From the NCBI GenBank assembly GCA_031271405.1, contig JAISVT010000057.1, positions 1 through 47,992 on the forward strand: a stretch of DNA of 47,992 nt, given 5' to 3'. Positions 1 through 47,992 of the stretch are shown here, piece after piece. The DNA comes from Candidatus Endomicrobium macrotermitis (GTDB taxonomy: Bacteria > Elusimicrobiota > Endomicrobiia > Endomicrobiales > Endomicrobiaceae). The position numbers were made by a program, and so were the translations under genes. Position 1 is the first letter of the stretch; every line of letters starts with the position of its first letter. The notes below the pieces were generated by a model. The model did not search any database and was not told where the DNA came from. It worked only from the letters and a program-made list of their open reading frames with translations.

Positions 1-78
1 ATATTGAAATTTATATGTTTTATTTACAGGAAAACTTTTAAGAAAATCCGGCTTATTAAATATAACCGCAATAATTAA
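1..78 (+). CDS. possible 3' tail of an upstream gene (partial)
   Basis: Frame 1 is open from the first base to a TAA at 76-78 and encodes 25 residues rich in Lys, Arg, Ile and Phe. The tail resembles the basic, hydrophobic C-terminus of the GT2 enzyme that ends at 2139, so it may be the end of another glycosyltransferase of the same cluster. The stretch is too short to prove coding, and no function can be given. Confidence 0.35.
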   Translation: MLKFICFIYRKTFKKIRLIKYNRNN

Positions 79-131
79 AACTTTTTCAACGGAAAGTCAT
101 GTGAGGATGCGCAAAATAAAGGAGTTTAATC

Positions 132-941
132 ATGTCAATTTCAAATCTAAAAAACAAAAATTATTGTGACATATACAAAGAACATACCGGTTTTGTTTCA
201 GACAAATGGATGCATTATTTCTTCATATACGATCTGTTATTTTATAAATTTATCGCTGAAAATAAACCGGTAACATTGCTTGAAATAGGCGTACAAAACG
301 GCGGCTCCCTTGAAATATGGGGAAAATATTTGCCGGACAATTCTAAAATCTACGGGGTTGACATAACTCCGGATTGCTGTAAATTAAAATTCGGTAAAAA
401 TATCCGGTTTCATTTGGGGAGTGCTTCCGATCCAAAATTTATGAATGATGTTTTCAAGGATATAAATTTCGATATTATTCTTGATGACGGCTCGCATATT
501 TGCAATGATGTAGTAAAAACGTTTAAAAATATGTTCCCAAAGTTGAAAAACGGCGGCGTTTATGTCGTTGAAGATTTGCATACAAGCTACTGGGGATATT
601 ACGGAGGCGGTCTATTTAAGAAGAGTTCCTCCGTAGAATTTTTCAAAAATCTCATTGACTCGCTAAATTCAGATTATTTTAAACACGGAAAAAGAGATAT
701 GGTAAGGAACTTTTTTTATAAAAAACATATAAAATTTCTGGAAGAATACAACCGACATATACAAAGCATTCAATTTTTTGACTCGGTATGCGCTATATAC
801 AAGTACAACAATCTTAAAACAGTTCCGTTTCAAACCGTTAAAACAGGCGAAATAGAAAACGTCGCGAAAATGCCAAACAGTAAAAAACACATAAAATCGC
901 AGGAAAAAGAACTAAACGCCGTAAAAAATTTATTTTTATAA
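132..941 (+). CDS. class I SAM-dependent methyltransferase, MycE/TylF-like sugar O-methyltransferase
   Basis: A 269-residue protein. The N-terminal half holds a SAM-binding signature: LLEIGVQNGGSLEIW near residues 50-64, then GVDI. It is followed by DIILDDGSH near 115-123, the metal/catalytic region seen in macrolide sugar 2'-O-methyltransferases such as MycE, and by GGVYVVEDLHTSYW. Family knowledge suggests O-methylation of a sugar using S-adenosylmethionine and a divalent metal. Its place at the head of a glycosyltransferase/flippase cluster points to O-antigen or exopolysaccharide decoration in the cytoplasm. The ATG is preceded by a strong AAAGGAG site 7 bases upstream. The last 40 residues are Lys/Asn-rich and look like a non-conserved tail. 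The fold is secure; the acceptor is inferred. Confidence 0.8.
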   Translation: MSISNLKNKNYCDIYKEHTGFVSDKWMHYFFIYDLLFYKFIAENKPVTLLEIGVQNGGSLEIWGKYLPDNSKIYGVDITPDCCKLKFGKNIRFHLGSASDPKFMNDVFKDINFDIILDDGSHICNDVVKTFKNMFPKLKNGGVYVVEDLHTSYWGYYGGGLFKKSSSVEFFKNLIDSLNSDYFKHGKRDMVRNFFYKKHIKFLEEYNRHIQSIQFFDSVCAIYKYNNLKTVPFQTVKTGEIENVAKMPNSKKHIKSQEKELNAVKNLFL

Positions 942-1116
942 ATTATATTTTCCCGGTTACAGACTATATAATCAAGTTGTCGCGGTATATGTAGCACCGC
1001 TAAAATTATACTTGGAATTTGCAATGTAAAACGGGCGCATATGTATTTAGCCGAAAATAAATAACAGTATCCAAAAAAACTAAATGCCCGATATAAAACT
1101 CGCAAGGAAAAATCTA

Positions 1117-2139
1117 ATGCAGTATGACATATCAATATGCATACCAACCTATAATAAGGCAAAATATTTAGATTTTGCTTTAGACAGCATCGTCAAACAG
1201 CTTGATGATACGATAAAAAATAAAATTGAAATTTGCATAAGCGATAATGCTTCTACGGACAACACAATAAGAGTTATCGAGAATTATAAATCTATCCATC
1301 ATCATATAACGTATTTCCGGCAGAACGAAAATAAAGGCTACGATTTTAATCTGTTAAAATCCGTTGAAATTGCAAGCGGTAAATACTGCTGGCTTTTGGG
1401 AAGCGACGATGCAATTATTGATGGAGCAATAAGCGAAATTTTATCACAAATTTCTTTATCCGAAAGCGATATATATAGTTTTAATATGGCTGAATGCGAT
1501 GAAAATATGAATCCGACAGGTATTGAACTTAAAATGTTCAAAATCAATAGACTAAAGGGTGTTCTTGATTTTTCATTGCAGGGAGAGTTTGAAAAGTTTT
1601 CCAAAGCCGCCACAGGCTACGGAATGTTCGGCGTTTTAAACGGCATAGTCAGGAAAGAAAAGTGGGATGCTGTAAAAAATTCGGATGAAAGTATAGGAAC
1701 ATCCTATATACAAGTCTATTATTTTCTTGCAATGATTGCCGATAAAGCGGTTCTGGCATACATAAACAAGGCCTTTGTAATGCATAGGGGAGGTTCTGTC
1801 AGTTCTTTTGAAAACCGAAGCCGGCGCGAAAGGCTTTTGCTAGATATCAACGGATACAAAATTGCGGCAAAAAACGCATTTGCGGAAAAATCGGATAAGT
1901 ATAATATCATAAATGAATTTCTTCTTTCGGAAATAGTTTTTTATTCTATATTGGACGTAAAAATTAAAAATCGGTTTAACATAAGCTATTCCGCCCGGAT
2001 TTTTGCATTATGTTTAAAAAACTTTTCCGGATATTTTATTTTTTGGGCCAGAATTATGCCATTGTTGTTGATCCCCGGAATAGCACTGAAATTTTTAGTT
2101 AAAATATACAGGCTTATAAAAAAGAAATGGAAAATTTAA
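1117..2139 (+). CDS. family 2 glycosyltransferase
   Basis: A 340-residue GT-A glycosyltransferase. It opens with YDISICIPTYNKAKYLDFAL, the nucleotide-sugar binding strand, then CISDNASTDNT and the metal-binding acidic motif LLGSDDA. The C-terminal third is hydrophobic and ends in a very basic stretch, so the enzyme is probably membrane-associated and acts on a lipid-linked sugar at the inner face of the cytoplasmic membrane. An earlier in-frame ATG at 1084 has no ribosome binding site, while the ATG at 1117 has AAGGA eight bases upstream and puts the conserved strand at residue 3, so 1117 is preferred. The gene overlaps the flippase gene by 13 bases. The sugar donor cannot be told from sequence. 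Confidence 0.85.
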   Translation: MQYDISICIPTYNKAKYLDFALDSIVKQLDDTIKNKIEICISDNASTDNTIRVIENYKSIHHHITYFRQNENKGYDFNLLKSVEIASGKYCWLLGSDDAIIDGAISEILSQISLSESDIYSFNMAECDENMNPTGIELKMFKINRLKGVLDFSLQGEFEKFSKAATGYGMFGVLNGIVRKEKWDAVKNSDESIGTSYIQVYYFLAMIADKAVLAYINKAFVMHRGGSVSSFENRSRRERLLLDINGYKIAAKNAFAEKSDKYNIINEFLLSEIVFYSILDVKIKNRFNISYSARIFALCLKNFSGYFIFWARIMPLLLIPGIALKFLVKIYRLIKKKWKI

Positions 2140-3440
2140 AAAATTTTATTAAGCGGATGCCGAAACATTGGTTTGTGGCCGTAAGCGCATGGACAAGCAA
2201 AATTATAGTGTCTCTGGTTCAGATAGTAAGCATTCGCACGCTTTTATTGTATCTCGGAGAAGAAAGATACGCCGTTTATGTGATAGCTTATTCCCTGACT
2301 TCATGGTTTGTGCTTTCGGATTTCGGAATAGGTCTTTCCCTGCAAAATTTTATATCCGAATGCCGCGCAAAAAAAGAATCTTACGACAAGTATCTGCTCG
2401 CCTCGCTACAGATAGCGGTAGTTTTATTTTTTGCTATGGCAGCTTTAATTCTTATTATTTCTTCACCCGTACAAGACATATTGTTTAGAAAATTTTTCGC
2501 GAATACAAATTTAAATTCCTTGCCGATAGTTTTCACTGTCGGAATAGTTACTTTGGCAAATGTTATCGCAAATTATGTTTTCAGAGTATATTACGCCGAA
2601 CACAAAGGATATATTTCCAATATCCTGCCGGCTTTAGCCGCCGTATGCTCGATGACGCTTATATTCTTTATTAACAGATACTCTCACGACAAGCAAAGCA
2701 TTATGACAGCGCTTCTGGTATTTACTCTGCCGAACCTGATATTTACCGTTATTCCGTTTATAAAAGTTTTCAAGAAATTTTTCATAAAATTGTTTGACGT
2801 AAACGCTTCTGTAATAAAATCGCTGCTGTTAAGGTCAGCTAAATTTCAAGGGATAGCCGTTTTAGGAGTCATATACGCCCAGACGGATTATATAGTGATA
2901 TCTCAAACTTTGCATCCGAAATCAATAATCGCTTACAGCATATTTATGCGTGTCTTTATGTTTTTTTCATTTATATATACGTCTCTTTTAAGCGCGTCAT
3001 GGCCTGTATTCAGCGAAATGTACGTTGAAAAAAAATACGGCGAACTAAGGTCAAAAATCAAACAATATATTACATATGCCGCATTTTTAATCACCGCCGG
3101 CACGGCTGCCGTATATATTTGTTCCGGCTTAATAGTAAAAATTCTTGCTCCGGGAACCGGCATTATCCCGGAAGCTTTTCTTATTTTATTACTCGGGATA
3201 TATATGCTTGTAAAAAGTTACAGCGACACATTGTCTGCAATGCTGCAAAGTTTCAACGTATTAAAAATATTTTGGATATCTATGCCTTTTCAAATCATTT
3301 TAAATATTATCCTTCAGTATATCCTGTCAAAAAAATACGGCCCCGAAGGTATTGTTGCAGGGCTTATAATATCGCTTCTTTTAACAACCTGCTGGGTATT
3401 GCCGTTAAAATTAAATAATTTGTTAAGGAACCGCAAATAA
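2127..3440 (+). CDS. polysaccharide flippase, Wzx-like (MATE/MVF superfamily)
   Basis: A 437-residue, very hydrophobic protein with about 12 predicted membrane spans and short basic loops. The N-terminus (KIIVSLVQIVSIRTLLLYLG, then an LTSWFVLSDFGIG-like segment) is typical of O-antigen/teichoic-acid export flippases, which move undecaprenyl-linked oligosaccharides across the inner membrane. It overlaps the preceding GT2 and is followed one base later by the FkbM methyltransferase, giving a tight operon. The start overlaps the GT2 stop and has only a weak ribosome binding site, which suggests translational coupling. The assignment to the flippase superfamily is strong; the exact exported glycan is unknown. 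Confidence 0.85.
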   Translation: MENLKNFIKRMPKHWFVAVSAWTSKIIVSLVQIVSIRTLLLYLGEERYAVYVIAYSLTSWFVLSDFGIGLSLQNFISECRAKKESYDKYLLASLQIAVVLFFAMAALILIISSPVQDILFRKFFANTNLNSLPIVFTVGIVTLANVIANYVFRVYYAEHKGYISNILPALAAVCSMTLIFFINRYSHDKQSIMTALLVFTLPNLIFTVIPFIKVFKKFFIKLFDVNASVIKSLLLRSAKFQGIAVLGVIYAQTDYIVISQTLHPKSIIAYSIFMRVFMFFSFIYTSLLSASWPVFSEMYVEKKYGELRSKIKQYITYAAFLITAGTAAVYICSGLIVKILAPGTGIIPEAFLILLLGIYMLVKSYSDTLSAMLQSFNVLKIFWISMPFQIILNIILQYILSKKYGPEGIVAGLIISLLLTTCWVLPLKLNNLLRNRK

Positions 3441-3441
3441 T

Positions 3442-4320
3442 ATGAACAATGCTAAAACGAAAAAATTCATATCTTACTGCCCCGTAGATTTTGAAGATAT
3501 AATCCTGTCGGCGGCATTTTCTGATATTGAAAAAGGATTTTATATAGATGTAGGGGCAAACGACCCGCTAGTAAGAAGCGTTACAAAACATTTTTACGAT
3601 AATGGCTGGAGCGGAATGAACATAGAACCCCTGAAAACGGAATATGAATTGTTGTGCAAATACAGACCGAAAGATATAAATTTAAATATAGGCATAGCTG
3701 ACAAAAAAGGAACTCTTGAATTTTACATTGAAGGCGCGGGTACTACCTGCTCGCAGGATATAATTGACAAGCATAAAGATAAAAATTCATTAAGAAAAGA
3801 AAGTATTCCTGTTGAAAGACTGGCTGACGTTTTAGACAAACACATCAATAAAAGCAAGGATATTCATTTTTGCAAGATTGACGTCGAAGGTTTTGAGAGA
3901 AGCGTTTTGGAAGGCATGGATTTTGAAAAACACCGTCCGTTTTTATTCTGCATAGAAGCGACTTATCCCGGGACATATATTTCTTCCTGCCATTTATGGG
4001 AAGATATATTTATAAACAACGATTATGCGGTTGTATTTTCTTACGGGGTAAACCGTTATTATGCGGATAAAAAAGGAAAATATTATAACTCGATTTTGGC
4101 AAACCTCAATGCTAAAGCCCCGATCCCCGCCTCAAATGAAAACAAAATGCCATTTATAAGAAAAATCAAACGCGCGCTCACCGAATCTTTAAGATTTTTC
4201 TGGCGTTTGCTTCCGAAATGGTTTCGGATTAAATTGATACTGCCGATACGCCTGAAATTACAATGCAGAAAACTCTTAAAAAAACTGAATTTAAACTACG
4301 AGGTAACGATTATCTCTTAA
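3442..4320 (+). CDS. FkbM family methyltransferase
   Basis: A 292-residue protein. The SAM-binding motif FYIDVGAND lies at residues 33-41, followed by NIEP, and the second signature CKIDVEGFERSVLEGM lies near 143-158, both characteristic of FkbM-family O-methyltransferases. These enzymes methylate hydroxyl groups of polyketides or cell-surface sugars. The position behind the flippase and glycosyltransferases argues for surface-glycan methylation. The last 60 residues form a Lys/Arg/Phe/Trp-rich amphipathic extension that could hold the enzyme at the membrane. It starts two bases after the flippase stop and ends 15 bases from a convergent gene. Confidence 0.85.
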   Translation: MNNAKTKKFISYCPVDFEDIILSAAFSDIEKGFYIDVGANDPLVRSVTKHFYDNGWSGMNIEPLKTEYELLCKYRPKDINLNIGIADKKGTLEFYIEGAGTTCSQDIIDKHKDKNSLRKESIPVERLADVLDKHINKSKDIHFCKIDVEGFERSVLEGMDFEKHRPFLFCIEATYPGTYISSCHLWEDIFINNDYAVVFSYGVNRYYADKKGKYYNSILANLNAKAPIPASNENKMPFIRKIKRALTESLRFFWRLLPKWFRIKLILPIRLKLQCRKLLKKLNLNYEVTIIS

Positions 4321-4335
4321 GACACAGGATTTTTA

Positions 4336-5268
4336 TTAAACGGAAAGGTTTCTTTTTTTCCACTCCGAATAAGCTTCGTTTAATGCTTTCTTTTTCAACG
4401 CGCAATACTTTCTTAATATTCCGAAACTCAAGACGTTTAAAATGTTTATAAATTGAAGACGCTTTTTATAGTGTTTTACCGCAGACTCAATGCCGTAAAC
4501 CTTTTCATAAAATAAAAACTCGCCGTAAGCATGCATTGTAAGCCTTTTTTCATTATTTTCAGCACCGCAGAAAGAACCGCATACAAGATGAGTTATTTTG
4601 GCTTCCGGCACTGAATAAGATAAATACCCGCATTTGGCTATCCGGCTCGTAAGCTCGTCTTCTTCAAGATACATAAAAAAATCGGCGTCAAACAAGCCCG
4701 ATTTATCCAAGGCCTCTTCTCTTATCATCATATCGGCGCCGGTTACGGCGTCAACCCGCATATTTTTATTTTTATAATTAAAGTAGTCGGGTATTTTTTT
4801 TGTAATACGCTGTTTTACCGCTTTAAATATATTATTCAAAAGCAGCTCATTTTCCGGCAAAAACCGTTTTCTGAAGGAATATGTTGGATTGCCGCCGGCA
4901 TCATAAAGATTCGCGCCGCAGACTCCGGCTTCAGGATTTTTTTCCATAAAATCAAACAATATCTTAACGGCGTTATTTATAAGCAGAGTATCGGTATTTA
5001 AAAGAAATACATATTTCCCATTAGCCATATTTATGGCAAGGTTATTTCCGCGGCCGAACCCTAAATTTTCTTTCGATTCTATAACCGTAATTTTATTTCC
5101 GAAGGCTTTCTTAAGTCCGTTTACGGAATTATCCGCAGAAGCGTTATCTACGACAATAATTTCGAAATCAACCCCGTCAGTCTTATCAAATACGGATTTT
5201 ACGGCTTCTACGGTCATTTTTTCCGTGTTATAATTTACGAAAATAACGCTAACCTGCATTTCGTTCAT
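4336..5268 (-). CDS. family 2 glycosyltransferase, rhamnosyltransferase-like (WbbL type)
   Basis: A 310-residue GT2 enzyme. It begins VSVIFVNYNTEKMTVEAVKS, then EIIVVDNASADNS, KENLGFGRGNN and the metal-binding LLNTDT. The segment ESKENLGFGRGNNLAI followed by YVFLLNTDTL is typical of dTDP-rhamnosyl and related transferases such as WbbL. The MYLEEDE segment near residue 200 is the ED catalytic region of this subfamily. It is the only minus-strand gene in the polysaccharide cluster, converging on the FkbM gene and diverging from the GT9 pair. A likely AAAGGT ribosome binding site sits eight bases upstream of the chosen ATG; a second Met three codons in is possible. The donor sugar is inferred only. 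Confidence 0.85.
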   Translation of the reverse strand: MNEMQVSVIFVNYNTEKMTVEAVKSVFDKTDGVDFEIIVVDNASADNSVNGLKKAFGNKITVIESKENLGFGRGNNLAINMANGKYVFLLNTDTLLINNAVKILFDFMEKNPEAGVCGANLYDAGGNPTYSFRKRFLPENELLLNNIFKAVKQRITKKIPDYFNYKNKNMRVDAVTGADMMIREEALDKSGLFDADFFMYLEEDELTSRIAKCGYLSYSVPEAKITHLVCGSFCGAENNEKRLTMHAYGEFLFYEKVYGIESAVKHYKKRLQFINILNVLSFGILRKYCALKKKALNEAYSEWKKRNLSV

Positions 5269-5315
5269 TGTGTTTTACCTTTAAAATTCCGCCTGCCGAA
5301 TATTCTAACATATTT

Positions 5316-5324
5316 TGCTATAAT
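5316..5324 (+). promoter_or_regulatory. extended -10 promoter for the GT9 pair
   Basis: TGCTATAAT is an extended -10 element ending 39 bases before the GT9 start codon. No good -35 hexamer lies at 17 bases, as expected for extended -10 promoters. It lies in the 95-base divergent gap with the GT2 gene. Confidence 0.45.
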
Positions 5325-5363
5325 TATTTGTAATTCAAAATTCAATAGAATTTTAAGAATATT

Positions 5364-6455
5364 ATGCCTGAATTAAACGAAAAAAAGAACATTCTGGTAA
5401 GTATGACCGCCCATATGGGAGATTTTATATGGGCAACATCGGCTTTTGCTTTGCTAAAAAAGACATATCCCCGCATTAAAATAACCGTATTGGCAGGAAC
5501 TTCCGTCAAAGAACTTATTGAAAACAATCCGGTTATAGACGAAGTTATTTATGCCCCTTACGATACCGCCGATTTTAAATCTAAATTGCGAAAAGTTTTC
5601 TGGGCTCTCAAAAACATTCCGAAAATATTTTTAAAAAGATTTGACGCGGCATTTATCTTAGATTACTCCAGAGCCTCCGTACTTATATCCAAACTTGCTT
5701 TTATACCCGAAATTACCGGCGGAGATTTATTCCCCGTAGGGCGCGGCGAACCTGCCGGAATCGCAAAATATTTCACCCGTAAAGTTTCTCTGCCAAAAGA
5801 TCAGGATAATACTCATATGTCCGTTGATTATCAGACTGTAATAAAAACTTATTTCAACATACAAAATAATGCCATGCCGGTTTTACCTCCGGAATTCTCA
5901 ACAAAAAACGATAAGTCGGACAGAGTAAAAATCGTAATTTGCCCGAGAGGAGCAATAAACAAAGCAAATACGCATATCTGGGATTTGGAAAATTTTTCAG
6001 AGATTATAGACAGCATTTCACAGGAAGTCGAAAATATTGATTTTTATCTAACCGGAACAAAAGCGCACTTTAACGATATTGAAAAAATATTATCGAAAAC
6101 AAAATACGCGAATGCCCGTAATATTGCAGGTAAAACCTCTCTATCCGAACTTACGTCATTACTGGGAGGCTCAAGGCTTTTAATATCGGCCGATACCGGG
6201 ACGATTCATTTGGCGGCATACGCAAAAACCGATACAATCGTTTTGCGTTCATATAACACTCCTCCTATAAAATCTATGCCTATGTCTCATAAAGCCTATG
6301 TATTCTGTAAGGATATAGACTGTAAAAATTGCGCTTACGGCACTCTGGTTAAGAATAAGCCATGTCCTTTTATGCCTAACCCTAAATGCATGGCAAAAAT
6401 AACTCCGCACGAAGTTGCTCAAAAAGCTGTCGAATTGTTAAAAACAATAAAATAA
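5364..6455 (+). CDS. family 9 glycosyltransferase (heptosyltransferase-like)
   Basis: A 363-residue GT-B enzyme. The N-terminus ILVSMTAHMGDFIWATSAF matches the glycine/aspartate loop of ADP-heptose:LPS heptosyltransferases, and the C-terminal nucleotide-binding region carries SADTGTIHLAAY. The C-terminus has the Cys pattern C-x2-C ... CP ... KC that recurs in bacterial GT9 members. The family transfers heptose or similar sugars to the lipid A core or a glycan at the inner membrane. It overlaps the second GT9 by one base (TAATG), so the two are probably translationally coupled. Its presence supports a lipopolysaccharide-bearing envelope. Confidence 0.85.
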   Translation: MPELNEKKNILVSMTAHMGDFIWATSAFALLKKTYPRIKITVLAGTSVKELIENNPVIDEVIYAPYDTADFKSKLRKVFWALKNIPKIFLKRFDAAFILDYSRASVLISKLAFIPEITGGDLFPVGRGEPAGIAKYFTRKVSLPKDQDNTHMSVDYQTVIKTYFNIQNNAMPVLPPEFSTKNDKSDRVKIVICPRGAINKANTHIWDLENFSEIIDSISQEVENIDFYLTGTKAHFNDIEKILSKTKYANARNIAGKTSLSELTSLLGGSRLLISADTGTIHLAAYAKTDTIVLRSYNTPPIKSMPMSHKAYVFCKDIDCKNCAYGTLVKNKPCPFMPNPKCMAKITPHEVAQKAVELLKTIK

Positions 6456-7627
6456 TGAAAAAAATATTAGTTGTAACCAACGGCAACATAGGCGATTTCG
6501 TTTTGGCGACTTCCGCTCTAAAGCTTTTGCGGCAGGGTTTGCCGGAAGACGAAATAACTTTGATTACTTCCGTAAGGGTTAAAGATTTTATTGAAGGACT
6601 GAACAAAGAATGGATCGATTCGTCAAAGACTTTGTTTTTTCCCCGCAATGACAACCATAAAAAAACAGCCGTTGCCGGCGCTTTTATCGATAACGTTATT
6701 TACACGGATTTTTCGTTTACACGAAGTTTTATACGCCAAAGAGTTGACCAGGTTTTCTGGTTTGTTAAAAATTACTTTAAAATTAAACGCAGCGCGTTTG
6801 ACGACTGTGTGTTTTTAGACCATTCCCGTTTTTTTGCAAAAGTAATGCCGCTGACAGGAATAAAAAATCTTATAGGACCGTCAACATGGTGGAGCGGAGA
6901 CAAAGTCCCTAATCCGAATATTTCTTCGCTTACGAAAGCAGTTCCTCTGCCGGAAAACTCGGACAATACGCATATGGTTGAAAGATATCAGACAATAATA
7001 CGCAGTTATCTCGATAATTGCAATTTATCAACGCCTCTTTTGCCTAAAACGAAACAGGAAACGGCTGAAAAAGTAAACAAACTGCTAAATAAAACCAATA
7101 AATATTCCGTTACTTTCTCGCTGCGCGGCGACAATATAAAAGGAAATAAAAAAATCTATCCTGTCACTCACGCAATTGAAATAATAAAACGGCTGCATAA
7201 TCAAATAGACGCAGACTATTATATGCTCGGTACTAAAATATTTTATGACGACGCGGAATATATAAAATATCAAATCCCGGAAGCAAAAATACATAACCTG
7301 TGTTCAAAAACATCTTTACCGGAGTTAAAAACCGTATTTGAACAAACGGATTTATTGATTTCCGTAGATACCGGGGCAATTCACATAGCCGCTGTAACAA
7401 ATACGAATATAATAGGTTTATACGGCGCAAATGACGGGAATTCTTTTCCCGTAAGCAGCCGTTCGACTGTTTTATATGTGAAACAACCCTGTTCACCCTG
7501 TAATTATACAAGAACCGTCTTAGGCATTCCCTGCCCGTACGGCGACAATCCTAAATGCCTTGAGTCCGTAACGCCGGATATGGTTTCCGGAGCGGCATTA
7601 AAAATTTTAAAAGGATTAAACAAATGA
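6455..7627 (+). CDS. family 9 glycosyltransferase (heptosyltransferase-like), second copy
   Basis: A 390-residue paralogue of the preceding gene. It begins [20 protein letters not shown] and keeps the [12 protein letters not shown] loop plus the C-terminal cysteine cluster (PCSPC, CP, KC). The frame is open back to 6386, but the ATG at 6455 overlaps the upstream stop by one base and gives the family N-terminus, so it is the preferred start. No ribosome binding site is visible, which fits translational coupling. The two enzymes share the same layout but only moderate identity, so they likely add successive sugars rather than being a recent duplication. Confidence 0.85.
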
Positions 7628-8043
7628 AAACTTACAGAAGAGAACTTGTGTTTAGCGTTGAAAAGAGGGTGGATTTTATAAACATCACCGGAGAAGTGCA
7701 GCAGGCCGTGACGGAAAGCGAAATAAAAGAAGGGCTGGTATTAGTTAATGCGATGCACATCACCGCATCGGTATTTATAAACGATAACGAATCCGGACTT
7801 CATAACGACTACAAAAAGTGGCTTGAAGAACTTGCCCCGCATGAGCCGGTGTCGCAATACCAGCATAACCGCACAGGCGAAGACAACGGCGACGCGCATC
7901 TGAAAAGGCAGGTTATGGGGCGCGAAGTAGTTGTAGCCGTAACCGAAGGAGAGCTTGATTTCGGACCGTGGGAGCAGATTTTCTACGGCGAATTTGACGG
8001 AATGAGAAAGAAAAGAGTGCTTATAAAAATTATCGGGGAATAA
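7624..8043 (+). CDS. YjbQ/UPF0047 family protein
   Basis: A 139-residue protein of the YjbQ (UPF0047) family, often annotated secondary thiamine-phosphate synthase. The family hallmarks are visible: [18 protein letters not shown], the [16 protein letters not shown] metal/substrate region near residues 78-93, and [10 protein letters not shown] near the C-terminus. Length matches the family. It overlaps the GT9 stop by four bases (ATGA), so it is co-transcribed with the glycan genes, although nothing links YjbQ functionally to them. The physiological role of the family is poorly defined; weak thiamine-phosphate synthase activity has been reported for members. Confidence 0.85.
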
Positions 8044-8228
8044 AACGGCAACGGCAAAAACTTCCTTATCCTTTTACAAAATTATAGCAACGCACATCAG
8101 CAAAGTTCGTCATCCTGCGCGATAGCCGCAGGTTCTGTAAATATCGGCTTTTTCTATAGATCCTGCTGCGAGGGACTATTGCCCGCGCAGGGTAACAAAT
8201 GCCGGTCAATAGATAATTCCCCGTTCTT
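8044..8228. repeat. intergenic palindromic repeats downstream of yjbQ and glyS
   Basis: This 185-base convergent gap holds two hairpin-forming GC-rich palindromes: a CCTGCG/CGCAGG pair near 8113-8132 and a longer one at 8162-8192 (CCTGC ... GGGACTATTGCCC ... GCAGGG). The second is similar to the palindrome at 10405-10439 on the other side of glyS. Neither is followed by a clear T-tract. They look like copies of a dispersed REP-like element. Confidence 0.5.
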
Positions 8229-10337
8229 TTACTGCAGCAGAGAAAAATCTATAAACCCGCCGAATATGTTTTTTACCGAGTTTAGCAGCGCAAACCTGTT
8301 TTTCTTTATGTTCTCGTCTTCAGCCATAACCATAACTTTTTCAAAGAAATTATCTATCGCGGGTTTGATTTCTAAAACATTGTCAAAAACTTTGCCGTAT
8401 TCTTTATTTGAAATGAAAGAATCCGTTTCGGGCTTTGTCTTTTTATATGCGGCGAACAAAGTTTGTTCGGCTTCGTCCGAAAGCAGCGTTTCGTCAACGG
8501 CGGGCGGAACTTCGATATTTTGTTTTTTAGCCTGGGCAAGTATATTGTTTATCCTTTTAAAAACTTCGGAAATCGGGACAAAGTCTCCTTTGGTTTTCGC
8601 GGCTTTCAAAGCCGTAAGTTTAGGCAAAATATCCCCCGGTTTTTTAAGCCCGAACGACTTTAAAACCGCCGAAACGGATTTCACTTCGTCCGAAGCGAAG
8701 TTTTGCGCTTCATAAAGGCTTTCAATTCTTTGTACCAGAAAAGATTCAAGCCTCTGCCTGCCCTGCGCGAATTTCGGGTTATTTTTAACTTTTTCAGGCA
8801 TCAAAGCAAAAGTTTCTTCCAAAATCCCGTTCAAATCCGCATCCGGAAATTTCCCGATTATCATCCTTACCAAACCTATCGCCGCCCTTCTTAACCCGTA
8901 CGGATCGGCCGAACCGGAAGGCTCAAGCCCTATGGCAAAATTCGCGGCAAGCGTATCTATCCTGTCCGCTATAGAAATGATTAAAGCCATTTTATTTTCC
9001 GGAAGAATTCCCGCTGCGCTTAAAGGGTAATAATGCTCCCGGATAGAAACGGCGACGCCGGCATTTTCGCCGAGCTTTTGAGCGTAGATTTTCCCCATAA
9101 CGCCCTGAAGCTCGCCGTATTCAAAAACCATTTCGCTGACCAAATCCGCTTTCGACAGCAAAACAGCCCTGTCCAGCAATTTTTCATCGATATTTGCGCC
9201 GAACTCTTTATTTACAAAAGAGGACAAAGCCCTAACGCGTTCGACTTTTTCGTATATAGTGCCTATTTCTTTATGAAAAACGACGCCTTTTAACTTCTCG
9301 ACATTGCCTTCAAGACCTTTCTTTAAATCGTTTTTATAGAAAAACTCGGCGTCCGAAAGCCTTGCGCCGACGACTTTCTCATACCCTTCGCGGGCAATTT
9401 CCTGATACTTCGAAATGCCGTTTTTAACGTCTATAAAATAATTCGAAAACGTTCCGCTCTTATCCAAAACCGCAAAACATTTCTGGCTTTTTTTAATGCA
9501 CACGGTAAGCGCTTCCGGCGGAAGTTCAAGGTATTTCTTATCGAATTCGCATAAAACCGCGGTCGGATATTCGACAAGATAATTTATTTCGTCCGTAAGA
9601 GATTCGTCTTCTATAACGCTCCCTACGGATTTAACCGTTTCATTGACGGACTTTTTTATGGCTTCTTTTCTTTCGTTTTGGTCTGAAAGAACGCATTTGT
9701 TTCTAAGTTTAACGAGATAATTTTCAGGTAAATCTATTTTTATTTTGCTTTTATCCGAGGTATGAAGGCCGATCGTCCAATTGTCCGATTTTACGCCCGC
9801 GATTTTAAATTTAATGACTTTTTTCCCGTAAAGGGCGATTATGCTTCTTACCGGCCTTGCAAATTTGAATCCGCTTTCTTCCCAAACCATGGTTTTCGGG
9901 AAATAAATATTTTTTATTATCTCCGGGAAAATATTCAAAAGCAGTTTTTCGGTTTTTTCGCCTTTAGTTTTTTTGACAAAACAAAGGCGGTCGCCTTTAT
10001 CGGATTGTTTAATGTCAAGTTTTTCGGGAACAGTTCCGTTTTTTGAGGCAAAGCCTATTGCCGCCTGCGTAAAATTGCCGTTTGCGTCTTTTGCGGCCTG
10101 AACGGAAGGCCCCAAAATTTCTTCCGTTTTATCCGCGCTTTTAGAGTCGAGGTTTTCGGCAAACAAAGCAAGCCTTCTCGGAGTAGCGTAAGTTTTTATT
10201 AAGCCGAATTTAAGTCCCGCGGCGGTAAAATATTTAGCCGCAAGTTCTTCAATCTGCTTTAAGGCCGGCTCTATGTAAGAAGCCGGGATTTCTTCAGTCC
10301 CTATTTCAAGTAATGCGCTGTTAATGTTTTCGCTCAT
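8229..10337 (-). CDS. glyS: glycine--tRNA ligase beta subunit
   Basis: About 702 residues. The N-terminus ALLEIGTEEIPASYI and the following TPRRLAL are the classic signature of the bacterial GlyRS beta subunit, and the C-terminal third has the helical anticodon-binding region of the family. With GlyQ it forms the alpha2beta2 enzyme that charges tRNA-Gly. The frame is open to 10370, but the ATG at 10337 has AAGGG eight bases upstream and gives the expected N-terminus, so the earlier Met is rejected. glyQ lies upstream on the same strand with a 117-base gap that contains a palindromic repeat. Confidence 0.96.
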   Translation of the reverse strand: MSENINSALLEIGTEEIPASYIEPALKQIEELAAKYFTAAGLKFGLIKTYATPRRLALFAENLDSKSADKTEEILGPSVQAAKDANGNFTQAAIGFASKNGTVPEKLDIKQSDKGDRLCFVKKTKGEKTEKLLLNIFPEIIKNIYFPKTMVWEESGFKFARPVRSIIALYGKKVIKFKIAGVKSDNWTIGLHTSDKSKIKIDLPENYLVKLRNKCVLSDQNERKEAIKKSVNETVKSVGSVIEDESLTDEINYLVEYPTAVLCEFDKKYLELPPEALTVCIKKSQKCFAVLDKSGTFSNYFIDVKNGISKYQEIAREGYEKVVGARLSDAEFFYKNDLKKGLEGNVEKLKGVVFHKEIGTIYEKVERVRALSSFVNKEFGANIDEKLLDRAVLLSKADLVSEMVFEYGELQGVMGKIYAQKLGENAGVAVSIREHYYPLSAAGILPENKMALIISIADRIDTLAANFAIGLEPSGSADPYGLRRAAIGLVRMIIGKFPDADLNGILEETFALMPEKVKNNPKFAQGRQRLESFLVQRIESLYEAQNFASDEVKSVSAVLKSFGLKKPGDILPKLTALKAAKTKGDFVPISEVFKRINNILAQAKKQNIEVPPAVDETLLSDEAEQTLFAAYKKTKPETDSFISNKEYGKVFDNVLEIKPAIDNFFEKVMVMAEDENIKKNRFALLNSVKNIFGGFIDFSLLQ

Positions 10338-10404
10338 TTTTATTTCCCTTTTATCCGTCTTTCTGCGCAAAAGCGGTTTCTCGCAGAATCTATAAATTTA
10401 CAGA

Positions 10405-10439
10405 CCCTGCGGCTTCGGGACTTTGTCCTTCGCGCAGGG
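10405..10439. repeat. palindromic repeat between glyQ and glyS
   Basis: A 35-base imperfect palindrome. CCCTGCG pairs with CGCAGGG, with an inner GGAC-TTT-GTCC stem. It resembles the element at 8162-8192. In the glyQ-glyS transcript it would form a strong hairpin between the two cistrons and could tune their relative expression or mRNA stability. Confidence 0.5.
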
Positions 10440-10454
10440 CGGCAACTTTTTACT

Positions 10455-11297
10455 TTATCCCGGCAGTTTCAAGTATCCTTCCGCTGCGGCTTTAGCTATG
10501 GTTCTCACCCTTAAAACGTAAGCGACGCGTTCCGAAACCGATATCGCGCCTCTTGCCTGAAGCAAATTAAACAAATGAGAACATTTCATCACCGCGTCAT
10601 AAGCCGGAAGAGGGAGATTGTCCGCGGCAAGTTTCTGCGCTTCTTTTTCCCAGTCGTTAAAATGCCTTTTAAGCATTTCCGTATCGGCTTTTTCAAAGTT
10701 ATAGCATGACCATTCTTTTTCATCTTCAAGATGAACATCTCCGTAGGTCACGCCGTCCGTCCATTGCAAATCGTAAACGCTGTTTTTCTTCTGAACGTAC
10801 ATCGCAAGCCTTTCGGTTCCGTAAGTTATTTCAACGGAAATCGGGTTTAAGTTTATCCCGCCGACCTGCTGGAAATAAGTAAACTGCGTTGCTTCCATGC
10901 CGTCTATCCATACTTCCCAGCCGAGTCCCCACGCGCCGAGCGTGGGCGATTCCCAGTCGTCTTCCACAAATCTTATGTCGTGCTTTTTCGGGTCAAGACC
11001 TATGGCTTTTAAACTTTCAAGATAAATCTGCTGTATATCCTTCGGGGCGGGTTTCATAATGACCTGATACTGGTAATAATGCTGCAGCCTGTTCGGGTTT
11101 TCGCCGTATCTGCCGTCGGTAGGCCTTCTTGAAGGCTCGACGTATGCGACATTCCACGGTTTCGGCCCCAGAGATTTTAAAAACGTGGCCGGGTTAAAGG
11201 TTCCCGCGCCTTTTTCCAAATCGTACGGCTGCCATATAAGGCACCCTTTTTTCGCCCAAAACTTATGAAGCGTCATAATAATGTCCTGAAAATTCAT
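10455..11297 (-). CDS. glyQ: glycine--tRNA ligase alpha subunit
   Basis: A 280-residue protein, the usual length. It opens with [20 protein letters not shown], continues with [18 protein letters not shown] and [18 protein letters not shown], and carries [20 protein letters not shown], all hallmark blocks of the class II GlyRS catalytic alpha subunit. It activates glycine with ATP and transfers it to tRNA-Gly together with the beta subunit. A GGGAG ribosome binding site precedes the ATG. Separate alpha and beta genes are the typical bacterial form, as opposed to the single-chain GlyRS of archaea, eukaryotes and some bacteria. Confidence 0.97.
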
Positions 11298-11312
11298 AAT
11301 TTCTCCCGAAAT

Positions 11313-11403
11313 AGCGGCTCGGAAGTTCAGATGTTCAGAAGCCCGGAAAAGACAAAAGACTTTTACCGTTGCCGTTGCCGAACTTCCGGACTTCCGAGCC
11401 GCT
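11313..11403. repeat. 14-bp perfect inverted repeat upstream of glyQ
   Basis: The arm at 11313-11326 (AGCGGCTCGGAAGT) is an exact reverse complement of 11390-11403. The arms are 63 bases apart and enclose further partly complementary GAACTTCCGG/TTCAG tracts. It fills the gap between the recO stop and the glyQ start. Possible roles are an intergenic hairpin element or a processed mRNA leader. Confidence 0.5.
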
Positions 11404-11434
11404 GAGCCGCTTACTTTTAAAGCATTTTACAAAA

Positions 11435-12085
11435 TTAAAGATTAATTTTCCTCATAAACACGCTTACCGACGGGCGTTTTATGTAATTTGTCAGATAGCC
11501 TTCGACATAGTTCCACGTTTTGTTATCGTCAAATCCGGATATATTGTCCGCTTCTTCTCCCGAACAGCGCGAAAGTTTCATCACGGCGGTCTCGGTCTGT
11601 TTATCCAACGACGAAACGCCGTTTTTAATGTAATCGCTTAAAGAATAACCGGAAAGTTTAAGAAACCTTAAAACAAAAGCCGTCAAAACTCTCTTCGGGT
11701 ATTTGCAGTTTTCAAGCAATTCCCAAACTCTGGATATAAGCTCGTATTTTTCCGAATTCTCCATATTAAACGGCGTAAATTTATCGCCTATTTCGGCAGC
11801 GTAAAGAGCGTGGACGTTTTTATTGAGATCCGTTTTAAGCGCGGAATTGTTTTTTATTATCGCGGCGCCCGTAATTTTCGGACGGACGGAAGAATGACTT
11901 TGGAAAACCATAAATTCGCTCTCCGTCAGAGGTTCCGTAGCCGCGGAAAGTTTTGCGGCAATCTTTTTTGCGCTCGGCACCACGGCCTGAATTTTTCCCC
12001 ACTCGTAAGAATAAATCACGGCGACTTTATCCGCTTCGCCGTGCGTATTCGAATTTAATACGAGCCCTTTGATTTGGTAATACAT
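11435..12085 (-). CDS. recO: DNA repair protein RecO
   Basis: About 216 residues. The N-terminus YYQIKGLVLNSNTHGEADKV is the RecO OB-fold start (IKGIVL ... GE.DKI), followed by the YSYEWGKI block and a helical C-terminal domain. RecO works with RecR to load RecA onto SSB-coated single-stranded DNA in the RecF pathway. The frame stays open upstream to 12211, but that extension is translated intergenic repeat. The ATG at 12085 gives the family start and has AGG four bases upstream. The usual C-terminal cysteine cluster is not evident. It is a diverged but recognisable member. Confidence 0.8.
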   Translation of the reverse strand: MYYQIKGLVLNSNTHGEADKVAVIYSYEWGKIQAVVPSAKKIAAKLSAATEPLTESEFMVFQSHSSVRPKITGAAIIKNNSALKTDLNKNVHALYAAEIGDKFTPFNMENSEKYELISRVWELLENCKYPKRVLTAFVLRFLKLSGYSLSDYIKNGVSSLDKQTETAVMKLSRCSGEEADNISGFDDNKTWNYVEGYLTNYIKRPSVSVFMRKINL

Positions 12086-12232
12086 AAAACCTGAACCCCT
12101 AACCCTCTTGCTTTGCAAGTCCCTCTCCTCGTTTCTCTTCGGAGCCCGGGCGCTCACATCTCGCGCCCGCGGCAGACTCGTCCTCGTTATTCCTAGGACT
12201 GCCGCCCGCAAGGGGCGAGGGATAACAACTAA
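12086..12232. repeat. intergenic GC-rich repeat between recO and the DUF21/CBS gene
   Basis: 147 bases with several nested palindromes: CTTGC-TTT-GCAAG near 12112-12124, and GGGCGC/GCGCCC near 12148-12170. The 12204-12222 segment matches, in reverse complement, the sequence at 22195-22213 with a single mismatch. This is a dispersed element. It is readable in frame as an N-terminal extension of RecO, which makes start calling error-prone. Confidence 0.55.
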
Positions 12233-13507
12233 TTAATTGTACTTTGTTATTTGCCTTAAAATTATTCTGTTCACTTTTTTCTCGTCGGCATCCTGAATTT
12301 CTATTTCAAAATTCTGCCATTTGATTTTCTCGCCGGTATCCGGGATTTTGTCGAAAAGTTTCAAAACCCAGCCGTTTATCGTCGAATAATCGTCTTCTTC
12401 GGGAATATTTATGTCCAGTTCTTTATTCAGATTCAGCACGGATTCCTGAGCCTGGACCAAATACGAATTATCCCCGTAGGGCAGTATCGTTTTTTCTTTC
12501 ATATCGTATTCGTCCCAGACTTCGCCGACGATTTCCTCAAGCAGGTCTTCTATCGAAACTACGCCCACGGTCGAACCGAACTCGTCGACAACTACCGCTA
12601 TGTGCCTGTGTCCAGTTTTAAATTCTTTGAGTATTTTATCGACTCTTGCGCTGTCGGGCACATAGTGAACCGGCCTTATCAAATCTTCCAGGGCTATAAT
12701 GTCGGAATTGCGCCACGCTATGGCCAAATCTTTGCTGTATATGACGCCCGTAATATTATTCAAAGTGCCTTTGTAAACCGGGACCCTTGAAAACTCGGTT
12801 TCTATTATTTTATTTATTATGTCTTCTTTGTTATCTTCGATATCCACGGCGAATATTTCGGAGCGCGGAATCATAATCTGCGACACCCTTCTTTCGACAA
12901 AATCCATTATATTGCTTACGAGTTCCCTTCCTTCCTCGGAAAGAGGCGAAGTGGCTTCGTTTGAAAGCAGAAAATCTATTTCGTCGGCTTTTACCGACTG
13001 CGTTTCTTTCTTCTTTGAAAATATTTTTACGATTTTATTCGAAGCCGCGGTCAAAAACCTGACTGCGGGCTTAATCATTTTTGAAAACCCGATTATCGGC
13101 GGCAAAACCGCAAGGCCGAGTTTTTCGGCATTATAGCGGGCAAAAGTTTTAGGAAAAATATTCCCGAAAATCAAAGCAAGAACTATCGACACGGCGGAAA
13201 AAATCACGTCGTTTAAACTGTCGTTTCCGGCTCCGTATAACTGTTCGAAATCAAGAACCAGGGAAGAAGCCGTCACGCCCATGCCGACAAGCGACAAATT
13301 CATTCCTACGACCATCGCCGCCATTATTTCTTCGGTATTTGTTTCCCAATAAACCACGGCGCGCGTTTTTTTGCCGCCCGACTCTTTATACCTTCTCAAA
13401 TAAGATACGGACAAACTGGTGATCGCCGTTTCCGAGCCGTTGAAGAAAGCCAGGACGCAGGTAAGGATAAAAAACATAATGATTTTAAACGTTATCAGCG
13501 TAATCAT
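12233..13507 (-). CDS. DUF21/CNNM-CBS membrane protein with CorC_HlyC domain
   Basis: A 424-residue protein with the order DUF21 transmembrane domain (about residues 1-190, with FFNGSETAITSLS near residues 21-33), paired CBS domains (about 205-330, containing RVPVY and DEFGSTVGVVSIEDLLEEIVGE) and a C-terminal CorC_HlyC domain (about 340-420, containing the INGWVL core). Such proteins belong to the CNNM/CorC family linked to Mg2+ or Na+ transport and are often misnamed hemolysins. It overlaps the next gene upstream, a shorter paralogue, by four bases. The tandem pair may work as a heteromer. Confidence 0.88.
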   Translation of the reverse strand: MITLITFKIIMFFILTCVLAFFNGSETAITSLSVSYLRRYKESGGKKTRAVVYWETNTEEIMAAMVVGMNLSLVGMGVTASSLVLDFEQLYGAGNDSLNDVIFSAVSIVLALIFGNIFPKTFARYNAEKLGLAVLPPIIGFSKMIKPAVRFLTAASNKIVKIFSKKKETQSVKADEIDFLLSNEATSPLSEEGRELVSNIMDFVERRVSQIMIPRSEIFAVDIEDNKEDIINKIIETEFSRVPVYKGTLNNITGVIYSKDLAIAWRNSDIIALEDLIRPVHYVPDSARVDKILKEFKTGHRHIAVVVDEFGSTVGVVSIEDLLEEIVGEVWDEYDMKEKTILPYGDNSYLVQAQESVLNLNKELDINIPEEDDYSTINGWVLKLFDKIPDTGEKIKWQNFEIEIQDADEKKVNRIILRQITKYN

Positions 13508-14505
13508 TCGTTAAACTCGTACTCGTCAATGATTTCCCCCACCACTTCTTCCAGAATGTCTTCAAGGGTAACCATTCCGCTTATATTGTTGTTTTTGTCT
13601 TTTACAAACGCGATATGCGTTTTGCCGCTCTGAAACTCTTTAAGCAAATCCTTTATCTTTTTGTCTTCGCTCACGTAATAAGGCGGGTTGAGAAGCGACC
13701 TTATGAAATGCCCTTTATTTTCTTTCCAGCCCCACAAAATGTCCTTTATGTGGATATAGCCTATTATGTTTTCTTTGTTCTTTATGTAAACGGGTATGCG
13801 GCTTCTTGAAGTTTCAATCGCCTTATCGAGAAAAATATCCTCGTCAAGCGACAAATCCACGGAATCTATGTCTTCAAGATACGTCATTATTCTTCTGACG
13901 GAAAGGTCGCCGAAATGCAAAGTCCTCTCAAGCATATACCCCGTTTCTTTGTCTATGGCGCCGGTATGGCCGCCTTCGGAAAGCAGGCCTTCAACTTCCT
14001 CTTTGCTCAATTCGTTCGACAAACCGGGCGAAGTTTTCGGGGATAAAACTTCCGTGATTTTTATCGCGGGATACAAAAAAGGCCTGGATATTTTTGCGAT
14101 TTTATCGAGTATCGGCACCGAAAAAACGGTAACTTTTTCGGAATTTGCCCTGGCGTAAAATTTCGGCACCATTTCGCCGATAATAAGCAAAACGAAAGAA
14201 GTCGCCGCCCACGCGAAAACTTCCATAACGTGCCTGTTTACGGTTGAAAAAACGCTTGTCATAACGTTTGCGGACAAAAAACTTACAAGCATATCCGCTA
14301 TGACGTTTACGGTCAGTATGACGGCTAAAAGATAATAAGGCGATTTAAGCCATGAGGACAGCGGAGGCGAAAGTTTAGGCCTTTGGGCGATAAGTTTTTT
14401 GACTCTGTATTTGGAAAGGCTCGTTATGCCGATTTCGGCTGCGGATATCCACGCCGATACGGCGACAAGCGCGACAAGGCAAATCAGTTCTAAAAAGTTA
14501 AGCAT
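13504..14505 (-). CDS. DUF21/CNNM-CBS membrane protein, short form
   Basis: A 333-residue paralogue of the downstream gene. It has the DUF21 domain (AAEIGITSLSKYRVKKL, then hydrophobic segments) and a CBS pair ending with GMVTLEDILEEVVGEIIDEY, but stops there, so it lacks the CorC_HlyC domain of its neighbour. The stop overlaps the neighbour's start by four bases (ATGA) and its own start overlaps ybeY by 16 bases, so ybeY and the two transporters form one operon. Regulation of transport by nucleotide binding to CBS domains is known for the family. Confidence 0.85.
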   Translation of the reverse strand: MLNFLELICLVALVAVSAWISAAEIGITSLSKYRVKKLIAQRPKLSPPLSSWLKSPYYLLAVILTVNVIADMLVSFLSANVMTSVFSTVNRHVMEVFAWAATSFVLLIIGEMVPKFYARANSEKVTVFSVPILDKIAKISRPFLYPAIKITEVLSPKTSPGLSNELSKEEVEGLLSEGGHTGAIDKETGYMLERTLHFGDLSVRRIMTYLEDIDSVDLSLDEDIFLDKAIETSRSRIPVYIKNKENIIGYIHIKDILWGWKENKGHFIRSLLNPPYYVSEDKKIKDLLKEFQSGKTHIAFVKDKNNNISGMVTLEDILEEVVGEIIDEYEFNE

Positions 14506-14897
14506 TTAAATATTTTATCCTGTTTTGCAAACATTTCCGTTTTGTTTTCCGGATCGTAATCGGTATATCCGCAAAGGTGAAGCGTTCCGTGGATGACAAG
14601 ATATGCAAGCTCTTCAAGCCATGTATTTCCGTACTTTTTCGCCTGTTTTTCCGAGCGGCCTTTTGAAATATAGATGTCGCCCGCAAAAAGTTCCGGGACG
14701 ACCATAAACGAAATGACGTCGGTAATGCGGCGCGTCTTTCTGTATTTGATATTCAGCTTTTTTATTTCAGCGTCCGAAACCATAATAAAATTGATTTCGC
14801 ATTTTTTTACTTTTTCGGATTTTAACGCCGTTAAAGCCGCTTCTTTCAAAACCGGCACGTACGCTTTGGGAAAATCGGCGAAATTTATGTTTTTCAT
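14490..14897 (-). CDS. ybeY: endoribonuclease YbeY
   Basis: A 135-residue YbeY/UPF0054 protein. The RITDVISFMV block and the metal motif HGTLHLCGYTDYD are present. The usual zinc site is three histidines (HGxLHLxGYDH); here the third position is Asp, a variant also seen in Bacteroidetes YbeY proteins, so the site is likely still functional. The enzyme acts in 16S rRNA 3' end maturation and ribosome quality control. Start ATG is preceded by GGA eight bases upstream. It overlaps the short DUF21/CBS gene, matching the frequent ybeY-corC neighbourhood in other bacteria. Confidence 0.92.
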   Translation of the reverse strand: MKNINFADFPKAYVPVLKEAALTALKSEKVKKCEINFIMVSDAEIKKLNIKYRKTRRITDVISFMVVPELFAGDIYISKGRSEKQAKKYGNTWLEELAYLVIHGTLHLCGYTDYDPENKTEMFAKQDKIFKCLTF

Positions 14898-14953
14898 ATT
14901 TTTATCCGTGTCATTGCGCGCGCAGCCGCAGCGCGCAGAGCGGCAATATGCCG

Positions 14954-15062
14954 TTCTTTGTCATTTGTTCTTTGTTACCTGTTCTTTGTTACCTGTTCTT
15001 TGTTATTTGCCGTTTGCTCTTTGTTCTTTGTCATTTGTACTTGTTCTTTGTCGTTTGCCGTT
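14954..15062. repeat. imperfect 14-bp tandem repeat overlapping the 3' end of the 7TM-HD gene
   Basis: About seven degenerate units built on TTCTTTGTTACCTG and TTCTTTGTCATTTG; two adjacent units are identical. Most of the array lies inside the last codons of the HD-domain gene and produces a repetitive Lys/Asn/Glu/Gln/Thr tail. Because 14 is not a multiple of three, each unit moves the frame. Confidence 0.75.
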
Positions 15063-16513
15063 TCTTTATATTCTATTCTGGCGTGATATATCCCCACAAG
15101 CGTCGAAGTCACGCTGTTTCTTATATTTTCCAGGTCTTTTAACGTGATCGGACAGTCCGAAAACTGGCCGTCGGTAAACTTGTTGTTTATGATTTTTTCC
15201 ACCGTTTCTTTTATTCTGACGGCCGTAGGCTCTTCAATAGCCCTGCAGGCGGCTTCGGAAGAATCGGAAATCATAATTATCGCGGCCGTTTTTGTCTGCG
15301 GCTTCGGTCCGGGGTAGACAAACATCGAAGCGTCGGTTTCGCTGTTTTTTTCCAAAGCCTTATGGTAAAAATAACTCATTACCGTAGTGCCGTGATGCTG
15401 CTCTATATTGTTTATGATTTCTTTGTCGAGATTATACTTTTTTGCAAGAGAAACGCCGTCTTTTACGTGAGACATAAGTATCAAAGCCGACATCGCCGGA
15501 GACAAAGCGTCGTGCGGATTGGCTCCCGAATTCTGGTTTTCTATAAAATATTCCGGATTTTTCAATTTTCCTATATCGTGGTAATACGAACAAACCCTCG
15601 CGAGAATGGCGTTCGCGCCTATGGCGTTTGCCGCCTGTTCGGCAACGGCCGCCGTCCATAAAGAATGGTGGTAAGTCCCCGGAGCTTCAAGCATAAGCCT
15701 TTTTAAAAGAACGTTATTAAAATCGGCAAGCTCTATCAGTTTAATGTTTGTCGTTCTTGAAAACAGTTTCTCAAAAACCGGCACCAGCACCAGAAGAATA
15801 ACCGCCGTCACAAGCCCGTTATAAAATCCGAATCTTATATTTTCAAAATACTGCGGCAAACCGTACTGTTTAAGCAGAAAAAACACAGTTATTACCGAAA
15901 TGTTCACAAAAGCCGCTTTTAGTCCGGTTACAATAAAGCCCGATCTGCTTCTTATCCTTCCGGCGTCGGCAACGCATACTACGCTGCCGCAAAACATGGT
16001 AAGAAAAACGTCAAATCTCATATCGCTTAAAAAGCCGGCGTAAAGGCTTAATATCAAACCGTATAAGAGGCCTATTCTCACCGACAAAAGCATGGCGGAC
16101 ATCAGCGCGAACGCGGCGACCGGAAAAATAAACGGCGACAAATATCCGTTGTAAACGGAAAACTGAAGCGTTAAAACGCCCGTTACGAATATAAGGCACA
16201 TAAGCACTACGGCGTCGCTGTCCGACAAAATCTCTTTTTCTTCTTTACGGGTATTTTCGATAAAAAACGCTATTACCGACAAGGTAAATATGGCCACGGA
16301 AAGCATGGTTCTGTAGCTGAAGCCCAAACCCATGATAAACATAAGGTAGAGCGCCGTTATCGTGATCCCGACGGTAAGAAAAACGGGGATTTTGATTTCT
16401 CTTAAAAATATATTCTTGGCATTTCTCACTACCGGAGCGGCGGAATCCTCCGCAGCCAATTTTTTAGCGGTAACGAGAAGCAGTCTTCTTAAAGCAGCTT
16501 TTATTTTATCCAT
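14975..16513 (-). CDS. 7TM-HD domain phosphodiesterase, PgpH-like
   Basis: A 512-residue protein with seven or eight predicted membrane spans between about residues 42 and 249, then a cytoplasmic HD domain. TYHHSLWTAAVAEQAA and SYYHDIGKLKNPEYF carry the metal-binding His/Asp residues, followed by HV and EQHHGTT. PgpH-type proteins hydrolyse cyclic di-AMP. The large extracellular 7TMR-HDED domain that normally precedes the membrane bundle is absent, so signal input must differ from canonical PgpH. The last 30 residues are translated 14-bp repeat and unlikely to be functional. Start ATG has a GGAG site. aspS lies downstream in the opposite sense of coordinate but on the same strand upstream, separated by a hairpin. 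Confidence 0.85.
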   Translation of the reverse strand: MDKIKAALRRLLLVTAKKLAAEDSAAPVVRNAKNIFLREIKIPVFLTVGITITALYLMFIMGLGFSYRTMLSVAIFTLSVIAFFIENTRKEEKEILSDSDAVVLMCLIFVTGVLTLQFSVYNGYLSPFIFPVAAFALMSAMLLSVRIGLLYGLILSLYAGFLSDMRFDVFLTMFCGSVVCVADAGRIRSRSGFIVTGLKAAFVNISVITVFFLLKQYGLPQYFENIRFGFYNGLVTAVILLVLVPVFEKLFSRTTNIKLIELADFNNVLLKRLMLEAPGTYHHSLWTAAVAEQAANAIGANAILARVCSYYHDIGKLKNPEYFIENQNSGANPHDALSPAMSALILMSHVKDGVSLAKKYNLDKEIINNIEQHHGTTVMSYFYHKALEKNSETDASMFVYPGPKPQTKTAAIIMISDSSEAACRAIEEPTAVRIKETVEKIINNKFTDGQFSDCPITLKDLENIRNSVTSTLVGIYHARIEYKETANDKEQVQMTKNKEQTANNKEQVTKNR

Positions 16514-16543
16514 TTTACTCCGTGTTTAAAGACAGTATGTTAA

Positions 16544-16564
16544 ACGCAACGCCGTTGCGTTTGC
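16544..16564. repeat. perfect hairpin between aspS and the 7TM-HD gene
   Basis: AAACGCAAC, a 3-base loop and GTTGCGTTT form a perfect 9-bp stem. No T-tract follows on the minus strand, so it is more likely an mRNA-processing or attenuating hairpin inside the aspS-HD transcript than a full terminator. Confidence 0.5.
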
Positions 16565-16601
16565 TTATTCTTATACTCCGCCCTCTTATCTTCCGCAGTT
16601 A

Positions 16602-18368
16602 TCAGTTCTTCGCCTGTTTCACGACTATCCTGACGCCGAGCTCTTTCAGCTGTTTTTCGCTTACTTCGGCCGGCGCATTAGACATAGGATCCGAAGCTTT
16701 TTGCGTTTTAGGGAAAGCTATGACTTCCCTTATGGACTCTTCTCCGGCAAGCAAGGCGCAAAGCCTGTCAAAACCCAAAGCAACGCCGCCGTGCGGGGGC
16801 GCGCCGTACGTCAAAGCGTCAAGAAGGAAACCGAATTTTTCTTTCGCCGATTCTTCCGATATATTAAGCAAATCGAAAACCTGTTTTTGTACTTCGCTTC
16901 TGTGTATTCTTACGGAACCGCCGCCGAGCTCAACTCCGTTTAAAACAACGTCGTAAGCCTTGGCTTTTACTTTGCCCGCGTTTTCACCCGTAAGAGCTTC
17001 GCCGTCTTTCGGAGAAGTAAAAGGATGATGCAAAGCAGACCATCTCTTTTCGTCGTTATCCCACTCAAACATCGGAAAATCTACTACCCAGAGGAAATTA
17101 AATTTGTTTTTATCTATAAGCCCCTGCTCTTTGCCGGTTTTAAGCCTTAACGCGCCGAGCCCCTGGGCAACTATTTTTTCTTCGTCCGCAAGAAAAACAA
17201 CAAGGTCGCCGGGTTTTGCGTCAAGTTTTGTAATAATCGCTTTTATTTCTTCGTCTTTGAAATATTTGACTATATTGGATTCCGCGCCCGTTTCGGTAAT
17301 TTTCATCCAGGCAAGGCCTTTGGCTCCGTATTCTCCGACAAATTTTGTAAGGCCGTCTATTTCCGAACGAGAAAGACTTGCTCCTTTCGGTATGCACAAA
17401 CCTCTTACTATGCCGCCTTTAGACAAAACGTTGGAAAAAACGCTGAACCCGCTGTTTTTAAGTTCTTCGCAAAAATCCCTTATGATCATTTCAAATCTCG
17501 TATCGGGCTTGTCCGAACCGTAATCGAGCATAGCCTGAGAATAAGGCATTCTTGTAAAAGGCGTTTTGATTTCGATATTTAACGCAGTTTTGAATACTTT
17601 TGCAAGCATTCTTTCGATTACGTCCATAACGTCGTTTTCTTCTATAAAAGACATTTCAAGGTCAACCTGCGTAAATTCAAGCTGCCTGTCGGCCCTTAAA
17701 TCTTCGTCTCTGAAACATCTGGCTATCTGATAGTATTTGTCAAATCCGGCAACCATTAAAATCTGCTTGAAAATCTGCGGAGACTGCGGCAAAGCGTAAA
17801 AACTTCCGTGATGAAGCCTTGCAGGAACCAAAAAGTCCCTTGCGCCCTCCGGCGTAGATTTGCCGAGAAAAGGCGTTTCAATTTCCAAAAAGCCGTCTTC
17901 GTTTAAAAAGTTTCTGATTTCCTGCGAAACTTTGTGCCTCATTATGAAATTTTTCTGAAAATTCGGCCTTCTCATATCGAGATAACGGTATTTGAGCCTG
18001 AGTTCCTCGGAAGTGTCGGTATAATCGGATATTTCGAAAGGCAAAACGGGAGAAGCGTTCAATACTTCAAGATGCGAAACCACAAGTTCCACTTTTCCGG
18101 TAGGCATATTCGGGTTTACCGTGCCTTCGGGACGGTTCCTTATAAGGCCTTTAACCGACAAAACGTACTCGCTGCGTATATGTTCGGCAACCGAAAAAAT
18201 TTCTTTATTTTCGGGCTGGAAAACTATCTGCAAAATGCCTTCCCTGTCCCTTAAATCTATAAAAATTACGCCCCCGTGGTCTCTTCTGGAATGCACCCAG
18301 CCGCAAACCGCGATTTCTTTGCCGATACTGTCTTCTCTTACCTGCCCGCAATAAAAACTTCTTTTCAT
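16602..18368 (-). CDS. aspS: aspartate--tRNA ligase
   Basis: A 588-residue bacterial-type AspRS. In order: N-terminal OB-fold anticodon-binding domain (VCGWVHSRRDHGGVIFIDLR), class II motif 2 region (RCFRDEDLRADRQLEFTQVD), the bacterial GAD insertion in the middle, and motif 3 (GGVALGFDRL) followed by the FPKTQKASDPMSNAP tail. It charges tRNA-Asp, and in some bacteria also tRNA-Asn; which case applies here cannot be told. The frame is open to 18416, but the ATG at 18368 has GAGGA and gives the conserved start MKRSFYCG, so it is chosen. Confidence 0.97.
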   Translation of the reverse strand: MKRSFYCGQVREDSIGKEIAVCGWVHSRRDHGGVIFIDLRDREGILQIVFQPENKEIFSVAEHIRSEYVLSVKGLIRNRPEGTVNPNMPTGKVELVVSHLEVLNASPVLPFEISDYTDTSEELRLKYRYLDMRRPNFQKNFIMRHKVSQEIRNFLNEDGFLEIETPFLGKSTPEGARDFLVPARLHHGSFYALPQSPQIFKQILMVAGFDKYYQIARCFRDEDLRADRQLEFTQVDLEMSFIEENDVMDVIERMLAKVFKTALNIEIKTPFTRMPYSQAMLDYGSDKPDTRFEMIIRDFCEELKNSGFSVFSNVLSKGGIVRGLCIPKGASLSRSEIDGLTKFVGEYGAKGLAWMKITETGAESNIVKYFKDEEIKAIITKLDAKPGDLVVFLADEEKIVAQGLGALRLKTGKEQGLIDKNKFNFLWVVDFPMFEWDNDEKRWSALHHPFTSPKDGEALTGENAGKVKAKAYDVVLNGVELGGGSVRIHRSEVQKQVFDLLNISEESAKEKFGFLLDALTYGAPPHGGVALGFDRLCALLAGEESIREVIAFPKTQKASDPMSNAPAEVSEKQLKELGVRIVVKQAKN

Positions 18369-18397
18369 GATTTTCCTCTTTTTAACTACAGAGTTGG

Positions 18398-18436
18398 GAG
18401 TGAAGAGCATCTTCACTCTTCACTTTTGACTTTTCG
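18398..18436. repeat. hairpin and heptamer repeats between the Nudix gene and aspS
   Basis: GAGTGAAGA-GCA-TCTTCACTC is a perfect 9-bp stem. It runs into degenerate 7-base units (TTCACTC, TTCACTT, TTGACTT, TTCGCTC). The tract lies upstream of aspS and downstream of the Nudix gene on the minus strand. Confidence 0.5.
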
Positions 18437-18441
18437 CTCTT

Positions 18442-18969
18442 TTATTTCAATATATTTTCAAAATACAAAAGCGCTATAACGGTTTTCGAATCCATTATTT
18501 CGCCTCTTTTTACCATATCAAGCGCTTCGTAAAAACCGAATATTCCGGCGCTGACAAATTCGTCGCTGTCCGGGTTAGTATTCCCCTTCTTAAGCCCGAA
18601 TGCCGCGAATATATGCAAAATCTCGTTTGAAAAAGCGGTTGTGGGATAAAAAGAAATGAGTTTTTCTATTTTTTTGGCTTTAAAACCGGTTTCTTCTTCA
18701 AGTTCTCTTTTAATGCCTTCTACAGGAGTTTCGCCTTTATCGAGTTTTCCGGCAGGAATCTCATAAGTGATTTTCCCTACGGGATGCCTGTACTGTTTAA
18801 CCAATACTATATTGTTTTTATCCAAAAAAGGAAGGACGGCTGCTGCTCCGGGGTGTCCCAGATATTCTCTGGTAGCGGTTTGACCGTTTGGAAGCTGAAC
18901 TTCATCGCAGTAAAAATCTACGGCTTTACCCTGATATATTCTGTTCTTTTTTATTAATTTTTCAATCAT
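18442..18969 (-). CDS. Nudix hydrolase, ADP-ribose pyrophosphatase-like
   Basis: A 175-residue protein with a full Nudix box, GKLDKGETPVEGIKRELEEE then TGF, fitting GX5EX7REUXEEXGU near residues 74-96. The preceding YRHPVGKITYEIPAG matches ADP-ribose/sugar-nucleotide pyrophosphatases, which hydrolyse ADP-ribose to AMP and ribose-5-phosphate in the cytoplasm with Mg2+. The start has no visible ribosome binding site; a TAAAAT hexamer lies nine bases upstream, so the transcript may be almost leaderless. tRNA-Lys is upstream on the same strand but is separated by its own terminator. Confidence 0.88.
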   Translation of the reverse strand: MIEKLIKKNRIYQGKAVDFYCDEVQLPNGQTATREYLGHPGAAAVLPFLDKNNIVLVKQYRHPVGKITYEIPAGKLDKGETPVEGIKRELEEETGFKAKKIEKLISFYPTTAFSNEILHIFAAFGLKKGNTNPDSDEFVSAGIFGFYEALDMVKRGEIMDSKTVIALLYFENILK

Positions 18970-18999
18970 ATGCGCTTTATTTTACTATATTTTTACGCA

Positions 19000-19033
19000 A
19001 AAATAAAAAACAAAACGCCGAAAAAGGCATTTT
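19000..19033 (-). terminator. rho-independent terminator of tRNA-Lys
   Basis: On the minus strand an AAAATGCC/GGCGTTTT stem with a 6-base loop is followed by a T-rich tract. It lies 12 bases downstream of the tRNA 3' end. Confidence 0.7.
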
Positions 19034-19044
19034 GTTTAAAAGTT

Positions 19045-19117
19045 TGCGCTGCATAGGAATTGAACCTATAACCTAACGATTAAGAGTCGTTTGCTCTACC
19101 AATTGAGCTAGCAGCGC
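19045..19117 (-). tRNA. tRNA-Lys (anticodon CTT)
   Basis: A 73-base cloverleaf. The acceptor stem GCGCTGC pairs with GCAGCGC, the D arm reads AGCTCAATTGGTAGAGC, the anticodon loop is CTCTTAA with anticodon CTT inside an AACGA/TCGTT stem, and the T arm contains GGTTCAATTCC. The discriminator base is A. CCA is not encoded. Confidence 0.97.
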
Positions 19118-19141
19118 TTTTTTACAAAAATTAACGTGGAA

Positions 19142-19170
19142 ATTTTAACAAACTGAAGCCGAAAAGTCAA
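19142..19170 (-). promoter_or_regulatory. sigma-70-type promoter of tRNA-Lys
   Basis: On the minus strand TTGACT (19170-19165), a 17-base spacer and TAAAAT (19147-19142) lie just upstream of the tRNA. The tRNA-Leu gene has the same hexamers with the same spacing. Confidence 0.7.
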
Positions 19171-19172
19171 TT

Positions 19173-20096
19173 TCAGGGTTTTTGATAACAGCTGCGGCTG
19201 AAATCTTTGCCGTGCCGCGCGCTCATTTGTATTGTTACGTGGCTTATTCCCGCCGAATCGAAAATCAGTTTTTCAAGTTTTTCCAGCAAAGCGTCCCTGT
19301 CAACGTTTTCGTTTACCTCAATATGCGCCGTAAGAAGCAAAAAAGACGAAGAAATGCTCCATACGTGTATATCGTAAACATCTTTAACTCCTTCGGAACC
19401 TTTGATTTCGGCTTTAAGGTCGTCAATGTCTATATGCGCGGGCGTTCCTTCCAAAAGAATATTGACGCTTTCCGAAAATATTTTCCATGCGCTGTATAAA
19501 ATGAGAAAAGCTACGGCAACGCTTATAATCGGGTCGGCTATATTCCATCCGAAAAAGTATATGAATCCCGCGGCTATTATGACCCCCACGGAACCGAGCA
19601 TATCGCCCAAAACATGCAAAAGCGCGCTTTTGACGTTTATATTTTCCTTATGTCCGCCGCCCCTTAAAATAAACAAAACGGCGATATTTACCGATAACCC
19701 TATGACCGCGATGATAAACATCGGGCCGCTTAATATAGGCGCTGGGTTTTGCATTCTGAAAACCGCTTCCTTAAGAATAAAAATCGCTATTAAAAATATT
19801 GTGATTGCGTTAAAAAAAGCCGCAAGGACTTCGAATCTTTTATATCCGTAAGTTTTACGCTTGTTTGCGTTCCGCGCGCCGGCAACTACGGCGGACAGAC
19901 TTAAACCCAGCGCAAAAGCGTCGCTCAACATATGCCCCGCGTCGGACATCAATGCCAAACTGCCGGACATCAAACCGCCGATGAATTCCACAAACATAAA
20001 AACGGTTATAAAAATAAAAGAAATAAGCAAAGCCTTTTTGCCCGCGCCGGCCGCGTGATTATGCGAATGATGATCTTTATGCTTGTGTTTAGTCAT
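19173..20096 (-). CDS. cation diffusion facilitator (CDF) metal exporter
   Basis: A 307-residue CDF-family transporter, probably for Zn2+ or a similar divalent metal. A His-rich N-terminus (KHKHKDHHSHNH) precedes six predicted membrane spans. The family metal-site residues are visible in SLALMSDAGHMLSDAFALGL and in HVLGDMLGSVGV (the His/Asp pairs in TM2 and TM5). A cytoplasmic C-terminal domain follows. It works as a proton antiporter exporting metal from the cytoplasm. The start has no convincing Shine-Dalgarno sequence, and a TAGAAT -10 lies only six bases upstream. It is divergent from the U32 gene with an 84-base gap. Confidence 0.92.
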   Translation of the reverse strand: MTKHKHKDHHSHNHAAGAGKKALLISFIFITVFMFVEFIGGLMSGSLALMSDAGHMLSDAFALGLSLSAVVAGARNANKRKTYGYKRFEVLAAFFNAITIFLIAIFILKEAVFRMQNPAPILSGPMFIIAVIGLSVNIAVLFILRGGGHKENINVKSALLHVLGDMLGSVGVIIAAGFIYFFGWNIADPIISVAVAFLILYSAWKIFSESVNILLEGTPAHIDIDDLKAEIKGSEGVKDVYDIHVWSISSSFLLLTAHIEVNENVDRDALLEKLEKLIFDSAGISHVTIQMSARHGKDFSRSCYQKP

Positions 20097-20102
20097 TTTG
20101 AC

Positions 20103-20132
20103 ATTCTACCAAATCCCGCAATTTCAAGGCAA
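20103..20132 (-). promoter_or_regulatory. promoter of the CDF gene, possibly giving a leaderless mRNA
   Basis: TTGCCT (20132-20127), an 18-base spacer and TAGAAT (20108-20103). Only six bases separate the -10 from the ATG at 20096, so transcription would begin at or next to the start codon. Confidence 0.4.
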
Positions 20133-20142
20133 ACATAATCCG

Positions 20143-20171
20143 TTATACCGCAGGTTTTAATGTAGTATAAT
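20143..20171 (+). promoter_or_regulatory. promoter of the U32 gene, possibly giving a leaderless mRNA
   Basis: TTATAC (20143-20148), a 17-base spacer and a perfect TATAAT (20166-20171). The ATG at 20181 is only nine bases further, and no ribosome binding site is present. Confidence 0.5.
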
Positions 20172-20180
20172 AAAACCCTT

Positions 20181-22178
20181 ATGAAAAACATAGAAATCCT
20201 TGCTCCGGCAGGTTCAAAAGAAGCGTTTATAACGGCCGTTGAAGCCGGCGCCGACGCAATATATTGCGGATTAAAAGATTTCAGCGCGCGCGGCAAAGCC
20301 CAAAACTTTACGCCCGCGGAATTCAACAATTACGTAAACTATGCCCATGGCAAAAACGTCAAAGTTTACGCGGCTTTCAACACTCTCATAAAACAAAGCG
20401 AAATAAAAAACGCGGTAAAGCATATAAACTTTATAGCGCAGGCAAACGCCGACGCGGTAATAGTGCAGGATTTGGGAGCCGCAAACATAGTAAAAAGTTA
20501 TTTTCCCGCGCTTAAACTTCACGCAAGCACGCAATCGGCAATACACAACGGTTACGGAGTTTCACAAGCCGAAAAAGCGGGCTTTAAAAGAGTGGTTTTG
20601 GCAAGGGAACTGTCGCTTGCGGAAATAAAAGGCATTGCGTCAAAGACAAAAGCCGAACTTGAAATATTCTGCCACGGCGCGCTGTGTTTCGGCGTTTCGG
20701 GCTTATGTTTAATGTCAAGTTTTATAGGCGGCTTGAGCGGAAACCGCGGAATGTGCGCCCAGCCGTGCAGAAGACGCTGGCGCACAGGCAATAAAGAAGG
20801 CTTTTTCATTTCGCCGAAAGATTTGGATTTGTCCGCTCATATAAAAGAATTGAAAAACTCGGGCATAACCTCGTTAAAAATAGAAGGAAGAATGAAAAAT
20901 CCGCAGTATGTGTACAATACCGTAAAAGCGTATAAAATGCTTATAAATGCGGAGGACGAAGCGGCAATAAAAGAAGCCGGACGGCTTTTAGCGGCGGACT
21001 TTGCCCGCCCCAAAACTACTTTTAATTTCATACAAAAATCAAAAGACATTTTTACTCCCGATATGCCTAAACAAACGGGTATGCTTCTTGGCGAAATTGT
21101 TTCCGTAAAAGACAATGTTATAACTTTGAAAACCCGGGCAAAATTAAACAAAATCGATACTTTTAAAGCGGCGGACGCGAAAGCCGACGCTTATTTTAAG
21201 ATAAGCGTTTTAAGCATTAAACAAGCAGGCGAAACCTGCGAAATCGAAACGGATACTACGGGATTAAAAGCGGGCATGCTGATTTTTAAAACCGCGGACG
21301 GCAATTTTGAAGAATTTTTGCAAAATATCGTTAAAAACACCGAAGTAGAGAAAAAAGAATTCGTTGTTTCGCAAAAAAGCTTTGCTTTTCCGAAATTCAA
21401 AAAAAACGCGCCGCAGAAAAAATTGTTTATAAAAATCAACGATATAAACTGGCTTGCGCTGATTAAAAATACCGATATTTCATTAATTTTTACGCTTGAC
21501 AAGGAAAATATTAAATCTTTAGCCCGGCTTTGCCGCGCCGAAACCGCAAAGCCCGCCGGCAGCCGTATAAAATATTTTGAGTTGCCGCCCTGCATTGACG
21601 AGCAGGATTTGCCGCTTTTTCGGGAAGCCGTAAACAGCCTTAAAGGCAGCGAATTTTTTATCAACAATTTGGGGCATTTTAATTTTTTTAACAACGAAGC
21701 GAAGCTTCATGCGGGCAATTTTTTATACGTTTTAAATTCTTTTTCAGCGGATTTTATGTTTAAAAATAATATAAGGAACTTTGTCCCCGCGGTTGAAGAC
21801 GACTTTAAAAACATATCGGATTTTGCCGCAAGCGGGCTGTCTGACCGCATAATATTTTATCTGTCAGGGTTTCCTGTCCTTGCAGTATCGGCAATGAAGC
21901 CCTGTGAAGAACTTGCACAAAACAAAAACATAGAATCGCTGAAAGACACTTTTCAGGTTATACGCAGGCAGGACAAAACAAACGTTATCGCGCAGTATCC
22001 AGTAATGCTTTTTAACAAGAAAAAGCGGCTTGAAAAACTCGGAATCGGCAAATTTATCATAGACCTCTCTTTTATACCCCCCGATAAAGCGTACCTTGAA
22101 ACCGTACTGAATGCTTACAACGGAAAAATCTCCCTGCAAAACGGCTGTGAATTCAATTTTGAAAGAGGTTTAAGGTAA
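20181..22178 (+). CDS. peptidase U32 family protein, RlhA-like rRNA hydroxylase
   Basis: A 665-residue protein. The N-terminus IEILAPAGSKEAFITAVEAG and DAIYCGLKDFSAR is the U32 TIM-barrel start. The cysteines C169, C176, C192 and C196 fit the C-x6-C-x15-C-x3-C iron-sulfur pattern of this family. Length and the long C-terminal half match RlhA, which hydroxylates C2501 of 23S rRNA, rather than the shorter TrhP tRNA enzymes or collagenase-like proteins. The C-terminal half is diverged and Lys-rich. The start is fixed by the family N-terminus; no ribosome binding site precedes it. Confidence 0.8.
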   Translation: MKNIEILAPAGSKEAFITAVEAGADAIYCGLKDFSARGKAQNFTPAEFNNYVNYAHGKNVKVYAAFNTLIKQSEIKNAVKHINFIAQANADAVIVQDLGAANIVKSYFPALKLHASTQSAIHNGYGVSQAEKAGFKRVVLARELSLAEIKGIASKTKAELEIFCHGALCFGVSGLCLMSSFIGGLSGNRGMCAQPCRRRWRTGNKEGFFISPKDLDLSAHIKELKNSGITSLKIEGRMKNPQYVYNTVKAYKMLINAEDEAAIKEAGRLLAADFARPKTTFNFIQKSKDIFTPDMPKQTGMLLGEIVSVKDNVITLKTRAKLNKIDTFKAADAKADAYFKISVLSIKQAGETCEIETDTTGLKAGMLIFKTADGNFEEFLQNIVKNTEVEKKEFVVSQKSFAFPKFKKNAPQKKLFIKINDINWLALIKNTDISLIFTLDKENIKSLARLCRAETAKPAGSRIKYFELPPCIDEQDLPLFREAVNSLKGSEFFINNLGHFNFFNNEAKLHAGNFLYVLNSFSADFMFKNNIRNFVPAVEDDFKNISDFAASGLSDRIIFYLSGFPVLAVSAMKPCEELAQNKNIESLKDTFQVIRRQDKTNVIAQYPVMLFNKKKRLEKLGIGKFIIDLSFIPPDKAYLETVLNAYNGKISLQNGCEFNFERGLR

Positions 22179-22186
22179 TATTCCGC

Positions 22187-22250
22187 AAAGACTCTCCCTT
22201 CGCCCCTTGCGGGAAAAGGCGAAGCGAAGCCCCGGATGAGGGATTTCTGT
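22187..22250. repeat. dispersed GC-rich repeat downstream of the U32 gene
   Basis: CCCTTCGCCCCTTGCGGG near 22196-22213 matches, in inverse orientation, the repeat at 12204-12222. CTTCGCC and GGCGAAG (22199-22224) can form a 7-bp stem. No T-tract follows. Confidence 0.5.
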
Positions 22251-22323
22251 ATATCAATTGCTGCTCCCTTTTATAAATCTTACTTTAAAAAAGTGACATA
22301 TCTGTTTTGACCTTAACAGCCGT

Positions 22324-22352
22324 TTGCAAAACGCTTTAAAATATAGTATTTT
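22324..22352 (+). promoter_or_regulatory. possible promoter of gpmA
   Basis: TTGCAA (22324-22329), a 17-base spacer and TATTTT (22347-22352) lie upstream of a GGAGG ribosome binding site and the ATG at 22382. The -10 is a weak match. Confidence 0.3.
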
Positions 22353-22381
22353 AAGTAAAATTTATATTCGGAGGAAGCAAA

Positions 22382-23128
22382 ATGTATAAAATAGTTTTGA
22401 TAAGGCACGGCGAAAGCGTGTGGAACAAAGAAAACAGGTTTACAGGCTGGGCGGATGTGGATTTGTCCGAAAAAGGAAAAGAAGAAGCGTTAAAAGCCGG
22501 AGAGCAGCTTAAAAAAGACGGTTTTACTTTTGATTTGGCATATACTTCCGTTTTAAAAAGAGCGATAAAAACGCTTTGGACCGTTACGGACGTTATGGAC
22601 CTGCTTTGGGTGCCGGTTATACGCAGTTGGAAACTCAACGAAAGGCATTACGGAGCGCTTCAGGGGCTGAACAAAGCCGAAACCGCGGCAAAGTACGGCG
22701 AAGATCAGGTAAAAATCTGGAGAAGAAGCTACGATACCCCGCCTCCGTCGCTTGAAGAAAGCGACGAAAGATTTCCGGGAAAAGACCCCAGATACGCAAG
22801 CCTTACAAAAGAAGAACTTCCTTTGACGGAATGCTTAAAAGACACGGTCGCAAGGGTTATCCCTTTCTGGGAAAAAGAAATCGTGCCGCAAATAAAAGCC
22901 GGCAAAAAAATCATAATCGCCGCTCACGGAAACAGTTTAAGAGCTTTGGTAAAGTACCTTGACAACATAAGCGACGCGGACATAGTAAATTTGAATATCC
23001 CCACGGCAATGCCTTTGGTTTACGAACTTGACGAAAACCTTAAACCCATAAAAAATTACTATCTGGGCGACCCCGAAGCTGTAAAAAAAGCAATGGAAGC
23101 GGTAGCCAATCAGGGAAAAGCGAAGTAA
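22382..23128 (+). CDS. gpmA: 2,3-bisphosphoglycerate-dependent phosphoglycerate mutase
   Basis: A 248-residue dPGM. The catalytic [10 protein letters not shown] near residue 6, [29 protein letters not shown] and [14 protein letters not shown] near residue 180 are all intact, including both histidines and the phosphate-binding arginines. It interconverts 3- and 2-phosphoglycerate in glycolysis and gluconeogenesis. The length is that of the family. A perfect GGAGG lies eight bases upstream of the ATG. It stands alone, with its own terminator. Confidence 0.98.
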
Positions 23129-23165
23129 CAACTCTTATTCTTTTTATTTATATTTCTAAAATTAC

Positions 23166-23199
23166 AAAGGCTTGCGTTTAAAGACGCAGGCCTTTTCTA
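23166..23199 (+). terminator. rho-independent terminator of gpmA
   Basis: AAAGGC and GCGT pair with ACGC and GCCTTTT around a TTAAAG loop with a small internal mismatch, followed by a T-rich tract. Confidence 0.75.
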
Positions 23200-23317
23200 T
23201 TTAAACTTAGTTTGCTTTTTATAACGTGTTTTTCTATAAATTTCACCCGTTTTTGAATCAAATGCAAATTTATTGTAAATATTATGTAATTTTATTGAAA
23301 ATACAATATATTTTGTA

Positions 23318-23346
23318 TTGACAAAAAGGAGGTTTCATATTATAAG
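23318..23346 (+). promoter_or_regulatory. sigma-70 promoter of the giant-paralogue operon
   Basis: A perfect -35 TTGACA (23318-23323), a 17-base spacer and TATAAG (23341-23346). A GAGGTGA ribosome binding site lies six bases before the ATG at 23374. This is the best promoter match in the window. Confidence 0.75.
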
Positions 23347-23373
23347 GTAATATATATCGGCAGAGGTGAAATT

Positions 23374-26300
23374 ATGCGAATAAGCAAAAAAATTACGAAT
23401 GCCCTCTCATTAGCCGTCCTAGTATGCTTTTGCAATGCTTTTATATTTGCCGATATTGCAAAAGCAGTTTCATCCCCGTCGCAAAATATACGCTTTAACA
23501 TGTCATTTTTAGATTCTATTCACCCTGATTTTCACATGAATTCTGAAGGCAAAAACAATAATGTCTTTATAGTACAGGATCTGCACGGAGATAAATACGT
23601 ACAAAAGAGTATAAACGACATAATAAAATATTTAAATGAAAACAATAATATCGGCGAAATATTGCTTGAAGGGGCTTCCGGACGCGAAAACCATACATGG
23701 CTTTCAGGAATTAACAATAAACGCAAAAACGAAGTTTTAAACGACTTGCTCGACAATTCACTTCTTACCGGAGTAGAATATTATATTTTATCCAATACCG
23801 AAGAAAAAAAGTTAAAAGGTTTAGAAAACGAATACTTGCACTTCTCGAACATAAAACGCCTGCATGACATACAAAATATCCAGCCGGAAATTACACAAGA
23901 ACTTTCATTGATGAAGACGGCAATCAACGAGCGTCAAAAAAATGTTTATTCTTACGAGAATAAACGGCTGCTGAATTTCGAAGAGAGATATTTAAGCGGC
24001 AAATTAGGCACCGTGGATTTTTACGGCCGCCTTATCGAAAGCGCTGCCAAAATAAACGACGAAAAAATGTCGGCAAACTTAGAAATTTTAAGTGAAGCGA
24101 TGGAAGCGTTTAAAATTCCGCCTAAATTGCACATAGATTCGGTCAATAAAGAATTGACAAGTCTTATAAAAAGGCTTCAAAGCGAACTGCCTTACAAAAC
24201 TTATGTTAAAATGGCTGAGAAAACAAAAAAATTTTCCGATATGCATATTACATACGCGGCATTGAACGAATTACTCAAAGAAAATTATATTAATGAGTAC
24301 GATAACTTAAGACAATATTTATCCTACTATACGGGACAGCGCAACATAGACAGACTGGATCTGATAAAAGCCGAAGAATACGTAGTCGATGAATTATACA
24401 AGTACAACTCCATGACGAATTCGGAAATGTCTTTAGCAGCGTTCAGCCGCGCATTCAGACATTTCGAAAGATATTTCAAAGCCGAAGCTACAAATTTTGA
24501 CTACGATTATACGGCCTTTTTCGGCGCGGAAAATTTTATAAAGTTATACTCGGAAAAATTTAATACCGAAATAGAGTCAATAAAATCGAACAAAGACCTT
24601 TATGAACAATATTATGCGGCAAATATCGTAAGGAACATTCTTTTTGCGGAAAAAATAGAAGAAAGCCTGAAAAAGCATAACGGAAAAGTCATTGCCGTTA
24701 TGGGAGGATTTCATACCGACGGCGTAGGGAAAATACTAAAAAGCAAAAATATTATTCACAACATAGTGACCCCGAGCTTATTTCAAACGTCTCAGGATGC
24801 CAAACATACTTACATGACTCATTTAAAAAGCATCGTGGAACGGCAAACGCTGGCGCTGCAGATATATCTGGAACGCGGGGATACGCAGCAAATTATGCAG
24901 CTTTTTCAGGCTAAATATACGGAACTTCTTGCAAGCCGCGGATTAAACGCGGCATTGTCCGAATTGAACGCCTATCTGAATCTTATAAGCAATGTTACCG
25001 AGGACGATATAGAGTCGGTTACCGGAAGCAGACCCGAAAGATTTTCAAAAATACAAGACGCGTCCGTATCGTTAAACCCCGACAAAAGCATAAAGATACA
25101 ATTTACTTCCGTTTCAGACGGCAGGACCGAAAAAATCAAATTTGACATTGCATCAGAACGTTCAAAAGGCGGATATGCTTCCATAGCGGGCTGGGCTTCT
25201 GACAAAATTACAAGGTTTGCCGCTTTTTGGGAATGGATATACATACTGCCATTTTCAAGCTTCGCTTTCGGTTCAAAAACTTTAAACAAGGCATTAAGTA
25301 CAAAACTGGATTCCGACATTTCTATAGAAAAGAGTTCCGTACGTGAAAGAATGCTGGATATCGCCTCTTTGTTTCTTTTGTTCGGCATATTTGCTTTTTC
25401 GCCCCCCGTAGCGGTCGGGGCTTATGTCTTAATAAGAGCTGCGTTATTTTCAAGCCTGCACAAGGTTTATTCCGGCAACATTAAGCAGCATATAAGACTT
25501 TTCTTTTTAGGCACTATATTCTGGATTCCCGTCATAGGCCCGTTTGTTCATTACGCTTATAATGAATCTTTTTCAGACAGGCCGGCGAGCGTAGTTCAAA
25601 ATACCGCGCAGGCAAAACCTAAAATAGATTTCACCGTAACTTCGCTTGAAAGTCTTATAGACAAATTTAGAGCGGAAAATTCCAGGCAAGTTACCGTAAA
25701 TGACGTAATGAGCGACTCTTTTTCCCTTTTAATGCTGGACAACCTGAAACGCTCGATATCAATGATACAAACAGATGAAGATTTAATGCAGGCTTTTGAA
25801 TTGCTGGCATTTCTGGTACAAGCGAAAACATGGCTTTCCGCGGGAACAGACTCTTTAAGCTTAATCGGGCCGTATCAGCTTAGAGACAACAATCTTTCAA
25901 GTTACGAGCGTTCATGGCTTAATACGAAAGACGCCGAAGATGCAATAGCAAAAGCTTTGAATTTTTTTATTGAAAGAGAAAACAACGCATATTTATTTAA
26001 AAACATAGAGTCGCTTTACCATCTTTATTTCGCTGGGCAGAAAGAAAAACTGAAAATTTACGTTCAGGGAGACATCGAATACATTTCTAAATACCAAAGC
26101 GGAAAAAATCAAAACAGTACCGTAGAGAATTCGGATTTACAGGACGCGGATAAAATATTTTTCCGGGCAGACGGAATTGACGATGTTTTCGTAGAAATGG
26201 AATCGATTTTGAAGCAGTACGTAGAGAATGGAACCGAGCAGGAAATGAAATCCGCGATGGAGCGATATAAAAATATTGATAAAAACGGCAGAGAAGAACG

Positions 26301-28755
26301 GCGGCTTTTCGAAGAAAAGTTTAAAGAAGTATTTTTTGAACTTAACGATATAAGAGCTCTTACCGACGAACAAAGAGAAAAACTACGAGGCTACTATGAG
26401 ACGTACGGCATCAGAATATATGTGCTCGCACCCGTTTCTTCCGTTTTCGGTTCAAGCGCATTTTTAAAGAGGATGTTTTCCGGCAAACCGTACATGATGT
26501 TCAGCAATTACTCCATGCCCAACGAAACGGCAGGCAATAGAGTATTTACCGAAAGAAACTTCGGAGGACGCACCAACAATTATATAAGAAATTTAATTTT
26601 CATGCTGCTTAATGTCGAACAAAACGGAGCCTCTATGAGCAGCGACAAATATTATACTCCCGGAGACAGAATGGATGAAGAAGGCAGCGAAACATACAGA
26701 AACCTGTTATCTTTCAGAGCGCAGCAGGCATTTGAACTTATAGAAAACAATATGATTTTATTTATGGGAAATCAGCCCTTTTTGAAATCCGAACTGCAGA
26801 GTTTTCACGGGGAATTTTATGATATTTTATACAAAGCATCCGAAAGCGGCAGACTTATACCCAAAGCCGTATTAGACGCATTGGAAGCAATGAGAGCTTT
26901 ATTTGTATTTAATACTTTAAAAGCATCGGAATTTCATATAAAAGAACAAAGTTTGCAGAAAAAACTCAAATATATTGAAGATGAATACACCGCGTTTGCT
27001 TTAACGAATATCGCTGACGGCAAAGAAGTTGACATTGACACGAAAGACAGTATGATTTCATCAATGCTGTTTACAAGCGGCATAGGAGTATTTATTTCTT
27101 TGGTTGATCACGTTTTACGCACAAACGGCATCGAGAACTCCAGTATTATAGCTAACTTGTCGCATTCGTATTACGAATATGCTCCGTATTTGAATGCGGT
27201 AGGATTAGGCGACTCCAGAGCAAATGTAATACTTAATTTTGACGGAGTTAAAACAAATCTGGATAATGTACAAATCGATTACGGTAAAGCCAACCTTGTG
27301 CTTTTGGAGCCGGCATATAACAGATATGATATGGACACCGAAGACATTGAAGGATTTCTCCGTAAAGTTTTGGATATTGACGCTTCCACCGGTAAACCTA
27401 AAAGAGTTTTTGACAAACCTTTTTATGTCTGTATAGACAGAACCGCAGTCCCTTTTTGGAATATTTTTGATATAATCGATACATTACCTGACAATTTTCA
27501 CATAGTTGTTTATAACAGTTTACAAAAATTACATGAAAATTCGTGGGAGCTTACAAGCGGAGGCGGCGCTTTGTTAATCTCCGGGAATAATCTCGCAACG
27601 CACAAAAAATTTTCCGAAGAAATGAGCGAAAGCAGAAATGCGACGGGACAGATGCCGGATGCCTATGCGGTTAATGCGTTTGAAAAGATCTTCGCTTTGG
27701 GAAGAAACACCATCCTGCAAAGGATAAAAAGGATTACCGGGAATGCCGAAGCCATAGCAAAAGCCATGGCAAGAGCCGCCGAAATAAAAAATAACCGGTA
27801 TTTCGATGAAATAGTATCTCACGTAAGCATAAACAAGCAGACAAGCGGCGAGGCAAGTCTGCAAGTGCCTTTCATAGCGATAAATCCTAAAAGTAAATAT
27901 GCTTTTGATAAAGACATCAGGAAAGGCACATCCGCCCGCAACGATGCAATTGCCGATTTGCTTGCTCTTTTAAGAAAAAACGGAATATATGACGCCGCTC
28001 AAAGAAACAGTTACGGTTTCGATTCGCTTACTTTGGCCGCTTACGACGGAGACGCCGTAAGGATATCAGTAGGAGATTATCCTCCGGAAATAGCAGACAA
28101 AATAGCTTCGGTACTATCCGACTATACTTTACAAGTTCTTACTTTAAGCGAATTTTCTGATAATCCGGACACAATGGATGCGGATGCCGCCGCCGAACAA
28201 ATTATGCAGATATTGAGAGATCCGAACAACTATTATGAAACCCTTATGTTTAGAAATCACATTTCGAGGCTTTTAATCGTATCCCATCAAAAAGTCAGCG
28301 AAGGCAAAGAATCGTATAAAAAATTATTCGTTGCCGCAAGCATAGCTTTCGGGATGATAGATTTCAACGGCTTCAAAGAACATGAAAAAAACTACTTTAA
28401 GCGTAAAAGGGATGAGAGCACAAAAGGAATTCCTTCGTACAAGAAAATGCTTGCAGCTATATTAACGGAAAACTCCGGAGGGGAACGTGAGTTTTTTATG
28501 GAAGCTTTGAATACTGCAAAAACAATGCAGCCGGGTAAAATGACAGTCTTTATGGAAAATTACGGTATAGATAAAATATTGCGGGGATTTAACGTCTATA
28601 CGGAATATTTGAGTGATGCAGCAAATACAAATGACGCAACAGCGGCCGTCTTGGCGGATTTAGAGGTAATAAAAAACGATTCTGACACAGGCATAGCGGA
28701 AAGCACACGCATAATCACTCCAAAATTCTTCGCAGGAATCTTAAAAGCAGCCTAA
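23374..28755 (+). CDS. giant exported protein: TIKI/TraB/EreA-like N-terminal domain plus PLP (cystathionine gamma-synthase-like) C-terminal domain
   Basis: 1793 residues. A signal peptide (residues 1-30, AKA cleavage site) leads into a domain with QDLHGD (H71), ILLEG (E99) and MGGFH (H447). This H-E-H spacing is that of the TraB/EreA/ChaN/TIKI superfamily. Hydrophobic helices lie near 616-632, 663-690 and 705-728. From about 1200 to 1590 the chain reads like a type I PLP enzyme of the Cys/Met family: MLFTSGIGV (1231-1239), LLEPAYN, IDRT (D1355, pyridine partner), NSLQK (K1385, Schiff-base position), SGGGALL and VRISVG (R1563, substrate carboxylate). A standard enzyme is about 400 residues. 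It is the first gene of an operon with a strong promoter. Domain calls come from motif reading by eye; the activity is unknown. Confidence 0.65.
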   Translation: MRISKKITNALSLAVLVCFCNAFIFADIAKAVSSPSQNIRFNMSFLDSIHPDFHMNSEGKNNNVFIVQDLHGDKYVQKSINDIIKYLNENNNIGEILLEGASGRENHTWLSGINNKRKNEVLNDLLDNSLLTGVEYYILSNTEEKKLKGLENEYLHFSNIKRLHDIQNIQPEITQELSLMKTAINERQKNVYSYENKRLLNFEERYLSGKLGTVDFYGRLIESAAKINDEKMSANLEILSEAMEAFKIPPKLHIDSVNKELTSLIKRLQSELPYKTYVKMAEKTKKFSDMHITYAALNELLKENYINEYDNLRQYLSYYTGQRNIDRLDLIKAEEYVVDELYKYNSMTNSEMSLAAFSRAFRHFERYFKAEATNFDYDYTAFFGAENFIKLYSEKFNTEIESIKSNKDLYEQYYAANIVRNILFAEKIEESLKKHNGKVIAVMGGFHTDGVGKILKSKNIIHNIVTPSLFQTSQDAKHTYMTHLKSIVERQTLALQIYLERGDTQQIMQLFQAKYTELLASRGLNAALSELNAYLNLISNVTEDDIESVTGSRPERFSKIQDASVSLNPDKSIKIQFTSVSDGRTEKIKFDIASERSKGGYASIAGWASDKITRFAAFWEWIYILPFSSFAFGSKTLNKALSTKLDSDISIEKSSVRERMLDIASLFLLFGIFAFSPPVAVGAYVLIRAALFSSLHKVYSGNIKQHIRLFFLGTIFWIPVIGPFVHYAYNESFSDRPASVVQNTAQAKPKIDFTVTSLESLIDKFRAENSRQVTVNDVMSDSFSLLMLDNLKRSISMIQTDEDLMQAFELLAFLVQAKTWLSAGTDSLSLIGPYQLRDNNLSSYERSWLNTKDAEDAIAKALNFFIERENNAYLFKNIESLYHLYFAGQKEKLKIYVQGDIEYISKYQSGKNQNSTVENSDLQDADKIFFRADGIDDVFVEMESILKQYVENGTEQEMKSAMERYKNIDKNGREERRLFEEKFKEVFFELNDIRALTDEQREKLRGYYETYGIRIYVLAPVSSVFGSSAFLKRMFSGKPYMMFSNYSMPNETAGNRVFTERNFGGRTNNYIRNLIFMLLNVEQNGASMSSDKYYTPGDRMDEEGSETYRNLLSFRAQQAFELIENNMILFMGNQPFLKSELQSFHGEFYDILYKASESGRLIPKAVLDALEAMRALFVFNTLKASEFHIKEQSLQKKLKYIEDEYTAFALTNIADGKEVDIDTKDSMISSMLFTSGIGVFISLVDHVLRTNGIENSSIIANLSHSYYEYAPYLNAVGLGDSRANVILNFDGVKTNLDNVQIDYGKANLVLLEPAYNRYDMDTEDIEGFLRKVLDIDASTGKPKRVFDKPFYVCIDRTAVPFWNIFDIIDTLPDNFHIVVYNSLQKLHENSWELTSGGGALLISGNNLATHKKFSEEMSESRNATGQMPDAYAVNAFEKIFALGRNTILQRIKRITGNAEAIAKAMARAAEIKNNRYFDEIVSHVSINKQTSGEASLQVPFIAINPKSKYAFDKDIRKGTSARNDAIADLLALLRKNGIYDAAQRNSYGFDSLTLAAYDGDAVRISVGDYPPEIADKIASVLSDYTLQVLTLSEFSDNPDTMDADAAAEQIMQILRDPNNYYETLMFRNHISRLLIVSHQKVSEGKESYKKLFVAASIAFGMIDFNGFKEHEKNYFKRKRDESTKGIPSYKKMLAAILTENSGGEREFFMEALNTAKTMQPGKMTVFMENYGIDKILRGFNVYTEYLSDAANTNDATAAVLADLEVIKNDSDTGIAESTRIITPKFFAGILKAA

Positions 28756-31700
28756 TGAAAAAAACACCGTTTATTGTAACATTATCTTCATTTTTACTGA
28801 ATATCATATCTCCCGTATCGGCGCAGATAAGCGTTATCGGCGCGGATTACGACGTTATGCCCGCTTATTATTACGAGCAAAACTACAATGGTAAAAAAAA
28901 CATAGACATTTACCTTATAGAAGATTTGCATGCAAATTTAAGCGCCCAAAAAAGCATAAGCCGAATCATGGAATTTTTGGACAAAAACAGCGATATTACG
29001 GCAATTCTTATGGAGGGTACCGCAAAAACCGTTAACCCGTCGGTATTTTCTTACGGCAAAATACCGAACAAAAACAGGTTTTTGGACTACCTTTTAGATT
29101 CTTCGTTAATTAACGGCGTAGAATACTACGCTTTAAAAAACGATAAAGAAAGCAAAATTTCAGGGCTTGAAGACAAAACACTTTATGACGAAAACATAAA
29201 CAAACTCAAACTTATTTTCGATTCCAAGCGGGAAGTCAATAAATATCTGTCGGAAATGCAAAAAGATTTATCGCAAATTCAAAATGATTTATATTCTCCC
29301 GAAAACAAAGAAATTCTAAAAATGCAGAAAAAGCACGCGGCTTCGGCCGTAACGGATCTCAAATATTTCGGTTTTCTTTTAGACAATGCCGGGCACATAG
29401 CCGATAAGCCTTTATACATCGAAGAAGACTGTTACGCTTTAAGCGGTTATATATCCATGCAAAAAGGTTTCGGTAAAATAAATTATAAGAAATTAAACGA
29501 AGAAATTAATAATTTTTTTATTGCCGCAAAAGAGGTTTTCCCGTATGCAGTATATAAAGACTTGGCAGACTCGTTCAATAAATATGACAATCCGCTGATT
29601 TTCTGTTCTATACTTTCAAATATAATAAATGACAACAATCTTCGAGGTTACGGCGAAATAAAAAAAATAGGCGCGTTTTATTCCGTAAAATCGGATACGG
29701 ATTATAAAATTCTGCTCAAAGCGCAAAAAAGAATAGAAAAATTCATTTTCCTGTCCCATGCCTTAAGTCCGGAAGAAAAACGGCTTATAATATTAAGCGA
29801 CGCATTTGACAAGTACAAAAGCTATTACGGCGCTTCAGCAACCGAATACGATTACGAATTTATAAAAGGTTTCGGCGTCGGCGGCTTTGAAGAAGAATGG
29901 CTGAAAACTGTAAACAAGAAGGCCGTTTTTATCGACAAGAAGTTTGCGCTATTATATAAAAACTATTATGACAACAATATTGCGCGAAACAATGTTTTTA
30001 TGAAAAATATTCTCGATGCTTTAAAAAGCCGCGATGGAGAAGGTTCGCTGGCAATGCTTTGCGGCGGGTTTCACAGCGGCGTAATGAAAGAATTCTTTGA
30101 AGAAAACGGCATTTCGTACTGCATAATAACTCCGGATGTAAATGAATATTCCGGCGAAGACAGAACAGTTTATGAGAAATTGATTTCCGAAAACGGCGGA
30201 ATATCGGGTTCGGCAATCCCTCCCAAAGTTTTTATCGGCAAGGATCATTCTTTACAGATACTGGATATTTTAAGCTCCGTATATAATAAAACTCCCGATA
30301 AACAAACGGCTTTAAAATCGATTTCAGACGCGGCAAAAGAATTAAACGCCGGCAACATTGAGATTACGCCGTTTGCCGACAGCGGCGGTACGCCGTACGT
30401 ATCGTTAGAGTATCCGGACGGATACGGCGTTACTTTTAACATCGAAAGCAGACGGATTGTAAATCCTGAAGATTTAAATATCAACCGGATAAACGCCGAC
30501 ATCAAAGAAAAGATTGAATTAAAAAGAGTTAAGCGAATCATCGAAAGCCTTAAAAACAATATTTACTTTCAGCAAAGTTTCTATCAAAATTCATTAAATA
30601 CATTTCTTGAAGACATCGGTTCCGCACAATCACGGCAATATTCGCCGTATGAAATATTTAAAATTATTTTATTTATGGTGCAATCCGCAACATATATCGC
30701 TCCCGCAAAGTTAAACAACATAAGGGGACCCTTACAAAACGTACGTAATTCTTACGAAAGGTCTTATATAGATTACACCGCGGAAGAGGCGCTTATAGGA
30801 GACAAATTAAACTATTTGCTTTCAGAATCACACGGCGCAACTGGTCATTGCAATGTATCGTTATTTAAAAACAAAGCCGGCATGTTTGCCTCGTTTATTT
30901 TAAAATCCGACGCGGCAAGTTCAAAGATTAGAATATTTTCCGACGTAAATTACGACATATTTTCTGGAAATTTAGGCATTGCCCGCGAAGAAAAACATGA
31001 AGACGCCGATATCATTATAAAATCCGCACAGCCTTCCCAGGAGCACATAACGGAACAGTTGAAACTTTATAAAGACTCTAATGCAAAAATCATATTTATA
31101 GACGTAGCTTCGGGAGAGGGAGAAATAGGAGCTTTCAGCGCTAAATTCAGGGATTTTCTGTCTTCATACGATAAACGCGTATTTATAGTTTTGGGATTAG
31201 ACAGCGTCAAAAGCCTTTTTGCAGACATAAGCAAAGTTTTGCCGGACACTCCTTGCATTGTGGTTTCAAACAAACCCATCGCAAGAAACAAAAACGGTCT
31301 TTTTATAGATCAGCGATATGGTTTTAAAATAAGTTACTTTGTAAAGAATGCCGTAGTCATGATATTTAGCCGTATCAACGGATTTGACAATAAAATTTCA
31401 GGTTTTGCCGGCAAAATCGCAAATGTAAAAAAAGCAACCGGGCTGCGTGTAAGCGACAATACGATGCGCAATGTTAACGGCCTCATTAAAAATTTTGAAG
31501 ATATCATCGATAATGCCGGCAATGAAAACAAGCCGCTTACGGAAATATTAAGCGGCTCCATACTGCCGTATTTAAAAGACATATCCGTAAAAATAGACAA
31601 AAATGCTTTGACCAAGGAAGAATTTTTATCTTTTCAAGATGATTACAGAGTTCTTGCAAGTTTTAAAAATATCATTAATGCAGACTTGTTTTTTGACAAC

Positions 31701-33485
31701 GCAGACTATGACTCAAGGCTAAAAGACACGGAAAACCGATATTTAAATTTAGGCATACTTAACAATGCCGGTTTTTTAAACGCCGAAGCAATGATTTTTC
31801 CCAGCGCGACAAGCGCGTCAAATACGTTTTTGGCATATATTGCCGGCTTACAAAAAGACGTAAATATTTATGTTCCGCAAAATGCTTATTATGAATTCAG
31901 CGCTATTATAAACTTCGACAACATTTTAAATAGAAACAGTTTTAAAAAAACCGTGACCAGATTTTCCGACAAGCCGGGAATTCTTGACGCAAAAACGGTA
32001 AATGCCATGTTTTTTGAACCTATAGAAAACCGTCCGGATATGAGAATGGAAGACATAAGAAGTTTTTTCAGGGAAAACATCAATAATAAATCTTTCAAGG
32101 AAGATGTTTATATCTTCATAGACAACACTTTAAGCCCGTTTATGTCGGCAGATGATTTTACAGAAGGAGTTAAACCCGATAAAAACGTACATATCGTTTT
32201 TTATTGCAGCCTGCATAAACTGCATCAAAACGGATTGGAACTGGCATCGGCCGGAGGAGTTATTTTATTATCCGAAAATAAGGATAAAAATTTACAATTT
32301 TATAACAGTCTGGCTTTTTTACGAAAAAATCTAGGTTATATGCCTGATAAGTACGCCATTACAGTCACTGAAAGCATGCTGAACGACGGCAATATGCCGG
32401 AAATGATAAGATCAAAACTTTCAAACACATCAAACCTCATAGCCGGAATCACGAATGCTCTTGAGCGTTCGGGAGTGGTTTCCGGAGAAATAATAAGTTT
32501 CCCCACGGTTGCGCAGCATCCCTCCTATCAAATGTTTAAAAATGAAGTTTCGTTAAATCCGCTGTTCGGCGCTCCTTTCTTTTTTATAAAAACAAACAGA
32601 AGTTATATTAGATTTATAGAAAAAGACCTAAAAACATTGCTTGAATCTTCCGGAATTTACGCTTTTAATTTACGCAACAGTTTCGGATTTAACGATTTGA
32701 CGATGGTACGTGTGGGAGATTCCGTAAGGGTATCGGTGGGTTTGCATAATGAATTGACTTTGGACTGTATTAAAGACGTTTTTGCAGCATATGCGGAGCT
32801 TTTATACATTGCGAACTCCGGTCAAGCATATGATGAAAAATACGATACCGTAAAAAGGTTAACTTCTTTGGTCATAAATAACGATGCCATAACAGATTTG
32901 GATATTACAAGCCATATTCTTTTAAAAAATATAAACTATTCGGAAAAAGAGTTAAATAGAGACAGTTTATCCGAAAAAGAGAAGACGTTCTACGGAGCTC
33001 TATTTGCCGTAAGCTATGTTATGTTATATGCGCAAAACAACGTTTCCTTTGCCGAGGCAACAAACGTTTCTATTGAAACATTAAAACCCTCAAGGAGAGC
33101 GGCTTTTTATAACATACTTGATGAACTGATAGAAAGCAACGAAATCGATGCATTGAAAATGACCGCATCGGTTATCGAGACATTTAAAGGAAAGAGCAGT
33201 ATGAAAAAATTTTTGGGAACCCTGTCAAAGCGTTTTGCGGCGTCGAATGAGTTTATAAACAGTTTAGATTTGTCAGATTTTGATGATATAGAAACTGCAA
33301 ATGCCTCTTATACAATAAATAAAAAGCTATCCGCATGGGTTGAAAACGAAAATACCGAAGGCGGTAATGCCGCAGGTGCATTGGTTACGGTTCTGACTGC
33401 TCCCGCGGATATACGGCAAAATACAATAACAAACTCCGTTTTAGAAAATACCGCGACTGTCAACGGTATATTAACTTCTTCATAA
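28755..33485 (+). CDS. giant exported protein: paralogue of the preceding TIKI-like/PLP-like fusion
   Basis: 1576 residues. It overlaps the previous stop by one base (TAATG) and has no ribosome binding site, so translation is probably coupled. A signal peptide ends near VSA-QIS. The TIKI-like set is EDLHAN (H59), LMEG (E87) and CGGFH (H440). The PLP-like domain (about 985-1350) is closer to the canonical enzyme than in the sister: YDSRL, MFFEPIEN, FIDNTLSPF (D1123), CSLHK (K1155), SAGGVILL, SFGFNDL and VRVSVG (R1325). Both proteins align along their whole length, for example at SYERS and in the block ending SYFVKN/NYIRN. This copy lacks the hydrophobic insert of the first, so its PLP domain should lie outside the cytoplasm unless the leader is an anchor. 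Confidence 0.65.
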   Translation: MKKTPFIVTLSSFLLNIISPVSAQISVIGADYDVMPAYYYEQNYNGKKNIDIYLIEDLHANLSAQKSISRIMEFLDKNSDITAILMEGTAKTVNPSVFSYGKIPNKNRFLDYLLDSSLINGVEYYALKNDKESKISGLEDKTLYDENINKLKLIFDSKREVNKYLSEMQKDLSQIQNDLYSPENKEILKMQKKHAASAVTDLKYFGFLLDNAGHIADKPLYIEEDCYALSGYISMQKGFGKINYKKLNEEINNFFIAAKEVFPYAVYKDLADSFNKYDNPLIFCSILSNIINDNNLRGYGEIKKIGAFYSVKSDTDYKILLKAQKRIEKFIFLSHALSPEEKRLIILSDAFDKYKSYYGASATEYDYEFIKGFGVGGFEEEWLKTVNKKAVFIDKKFALLYKNYYDNNIARNNVFMKNILDALKSRDGEGSLAMLCGGFHSGVMKEFFEENGISYCIITPDVNEYSGEDRTVYEKLISENGGISGSAIPPKVFIGKDHSLQILDILSSVYNKTPDKQTALKSISDAAKELNAGNIEITPFADSGGTPYVSLEYPDGYGVTFNIESRRIVNPEDLNINRINADIKEKIELKRVKRIIESLKNNIYFQQSFYQNSLNTFLEDIGSAQSRQYSPYEIFKIILFMVQSATYIAPAKLNNIRGPLQNVRNSYERSYIDYTAEEALIGDKLNYLLSESHGATGHCNVSLFKNKAGMFASFILKSDAASSKIRIFSDVNYDIFSGNLGIAREEKHEDADIIIKSAQPSQEHITEQLKLYKDSNAKIIFIDVASGEGEIGAFSAKFRDFLSSYDKRVFIVLGLDSVKSLFADISKVLPDTPCIVVSNKPIARNKNGLFIDQRYGFKISYFVKNAVVMIFSRINGFDNKISGFAGKIANVKKATGLRVSDNTMRNVNGLIKNFEDIIDNAGNENKPLTEILSGSILPYLKDISVKIDKNALTKEEFLSFQDDYRVLASFKNIINADLFFDNADYDSRLKDTENRYLNLGILNNAGFLNAEAMIFPSATSASNTFLAYIAGLQKDVNIYVPQNAYYEFSAIINFDNILNRNSFKKTVTRFSDKPGILDAKTVNAMFFEPIENRPDMRMEDIRSFFRENINNKSFKEDVYIFIDNTLSPFMSADDFTEGVKPDKNVHIVFYCSLHKLHQNGLELASAGGVILLSENKDKNLQFYNSLAFLRKNLGYMPDKYAITVTESMLNDGNMPEMIRSKLSNTSNLIAGITNALERSGVVSGEIISFPTVAQHPSYQMFKNEVSLNPLFGAPFFFIKTNRSYIRFIEKDLKTLLESSGIYAFNLRNSFGFNDLTMVRVGDSVRVSVGLHNELTLDCIKDVFAAYAELLYIANSGQAYDEKYDTVKRLTSLVINNDAITDLDITSHILLKNINYSEKELNRDSLSEKEKTFYGALFAVSYVMLYAQNNVSFAEATNVSIETLKPSRRAAFYNILDELIESNEIDALKMTASVIETFKGKSSMKKFLGTLSKRFAASNEFINSLDLSDFDDIETANASYTINKKLSAWVENENTEGGNAAGALVTVLTAPADIRQNTITNSVLENTATVNGILTSS

Positions 33486-33502
33486 AATCGATAAGCGATA
33501 CA

Positions 33503-33546
33503 AAAAAAGCCGGCAGACTAATTATATAGTCTGCCGGCTTTTTTAC
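33503..33546 (+). terminator. bidirectional rho-independent terminator
   Basis: AAAGCCGGCAGACT and AGTCTGCCGGCTTT form a 14-bp perfect stem with an AATTATAT loop, flanked by A- and T-tracts. It ends the giant-paralogue operon and, read on the minus strand, the MBL hydrolase gene. Confidence 0.92.
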
Positions 33547-33555
33547 AATATATTA

Positions 33556-34425
33556 TTATTCAGTCCTTAATTCGTATCCTTTTTCTTTATTGCTTTTAAC
33601 TCCGCCTATGCCGGGGAAAAACAAATGCGCGCCGGCTATTTCAAGGTTGTCTTTTGCGGCTATGGAAAGAATTTTTTCTCTTGTAAGGGCGGCTTGTTTG
33701 GGGTCCATATCGTATCTGCTGCTGATATCGGGCCTCGGCATCTGCACTGCCGCGGCGTTTATTATATCGCCTATAAAAAGAAGTTTTTTTCCGTCCGATT
33801 CAAGCATATACGCCGTATGGCCGGGCGTATGCCCTCTTGAATCCATTGAAGTTATGCCGGGAACTATTTCCCCGCCGAACTCAAAAACTTCAACGGCAGC
33901 CCCGTAAACCTCTGCAACGCGTTTTGCCATATCGAAATTGTTTTTGCGCGCCGGAAACTTCGATACCGATTCATCGTTTAACCAAAAATCTCTTTCTATG
34001 CGGCCTATCTTTATTTTAGCGTTAGGAAAAGCCGCTTTACCGCCCGAAATCAGCCCGCCTATATGGTCGCCGTGCATATGCGTAATGAGTACAATCGTTA
34101 TATCTTCGGGTTTAACTTTAAGTTTAGCCAATCCCGCCATAAGGCCTTGCCCGTAACCCGTATCGACAATAATAGTCTCCTTTCCGGTTTTTATAAGAAA
34201 AGTCATAACCGCAGTCTTCATCGCGCCGCCCGGAACGTATTTTTGCAAAACTTTATCGTCAACGCCGTCAAACAGGCCCAAACCGCCTTCCCCTGTAGAA
34301 TCAGCAATAGCCCGGACCTCGGCGTTTCCTATTTTGTAGAGTTTAGGCTCGTTTACGGATTGAGCCGAAACTATCCCCGCGCAAAACATTACCGCCGCAC
34401 ATACAGCCAAAACGTTTTTTTCCAT
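33556..34425 (-). CDS. exported metallo-beta-lactamase-fold hydrolase
   Basis: 289 residues. A signal peptide (MEKNVLAVCAAVMFCAGIVS, cleavage after SAQ) precedes an MBL domain: IVDTGYGQG, THMHGDHIGG (the HxHxDH zinc motif), DSRGHTPGHTAYML (third metal ligand) and GDIINAA. The domain order matches lactonase-like MBL hydrolases such as quorum-quenching or SdsA/AHL-lactonase relatives, but the substrate is unknown. An in-frame extension to 34533 is rejected because the ATG at 34425 has a perfect GGAGG and starts a signal peptide. It is probably periplasmic. The promoter overlaps that of the divergent CDGSH gene. Confidence 0.88.
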   Translation of the reverse strand: MEKNVLAVCAAVMFCAGIVSAQSVNEPKLYKIGNAEVRAIADSTGEGGLGLFDGVDDKVLQKYVPGGAMKTAVMTFLIKTGKETIIVDTGYGQGLMAGLAKLKVKPEDITIVLITHMHGDHIGGLISGGKAAFPNAKIKIGRIERDFWLNDESVSKFPARKNNFDMAKRVAEVYGAAVEVFEFGGEIVPGITSMDSRGHTPGHTAYMLESDGKKLLFIGDIINAAAVQMPRPDISSRYDMDPKQAALTREKILSIAAKDNLEIAGAHLFFPGIGGVKSNKEKGYELRTE

Positions 34426-34474
34426 TTTCTTCCTCCATACGGCAAATTGGCAAAACCATAACGCTTTTTTAATT

Positions 34475-34502
34475 TTAACAATTTTGAATATAAATGTATA
34501 AT
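34475..34502 (+). promoter_or_regulatory. promoter of the CDGSH gene
   Basis: TTAACA (34475-34480), a 16-base spacer and a perfect TATAAT (34497-34502). It overlaps the opposing promoter of the MBL gene. Confidence 0.6.
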
Positions 34503-34523
34503 ACAGGGCAAGCGGCAGTTCAA
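34495..34523 (-). promoter_or_regulatory. promoter of the MBL hydrolase gene
   Basis: On the minus strand TTGAAC (34523-34518), a 17-base spacer and TATACA (34500-34495). Its -10 shares four bases with the opposing TATAAT, so both polymerases cannot bind at once. Confidence 0.5.
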
Positions 34524-34543
34524 ATTCTTTCAAAGGAGCTATT

Positions 34544-35248
34544 ATGAAAAAGATTACCGTTTTAAAAAACGGTCCCTACCGTATTACCGGCGACATCCCC
34601 TTGTATTTGAAGCAAATCACCATAGAAGACGGCATTCATGTTTTAAAAACAATTAAAAAATTAGATACTCCCAAAGAAGGCTATACTTTATGCCGCTGCG
34701 GCAAAAGTAAAAACCCTCCGTTTTGCGACGGAACGCACGTAAACGCCGGTTTTGACGGAACCGAAACCGCAGGGCACGGCAAATATGCCGACAGGGTTGA
34801 AGTTTTTCCCGGCGAAGAGATGAATCTGCTTGACGACAACAGATGCGCTTTTGCAAGGTTTTGCCATAAACATCTCGGCGACGTTTGGACATTGACCGAA
34901 CAGTCCGATAACCCCGAAGCAAAAAAACAAGCCGTCGAAGCCGCGTCCCAATGCCCCACGGGCAGGCTTACCGCGGTACTTGACGGAAAACTTTTCGAGC
35001 CGGAACTTGAAGCCTGCATAAGCATTGTGGAAGACATACCCAAAAGAGTGAGCGCAGGCATATTTGTAACAGGCGGTATCGAAATAGAAGACTCCGACGG
35101 AAAAACATACGAAGCAAGAAACCGCCAGGCGCTATGCAGATGCGGCTCTTCGGAACTCAAACCTTTCTGCGACGCTACGCATGTAAGCATGCGTTATAAA
35201 GACGGAATAAAAAGAAAAAGCGGAAAAGGACAAAGCGACAGTAGATAA
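34544..35248 (+). CDS. iron-sulfur protein with two CDGSH domains and a central Fer4_19-type domain
   Basis: 234 residues. Two CDGSH iron-sulfur motifs are visible, CRCGKSKNPPFCDGTH near residues 50-65 and CRCGSSELKPFCDATH near the C-terminus, each giving the 3-Cys/1-His ligation of a 2Fe-2S cluster. Between them is a cysteine-containing region (CAFARFCHKHLGDVW, then ASQCPTGRL) typical of the Fer4_19 divergent domain that accompanies CDGSH repeats in bacteria. It has no signal peptide, so it is cytoplasmic, with an electron-transfer or cluster-storage role. AAAGGAG lies seven bases before the ATG. Confidence 0.93.
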   Translation: MKKITVLKNGPYRITGDIPLYLKQITIEDGIHVLKTIKKLDTPKEGYTLCRCGKSKNPPFCDGTHVNAGFDGTETAGHGKYADRVEVFPGEEMNLLDDNRCAFARFCHKHLGDVWTLTEQSDNPEAKKQAVEAASQCPTGRLTAVLDGKLFEPELEACISIVEDIPKRVSAGIFVTGGIEIEDSDGKTYEARNRQALCRCGSSELKPFCDATHVSMRYKDGIKRKSGKGQSDSR

Positions 35249-35264
35249 AAAAGCAAAAATAAGC

Positions 35265-35314
35265 CTATAAAAAACACCAAAGCCGTACTCTGAACTTCAG
35301 AGTACGGCTTTGGT
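35265..35314 (-). terminator. terminator hairpin of tRNA-Leu, also downstream of the CDGSH gene
   Basis: ACCAAAGCCGTACTCTGAA and its reverse complement form an almost uninterrupted 17-19 bp stem. On the minus strand it is followed by GTTTTTT, so it terminates the tRNA-Leu transcript. On the plus strand there is no T-tract. Confidence 0.75.
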
Positions 35315-35346
35315 ACTTATATGCAGCTGTCTATTGTAAAAAGCAA

Positions 35347-35432
35347 TGCCGAGGGCGGGACTTGAACCCGCACGCCGCCTAAGCAACTTGAGATTTTGAG
35401 TCTCACGTGTCTGCCAATTCCACCACCTCGGC
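35347..35432 (-). tRNA. tRNA-Leu (anticodon CAA)
   Basis: An 86-base class II tRNA. The acceptor stem GCCGAGG pairs with CCTCGGC, the anticodon loop CTCAAAA sits in a TGAGA/TCTCA stem with anticodon CAA, a long variable arm follows, and the T arm contains GGTTCAAGTCC. The discriminator is A; CCA is not encoded. Confidence 0.97.
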
Positions 35433-35473
35433 TTAAAGAACTTCGGAAGTTTTGCTTCCAAAAGCAGGACTGT

Positions 35474-35502
35474 ATTTTATAATAAAAGCGGTTTTTAGTC
35501 AA
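35474..35502 (-). promoter_or_regulatory. sigma-70-type promoter of tRNA-Leu
   Basis: On the minus strand TTGACT (35502-35497), a 17-base spacer and TAAAAT (35479-35474), identical hexamers and spacing to the tRNA-Lys promoter. Confidence 0.7.
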
Positions 35503-35998
35503 TGACGGACGATACAAATTCCATTTTGTCACCCTATGCAAAGCTGCAGTGCGGCGACTGGACGGCAACGGCACAGATTTTGGGAACGGCAAACAAAAAC
35601 AATAGATTTTTATTTTTTGCCGTCATACCGGACATGCTTTGCCTGCAAACCCGGATACCGATTTTCATCGTTATGACAGATTGGAAGTACGGCATAACAA
35701 AAAAACATATTCCCGGCTAAGACATTCGTGAATGACGAATATGGTTTTGTTTTTTGTCTTTGCCGTGCCGCCCTTAACGCGAGTCTATAAGCGGAATAAA
35801 TTTTTAGGCGGTCTGGTTTTAAATGTTTGAGCGTGCGAAACGCGCGGGGTTTTTAAAACTGCCTGAAAATTTATGCAGCGAATGCGTTCCCGGCGGCGGG
35901 CGTTTTTGATTGCTTTTTGCGCTCGTGCAAAAAGTAACCCGGGTGCAGGGCGAAGCGCCTGCAATAGCAGGGGTCGGGAGGCGCAGTGCTCCCGGAAA
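35503..35998. repeat. gene-poor gap with several hairpin-forming repeats
   Basis: No convincing gene is seen here. From about 35610 to 35720 there is a repeat-like stretch (CCGTCATACCGGACATG ... CCCGGATACC). From 35880 the tract is GC-rich with three stems: CTTTTTGC-GCTCGT-GCAAAAAG at 35913-35934, GCAGG ... CCTGC just after 35940, and GGGAG ... CTCCC near 35977-35994. It looks like a dispersed composite element between tRNA-Leu and the lipoprotein gene. Confidence 0.5.
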
Positions 35999-36760
35999 TT
36001 AAATTTGTATAAGGGTTTCTTTTTTGTTTTTAGTGTTGATTATTTTTACGACTTTGAAGTTGAGTTTGTATTTTTCGGAGTATTTTTTGGTTTCTTCGGC
36101 TACAATGCCTTTTACAAGGGCTTCGGTTTTTTCGTCAATTTCGGCTGCGGCGGATAGAATTAAAACGGAATCTTCGTTGCCTGCATACTTTAAGCGTATC
36201 ATAGATATAAGCGCGCCGAAAAACGGGTTAGACCTTGAAGACATATCTATCTGCGAAACTATCATTCTGCCGACATACTCTTCCGGCACAATATCGTGCT
36301 TGTCTTCTATCATAATTTTCGCATAGCCGGGGCCTTCTATTTCCATAAGGCTGCGAGACTCGTAATCTCCCCTGGAAATGCGCATATAAAAATAGGCTTT
36401 TATGTCTTCTATATTCTGGATTATCCTGAATAGCACGTTTTTTTCTTTGTCGAAAACGCTGACGACCATATACTGTATTTCGGAATCGCTGCTTAAAACT
36501 ACCCTGGTTATGGACATTACGGCGCTTTGCATCTTTTTTACTGCTTCCGAAACCTGCGCCTGATCTTTTGAGGTAATGGTATCAAGCTCCATATCGAGAT
36601 ATAAAGTTTTGCCGAATATGGAAGCCTTGGAATCGCTTTCGCATTCTTTTTTTACAAGAGCCTCAAGTTCTTGGGTAAGATTTTCTTTAGGATAGCTTAC
36701 GCCGCAGGAAACAAAGCAGGCTAAAACTATTGATAATATGAAAAGTTTTAATGGTTGCAT
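35999..36760 (-). CDS. lipoprotein of unknown function
   Basis: 253 residues. The N-terminus has a lipoprotein signal peptide with candidate lipobox cysteines C15 (VLAC) and C19 (FVSC), the second being followed by Gly. The mature part mixes alpha and beta elements, with charged strands and no recognised motif. No family is recognised. It lies 91 bases downstream of the FtsH-like gene on the same strand, so it could be co-transcribed with it and be a periplasmic partner; this is inference only. Confidence 0.7.
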   Translation of the reverse strand: MQPLKLFILSIVLACFVSCGVSYPKENLTQELEALVKKECESDSKASIFGKTLYLDMELDTITSKDQAQVSEAVKKMQSAVMSITRVVLSSDSEIQYMVVSVFDKEKNVLFRIIQNIEDIKAYFYMRISRGDYESRSLMEIEGPGYAKIMIEDKHDIVPEEYVGRMIVSQIDMSSRSNPFFGALISMIRLKYAGNEDSVLILSAAAEIDEKTEALVKGIVAEETKKYSEKYKLNFKVVKIINTKNKKETLIQI

Positions 36761-36851
36761 AATATAAAACCGGGTGTTTTTGTCATAATAACTTTACGGC
36801 GGCAAACGCCGCATCCCGCGCCGCTTTCAGCGGCCGGCAACAACAGGTCTG

Positions 36852-38510
36852 TCAGTTTTGCGCCTGCCCCTCCAGCGTTTTTTGCATCTCCGATTCCGGA
36901 ATGACCTGCGGCTTTTTCTTGCCGAGTTTATCAAGGGTCTCTTCCAAATCGTCAAAGTCCATTTCTTTATCCGTCAAAAGCCTTTTGGCAACGGCGTCAA
37001 CCGCGTCCCAGTTTGCTTTCAAAAGTTCTTCGGCTTTGGCATAACAGGAATTTAATACTTCTATCGTTTCGTTATTGAGTTTTTCTTTTAAACTTTCGGA
37101 CATCAGCTCTTTGGGTATTGCTGAAAAATCGCCCACATAACCGCTGTTTCCCATGCCGACGCACCAAACCATAAGGTTTGCTATCTGCATGGCGTTTCTG
37201 AAATCCGCCGACACGCCGTTTGAAGTGGTGCCGTATTTTATTTTTTCGGCAACGTGGCTTGCAAGCGAAACGATGATGTCGGCAATATATTTTTCTTTAT
37301 TGGAAGTGTGGAGTTCCTCTTTGGGATAATGCGAAACAAGACCTAAGGCCGAGCCGTGCGATTTTACGGTAATTTTAAAAACGTCGTCCGTAGGGTGAAG
37401 CATATACAAAGCTATGGCGTGCCCCGCTTCGTGGTAGGCGACCATTTCAAGCTCTTTGGGCGTCATTTCAAGATGCGTTTCCAAACCCAGGTCTATTCTG
37501 TCCATTGCTTCGGAAATATCCTGCATATCTATATTTTCTTTTCCCTTGCGCGTGGCTATAAGGGCGGCTTCTTTCGCTATGTTTTCTATGTCAGCCGGCG
37601 ACTTGCGCACGGATTTTTTTGCGAGCCTGCTTATGTTTACGTCGGGAGAAATGTTGACTTTTTTAAGGTAGAAATCAAAAAGCTGTTCCCTTTCTTTTAA
37701 GTTGGGAAGCGTTATGGTTATTTTTCTGTCAAACCTGCCGGGCCTTAAAAGAGCTTTATCCAAAACGCCTTCGTCGGCGTTTGTCGCGGCGATAACTATA
37801 ACGTTGCTTCCTTTGCTTTCCAGACCGTCCATTTCCACAAGAAGCTGGTTTTGGGTGCTGTTTGTTTCTTCACCGCCGCCCATATAAGAGAAAGTCCTGC
37901 CTCTTCCTATGACTTCTATTTCGTCGATAAATATTATGCACGCGCCGTCGGTATAAGCGTATTCCCTGGCTTTTTTAAAAAGGTTTCTTACCCTGCCCGC
38001 GCCTACGCCCACAAAAACTTCGACAAATTCGCTGCCAGCCATGGATATGAAAGGAATGCCGCACTCGGTGGCAATGGCTTTGGCAAGCAAAGTTTTGCCG
38101 GTTCCGGGAGGCCCCATAAGAAGAAGGCCTTTTATTATTTTGCCGCCCATTTTTTGAAGCTGCGTTCTGTCTTTTATCAGCTGGACGACTTCCAAGGCTT
38201 CTTTTTTAGCGCCTTCAAGGCCGATAACTTCTTTGAAAGTTACTTTTATCCTGTCGCTTTTAATTTTGTTTTTCTTGACGTTACCGAACCCACCGCGCGA
38301 AAAAAACGTAACGTACATAAACACAAAAGCCGCCGCGCTTGCAAGCGCGAGAATAAGCTGAACCGGCATTTGAGCCAAAGTCATGGTGCGGTAAAACGAT
38401 TCGAGCTTGCTCATACCGTAAACGGAAAGCCCCAGAAGAACAAGGACTACGAACCCTATTATCACCCATATTTTGTTGTTTTGCATAAACATCTTGATTT
38501 TACGGAACAT
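36852..38510 (-). CDS. FtsH-like membrane AAA+ zinc metalloprotease lacking the periplasmic domain
   Basis: 552 residues. Two membrane helices (about 13-31 and 46-66) are separated by only about 14 residues, so the roughly 70-residue periplasmic domain of canonical FtsH is missing. The AAA module has Walker A GPPGTGKT (133-140), Walker B IIFIDEIE and the second region of homology NADEGVLDKALLRPGRFDR. The protease domain has HEAGH (360-364) and the third zinc ligand D436 in SADF. All catalytic residues are present, so it should be an active processive protease for membrane or cytosolic proteins. GAGG precedes the ATG, and a TATAAT lies about 30 bases upstream. It may be a paralogue of a main FtsH elsewhere. 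Confidence 0.88.
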   Translation of the reverse strand: MFRKIKMFMQNNKIWVIIGFVVLVLLGLSVYGMSKLESFYRTMTLAQMPVQLILALASAAAFVFMYVTFFSRGGFGNVKKNKIKSDRIKVTFKEVIGLEGAKKEALEVVQLIKDRTQLQKMGGKIIKGLLLMGPPGTGKTLLAKAIATECGIPFISMAGSEFVEVFVGVGAGRVRNLFKKAREYAYTDGACIIFIDEIEVIGRGRTFSYMGGGEETNSTQNQLLVEMDGLESKGSNVIVIAATNADEGVLDKALLRPGRFDRKITITLPNLKEREQLFDFYLKKVNISPDVNISRLAKKSVRKSPADIENIAKEAALIATRKGKENIDMQDISEAMDRIDLGLETHLEMTPKELEMVAYHEAGHAIALYMLHPTDDVFKITVKSHGSALGLVSHYPKEELHTSNKEKYIADIIVSLASHVAEKIKYGTTSNGVSADFRNAMQIANLMVWCVGMGNSGYVGDFSAIPKELMSESLKEKLNNETIEVLNSCYAKAEELLKANWDAVDAVAKRLLTDKEMDFDDLEETLDKLGKKKPQVIPESEMQKTLEGQAQN

Positions 38511-38593
38511 TGTTGCCTCTTTTTATTTTGATTTTCGATTATTATAGCTATTTTAAAGGTAAAAAGACATCTTTTTGGAAGACCTGCTGCACA

Positions 38594-38635
38594 AACAAAA
38601 AGCGGGCCCGAAAACCCCGGACCCGCTTTTTGTTT
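38594..38635 (-). terminator. rho-independent terminator of the giant UDPGP-like gene
   Basis: On the minus strand AAAAAGCGGGTCCGGGG pairs with a following CGGGCCCGCTTTTT (with small bulges) around TTTT, followed by a T-rich tract. It lies about 20 bases downstream of the stop codon of the giant gene. Confidence 0.8.
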
Positions 38636-38653
38636 GCGACAGTTTGCTGTGAA

Positions 38654-41600
38654 TTATGCCGCGGATAGGATGTCTCTTATTGCTTTTGTCGCAGTAACGC
38701 CGGAACGTTTTGCAAAATCTTTGGCATCTATTTTTGATACCGCGTATTCTACCAGTACCATCATAGCCGCAATAGCCTCTTGCTCAACGGCAGCAGACTC
38801 AGCAGAAGCAATAAGCATTTCACCTTTGCTCTCCAGCTCCATGAAATAACTCTTAAGCGCAGAATTATTAATAATATCAGTCTGTACAGAATCTCCAAGC
38901 TTCTCCATAGCCATTTGCTTAAGCTGTTCAATATTAACGGCATTACCGTTAAGCACACTTGCAAGCAGCCCCCTGCCAAGTAATGCGGCAACCTTACTTT
39001 CCACCTCATTTCCTTTCTTAAGCATTGATTGCATAAACAGTTCTTTTGAAATTCCTAGATCTTCAAGGAAGCGTTGTTCCATATAATTTTCAGCCGCTCC
39101 CATAATGTACCCTCTTGCTCTGTTCACTCTTACCGATTCGCTTCCGGAACCTTCAAGCAGCTTTTTAACTACTCCGCGAATTACATTACTTGCTCCGGCG
39201 TTTTCAAGAGCCGACTTAATAGCATCGGGAGTTACATCGCTGCTTGAAAGAATAGTACTGAGGGCATTCACATTCGTAAATCCAAATTCCGATTTTTGTT
39301 TGCCTACATTAGCTTTACGGTATCCGTTTCTAAAAGCCGCAAGTTCTTCTTTAATGTTTTTCGGAGTTAAGCGTTTACCGACATTTTCGTAGTAGTCTTC
39401 TATAATATCCGCTCCTTTAGCTGCAGAAATTATACTATCATCTATGAGCTCTCCTCGTTTAGAACTTGTATTTATAAGATGATTCTTAAACGGCACCATG
39501 TTATCTACAGATATTCTCTCCAAATCGGCAATTGCCTTCTGAATTTTATCCGCACTATCTAATACCGAGACATCAAGAGTTATATTGTAAATCCCAGCGT
39601 CAAAACATGCTTTAACATTGGCTTCAAAATCAGAAGAATTTGCATTGACAGCCGGAGCTATTTCAATACCGCTGGCTCTCAATACCGCTATTGCTTCTAC
39701 TAAAGCAGGGTCAACTTTGCCTGACGAAATTCTGTCACCGGTACTTACCGCCAAAATCGTAGCATCACTCTTCTTACGGTCGACGCTGATTTGCTTCACG
39801 ATACTTGACACGGTTGTTGCTCTGCCTGACAAAAGAGACGAACCGATTATTCTTTCTCTGATATTAGCTTGCCTTTCTATATCCAAAGCTTCAAAGAAAG
39901 CTTCAGAACCAAACTCCCTGTCTGCGAAAGCATTGGCTATATCAACCACGCCGCTACCAGCGGATTCTTCGACATTGACTGAACTGTTTTTATTTACCAT
40001 GTCAACCGCAGACACTCCGCCTATGCCCAAACGGTTTTGTAATAGCGGATTTTCGTTGATGTTGTAAGCAAATGCTGCAAAAGCAGTTTCATACAATCTT
40101 TCCTTTTCCGAGGCCGACATTTCTAATCCGTCTATATTTTTTACGCGCATTACTATGTCATAAACCACATTTCCGTCACTATTTCTGACAACTTCTCCAT
40201 TTTCAAATCTTGCTACAAAATATTGTTCTGCAACAAAAGCTCTTTTTCCCTTTTCACCTGTCCGGACAAAGCTAAAGCCGGTATTAGGCATTATCTTTCT
40301 AACTTCCCATATTCCGGTTTCGGAATTGTATCTCTGCGACAACGCAGTTTCGCTTCCGTATACGACTGTGGCAATATTGCGGTTTTGCGCATAAGTCGCC
40401 TGATGCTGCCGGGCAGTTTCACTGTTCGAATTATTTAAACCGGCATTTACAAGTATTACTTCGTTGCTTCTGAACCTGTTTATTTCTCCTTTAAATCCAA
40501 ATATATTTTCCGCAGCCTGAGCCGAAGCGTCTCTTGTCTTTGCCGCTGTGACAGGCTCTTTAGCATATCCGACAGAGGCGGAAACAATAGGATATCTGCT
40601 TGCATAGTCAAACCTCGGAGCCAGATCGCTTATGTACCTTCTATCGGTCAAGTTGCTCAAATCCCTGATTTTTTTACCGATAGTTCTTGGAGTAGATTTG
40701 CGTATATCTTCCGGAATATCGGCAACTGTCGCATCTTCGGGTAAATACGCATTATCTTTAAGAATTTTGAGCAATTCATAATCTTTGACAAGAGCATTAA
40801 ATTCTTTAGTAGCCAAGCCTAAAATTTCTATATTTTTTTCGGCACTGGCTTCAATCAATTTATTTACCTTTCTCTCAAGGGCTGCGACTGTCATTTTAGG
40901 GATATTTTCTAAAGCTTCTACATAGTTATAATCTTCACGGCCGATATATCTTTTCAGCTGTTCAATTTTTTCAGCTATGCCGGCAGCTTCTTTTTCCGCT
41001 GCTGTTGCCGCTTTCGCTTCTTCAATTGCTTTTCTATCTGCGACCCTCTTTTCTGCCGCAGCTCTTTTTTCTGCCTCTGCTTTTTCAACTTCTCCAGATG
41101 CCTGTTCTGCAGATTTCTGCCCGGCCGCTTTTTCAATAAATTCTATGACATTGCCTCCGCTGTCGATAATTCTTATACCGTCTGCATCAACGGTTACCGT
41201 TACGTCTTCCAAGACAGTTCTGCCGTTAAGCGCTCCCGGATAAATTTCTTCTTCCGTTGCGGTATTATTTATAAATCTGACGTCGCCGGCAAGAGTCAAA
41301 TCGGATAAATCGAATTTTCCGTCTATGCTGAGAGTTTTGATTCTGCTCGTGTCAAGATATGTCATCTTGTCAAACATAGAGAACAAATAAACTCCTAAAT
41401 CGTTATTTTTAGACTGAACTCCGCCGTTTACCACTATTTGATTGTCCCTTACTTCTCCTCCGTATAAGAAACCCAGGATATCCCCTACGGCTTTATAAGG
41501 AGAAAACCCTATTTCTTCGCGCTGTTCTGCATTTGCATAAGCTACTTTCACTAACGGGGTACCCTTGCCAAGCAACTTTTCCATAGTGCTATTCAAAGAA

Positions 41601-44600
41601 GCGTCAGTTCTTCTCTCTCTTTGCAAACTGATATTAGTCCAAGTAAGCACCTGACCTATAGCCCATTCCATTTTACTGAAGAAATCGCCTTCAGGATTGC
41701 TTTCTGTTACCGTTTTCGGGTCAACATTAATAACGGGAGGCGCCATCAATTCAAATGTTTTCTGAACGCCTTTATCCTGAATTAACTGACCGAACAATAT
41801 GCCGAGAGTAAATACGTCCCACTGAGAATTATTCGTATTAAACAACGCCGCATTTAACTTACTCTGAGGTCTGAATAATCCGCTTATATGCTGGTCAAAC
41901 GCTTTAAGTTCTTTTTCTCCCATTGTATCTTTTGTCTTCAATCCCAAAGTTTCGAATATGGAACCAAGCGTATAAGAAGCAAAATTCGCAACTTCTATCA
42001 AGAACATAAATGTCCCGGTTGCAAGTTTTAAGAACATCAGCGTTCCGCCTTTGGCGTCTATTCCTATTCTTGTCGCAAAATACATGGTAATTCCGCCAAA
42101 ATTGCCTTTAGCGCCGGCATTAACTGCATCGCCGTTAGCAAATACAACAGAACCCAATTCCTTCCTTGCGTCAGCCATCTGTTCCGGGGTCATCTTGCTG
42201 AAATCATATCCCTTTTCTATCATATAATCATTAACTCTTTTCACTATTTGCATCATTACCGTAAAAAATACGGGGCCATGGCTTCCGTGAGTCATTTTTT
42301 TAAGTATCGGCGTTTCAAAATCGTTTGCGTCTTTATCCAATTCCATATTCAGGCTGTATGTACCGTCAGAGTTTTTCTGCCAGTCAGGGATTCTGTCGGA
42401 CATCATAATCCCTTCACGGGCACCCTCTCCGAGAACCTGCGCTAAAACTCCGGAGTTGAAAATTTCAGGATTCAAGCTCTTCAACAATTGCGCATTAGCA
42501 TTATCCGCAGGATTCGAACCTACAACCTGCATGATTGCCTGCTGACCGCCGTTATTAGCTGCCGCGGCAGCCTTAATATCTATAATCTTTGCAAATTTAA
42601 ACACATCAATTTCTTCATCGCCGACTTTTACTTTTGTCTGTATTAACAACGGCGTATCCGTGGCTTTTCCGGTTAACTCCGGCACATTAATATCAGTGCC
42701 GTTTATTTTCTTTCTTACTACCGGAGCTTTCTTTTTATCAAGTTTAAATCCGTCGCCTTCAGTTTCATAAAAATCGGACGGGTTTATTCTTGTAAAACCG
42801 TATTTTGCGAGTCTTGCTACAATGTCAGACGCATAATGACTATCCAATTTTTTACCGAATAAATTAAGATTCTTAGCAATATCGGACAAGGCCAACACGG
42901 CTTCTTTATCTCCGGCATTTATTGCATTCTGCAAAGCTTCCATATACTTATTATACGCGTATATTACGGGATGCCTGCCCATTACCCCGGCGCCGACTCC
43001 GCCGTTTAGCCACAAAACTACCATCGGAGCTATTTCCGAAACCGCTTGTTTTAATTCATCGTAAGGGCGGATGTCTATATCTTCGGACTCTCTGGAAGCA
43101 ATAATTTCAGCGCCTTCTTCATCCGAAGAAGCAATCGCAATGTCCTGAACCCCCGTTTCCAATCGCTCTAATCCGTCAATATCCCTTAAACCTAAAGAAT
43201 TAAGCACAAGCAATCTCCATACCAGAACGCCTGTTTCATCATATCCGTATTCGGAAAGTGTTCCTGTTTCATCATACGAATAATACTTCATTACTCTTAA
43301 AGCTTCGGCTAAGGCGTTGACTCTGGCCGTATTTTCCTCTCTTAACCGTTTTACGGTTTCTTCATCTTTTTTATGTTCATCGGTTATTCTTGTAAGCTTT
43401 ATATCGCCCATGGCTTTATACAAAGCATTTACGTCTTGCGGAGTTTTCTCGCTCGCTTTATACGCTTCTATCGCGTCGTTCAATGCTTTTATCGATGCGT
43501 CTTGAACGGCTGATTCTTCCGTAACCGAAGGTTCCGATTCACCGGCTTTCGGAGTATAAACCTCTTCAACTTCAGGATCAACCGTAAATGTCGCTTTGCT
43601 GTGATCCGCACTTAAATCAACCTTTGTTATGCGCTGTATTGTAATCTTACCGTTTGCATTTACCGTAACTTTAAAATTCTCTAATGTGCTCCTTCTTAAA
43701 TTTTCAGGCGAGAATACAAAGTTAGGATCTCCGGAATTATTCTCAAACCAAATATTGCCTTTTAACGTCAGATTTCTTATTCTTCCGTCTCTTGTTAATT
43801 TAAATACTTCAACTCCGCTAAAATCATTGCCTACTAATGTGGTGTACGCTGCTGCCGCCATTTCCTGCGCTTTGTCGCTTTCCGAAACATCTACTATCGC
43901 TTTAGGCGATTGGCCTTGAATTTTATTGGCAAGCACCGTATAACCGAATTTAATGGACGACGGCAAGAATCCCGTAAACTCATCGTCTCTTTGATTTTTA
44001 TCGGCAACAACTACATCTACAAACTTGTTGCCTTCACCAAATAACGCATTCATGACGGCATTGATTCTGTTGCCTGCCTCTGTCCCCGAATATCTTAAAA
44101 ATTCCAAATTCATTCCCAAAGACAACAAAAATTGCCCGGATGCCAGCTCTACATTTATCTCCGAACCCGTATCTTCAAGTATCGGGAACGGAACAATAAA
44201 ATTATTATATTGTTCGGGCGTTAATAATGTTTTGAGTTCCGAAAGAATTACGCCTAAACTAAAAGAATTGAAAGAAGAACCGTTTGTATTAAACGGCTGG
44301 GCTATATTGCCCATTCCCAATTCTTCCATATTGGAGTTAACGCTTGCAGAATCTGCTTGTGATTTTGTATCGCCAAGCTCAAACAGCCACGGAAAAACAA
44401 TATTTCCGTCTTTATCTATTGTTAAAACGTCTCTTTCTATAAGCGTTTCTATTTTTCTTATTGTTAACTCGCTGCCGACAGCGGCACCTAACAGCACTTT
44501 TCCATAATTCAAAAACTCTTCTTTTGTAAATTTCTTAAATCCGAGAACTCCGCCTTTTCTGTCTTGCGCTTCTCTCGTGGCAAAAAACATAACTGCTCTT

Positions 44601-47600
44601 GCGTTTATACCCTGACGGGGTCTTGAATTTTGTATTTCCGCGCTTGCAATGCTGATATCGCCGCTGGAGTTTTGCAAGGCAGTAATTGCTCTGCGCGTCA
44701 TTCTCGTAACTTCTCTTCCGTTCAACGTTCCATTTGCTACGTTTATCAGCCTTTGCGCAAGTAAGAAGAATGTTCCGCCGTGATTCAAATGTTTTGTTTT
44801 AGTCGATGAAAAATGCAATATTCTTCTTTTATTTTCATCTTTCTTCTCCGAAACCACTCTGAAATTATTGCCGGCAATAATGTATCTGTTATCAGCGGCA
44901 AAACTTCCAAGCAATCTATCGATTAAATCATCATTTCCCATACCTGCCAGCGTTTCTCTGGAAGGCAATATGGATTCGTCACCTGCTGCAGTAAGTATAA
45001 CTATAGAGTCTCCGTTTTCTTTCGCTTTGGCAACTCTGTCATCCATTATGCTGACAAATGTTTTTTCGCCTGCTTTATCGGTTATTACCGCAATATCGCT
45101 GGCTTTGCCGGCAAGGTCGGGAACAAGTTCCGTTCTCCACCACCTGTCCTGATCATCTTGCTGCCAGCCTTCTTCTTCTTCAGAGCCGGCAGGTCTGGAA
45201 ACGTACAGTACCGAAACCGTTTTATTAGGCGACTTTAAGCCTTTTTCATCTATTTTACCTTCATCCCTCATTTTTATCTTACCGTCTTCCTGCCGGTAAA
45301 AATCTTCCCAACCTATTCTGGGAAATCTGTACACCTTATTTATTTTTCCCAACTCTTCATCAGTCAAAGTTACGCCGAATAAATCTCCTTGTTTGGCAAG
45401 TCTGTCTAAAATCCCCAGCATATCTCTATCGTTAGCTTCCTCCGCCGCTTCCCTTGCAATAGTCCATTTTGCCAATGCAAATATTATAGGATGCCTTCCC
45501 TTTACTGCTTCGCCGGTACCCGCGCTTAACAATAAATTTATCAATTTATGCTTTTCTTCAGGTCTTAACGAATTATAATAACTTCTGTATCTGTCTAATG
45601 TTATAGTTAACCTCTTTGTCAGCCTTTCGGTGTCCGTATCGCGCGCCGCAGGCACAAAGTTTGCATCGGGCATATTGCCTAAATCGTATATTACATGGTT
45701 GTTAGAAACAATAGCGTCTGACATACCCGACGTATACAAAATATTCTGCATCCAGAAATCTACCCAATCTTGCTCATATTCGTAATGGACGCCGTTTACA
45801 TAATATCCTATTAATTTATACGCTTCGCCTATAGCCTTAACTTTAGCTATATTTTCTTCGGAACGGTCATTTTCAGTAAACTCAACACTAGCTATATATC
45901 TGCGGACAATGTTGTGCAGGCTTTCTTTTTTAACTCTGCTTGTTGTTGAAGTTGCTACATATTTCCTAAGGACAGTGTAAAGATCCTTTACCGATTGATC
46001 ACTGATTTTCGATGCTATCAATACAAACGGCTGCAGTTTTTCATTATCTTCTTCAATTTGTTTTCTGTTTATTAATCCTTTGACAATGCCTAACAAAGAA
46101 CTAACCGCCGTCAATCTTTGAGTTTCTTCCGAAGCTGCTACCGCTGCGTCCTGCACTGCCTGATCAGGCACTTCTCCAATTTCACCGAATCCGTCTTCTT
46201 CATCAACTATAACTTCATCTTGAGCATCAGAGGAAATAGACGCTTCAGGGCGCAAAGAAAGACCTTCCGAATCTGCTTGCCCTGAAGTTGAAGAACTACC
46301 GTCTGTATGTGTAGGAGAGGCAGATTCTTCAGGTTGTGCCTGAACCGAGCCTGGAACTTGCCTGAAAATAATGTTTCCGGCTCCATTTTCCTCTACTGTA
46401 AAAATTCCGCCGTACCTTCTCTCAAGCGCCATTCTATAGCGTTCAACTCTACCAACATTTATTATGCCTTTTAACATTGCAATTATTAGGGCACCTTTAA
46501 CTTCCAGTTTAAAAACATTATCTTCCAGTTTAAGTTCATTAGTTAAAGACTCAGCTTCTCCTTCTGAAATCAAACCTTCAATCTCTTGTGCGGTTAAAGG
46601 TGTCTTGACAAGTATGCCGTTTTCATATGTTACATTTATTCCCATCCTTCTATATGAGCCGATAACATCTCCGGCAACAATGTTATTCAAGTCTTCGTTA
46701 TCTAACGGGGTATATGCCTCATTGTCCATCAGCAAATCATAAAAAAACTGATTCGTTAAAACTTTTTTTCTCATTGCTTCCGAAGATTTTGCATTATCGG
46801 CTTTATTCGCAGCCATTTTTATGATTGACATGCCGGCTACAAACAAAATTACAATCAGTCCGGCAAGCATAAAACTGAGGCCAACGATTACAGATAACGC
46901 GGCTATAACGATACCTGCTCCAATCAATAAATTACCCCGAATGTTATTTTTAAAATTTTCGACGAAACTTTTAAAATCTTTAACATCAATCAGATTTGAT
47001 GCAAAAGCCAACACAAGCAGTCCAAATGCAACAATTGAGGGAACTGAAAGAATAGCTGTAGCGGAAGAAAATAAAATGGCTGCTGCAAAAGTAGCAACAG
47101 CGCTAAAAGCAAATGAATATTTTGACTTTATTGTTTGGCCAAGGCTTAAAAGACCGTTTCTTCTTCCGGCATCAATGACCCTGTAAGAAAGCGTATGGTT
47201 TATGTTTATGCCGAAAGCATTTCTTATAACAGCACCCATTAATTCTTTACTTGCGAACGTGCCCTTTGAATCAAAACCAAAATCAAAGAAAGTGGTCTGA
47301 ATATCGCCTTTTATTTGCGAAATCTCATTATAAATCATTTTTTCAAAATTATTATTCGCAAGCCAATCCTGCATTTCATTGTAATCTTTAATTCTCAAAT
47401 CAATCTGGCTTTCAATCTGTTCAAGAGTAAGTGTACTCTGATTATCTCGTATCCAACTTGATTGTTCATAAAAACCTTTAGCATTCAGCCAAGCTCTCAT
47501 CAAAAACAAAGTTTCCGATTCGCTTCTTGTCCCGATCACCTCAGAACTGGTCTTAATCACAGCTAAATCATTTTGTTCAAGAGCTTTTTTGAAATTTTCA

Positions 47601-47992
47601 TTAAAACCCTGATATTGAATTTTAAAATCCTCAATAACTTTATTTAATGCCTCTATGAAAATTCTCCTATTGCCTTCTTCTTCAGATGTTCCTGAAGCAT
47701 CTATGAGTGCCTGTTCAAATTTTTTAATATCGCTGATATCCGCACTTCCTCTATAAAGCTCTACATATTTGTCATATATCTTCGCCTTCAACATATCCGG
47801 CAAGCCTTTAAAAGCATATATCATCTGCGGATAAGATATAGCGGTATTATCTATCGTATTTTCTTTGTCTCTGAAATTATTTAAAACAAATCGGTTTGAA
47901 ACAATAGAATTTTTTGCTCCGAATAGGCCCCTGATAAAATCTATGCCTAAAACAAAGGCTAAAGGAATTGAAACTGCCAACAAAGGAATAAC
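38654..47992 (-). CDS. giant membrane protein with two tandem UDPGP-like domains (5' end truncated by window edge)
   Basis: At least 3112 codons, open to the right edge; the TTG at 47983 is not a credible start because the hydrophobic chain continues beyond it. Numbering from it: membrane segments at about 285-332 and 350-390; an acidic/Ser-rich linker (541-618); UDPGP-like unit 1 (about 690-1420: GRHP 829, KGG 1143, FNTN 1231); unit 2 (about 1520-2260: NGGVGAGVMGRHP ending 1672, NGD 1950, DAKGG 1976, FNTNN 2048); an Ala/Glu/Lys coiled coil (2280-2345); then about 760 unrecognised residues. FNTNN, DxKGGT and the HG loop are hallmarks of UTP:sugar-1-phosphate uridylyltransferases, with C-terminal beta-helix-like strands. 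Unit 1 has lost the glycine loop and the NxD. Whether either is active is unknown. Confidence 0.65.
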   Translation of the reverse strand, partial: VIPLLAVSIPLAFVLGIDFIRGLFGAKNSIVSNRFVLNNFRDKENTIDNTAISYPQMIYAFKGLPDMLKAKIYDKYVELYRGSADISDIKKFEQALIDASGTSEEEGNRRIFIEALNKVIEDFKIQYQGFNENFKKALEQNDLAVIKTSSEVIGTRSESETLFLMRAWLNAKGFYEQSSWIRDNQSTLTLEQIESQIDLRIKDYNEMQDWLANNNFEKMIYNEISQIKGDIQTTFFDFGFDSKGTFASKELMGAVIRNAFGININHTLSYRVIDAGRRNGLLSLGQTIKSKYSFAFSAVATFAAAILFSSATAILSVPSIVAFGLLVLAFASNLIDVKDFKSFVENFKNNIRGNLLIGAGIVIAALSVIVGLSFMLAGLIVILFVAGMSIIKMAANKADNAKSSEAMRKKVLTNQFFYDLLMDNEAYTPLDNEDLNNIVAGDVIGSYRRMGINVTYENGILVKTPLTAQEIEGLISEGEAESLTNELKLEDNVFKLEVKGALIIAMLKGIINVGRVERYRMALERRYGGIFTVEENGAGNIIFRQVPGSVQAQPEESASPTHTDGSSSTSGQADSEGLSLRPEASISSDAQDEVIVDEEDGFGEIGEVPDQAVQDAAVAASEETQRLTAVSSLLGIVKGLINRKQIEEDNEKLQPFVLIASKISDQSVKDLYTVLRKYVATSTTSRVKKESLHNIVRRYIASVEFTENDRSEENIAKVKAIGEAYKLIGYYVNGVHYEYEQDWVDFWMQNILYTSGMSDAIVSNNHVIYDLGNMPDANFVPAARDTDTERLTKRLTITLDRYRSYYNSLRPEEKHKLINLLLSAGTGEAVKGRHPIIFALAKWTIAREAAEEANDRDMLGILDRLAKQGDLFGVTLTDEELGKINKVYRFPRIGWEDFYRQEDGKIKMRDEGKIDEKGLKSPNKTVSVLYVSRPAGSEEEEGWQQDDQDRWWRTELVPDLAGKASDIAVITDKAGEKTFVSIMDDRVAKAKENGDSIVILTAAGDESILPSRETLAGMGNDDLIDRLLGSFAADNRYIIAGNNFRVVSEKKDENKRRILHFSSTKTKHLNHGGTFFLLAQRLINVANGTLNGREVTRMTRRAITALQNSSGDISIASAEIQNSRPRQGINARAVMFFATREAQDRKGGVLGFKKFTKEEFLNYGKVLLGAAVGSELTIRKIETLIERDVLTIDKDGNIVFPWLFELGDTKSQADSASVNSNMEELGMGNIAQPFNTNGSSFNSFSLGVILSELKTLLTPEQYNNFIVPFPILEDTGSEINVELASGQFLLSLGMNLEFLRYSGTEAGNRINAVMNALFGEGNKFVDVVVADKNQRDDEFTGFLPSSIKFGYTVLANKIQGQSPKAIVDVSESDKAQEMAAAAYTTLVGNDFSGVEVFKLTRDGRIRNLTLKGNIWFENNSGDPNFVFSPENLRRSTLENFKVTVNANGKITIQRITKVDLSADHSKATFTVDPEVEEVYTPKAGESEPSVTEESAVQDASIKALNDAIEAYKASEKTPQDVNALYKAMGDIKLTRITDEHKKDEETVKRLREENTARVNALAEALRVMKYYSYDETGTLSEYGYDETGVLVWRLLVLNSLGLRDIDGLERLETGVQDIAIASSDEEGAEIIASRESEDIDIRPYDELKQAVSEIAPMVVLWLNGGVGAGVMGRHPVIYAYNKYMEALQNAINAGDKEAVLALSDIAKNLNLFGKKLDSHYASDIVARLAKYGFTRINPSDFYETEGDGFKLDKKKAPVVRKKINGTDINVPELTGKATDTPLLIQTKVKVGDEEIDVFKFAKIIDIKAAAAANNGGQQAIMQVVGSNPADNANAQLLKSLNPEIFNSGVLAQVLGEGAREGIMMSDRIPDWQKNSDGTYSLNMELDKDANDFETPILKKMTHGSHGPVFFTVMMQIVKRVNDYMIEKGYDFSKMTPEQMADARKELGSVVFANGDAVNAGAKGNFGGITMYFATRIGIDAKGGTLMFLKLATGTFMFLIEVANFASYTLGSIFETLGLKTKDTMGEKELKAFDQHISGLFRPQSKLNAALFNTNNSQWDVFTLGILFGQLIQDKGVQKTFELMAPPVINVDPKTVTESNPEGDFFSKMEWAIGQVLTWTNISLQRERRTDASLNSTMEKLLGKGTPLVKVAYANAEQREEIGFSPYKAVGDILGFLYGGEVRDNQIVVNGGVQSKNNDLGVYLFSMFDKMTYLDTSRIKTLSIDGKFDLSDLTLAGDVRFINNTATEEEIYPGALNGRTVLEDVTVTVDADGIRIIDSGGNVIEFIEKAAGQKSAEQASGEVEKAEAEKRAAAEKRVADRKAIEEAKAATAAEKEAAGIAEKIEQLKRYIGREDYNYVEALENIPKMTVAALERKVNKLIEASAEKNIEILGLATKEFNALVKDYELLKILKDNAYLPEDATVADIPEDIRKSTPRTIGKKIRDLSNLTDRRYISDLAPRFDYASRYPIVSASVGYAKEPVTAAKTRDASAQAAENIFGFKGEINRFRSNEVILVNAGLNNSNSETARQHQATYAQNRNIATVVYGSETALSQRYNSETGIWEVRKIMPNTGFSFVRTGEKGKRAFVAEQYFVARFENGEVVRNSDGNVVYDIVMRVKNIDGLEMSASEKERLYETAFAAFAYNINENPLLQNRLGIGGVSAVDMVNKNSSVNVEESAGSGVVDIANAFADREFGSEAFFEALDIERQANIRERIIGSSLLSGRATTVSSIVKQISVDRKKSDATILAVSTGDRISSGKVDPALVEAIAVLRASGIEIAPAVNANSSDFEANVKACFDAGIYNITLDVSVLDSADKIQKAIADLERISVDNMVPFKNHLINTSSKRGELIDDSIISAAKGADIIEDYYENVGKRLTPKNIKEELAAFRNGYRKANVGKQKSEFGFTNVNALSTILSSSDVTPDAIKSALENAGASNVIRGVVKKLLEGSGSESVRVNRARGYIMGAAENYMEQRFLEDLGISKELFMQSMLKKGNEVESKVAALLGRGLLASVLNGNAVNIEQLKQMAMEKLGDSVQTDIINNSALKSYFMELESKGEMLIASAESAAVEQEAIAAMMVLVEYAVSKIDAKDFAKRSGVTATKAIRDILSAA

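What the first reader, a model, noticed from the sequence alone, without database searches (positions are those of the whole stretch)
23374..33485. Tandem giant exported paralogues that fuse a TIKI/TraB/EreA-like domain to a PLP-enzyme-like domain
Both proteins (1793 and 1576 residues) start with a signal peptide, carry an H...E...GGFH pattern of the TraB/EreA/ChaN superfamily, and end with a domain whose order of motifs matches cystathionine gamma-synthase-type enzymes: SSG-like loop, E-P, ID(N/R)T, SxxK, GG, SxG, VRxSVG. I know of no described protein with this architecture. The coupled pair, strong promoter and perfect terminator suggest a dedicated two-component system of unknown function.
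Basis: partly seen in the sequence, partly recalled or inferred. Interest (0 to 1): 0.88.

Follow-up and report, generated by a model that had tools for sequence, protein, structure and literature searches.

The report
Giant exported proteins with shared ends
The two giant proteins belong to a large, apparently undescribed family in Endomicrobia bacteria that share the same start (signal peptide plus a Tiki-like domain) and the same last few residues, but carry different enzymes in between, which looks like a delivery frame for exchangeable cargo.

Summary
The N-terminal ~450 residues are a divergent Tiki-superfamily (ChaN-like) domain. The C-terminal part is a fold-type-I PLP domain of the Cys/Met class.

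The reading as a dedicated two-component system misses the larger picture. The pair are two of about 20 paralogues in this Endomicrobium MAG (19 recovered, 42,486 aa, about 7% of the genome). Forty-nine of 96 sampled genomes of the class carry the header, with ORFs up to 12,656 aa.

All share a signal peptide plus Tiki-like header and, newly found here, most share a C-terminal tail [I/M]-L-x-A-A-COOH ('ILSAA'): 37 of 43 header proteins, almost nowhere else. The middle is exchangeable: PLP enzyme, phosphoglucose isomerase + phosphoglucomutase + UDP-sugar pyrophosphorylase, isoamylase-like, dikinase-like, RelA/SpoT, HD, metallophosphatase, AAA repeats. Orthologous headers keep both ends while the middle is replaced. 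The contig's 3109-aa ORF (38654-47983) is a third member.

Export is supported by signal peptides and fivefold cysteine depletion, not proven. Preferred model: an extracytoplasmic display or sorting frame for swappable enzymes; the function of header and tail is inferred. No Pfam, NCBIfam or PDB family, and no paper I found, describes the architecture.

The parts
23374..28755 (+). P1, 1793 aa: signal peptide, Tiki-like header, hydrophobic hairpin, PLP-type cargo, ILKAA tail
28755..33485 (+). P2, 1576 aa: signal peptide-like N-terminus, Tiki-like header, PLP-type cargo, ILTSS tail; start overlaps P1 stop by one base
23374..23469 (+). P1 signal peptide region (KK, hydrophobic 10-28, AKA)
   Evidence: hydropathy; sequence
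23491..24873 (+). P1 Tiki-like header domain (residues 40-500)
   Evidence: A2 alignment; AF2 model mean pLDDT 80; PF04187
23578..23586 (+). header D69-x-H71 (QDLH), first half of the 2His/2acid motif
   Evidence: invariant in 34 headers
23668..23670 (+). header E99 (EG)
   Evidence: invariant in 34 headers
24703..24714 (+). header GGFH (G444-H447)
   Evidence: G444, G445, H447 invariant in 34 headers
25360..25548 (+). P1 hydrophobic hairpin (residues 663-681 and 707-725)
   Evidence: hydropathy
26974..28173 (+). P1 PLP-type cargo domain (residues 1201-1600)
27526..27528 (+). P1 K1385, candidate PLP Schiff-base lysine (SLQK)
   Evidence: invariant in 9 domains
28738..28752 (+). P1 C-terminal tail ILKAA
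28842..30194 (+). P2 Tiki-like header domain (residues 30-480)
31707..32834 (+). P2 PLP-type cargo domain (residues 985-1360)
32217..32219 (+). P2 K1155, candidate PLP lysine (SLHK)
33468..33482 (+). P2 C-terminal tail ILTSS (variant)
23318..23346 (+). promoter-like TTGACA-17-TATAAG
   Evidence: sequence; consensus match only
33502..33545 (.). perfect inverted repeat, bidirectional terminator-like, between the convergent genes
   Evidence: sequence
38654..47992 (-). third member: giant ORF, at least 3109 aa, 5' end cut by the contig end, tail ...AIRDILSAA
   Evidence: similar C-terminus in G003 (L229)

Best explanation
P1 and P2 are two members of a lineage-specific family of giant exported proteins in Endomicrobia (Elusimicrobiota) with a fixed frame and exchangeable contents. 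The frame is (1) a signal peptide followed by a ~450-residue Tiki/ChaN-like domain, and (2) a C-terminal signal [I/M]-L-x-A-A-COOH. Between them lie linkers, often a hydrophobic hairpin, and cargo that differs between paralogues and is in several cases replaced between species while both ends are kept. In P1 and P2 the cargo is a fold-type-I PLP enzyme of the cystathionine gamma-synthase/lyase class with its key residues intact. Because the genes are translationally coupled, the two diverged PLP domains probably work together, perhaps as a heteromer. Proposed mechanism: Sec exports the protein. The tail is read outside the cytoplasm by a dedicated partner (a PDZ-type tail protease or a sorting factor), and the header processes or holds the protein at the envelope, so that enzymes are displayed in the periplasm or at the surface. 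Shown: shared ends, cargo replacement, intact catalytic motifs, purifying selection. Inferred: export, the reading of the tail, the role of the header, and the activity of the cargo.
For: Header: 21 matches in G000, 19 in G003, 14 in G002; 49 of 96 class genomes. Nineteen G000 proteins recovered, 42,486 aa, about 6.8% of the genome. Tail: 37 of 43 header proteins against 5 of 561 other complete frames, four of the five being header proteins by profile. Contig-edge fragments found by the tail alone are 3' ends of ORFs cut by the contig edge. Cargo diversity. Cargo replacement: headers L054/L203/L189 are 76-80% identical and share the C-terminal part, but the middle differs; L050 and its header orthologues have unrelated cargo. 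Export: AxA signal peptides, cysteine 0.22% in the family against 1.07% in controls. Cargo PGI keeps the PROSITE motifs and forms its own clade, beside a standalone pgi in the genome. PLP.
Against: Several cargo enzymes (UDP-sugar pyrophosphorylase, dikinase-like, AAA, RelA/SpoT) normally need ATP or UTP, which the periplasm lacks. No sorting machine or tail reader was identified. The cysteine control is small (6,660 aa from one contig). The header gave no PDB fold match and no hhalign match to ChaN. The PLP model has pLDDT 47, and the hhalign alignment puts the lysine one column off. A few header proteins lack the tail or carry variants of it (ILSKA, ILTKA, LLACA).
Confidence: 0.5

Rival explanations
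1. Polymorphic effectors: header and tail guide the protein into another cell (protist or bacterium), where ATP/UTP-dependent cargo can act on the victim's metabolism.
For: Conserved ends with cargo turnover; nucleotide-dependent cargo and RelA/SpoT, HD and kinase domains; hydrophobic hairpin before the cargo; Tiki folds occur in toxins (RRSP, PMC6254334).
Against: The family is largely lost in the small-genome genus g8, which fits the endosymbiotic Endomicrobiellum (12 of 42 genomes, 1-4 copies, some with stops), but kept in 35 of 42 other Endomicrobiales, some with names of non-gut isolates. No immunity-type gene next to P1/P2 and no injection machine identified (none was searched for). The extreme C-terminus is conserved, not variable.
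Confidence: 0.2
2. Inner-membrane or cytoplasmic mega-enzymes: the N-terminal segment is an uncleaved anchor, at least part of the cargo works in the cytoplasm, and the ILSAA tail is an ssrA-like degradation tag read by ClpXP.
For: Cargo enzymes keep cytoplasmic-type catalytic motifs. The tail resembles the LAA end of tmRNA tags (own knowledge). Some members have odd numbers of hydrophobic segments.
Against: Canonical AxA signal-peptide ends, strong cysteine depletion, and a redundant standalone pgi in the same genome. A degradation tag kept on almost every member is hard to explain. L054 has no second membrane segment. The tmRNA tag itself could not be read.
Confidence: 0.2
3. Surface-layer bricks: enzyme folds were captured as structural modules of a giant envelope layer and no longer work as enzymes.
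For: Sizes up to 12,656 aa; cargo replacement without obvious pathway logic.
Against: Catalytic residues of the PGI, isoamylase-like, phosphohistidine and PLP domains are kept; dN is low across the PLP domain.
Confidence: 0.08
4. One reading: a dedicated two-protein TIKI plus PLP system.
For: The coupled pair is conserved in G003.
Against: The header occurs on about 20 proteins with mostly unrelated cargo; the same PLP domain also occurs on C63 and on relatives outside this pair.
Confidence: 0.02

Closest known systems
Tiki superfamily: ChaN (PF04187), EreA/EreB, TraB/PrgY, MARTX RRSP
   Same: Acidic-x-His, Glu and GxxH motif at the ends of core strands; conserved Arg; PF04187 matches up to 31.2 bits in related headers.
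   Different: Asp replaces Glu in the first motif; about 280 residues of helical insertion between strands 3 and 4; used as the N-terminus of giant multidomain proteins; no PDB fold match.
Cys/Met-metabolism PLP enzymes (PF01053: MetB, MetC, cystathionine gamma-lyase)
   Same: Order of SG loop, Tyr, EP, IDxT, SxxK, VRxSVG; hhalign 90.8%.
   Different: About 19% identity in the profile alignment, fused behind an exported header, found in only 4 of 199 relatives.
Polymorphic toxin / effector systems (PMC3482391)
   Same: Conserved trafficking module with exchangeable enzymatic domains.
   Different: Variable part lies between two conserved ends; much cargo is of metabolic type; no immunity-type gene next to P1/P2.
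C-terminal sorting tags (LPXTG, PEP-CTERM, T9SS CTD)
   Same: Conserved short C-terminus on otherwise unrelated exported proteins.
   Different: No transmembrane helix or basic cluster, motif at the very end; 10 tails scanned against NCBIfam gave no sorting-domain match.
Huge proteins of Elusimicrobiota and Omnitrophota (PMC11573180, PMC10066038)
   Same: Same phylum reported as rich in proteins above 5000 aa; few annotated domains.
   Different: Those papers, in the passages read, describe no shared header, tail or cargo exchange.

Membership tests
Tiki superfamily | 2His/2acid motif (E-x-H, E, H in RRSP, PMC6254334) | tested here: met
   D69-x-H71, E99, H447 invariant in 34 headers; Asp in place of the first Glu.
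Tiki superfamily | Parallel beta core with motif residues at strand ends | tested here: inconclusive
   AF2 model (pLDDT 80) places H71, E99 and H447 at strand ends, but Foldseek found no PDB match; distances could not be measured.
Tiki superfamily | Profile match above curated cut-off (PF04187, 27.7 bits) | tested here: inconclusive
   P1 14-17 bits, not met; related header in G127 31.2 bits, met; hhalign to ChaN not significant.
Tiki superfamily | Hydrolase or protease activity | not testable with these tools
   Needs biochemistry.
Cys/Met PLP enzymes (PF01053) | Fold type I | tested here: met
   All 50 listed Foldseek hits are type I PLP enzymes, 24 with E <= 0.001; the model itself is weak (pLDDT 47; TM-scores about 0.2).
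Cys/Met PLP enzymes (PF01053) | Catalytic Lys, pyridine Asp, stacking Tyr, carboxylate Arg | tested here: met
   P1 K1385, D1355, Y1266/Y1267, R1563 invariant in 9 domains; the Lys is one column off in the hhalign alignment.
Cys/Met PLP enzymes (PF01053) | Profile match above cut-off (27 bits) | tested here: inconclusive
   P1 and P2 not matched by Pfam; sister domain G002:C22 28.9 bits; hhalign 90.8%.
Polymorphic toxins | Variable domain at the C-terminal tip followed by an immunity gene | tested here: not met
   C-terminus conserved; the pair is followed by a terminator-like repeat and a convergent metallo-beta-lactamase-fold gene. Neighbours of the other members were not surveyed.
Known C-terminal sorting tags | Match to a curated CTERM or sorting model | tested here: not met
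   10 tails against NCBIfam: no sorting model.

The most novel reading that the evidence does not exclude
Endomicrobia possess an undescribed protein-sorting system: a C-terminal ILSAA-COOH signal and an N-terminal Tiki-fold header together route, process or display giant polypeptides whose enzyme cargo is exchanged between species, so that a bacterium runs whole enzyme sets (sugar-phosphate interconversion, PLP chemistry) outside its own cytoplasm or in a partner cell.
Probability: 0.4. Interest if true: 0.92.

Novelty: categorically new. Interest (0 to 1): 0.78.

Why it matters
About 7% of this genome goes into one family that Pfam, NCBIfam and PDB searches do not recognise beyond weak ChaN matches. 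If the two ends are a sorting frame, they would explain many of the uncharacterised huge proteins of this phylum together, give a simple sequence test (header plus ILSAA tail) for finding them in assemblies, and raise a testable question: why metabolic enzymes with intact active sites are placed in an exported frame. The decay of the family in the small-genome, apparently endosymbiotic lineage ties it to life outside host cells.

Tried and rejected
Direct Pfam and NCBIfam scans of P1 and P2: only sub-threshold ChaN and cystathionine gamma-lyase hints. Sequence search of PDB with single proteins: nothing usable. Foldseek of the header: no match. hhalign of the header against ChaN: not significant, perhaps because of the large helical insertion. 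Control hhalign of the PLP alignment against ChaN: 0.1%, as expected. tmRNA tag of this genome, to compare with the ILSAA tail: only a weak match at a contig edge, no gene called by ARAGORN. AAA repeats of L061 against PDB: no hit at 1e-6. A Pfam scan of L203/L189/L209 failed on coordinates and was not repeated; a PDB search of L052 likewise. Host-injected effectors as the leading model: rejected as first choice because of loss in the small-genome lineage. Omnitrophota were not searched.

Full report
WHAT WAS CHECKED. The two ORFs are as described. They are coupled by a one-base stop/start overlap, and the orthologous pair in the congeneric genome G003 has the same kind of coupling (TAGTG). 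Between these orthologues the header (70% and 67% identity) and the PLP domain (66% and 71%) are the best conserved regions, with dN about 0.18-0.24 and dS above 1. These are genuine constrained proteins.

WHERE IT IS. The window is the whole contig C33 of a 1.887-Mb, 99.66%-complete genome. Related loci come from Endomicrobia of the Elusimicrobiota. G002, of the same genus, has a contig of 23,291 bases with the header at the same position as a named record of Candidatus Endomicrobium labiotermitis, so the window's genus is most likely Endomicrobium. G001 (same genus, one 1.6-Mb contig) fits the isolate E. proavitum and has no header protein; G025 (1.1 Mb in four contigs) fits Endomicrobiellum trichonymphae and has none. 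These two identifications are inferences from size and contig number.

N-TERMINAL HEADER. An alignment of 34 headers shows invariant D69, L70, H71, Q77, I80, E99, G100, E135, N417, R420, G444, G445, H447, P467. The AF2 model (mean pLDDT 80) puts H71, E99 and H447 at strand ends of a beta-alpha core split by a long helical insertion. The pattern agrees with the 2His/2Glu motif of the Tiki superfamily described for RRSP (PMC6254334), with Asp for the first Glu. PF04187 (ChaN) matches P1 only at 14-17 bits, but 4 of 7 headers in a wider set match with best E 1e-6, and one from another family of the phylum exceeds the cut-off. Foldseek and hhalign did not add support. I rate Tiki membership as probable, not proven.

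C-TERMINAL CARGO OF THE PAIR. The homologous region occurs in 4 of 199 relatives. Nine domains align with invariant Ser of the SG loop, YYE, Asp, SxxK Lys, and Arg of the VRxSVG motif. The best profile hits in PDB are two Cys/Met-type PLP enzymes at E 0.027 and 0.048. hhalign against twelve Cys/Met enzymes from related genomes gives 90.8%, E 1.2e-6, over 285 columns, and against ChaN 0.1%. The sister domain in G002 passes the PF01053 cut-off (28.9 bits). The AF2 model is weak (pLDDT 47), yet all 50 listed Foldseek hits are fold-type-I PLP enzymes. In the ungapped stretch of the hhalign alignment the lysine is one position off, so its role is likely, not shown.

THE LARGER FAMILY. Searching with the header finds 21 places in this genome, 19 in G003 and 14 in G002, and 49 of 96 class genomes. 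Recovered G000 members sum to 42,486 aa in 19 proteins, several cut by contig ends, about 6.8% of the genome. Pfam scans of the paralogues show other cargo: PGI (8e-166) with PGM and a UDPGP-type domain in one 3723-aa protein; CBM48 with alpha-amylase; phosphohistidine domain followed by PPDK_N, the order of glucan water dikinases as I recall it; RelA_SpoT (below its cut-off); HD; metallophosphatase; CofD with HAD; six AAA_5. Related genomes add protein kinase, GH94, cNMP-binding, SecA-like DEAD, TPR, GA modules and a starch synthase-like domain. PGI, isoamylase-like and phosphohistidine domains keep their catalytic motifs (judged by motif, by eye for the last two).

THE TAIL. Complete header proteins end in a shared motif: L at -4 in 39 of 43, A or S at -2 and -1 in 39 of 43 each, I/M/L/V at -5 in 41, mostly I/V/Y at -8. 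The pattern [IVLM][LM]x[AS][AS]-COOH fits 37 of 43 header proteins and 5 of 561 other complete frames of 200 aa or more; four of these five are header proteins by profile (L192, L197, L200, L214). Fragments found by tail alone at contig starts are 3' ends of ORFs cut by the contig edge. The window's 3109-aa ORF ends in AIRDILSAA and is thus counted as a third member, although its N-terminus is not in the assembly. The cargo regions of G000 paralogues show no mutual similarity apart from the PLP trio and one weak pair, so the tail is shared by C-termini that are otherwise unrelated. The bare DNA pattern is not enriched genome-wide (30 against 33); the evidence is the association with header proteins. 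Headers in two other families of the phylum have a different ending (for example ALAESA, AVASSA).

CARGO REPLACEMENT. Headers of L054, G002 L203 and G003 L189 are 76-80% identical and their C-terminal parts align, but only in G000 does the middle hold the PGI; the alignment covers the PGM-containing part in G002 and only the last 650 residues in G003. The header of L050 (amylase) has reciprocal best hits in G002 and G003 whose cargo is unrelated (coverage 6-8%), while dikinase-type cargo sits on a different header in G003. By contrast P1, P2, L048, L059 and L061 keep their cargo. A standalone pgi lies immediately upstream of the L054-type gene in G000, G002 and G003; cargo PGIs of G000 and G002 are 63% identical to each other and 44-49% to the standalone ones, so capture, if from the neighbour, was old.

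WHERE IT ACTS. Signal peptides with AxA ends, and cysteine at 0.22% against 1.07% in 16 ordinary proteins of the window, point outside the cytoplasm. Against this, several cargo types need nucleotides. In the genus with small genomes (g8, which fits the endosymbiotic Endomicrobiellum of PMC11257099) only 12 of 42 genomes keep 1-4 copies and one copy has five in-frame stops, whereas 35 of 42 other Endomicrobiales keep them, mostly in many copies. Many g8 genomes are incomplete, which inflates the loss, but complete ones such as G010 and G025 also lack it. This argues against a function inside host cells and favours the envelope or the surroundings of free-living cells.

PRIOR KNOWLEDGE. Elusimicrobiota are known to be rich in proteins above 5000 aa, without functional assignment (PMC11573180); giant ORFs of Omnitrophota are described as poorly conserved with few domains (PMC10066038). 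A text search of the comparative study of Endomicrobia found no mention of giant proteins (PMC11257099). Paper searches found no description of this header, tail or cargo exchange; subscription papers and preprints were not covered.

VERDICT. The family and its tail are well supported; export is probable; the mechanism is a proposal.

Noticed in passing
window 38654-47992 (-): Giant ORF of at least 3109 aa with no Pfam match, one cysteine and the ILSAA tail; its start lies beyond the contig end, and a similar C-terminus lies just upstream of the P1 orthologue in G003.
   Followed up: partly
L054 / G000:C21:49583-62875; G002:C46; G003:C3: A standalone pgi sits immediately upstream of the same header gene in three species, while the giant gene itself carries a second, separately evolving PGI in G000.
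   Followed up: partly
L215-L220 (G116, G127): Two other families of the phylum have giant header proteins whose ends read ALAESA, AVASSA, AIARNA or VIAQQA, a possibly related but different tail.
   Followed up: partly
G072:C20:17063-18763: A header gene in the small-genome genus carries five in-frame stops, consistent with decay of the family in endosymbionts.
   Followed up: no
L065 (G002:C22) 2703-9686 (-): One protein carries two copies of the PLP-type domain, so tandem duplication of cargo occurs.
   Followed up: partly
L196 and L198 (G003:C9, C20): Two contigs end inside header sequence that starts identically, suggesting recent header duplication or assembly breaks at repeated headers.
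   Followed up: no
G000 contigs C26, C43, C44, C51, C6 (L222, L224-L227): Contigs begin or end inside ORFs that finish with ILSAA or ILAAA, so the true number of members is probably a little above the 19 recovered.
   Followed up: partly

Follow-up and report, generated by a model that had tools for sequence, protein, structure and literature searches.

p1 and p2 are adjacent giant proteins of Candidatus Endomicrobium macrotermitis, each of which combines a signal-like N-terminus and an N-terminal domain common to their family with a divergent PLP domain of the cystathionine-lyase type that keeps the key residues of the active site. It is proposed that both are exported Elusimicrobiota giants and that their PLP payload is probably active on an amino acid outside the cytoplasm, a reading that we consider about evenly poised between right and wrong. 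The window, that is the whole stretch of 47,992 nucleotides analysed here, is contig C33 (JAISVT010000057.1) of a 1.89-Mb, 99.7%-complete genome (G000) and was compared with the termite-gut Endomicrobium MAGs G003 (matched to 'Ca. Endomicrobium embiratermitis'), G002 ('Ca. E. labiotermitis') and G023 (Endomicrobium sp. Gx485_bin123).

The two giants and their PLP domain

p1 is a 1793 aa protein (23374..28755, forward strand) that was delineated from the ORF listing, domain scans, an AlphaFold model and its orthologue in G003. It is composed of a signal peptide, an EreA/ChaN-like domain, a CPBP-like membrane segment, an alpha/beta domain, the PLP domain and a C-terminal tail, in this order. p2 (28755..33485, forward strand) is a 1576 aa protein of similar layout that lacks the membrane segment, and the last base of the p1 stop codon is at the same time the first base of its ATG. 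A third giant of at least 3112 aa lies on the reverse strand (38657..47992); its N-terminus is cut by the window edge and its tail reads ..AIRDILSAA. The p1 orthologue in G003 is approximately 62% identical with a dN/dS of about 0.18. Between this genome and G003, dN in the PLP core is 0.23 for p1 and 0.17 for p2 with dS above 1, and the C-terminal part diverges about twice as fast as the core. Judging from these substitution rates the PLP core is under purifying selection and among the better kept parts of p1 and p2.

The PLP fold-type-I domain spans residues 1176-1591 of p1 (26899..28146, +), as delimited by alignment, PDB profile search, AlphaFold, VIA and hhalign, and residues ~1000-1352 of p2 (31752..32810, +), as delimited by alignment, PDB profile search and a residue check. 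An AlphaFold model of p1 780-1625, built from 11 sequences with a mean pLDDT of 57 and a pTM of 0.64, can be superimposed by VIA onto cystathionine gamma-lyase, methionine gamma-lyase and CGS with Z scores of 20-21 over model residues 397-812, which correspond to p1 1176-1591. These superpositions mostly have an rmsd of 3.4-5 Å over about 290-315 residues at roughly 12-18% identity, and Foldseek returned PLP enzymes only among the matches listed (E ~1e-7). The profile of nine PLP-domain copies (alignment A1) searched against the PDB gave Cys/Met PLP enzymes as its first three matches (4oc9 with E 1.2e-4, 5ijg and 1n8p). In hhalign, a reference alignment that joined MetB and MetC of E. coli to the canonical Cys/Met enzyme of this genome (C10, 429 aa) matched the domain with an E value of 1.3e-6 over 278 columns, starting at the phosphate loop and extending as far as R-x-x-x-G. 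When p1 and p2 were scanned directly with Pfam and NCBIfam, the PLP domain went unmatched, which would be expected if PLP-like residues had arisen by chance in an unrelated fold; fold, profile, register and conservation nevertheless all agree, and with the VIA scores strongly against it such a coincidence is barely credible. A phmmer search of p1 against the PDB was likewise uninformative on the PLP region, and Pfam Cys_Met_Meta_PP (PF01053), with a cut-off of 27 bits, scored 12.2.

The earlier note placed the pyridine-binding Asp, the Schiff-base Lys and the carboxylate-binding Arg in both proteins, and when checked singly all six residues were found where it had put them. In p1 these are D1355 (KPFYVCI-D-RTAVPFW, 27436..27438, +), K1385 (VVYNSLQ-K-LHENSWE, 27526..27528, +) and R1563 (AYDGDAV-R-ISVGDYP, 28060..28062, +), and in p2 D1123 (32121..32123, +), K1155 (32217..32219, +) and R1325 (32727..32729, +), all assigned by residue check in the MetC register. 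Further copies were collected with a sequence query of related genomes and comprise the p1 and p2 orthologues, a 2471 aa protein (C63) with its relatives and a double-PLP protein from G002. Most of the nine copies in A1 are 24-29% identical to p1, the p1 orthologue being 65% identical, and 31 of its ~381 positions do not vary at all. These include every column that matches the MetC Tyr, Asp, Lys or Arg (chance p = 3.6e-5), as well as Ser at K-3, the inclusion of which lowers the chance probability to 2.6e-6. A tenth copy, from another Elusimicrobiota family (G276, locus L041), also keeps Y, D, K and R and belongs to a protein that has a CPBP-like membrane segment as well as the signal peptide and the N-domain. 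An ambiguous base in this MAG breaks the frame of the gene, and the two pieces were read separately. The ring-stacking Tyr, Asp, Lys and Arg are thus kept in ten of ten copies, one of them from another family, and the concern that homologues might lose the lysine freely was not borne out, both G002 copies and that of G276 retaining Lys, Asp and Arg. The model of p1 goes part of the way towards placing these residues in a common pocket, as the predicted cystathionine gamma-lyase fold extends over 1176-1591 and the residues fall into the correct register of the sequence.

Other features of the site are less canonical. The SG of the phosphate loop is present in p1 (FTSGIG at 1233) and degenerate in p2 (PSATSA at 1016), while a YY pair occurs at 1266-1267 of p1 and 1045-1046 of p2. 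The residue before the Schiff-base Lys is Q or H in the giants as opposed to T or S in known enzymes, and the YxRxxNPT phosphate-binding motif, which is contributed by the neighbouring subunit, has no counterpart in the sequence alignment. Because of the missing YxRxxNPT, the Q or H, the PSAT loop of p2 and the sub-threshold Pfam score, the domain, which probably works like these enzymes, is best described as a divergent relative that stands outside the Cys/Met family itself. The same departures, namely the absent trans YxR motif, PSAT in place of SGM in p2 and the altered residue before the Lys, would also suit a pseudoenzyme or binding domain whose pocket is kept for a ligand or for structure, without catalysis. 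We consider this somewhat unlikely, as Lys, Asp, Arg and Tyr persist in all copies, whereas a domain kept only as a scaffold should have lost the Lys in some of them.

The alpha/beta domain upstream of the PLP domain was located at 25756..26613 (+) in p1 by the AlphaFold model and hhalign, and at 30861..31283 (+) in p2 by AlphaFold, where it is Rossmann-like with weak matches (PRPP synthetase, Z 6.7). It was considered as a degenerate second PLP copy that would provide a built-in dimer, since segments of the two domains run parallel by eye. This idea was dropped because hhalign lent it no support (E 0.01-0.4) and the model of the p2 domain gave mainly Rossmann-like matches with Z below 7.

Signal-like N-termini and the location of the domain

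The N-terminus of p1 (23374..23466, +; cleavage after A31 or A26, ..IFADIAKA) and that of p2 (28755..28823, +; cleavage between ..NIISPVSA and QIS) are predicted to be Sec-type signal peptides by a rule of thumb that combines a K/R-containing n-region, a hydrophobic core and an AxA-type site. This agrees with the signal peptides that the earlier note had ascribed to p1 and p2, and the same rule is passed by 22 of 24 members of the family. Neither p1 nor p2 has an RR before the hydrophobic core, the twin-arginine motif being found in two of the 24 members. The note's premise, that the cytoplasm is the normal place of action of PLP enzymes, holds as a rule and has exceptions in PvdN, a Tat-exported PLP enzyme outside the cytoplasm (PMC6085387), and in the periplasmic racemases P. 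putida Alr (PMC6034422) and BsrV (PMC7890096).

p1 contains a hydrophobic membrane region at residues 660-728 (25351..25557, +) with the FxxxH and HxxxN of CPBP-type domains, as seen in a Kyte-Doolittle scan and in the sequence, and EELLFRG is present in the G276 homologue. In the p1, C63 and G023 giants such a region precedes the PLP domain, so that it could turn the chain back and leave the domain in the cytoplasm; the same outcome would follow if the N-terminal segment were not used for export. The enzyme types found in the family, which are cytosolic, fit this alternative as well. The Kyte-Doolittle scan detected no other strong hydrophobic segment in p2 or its orthologue, which keep the PLP domain all the same, and the N-termini look cleavable. 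Furthermore, the genome has separate genes for the canonical Cys/Met enzyme on C10 (429 aa) and for a phosphoglucose isomerase of canonical type, and the giants therefore need not serve the cytoplasm. A cytoplasmic location is thus considered unlikely. The return to the cytoplasm that the earlier note had allowed for is disfavoured for p2 and may apply to p1, which has its membrane region ahead of the payload. Since p2 lacks another strong transmembrane segment its PLP domain should, on the simplest reading, lie outside the inner membrane. The long PLP giants at L021:1874-9286 (+) and L019:1409-8803 (+) also contain, between two membrane regions, an HExxH-like sequence (HELAH) that suggests a zinc-peptidase-like domain.

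A family of giants with cytosolic-type payloads and a common tail

The genome encodes about 20 giant paralogues with a common N-terminal domain, p1 and p2 among them, and the giants form a family that has in common a signal peptide, this EreA/ChaN-like N-domain and a C-terminal [IVLM]Lx[AS][AS] tail. The N-domain occurs in 67 of 336 Elusimicrobiota genomes, in ORFs of up to 11,814 aa, and has no above-threshold match in G001, a relative with a 1.6 Mb genome on a single contig. In p1 (IVQDLH..LEGA..GGFH; 23533..24969, +) it was recognised by alignment and a Pfam ChaN match below the cut-off (14.2 bits vs 27.7), and in p2 (28872..30230, +) by VIA and an AlphaFold model with pLDDT mostly 80-95. 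DLH, EG, GxE and GGxH are its invariant motifs. The best VIA matches all score below 8 and are EreC (6xcs, Z 7.5) and BcR135 (2rad/3b55, Z 6.5-6.6), while a sequence search against the PDB gave no match of note. The VIA matches accord with the weak Pfam match to ChaN, and the N-domain is tentatively referred to as EreA/ChaN-like.

The payloads of the sibling giants include UDPGP with phosphoglucose isomerase and phosphoglucomutase, PEP-utilizers with PPDK_N, CBM48 with amylase, MFS, RelA/SpoT-like, HD, CofD with HAD, kinase-like and metallophosphoesterase domains, and VWA with six AAA_5. The first of these combinations is found in a 3723 aa giant with a signal peptide (L046:1704-12872, +, contig C21 of the same genome), whose isomerase scores above the NCBIfam equivalog cut-off (606 vs 492 bits) and, at 41-49% identity, retains the signature motifs; the gene of a canonical 548 aa isomerase lies beside it. 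With such siblings the PLP case becomes one instance of a pattern in which cytosolic-type enzymes stand behind a signal peptide. Partial or rearranged enzyme domains in some sibling giants would again fit a loss of catalysis in the PLP domain, against which the intact motifs and equivalog-level score of this isomerase can be set. A 5186 aa giant with a signal peptide (L047:1277-16834, -, contig C36) carries VWA and six AAA_5 (dynein-related, midasin-like) ATPase domains. Two others, L051:1208-9841 (-) and L071:3377-15565 (-), invert the order that is usual in PPDK, with the PEP-utilising domain placed ahead of the ATP-binding one. The continuation of the exported G276 giant (L041:5074-7122, +) contains stretches resembling sigma-70 region 2 and region 4.

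The tail was identified by comparing C-termini and reads GILKAA-COOH in p1 (28735..28752, +) and GILTSS-COOH in p2 (33465..33482, +). Among the giants examined, some of which were picked by length alone, the 21 whose 3' end is intact all end in [IVLM]Lx[AS][AS]-COOH; of 105 other ORFs of at least 150 aa from the same loci, many of these being mechanical ORFs and not genes, none does. The loci were 23374-28752, 28755-33482 and 38657-47992 of the window together with L018-L022, L042-L057 and L071. Of the seven complete giants that belong to other genera and families, six end in the tail too, if M is allowed for L. An NCBIfam scan of the C-terminal 100 aa found no known sorting signal, and a tmRNA search made for comparison with the ILSAA tail gave weak matches only, with no tmRNA gene called. 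From its distribution the motif is a possible new C-terminal tag, for which sorting and protease recognition are perhaps the obvious candidate roles. Directly downstream of the third giant lies a gene for an FtsH-type protease (AAA + M41; 36852-38510 of the window, -), and FtsH-like neighbours of giants were noted by eye at L018:14001-15500 (-) and at L090. FtsH recognises nonpolar C-terminal tails, and a link between this neighbour and the tail of the giants is therefore possible.

Proposed mechanism and comparison with known systems

In the extracytoplasmic reading favoured here, a Sec signal peptide would carry each giant through the inner membrane, and the protein would fold outside as an EreA/ChaN-like domain, a linker or membrane segments and then the payload. 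The divergent fold-type-I domain of the cystathionine-lyase type would most likely bind PLP through K1385 or K1155 as an internal aldimine, with the Asp on the pyridine nitrogen, the Tyr stacked on the ring and the Arg on the carboxylate of the substrate, which would be an amino acid, probably a sulfur-containing one, encountered outside the cytoplasm. The C-terminal tail may serve as a common second tag, perhaps in sorting or quality control. It speaks against an extracytoplasmic enzyme that PLP is made in the cytoplasm, so that a Sec-exported protein would need to find it outside. A bolder proposal, which we regard as doubtful, is that Elusimicrobiota have a dedicated export route for giants marked at both ends that places working cytosolic enzymes (the PLP lyase, phosphoglucose isomerase with phosphoglucomutase, and PPDK) outside; the signal peptide and EreA/ChaN-like domain would be the front mark and the tail a new sorting or quality-control mark at the rear.

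Should the PLP domain be active outside the cytoplasm, this would be a fold-type-I enzyme exported within a Sec-type giant, and the source of its cofactor would become a question. The larger point is the existence, in an under-studied phylum, of a family of apparently exported giants with cytosolic-type enzyme folds and conserved end tags, by which the function of Elusimicrobiota giants becomes testable domain by domain, starting with assayable chemistry. No paper joining Endomicrobium and 'giant protein' was found, and an Endomicrobia paper (mBio 2024) makes no mention of large protein, 'secret' or pyridoxal.

Among known systems, the PLP domain resembles MetB, MetC, CGL and MGL (PF01053) in its fold type I and in the order and identity of the SG loop, Tyr, Asp, S-x-x-K and the Arg in RxxxG. 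It differs from these enzymes in lying inside a putatively exported giant, in lacking YxRxxNPT and in scoring far under the Pfam cut-off. The N-domain is reminiscent of EreA/EreC and ChaN (PF04187, 'Haem-binding uptake, Tiki superfamily') through its weak ChaN match, its top VIA matches and its DLH, E and GGxH residues, but its scores against them are borderline. That PLP-type enzymes can occur outside the cytoplasm has precedents in PvdN, BsrV and Alr. The first of these is a Tat substrate that stands alone, whereas p1 and p2 are multi-domain giants with Sec-type N-termini, and the periplasmic racemases BsrV and P. putida Alr have a different PLP fold. A parallel in scale is offered by the giant genes of Elusimicrobia and Omnitrophota, from the phylum studied here and sister phyla, which in the accessible part of a review encode very long predicted proteins, some with signal peptides, that have been linked to carbohydrate degradation or predation (PMC12057145). 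In that part of the review the common N-domain, the C-terminal tail and the cytosolic-type enzyme payloads that characterise the present giants go unmentioned.
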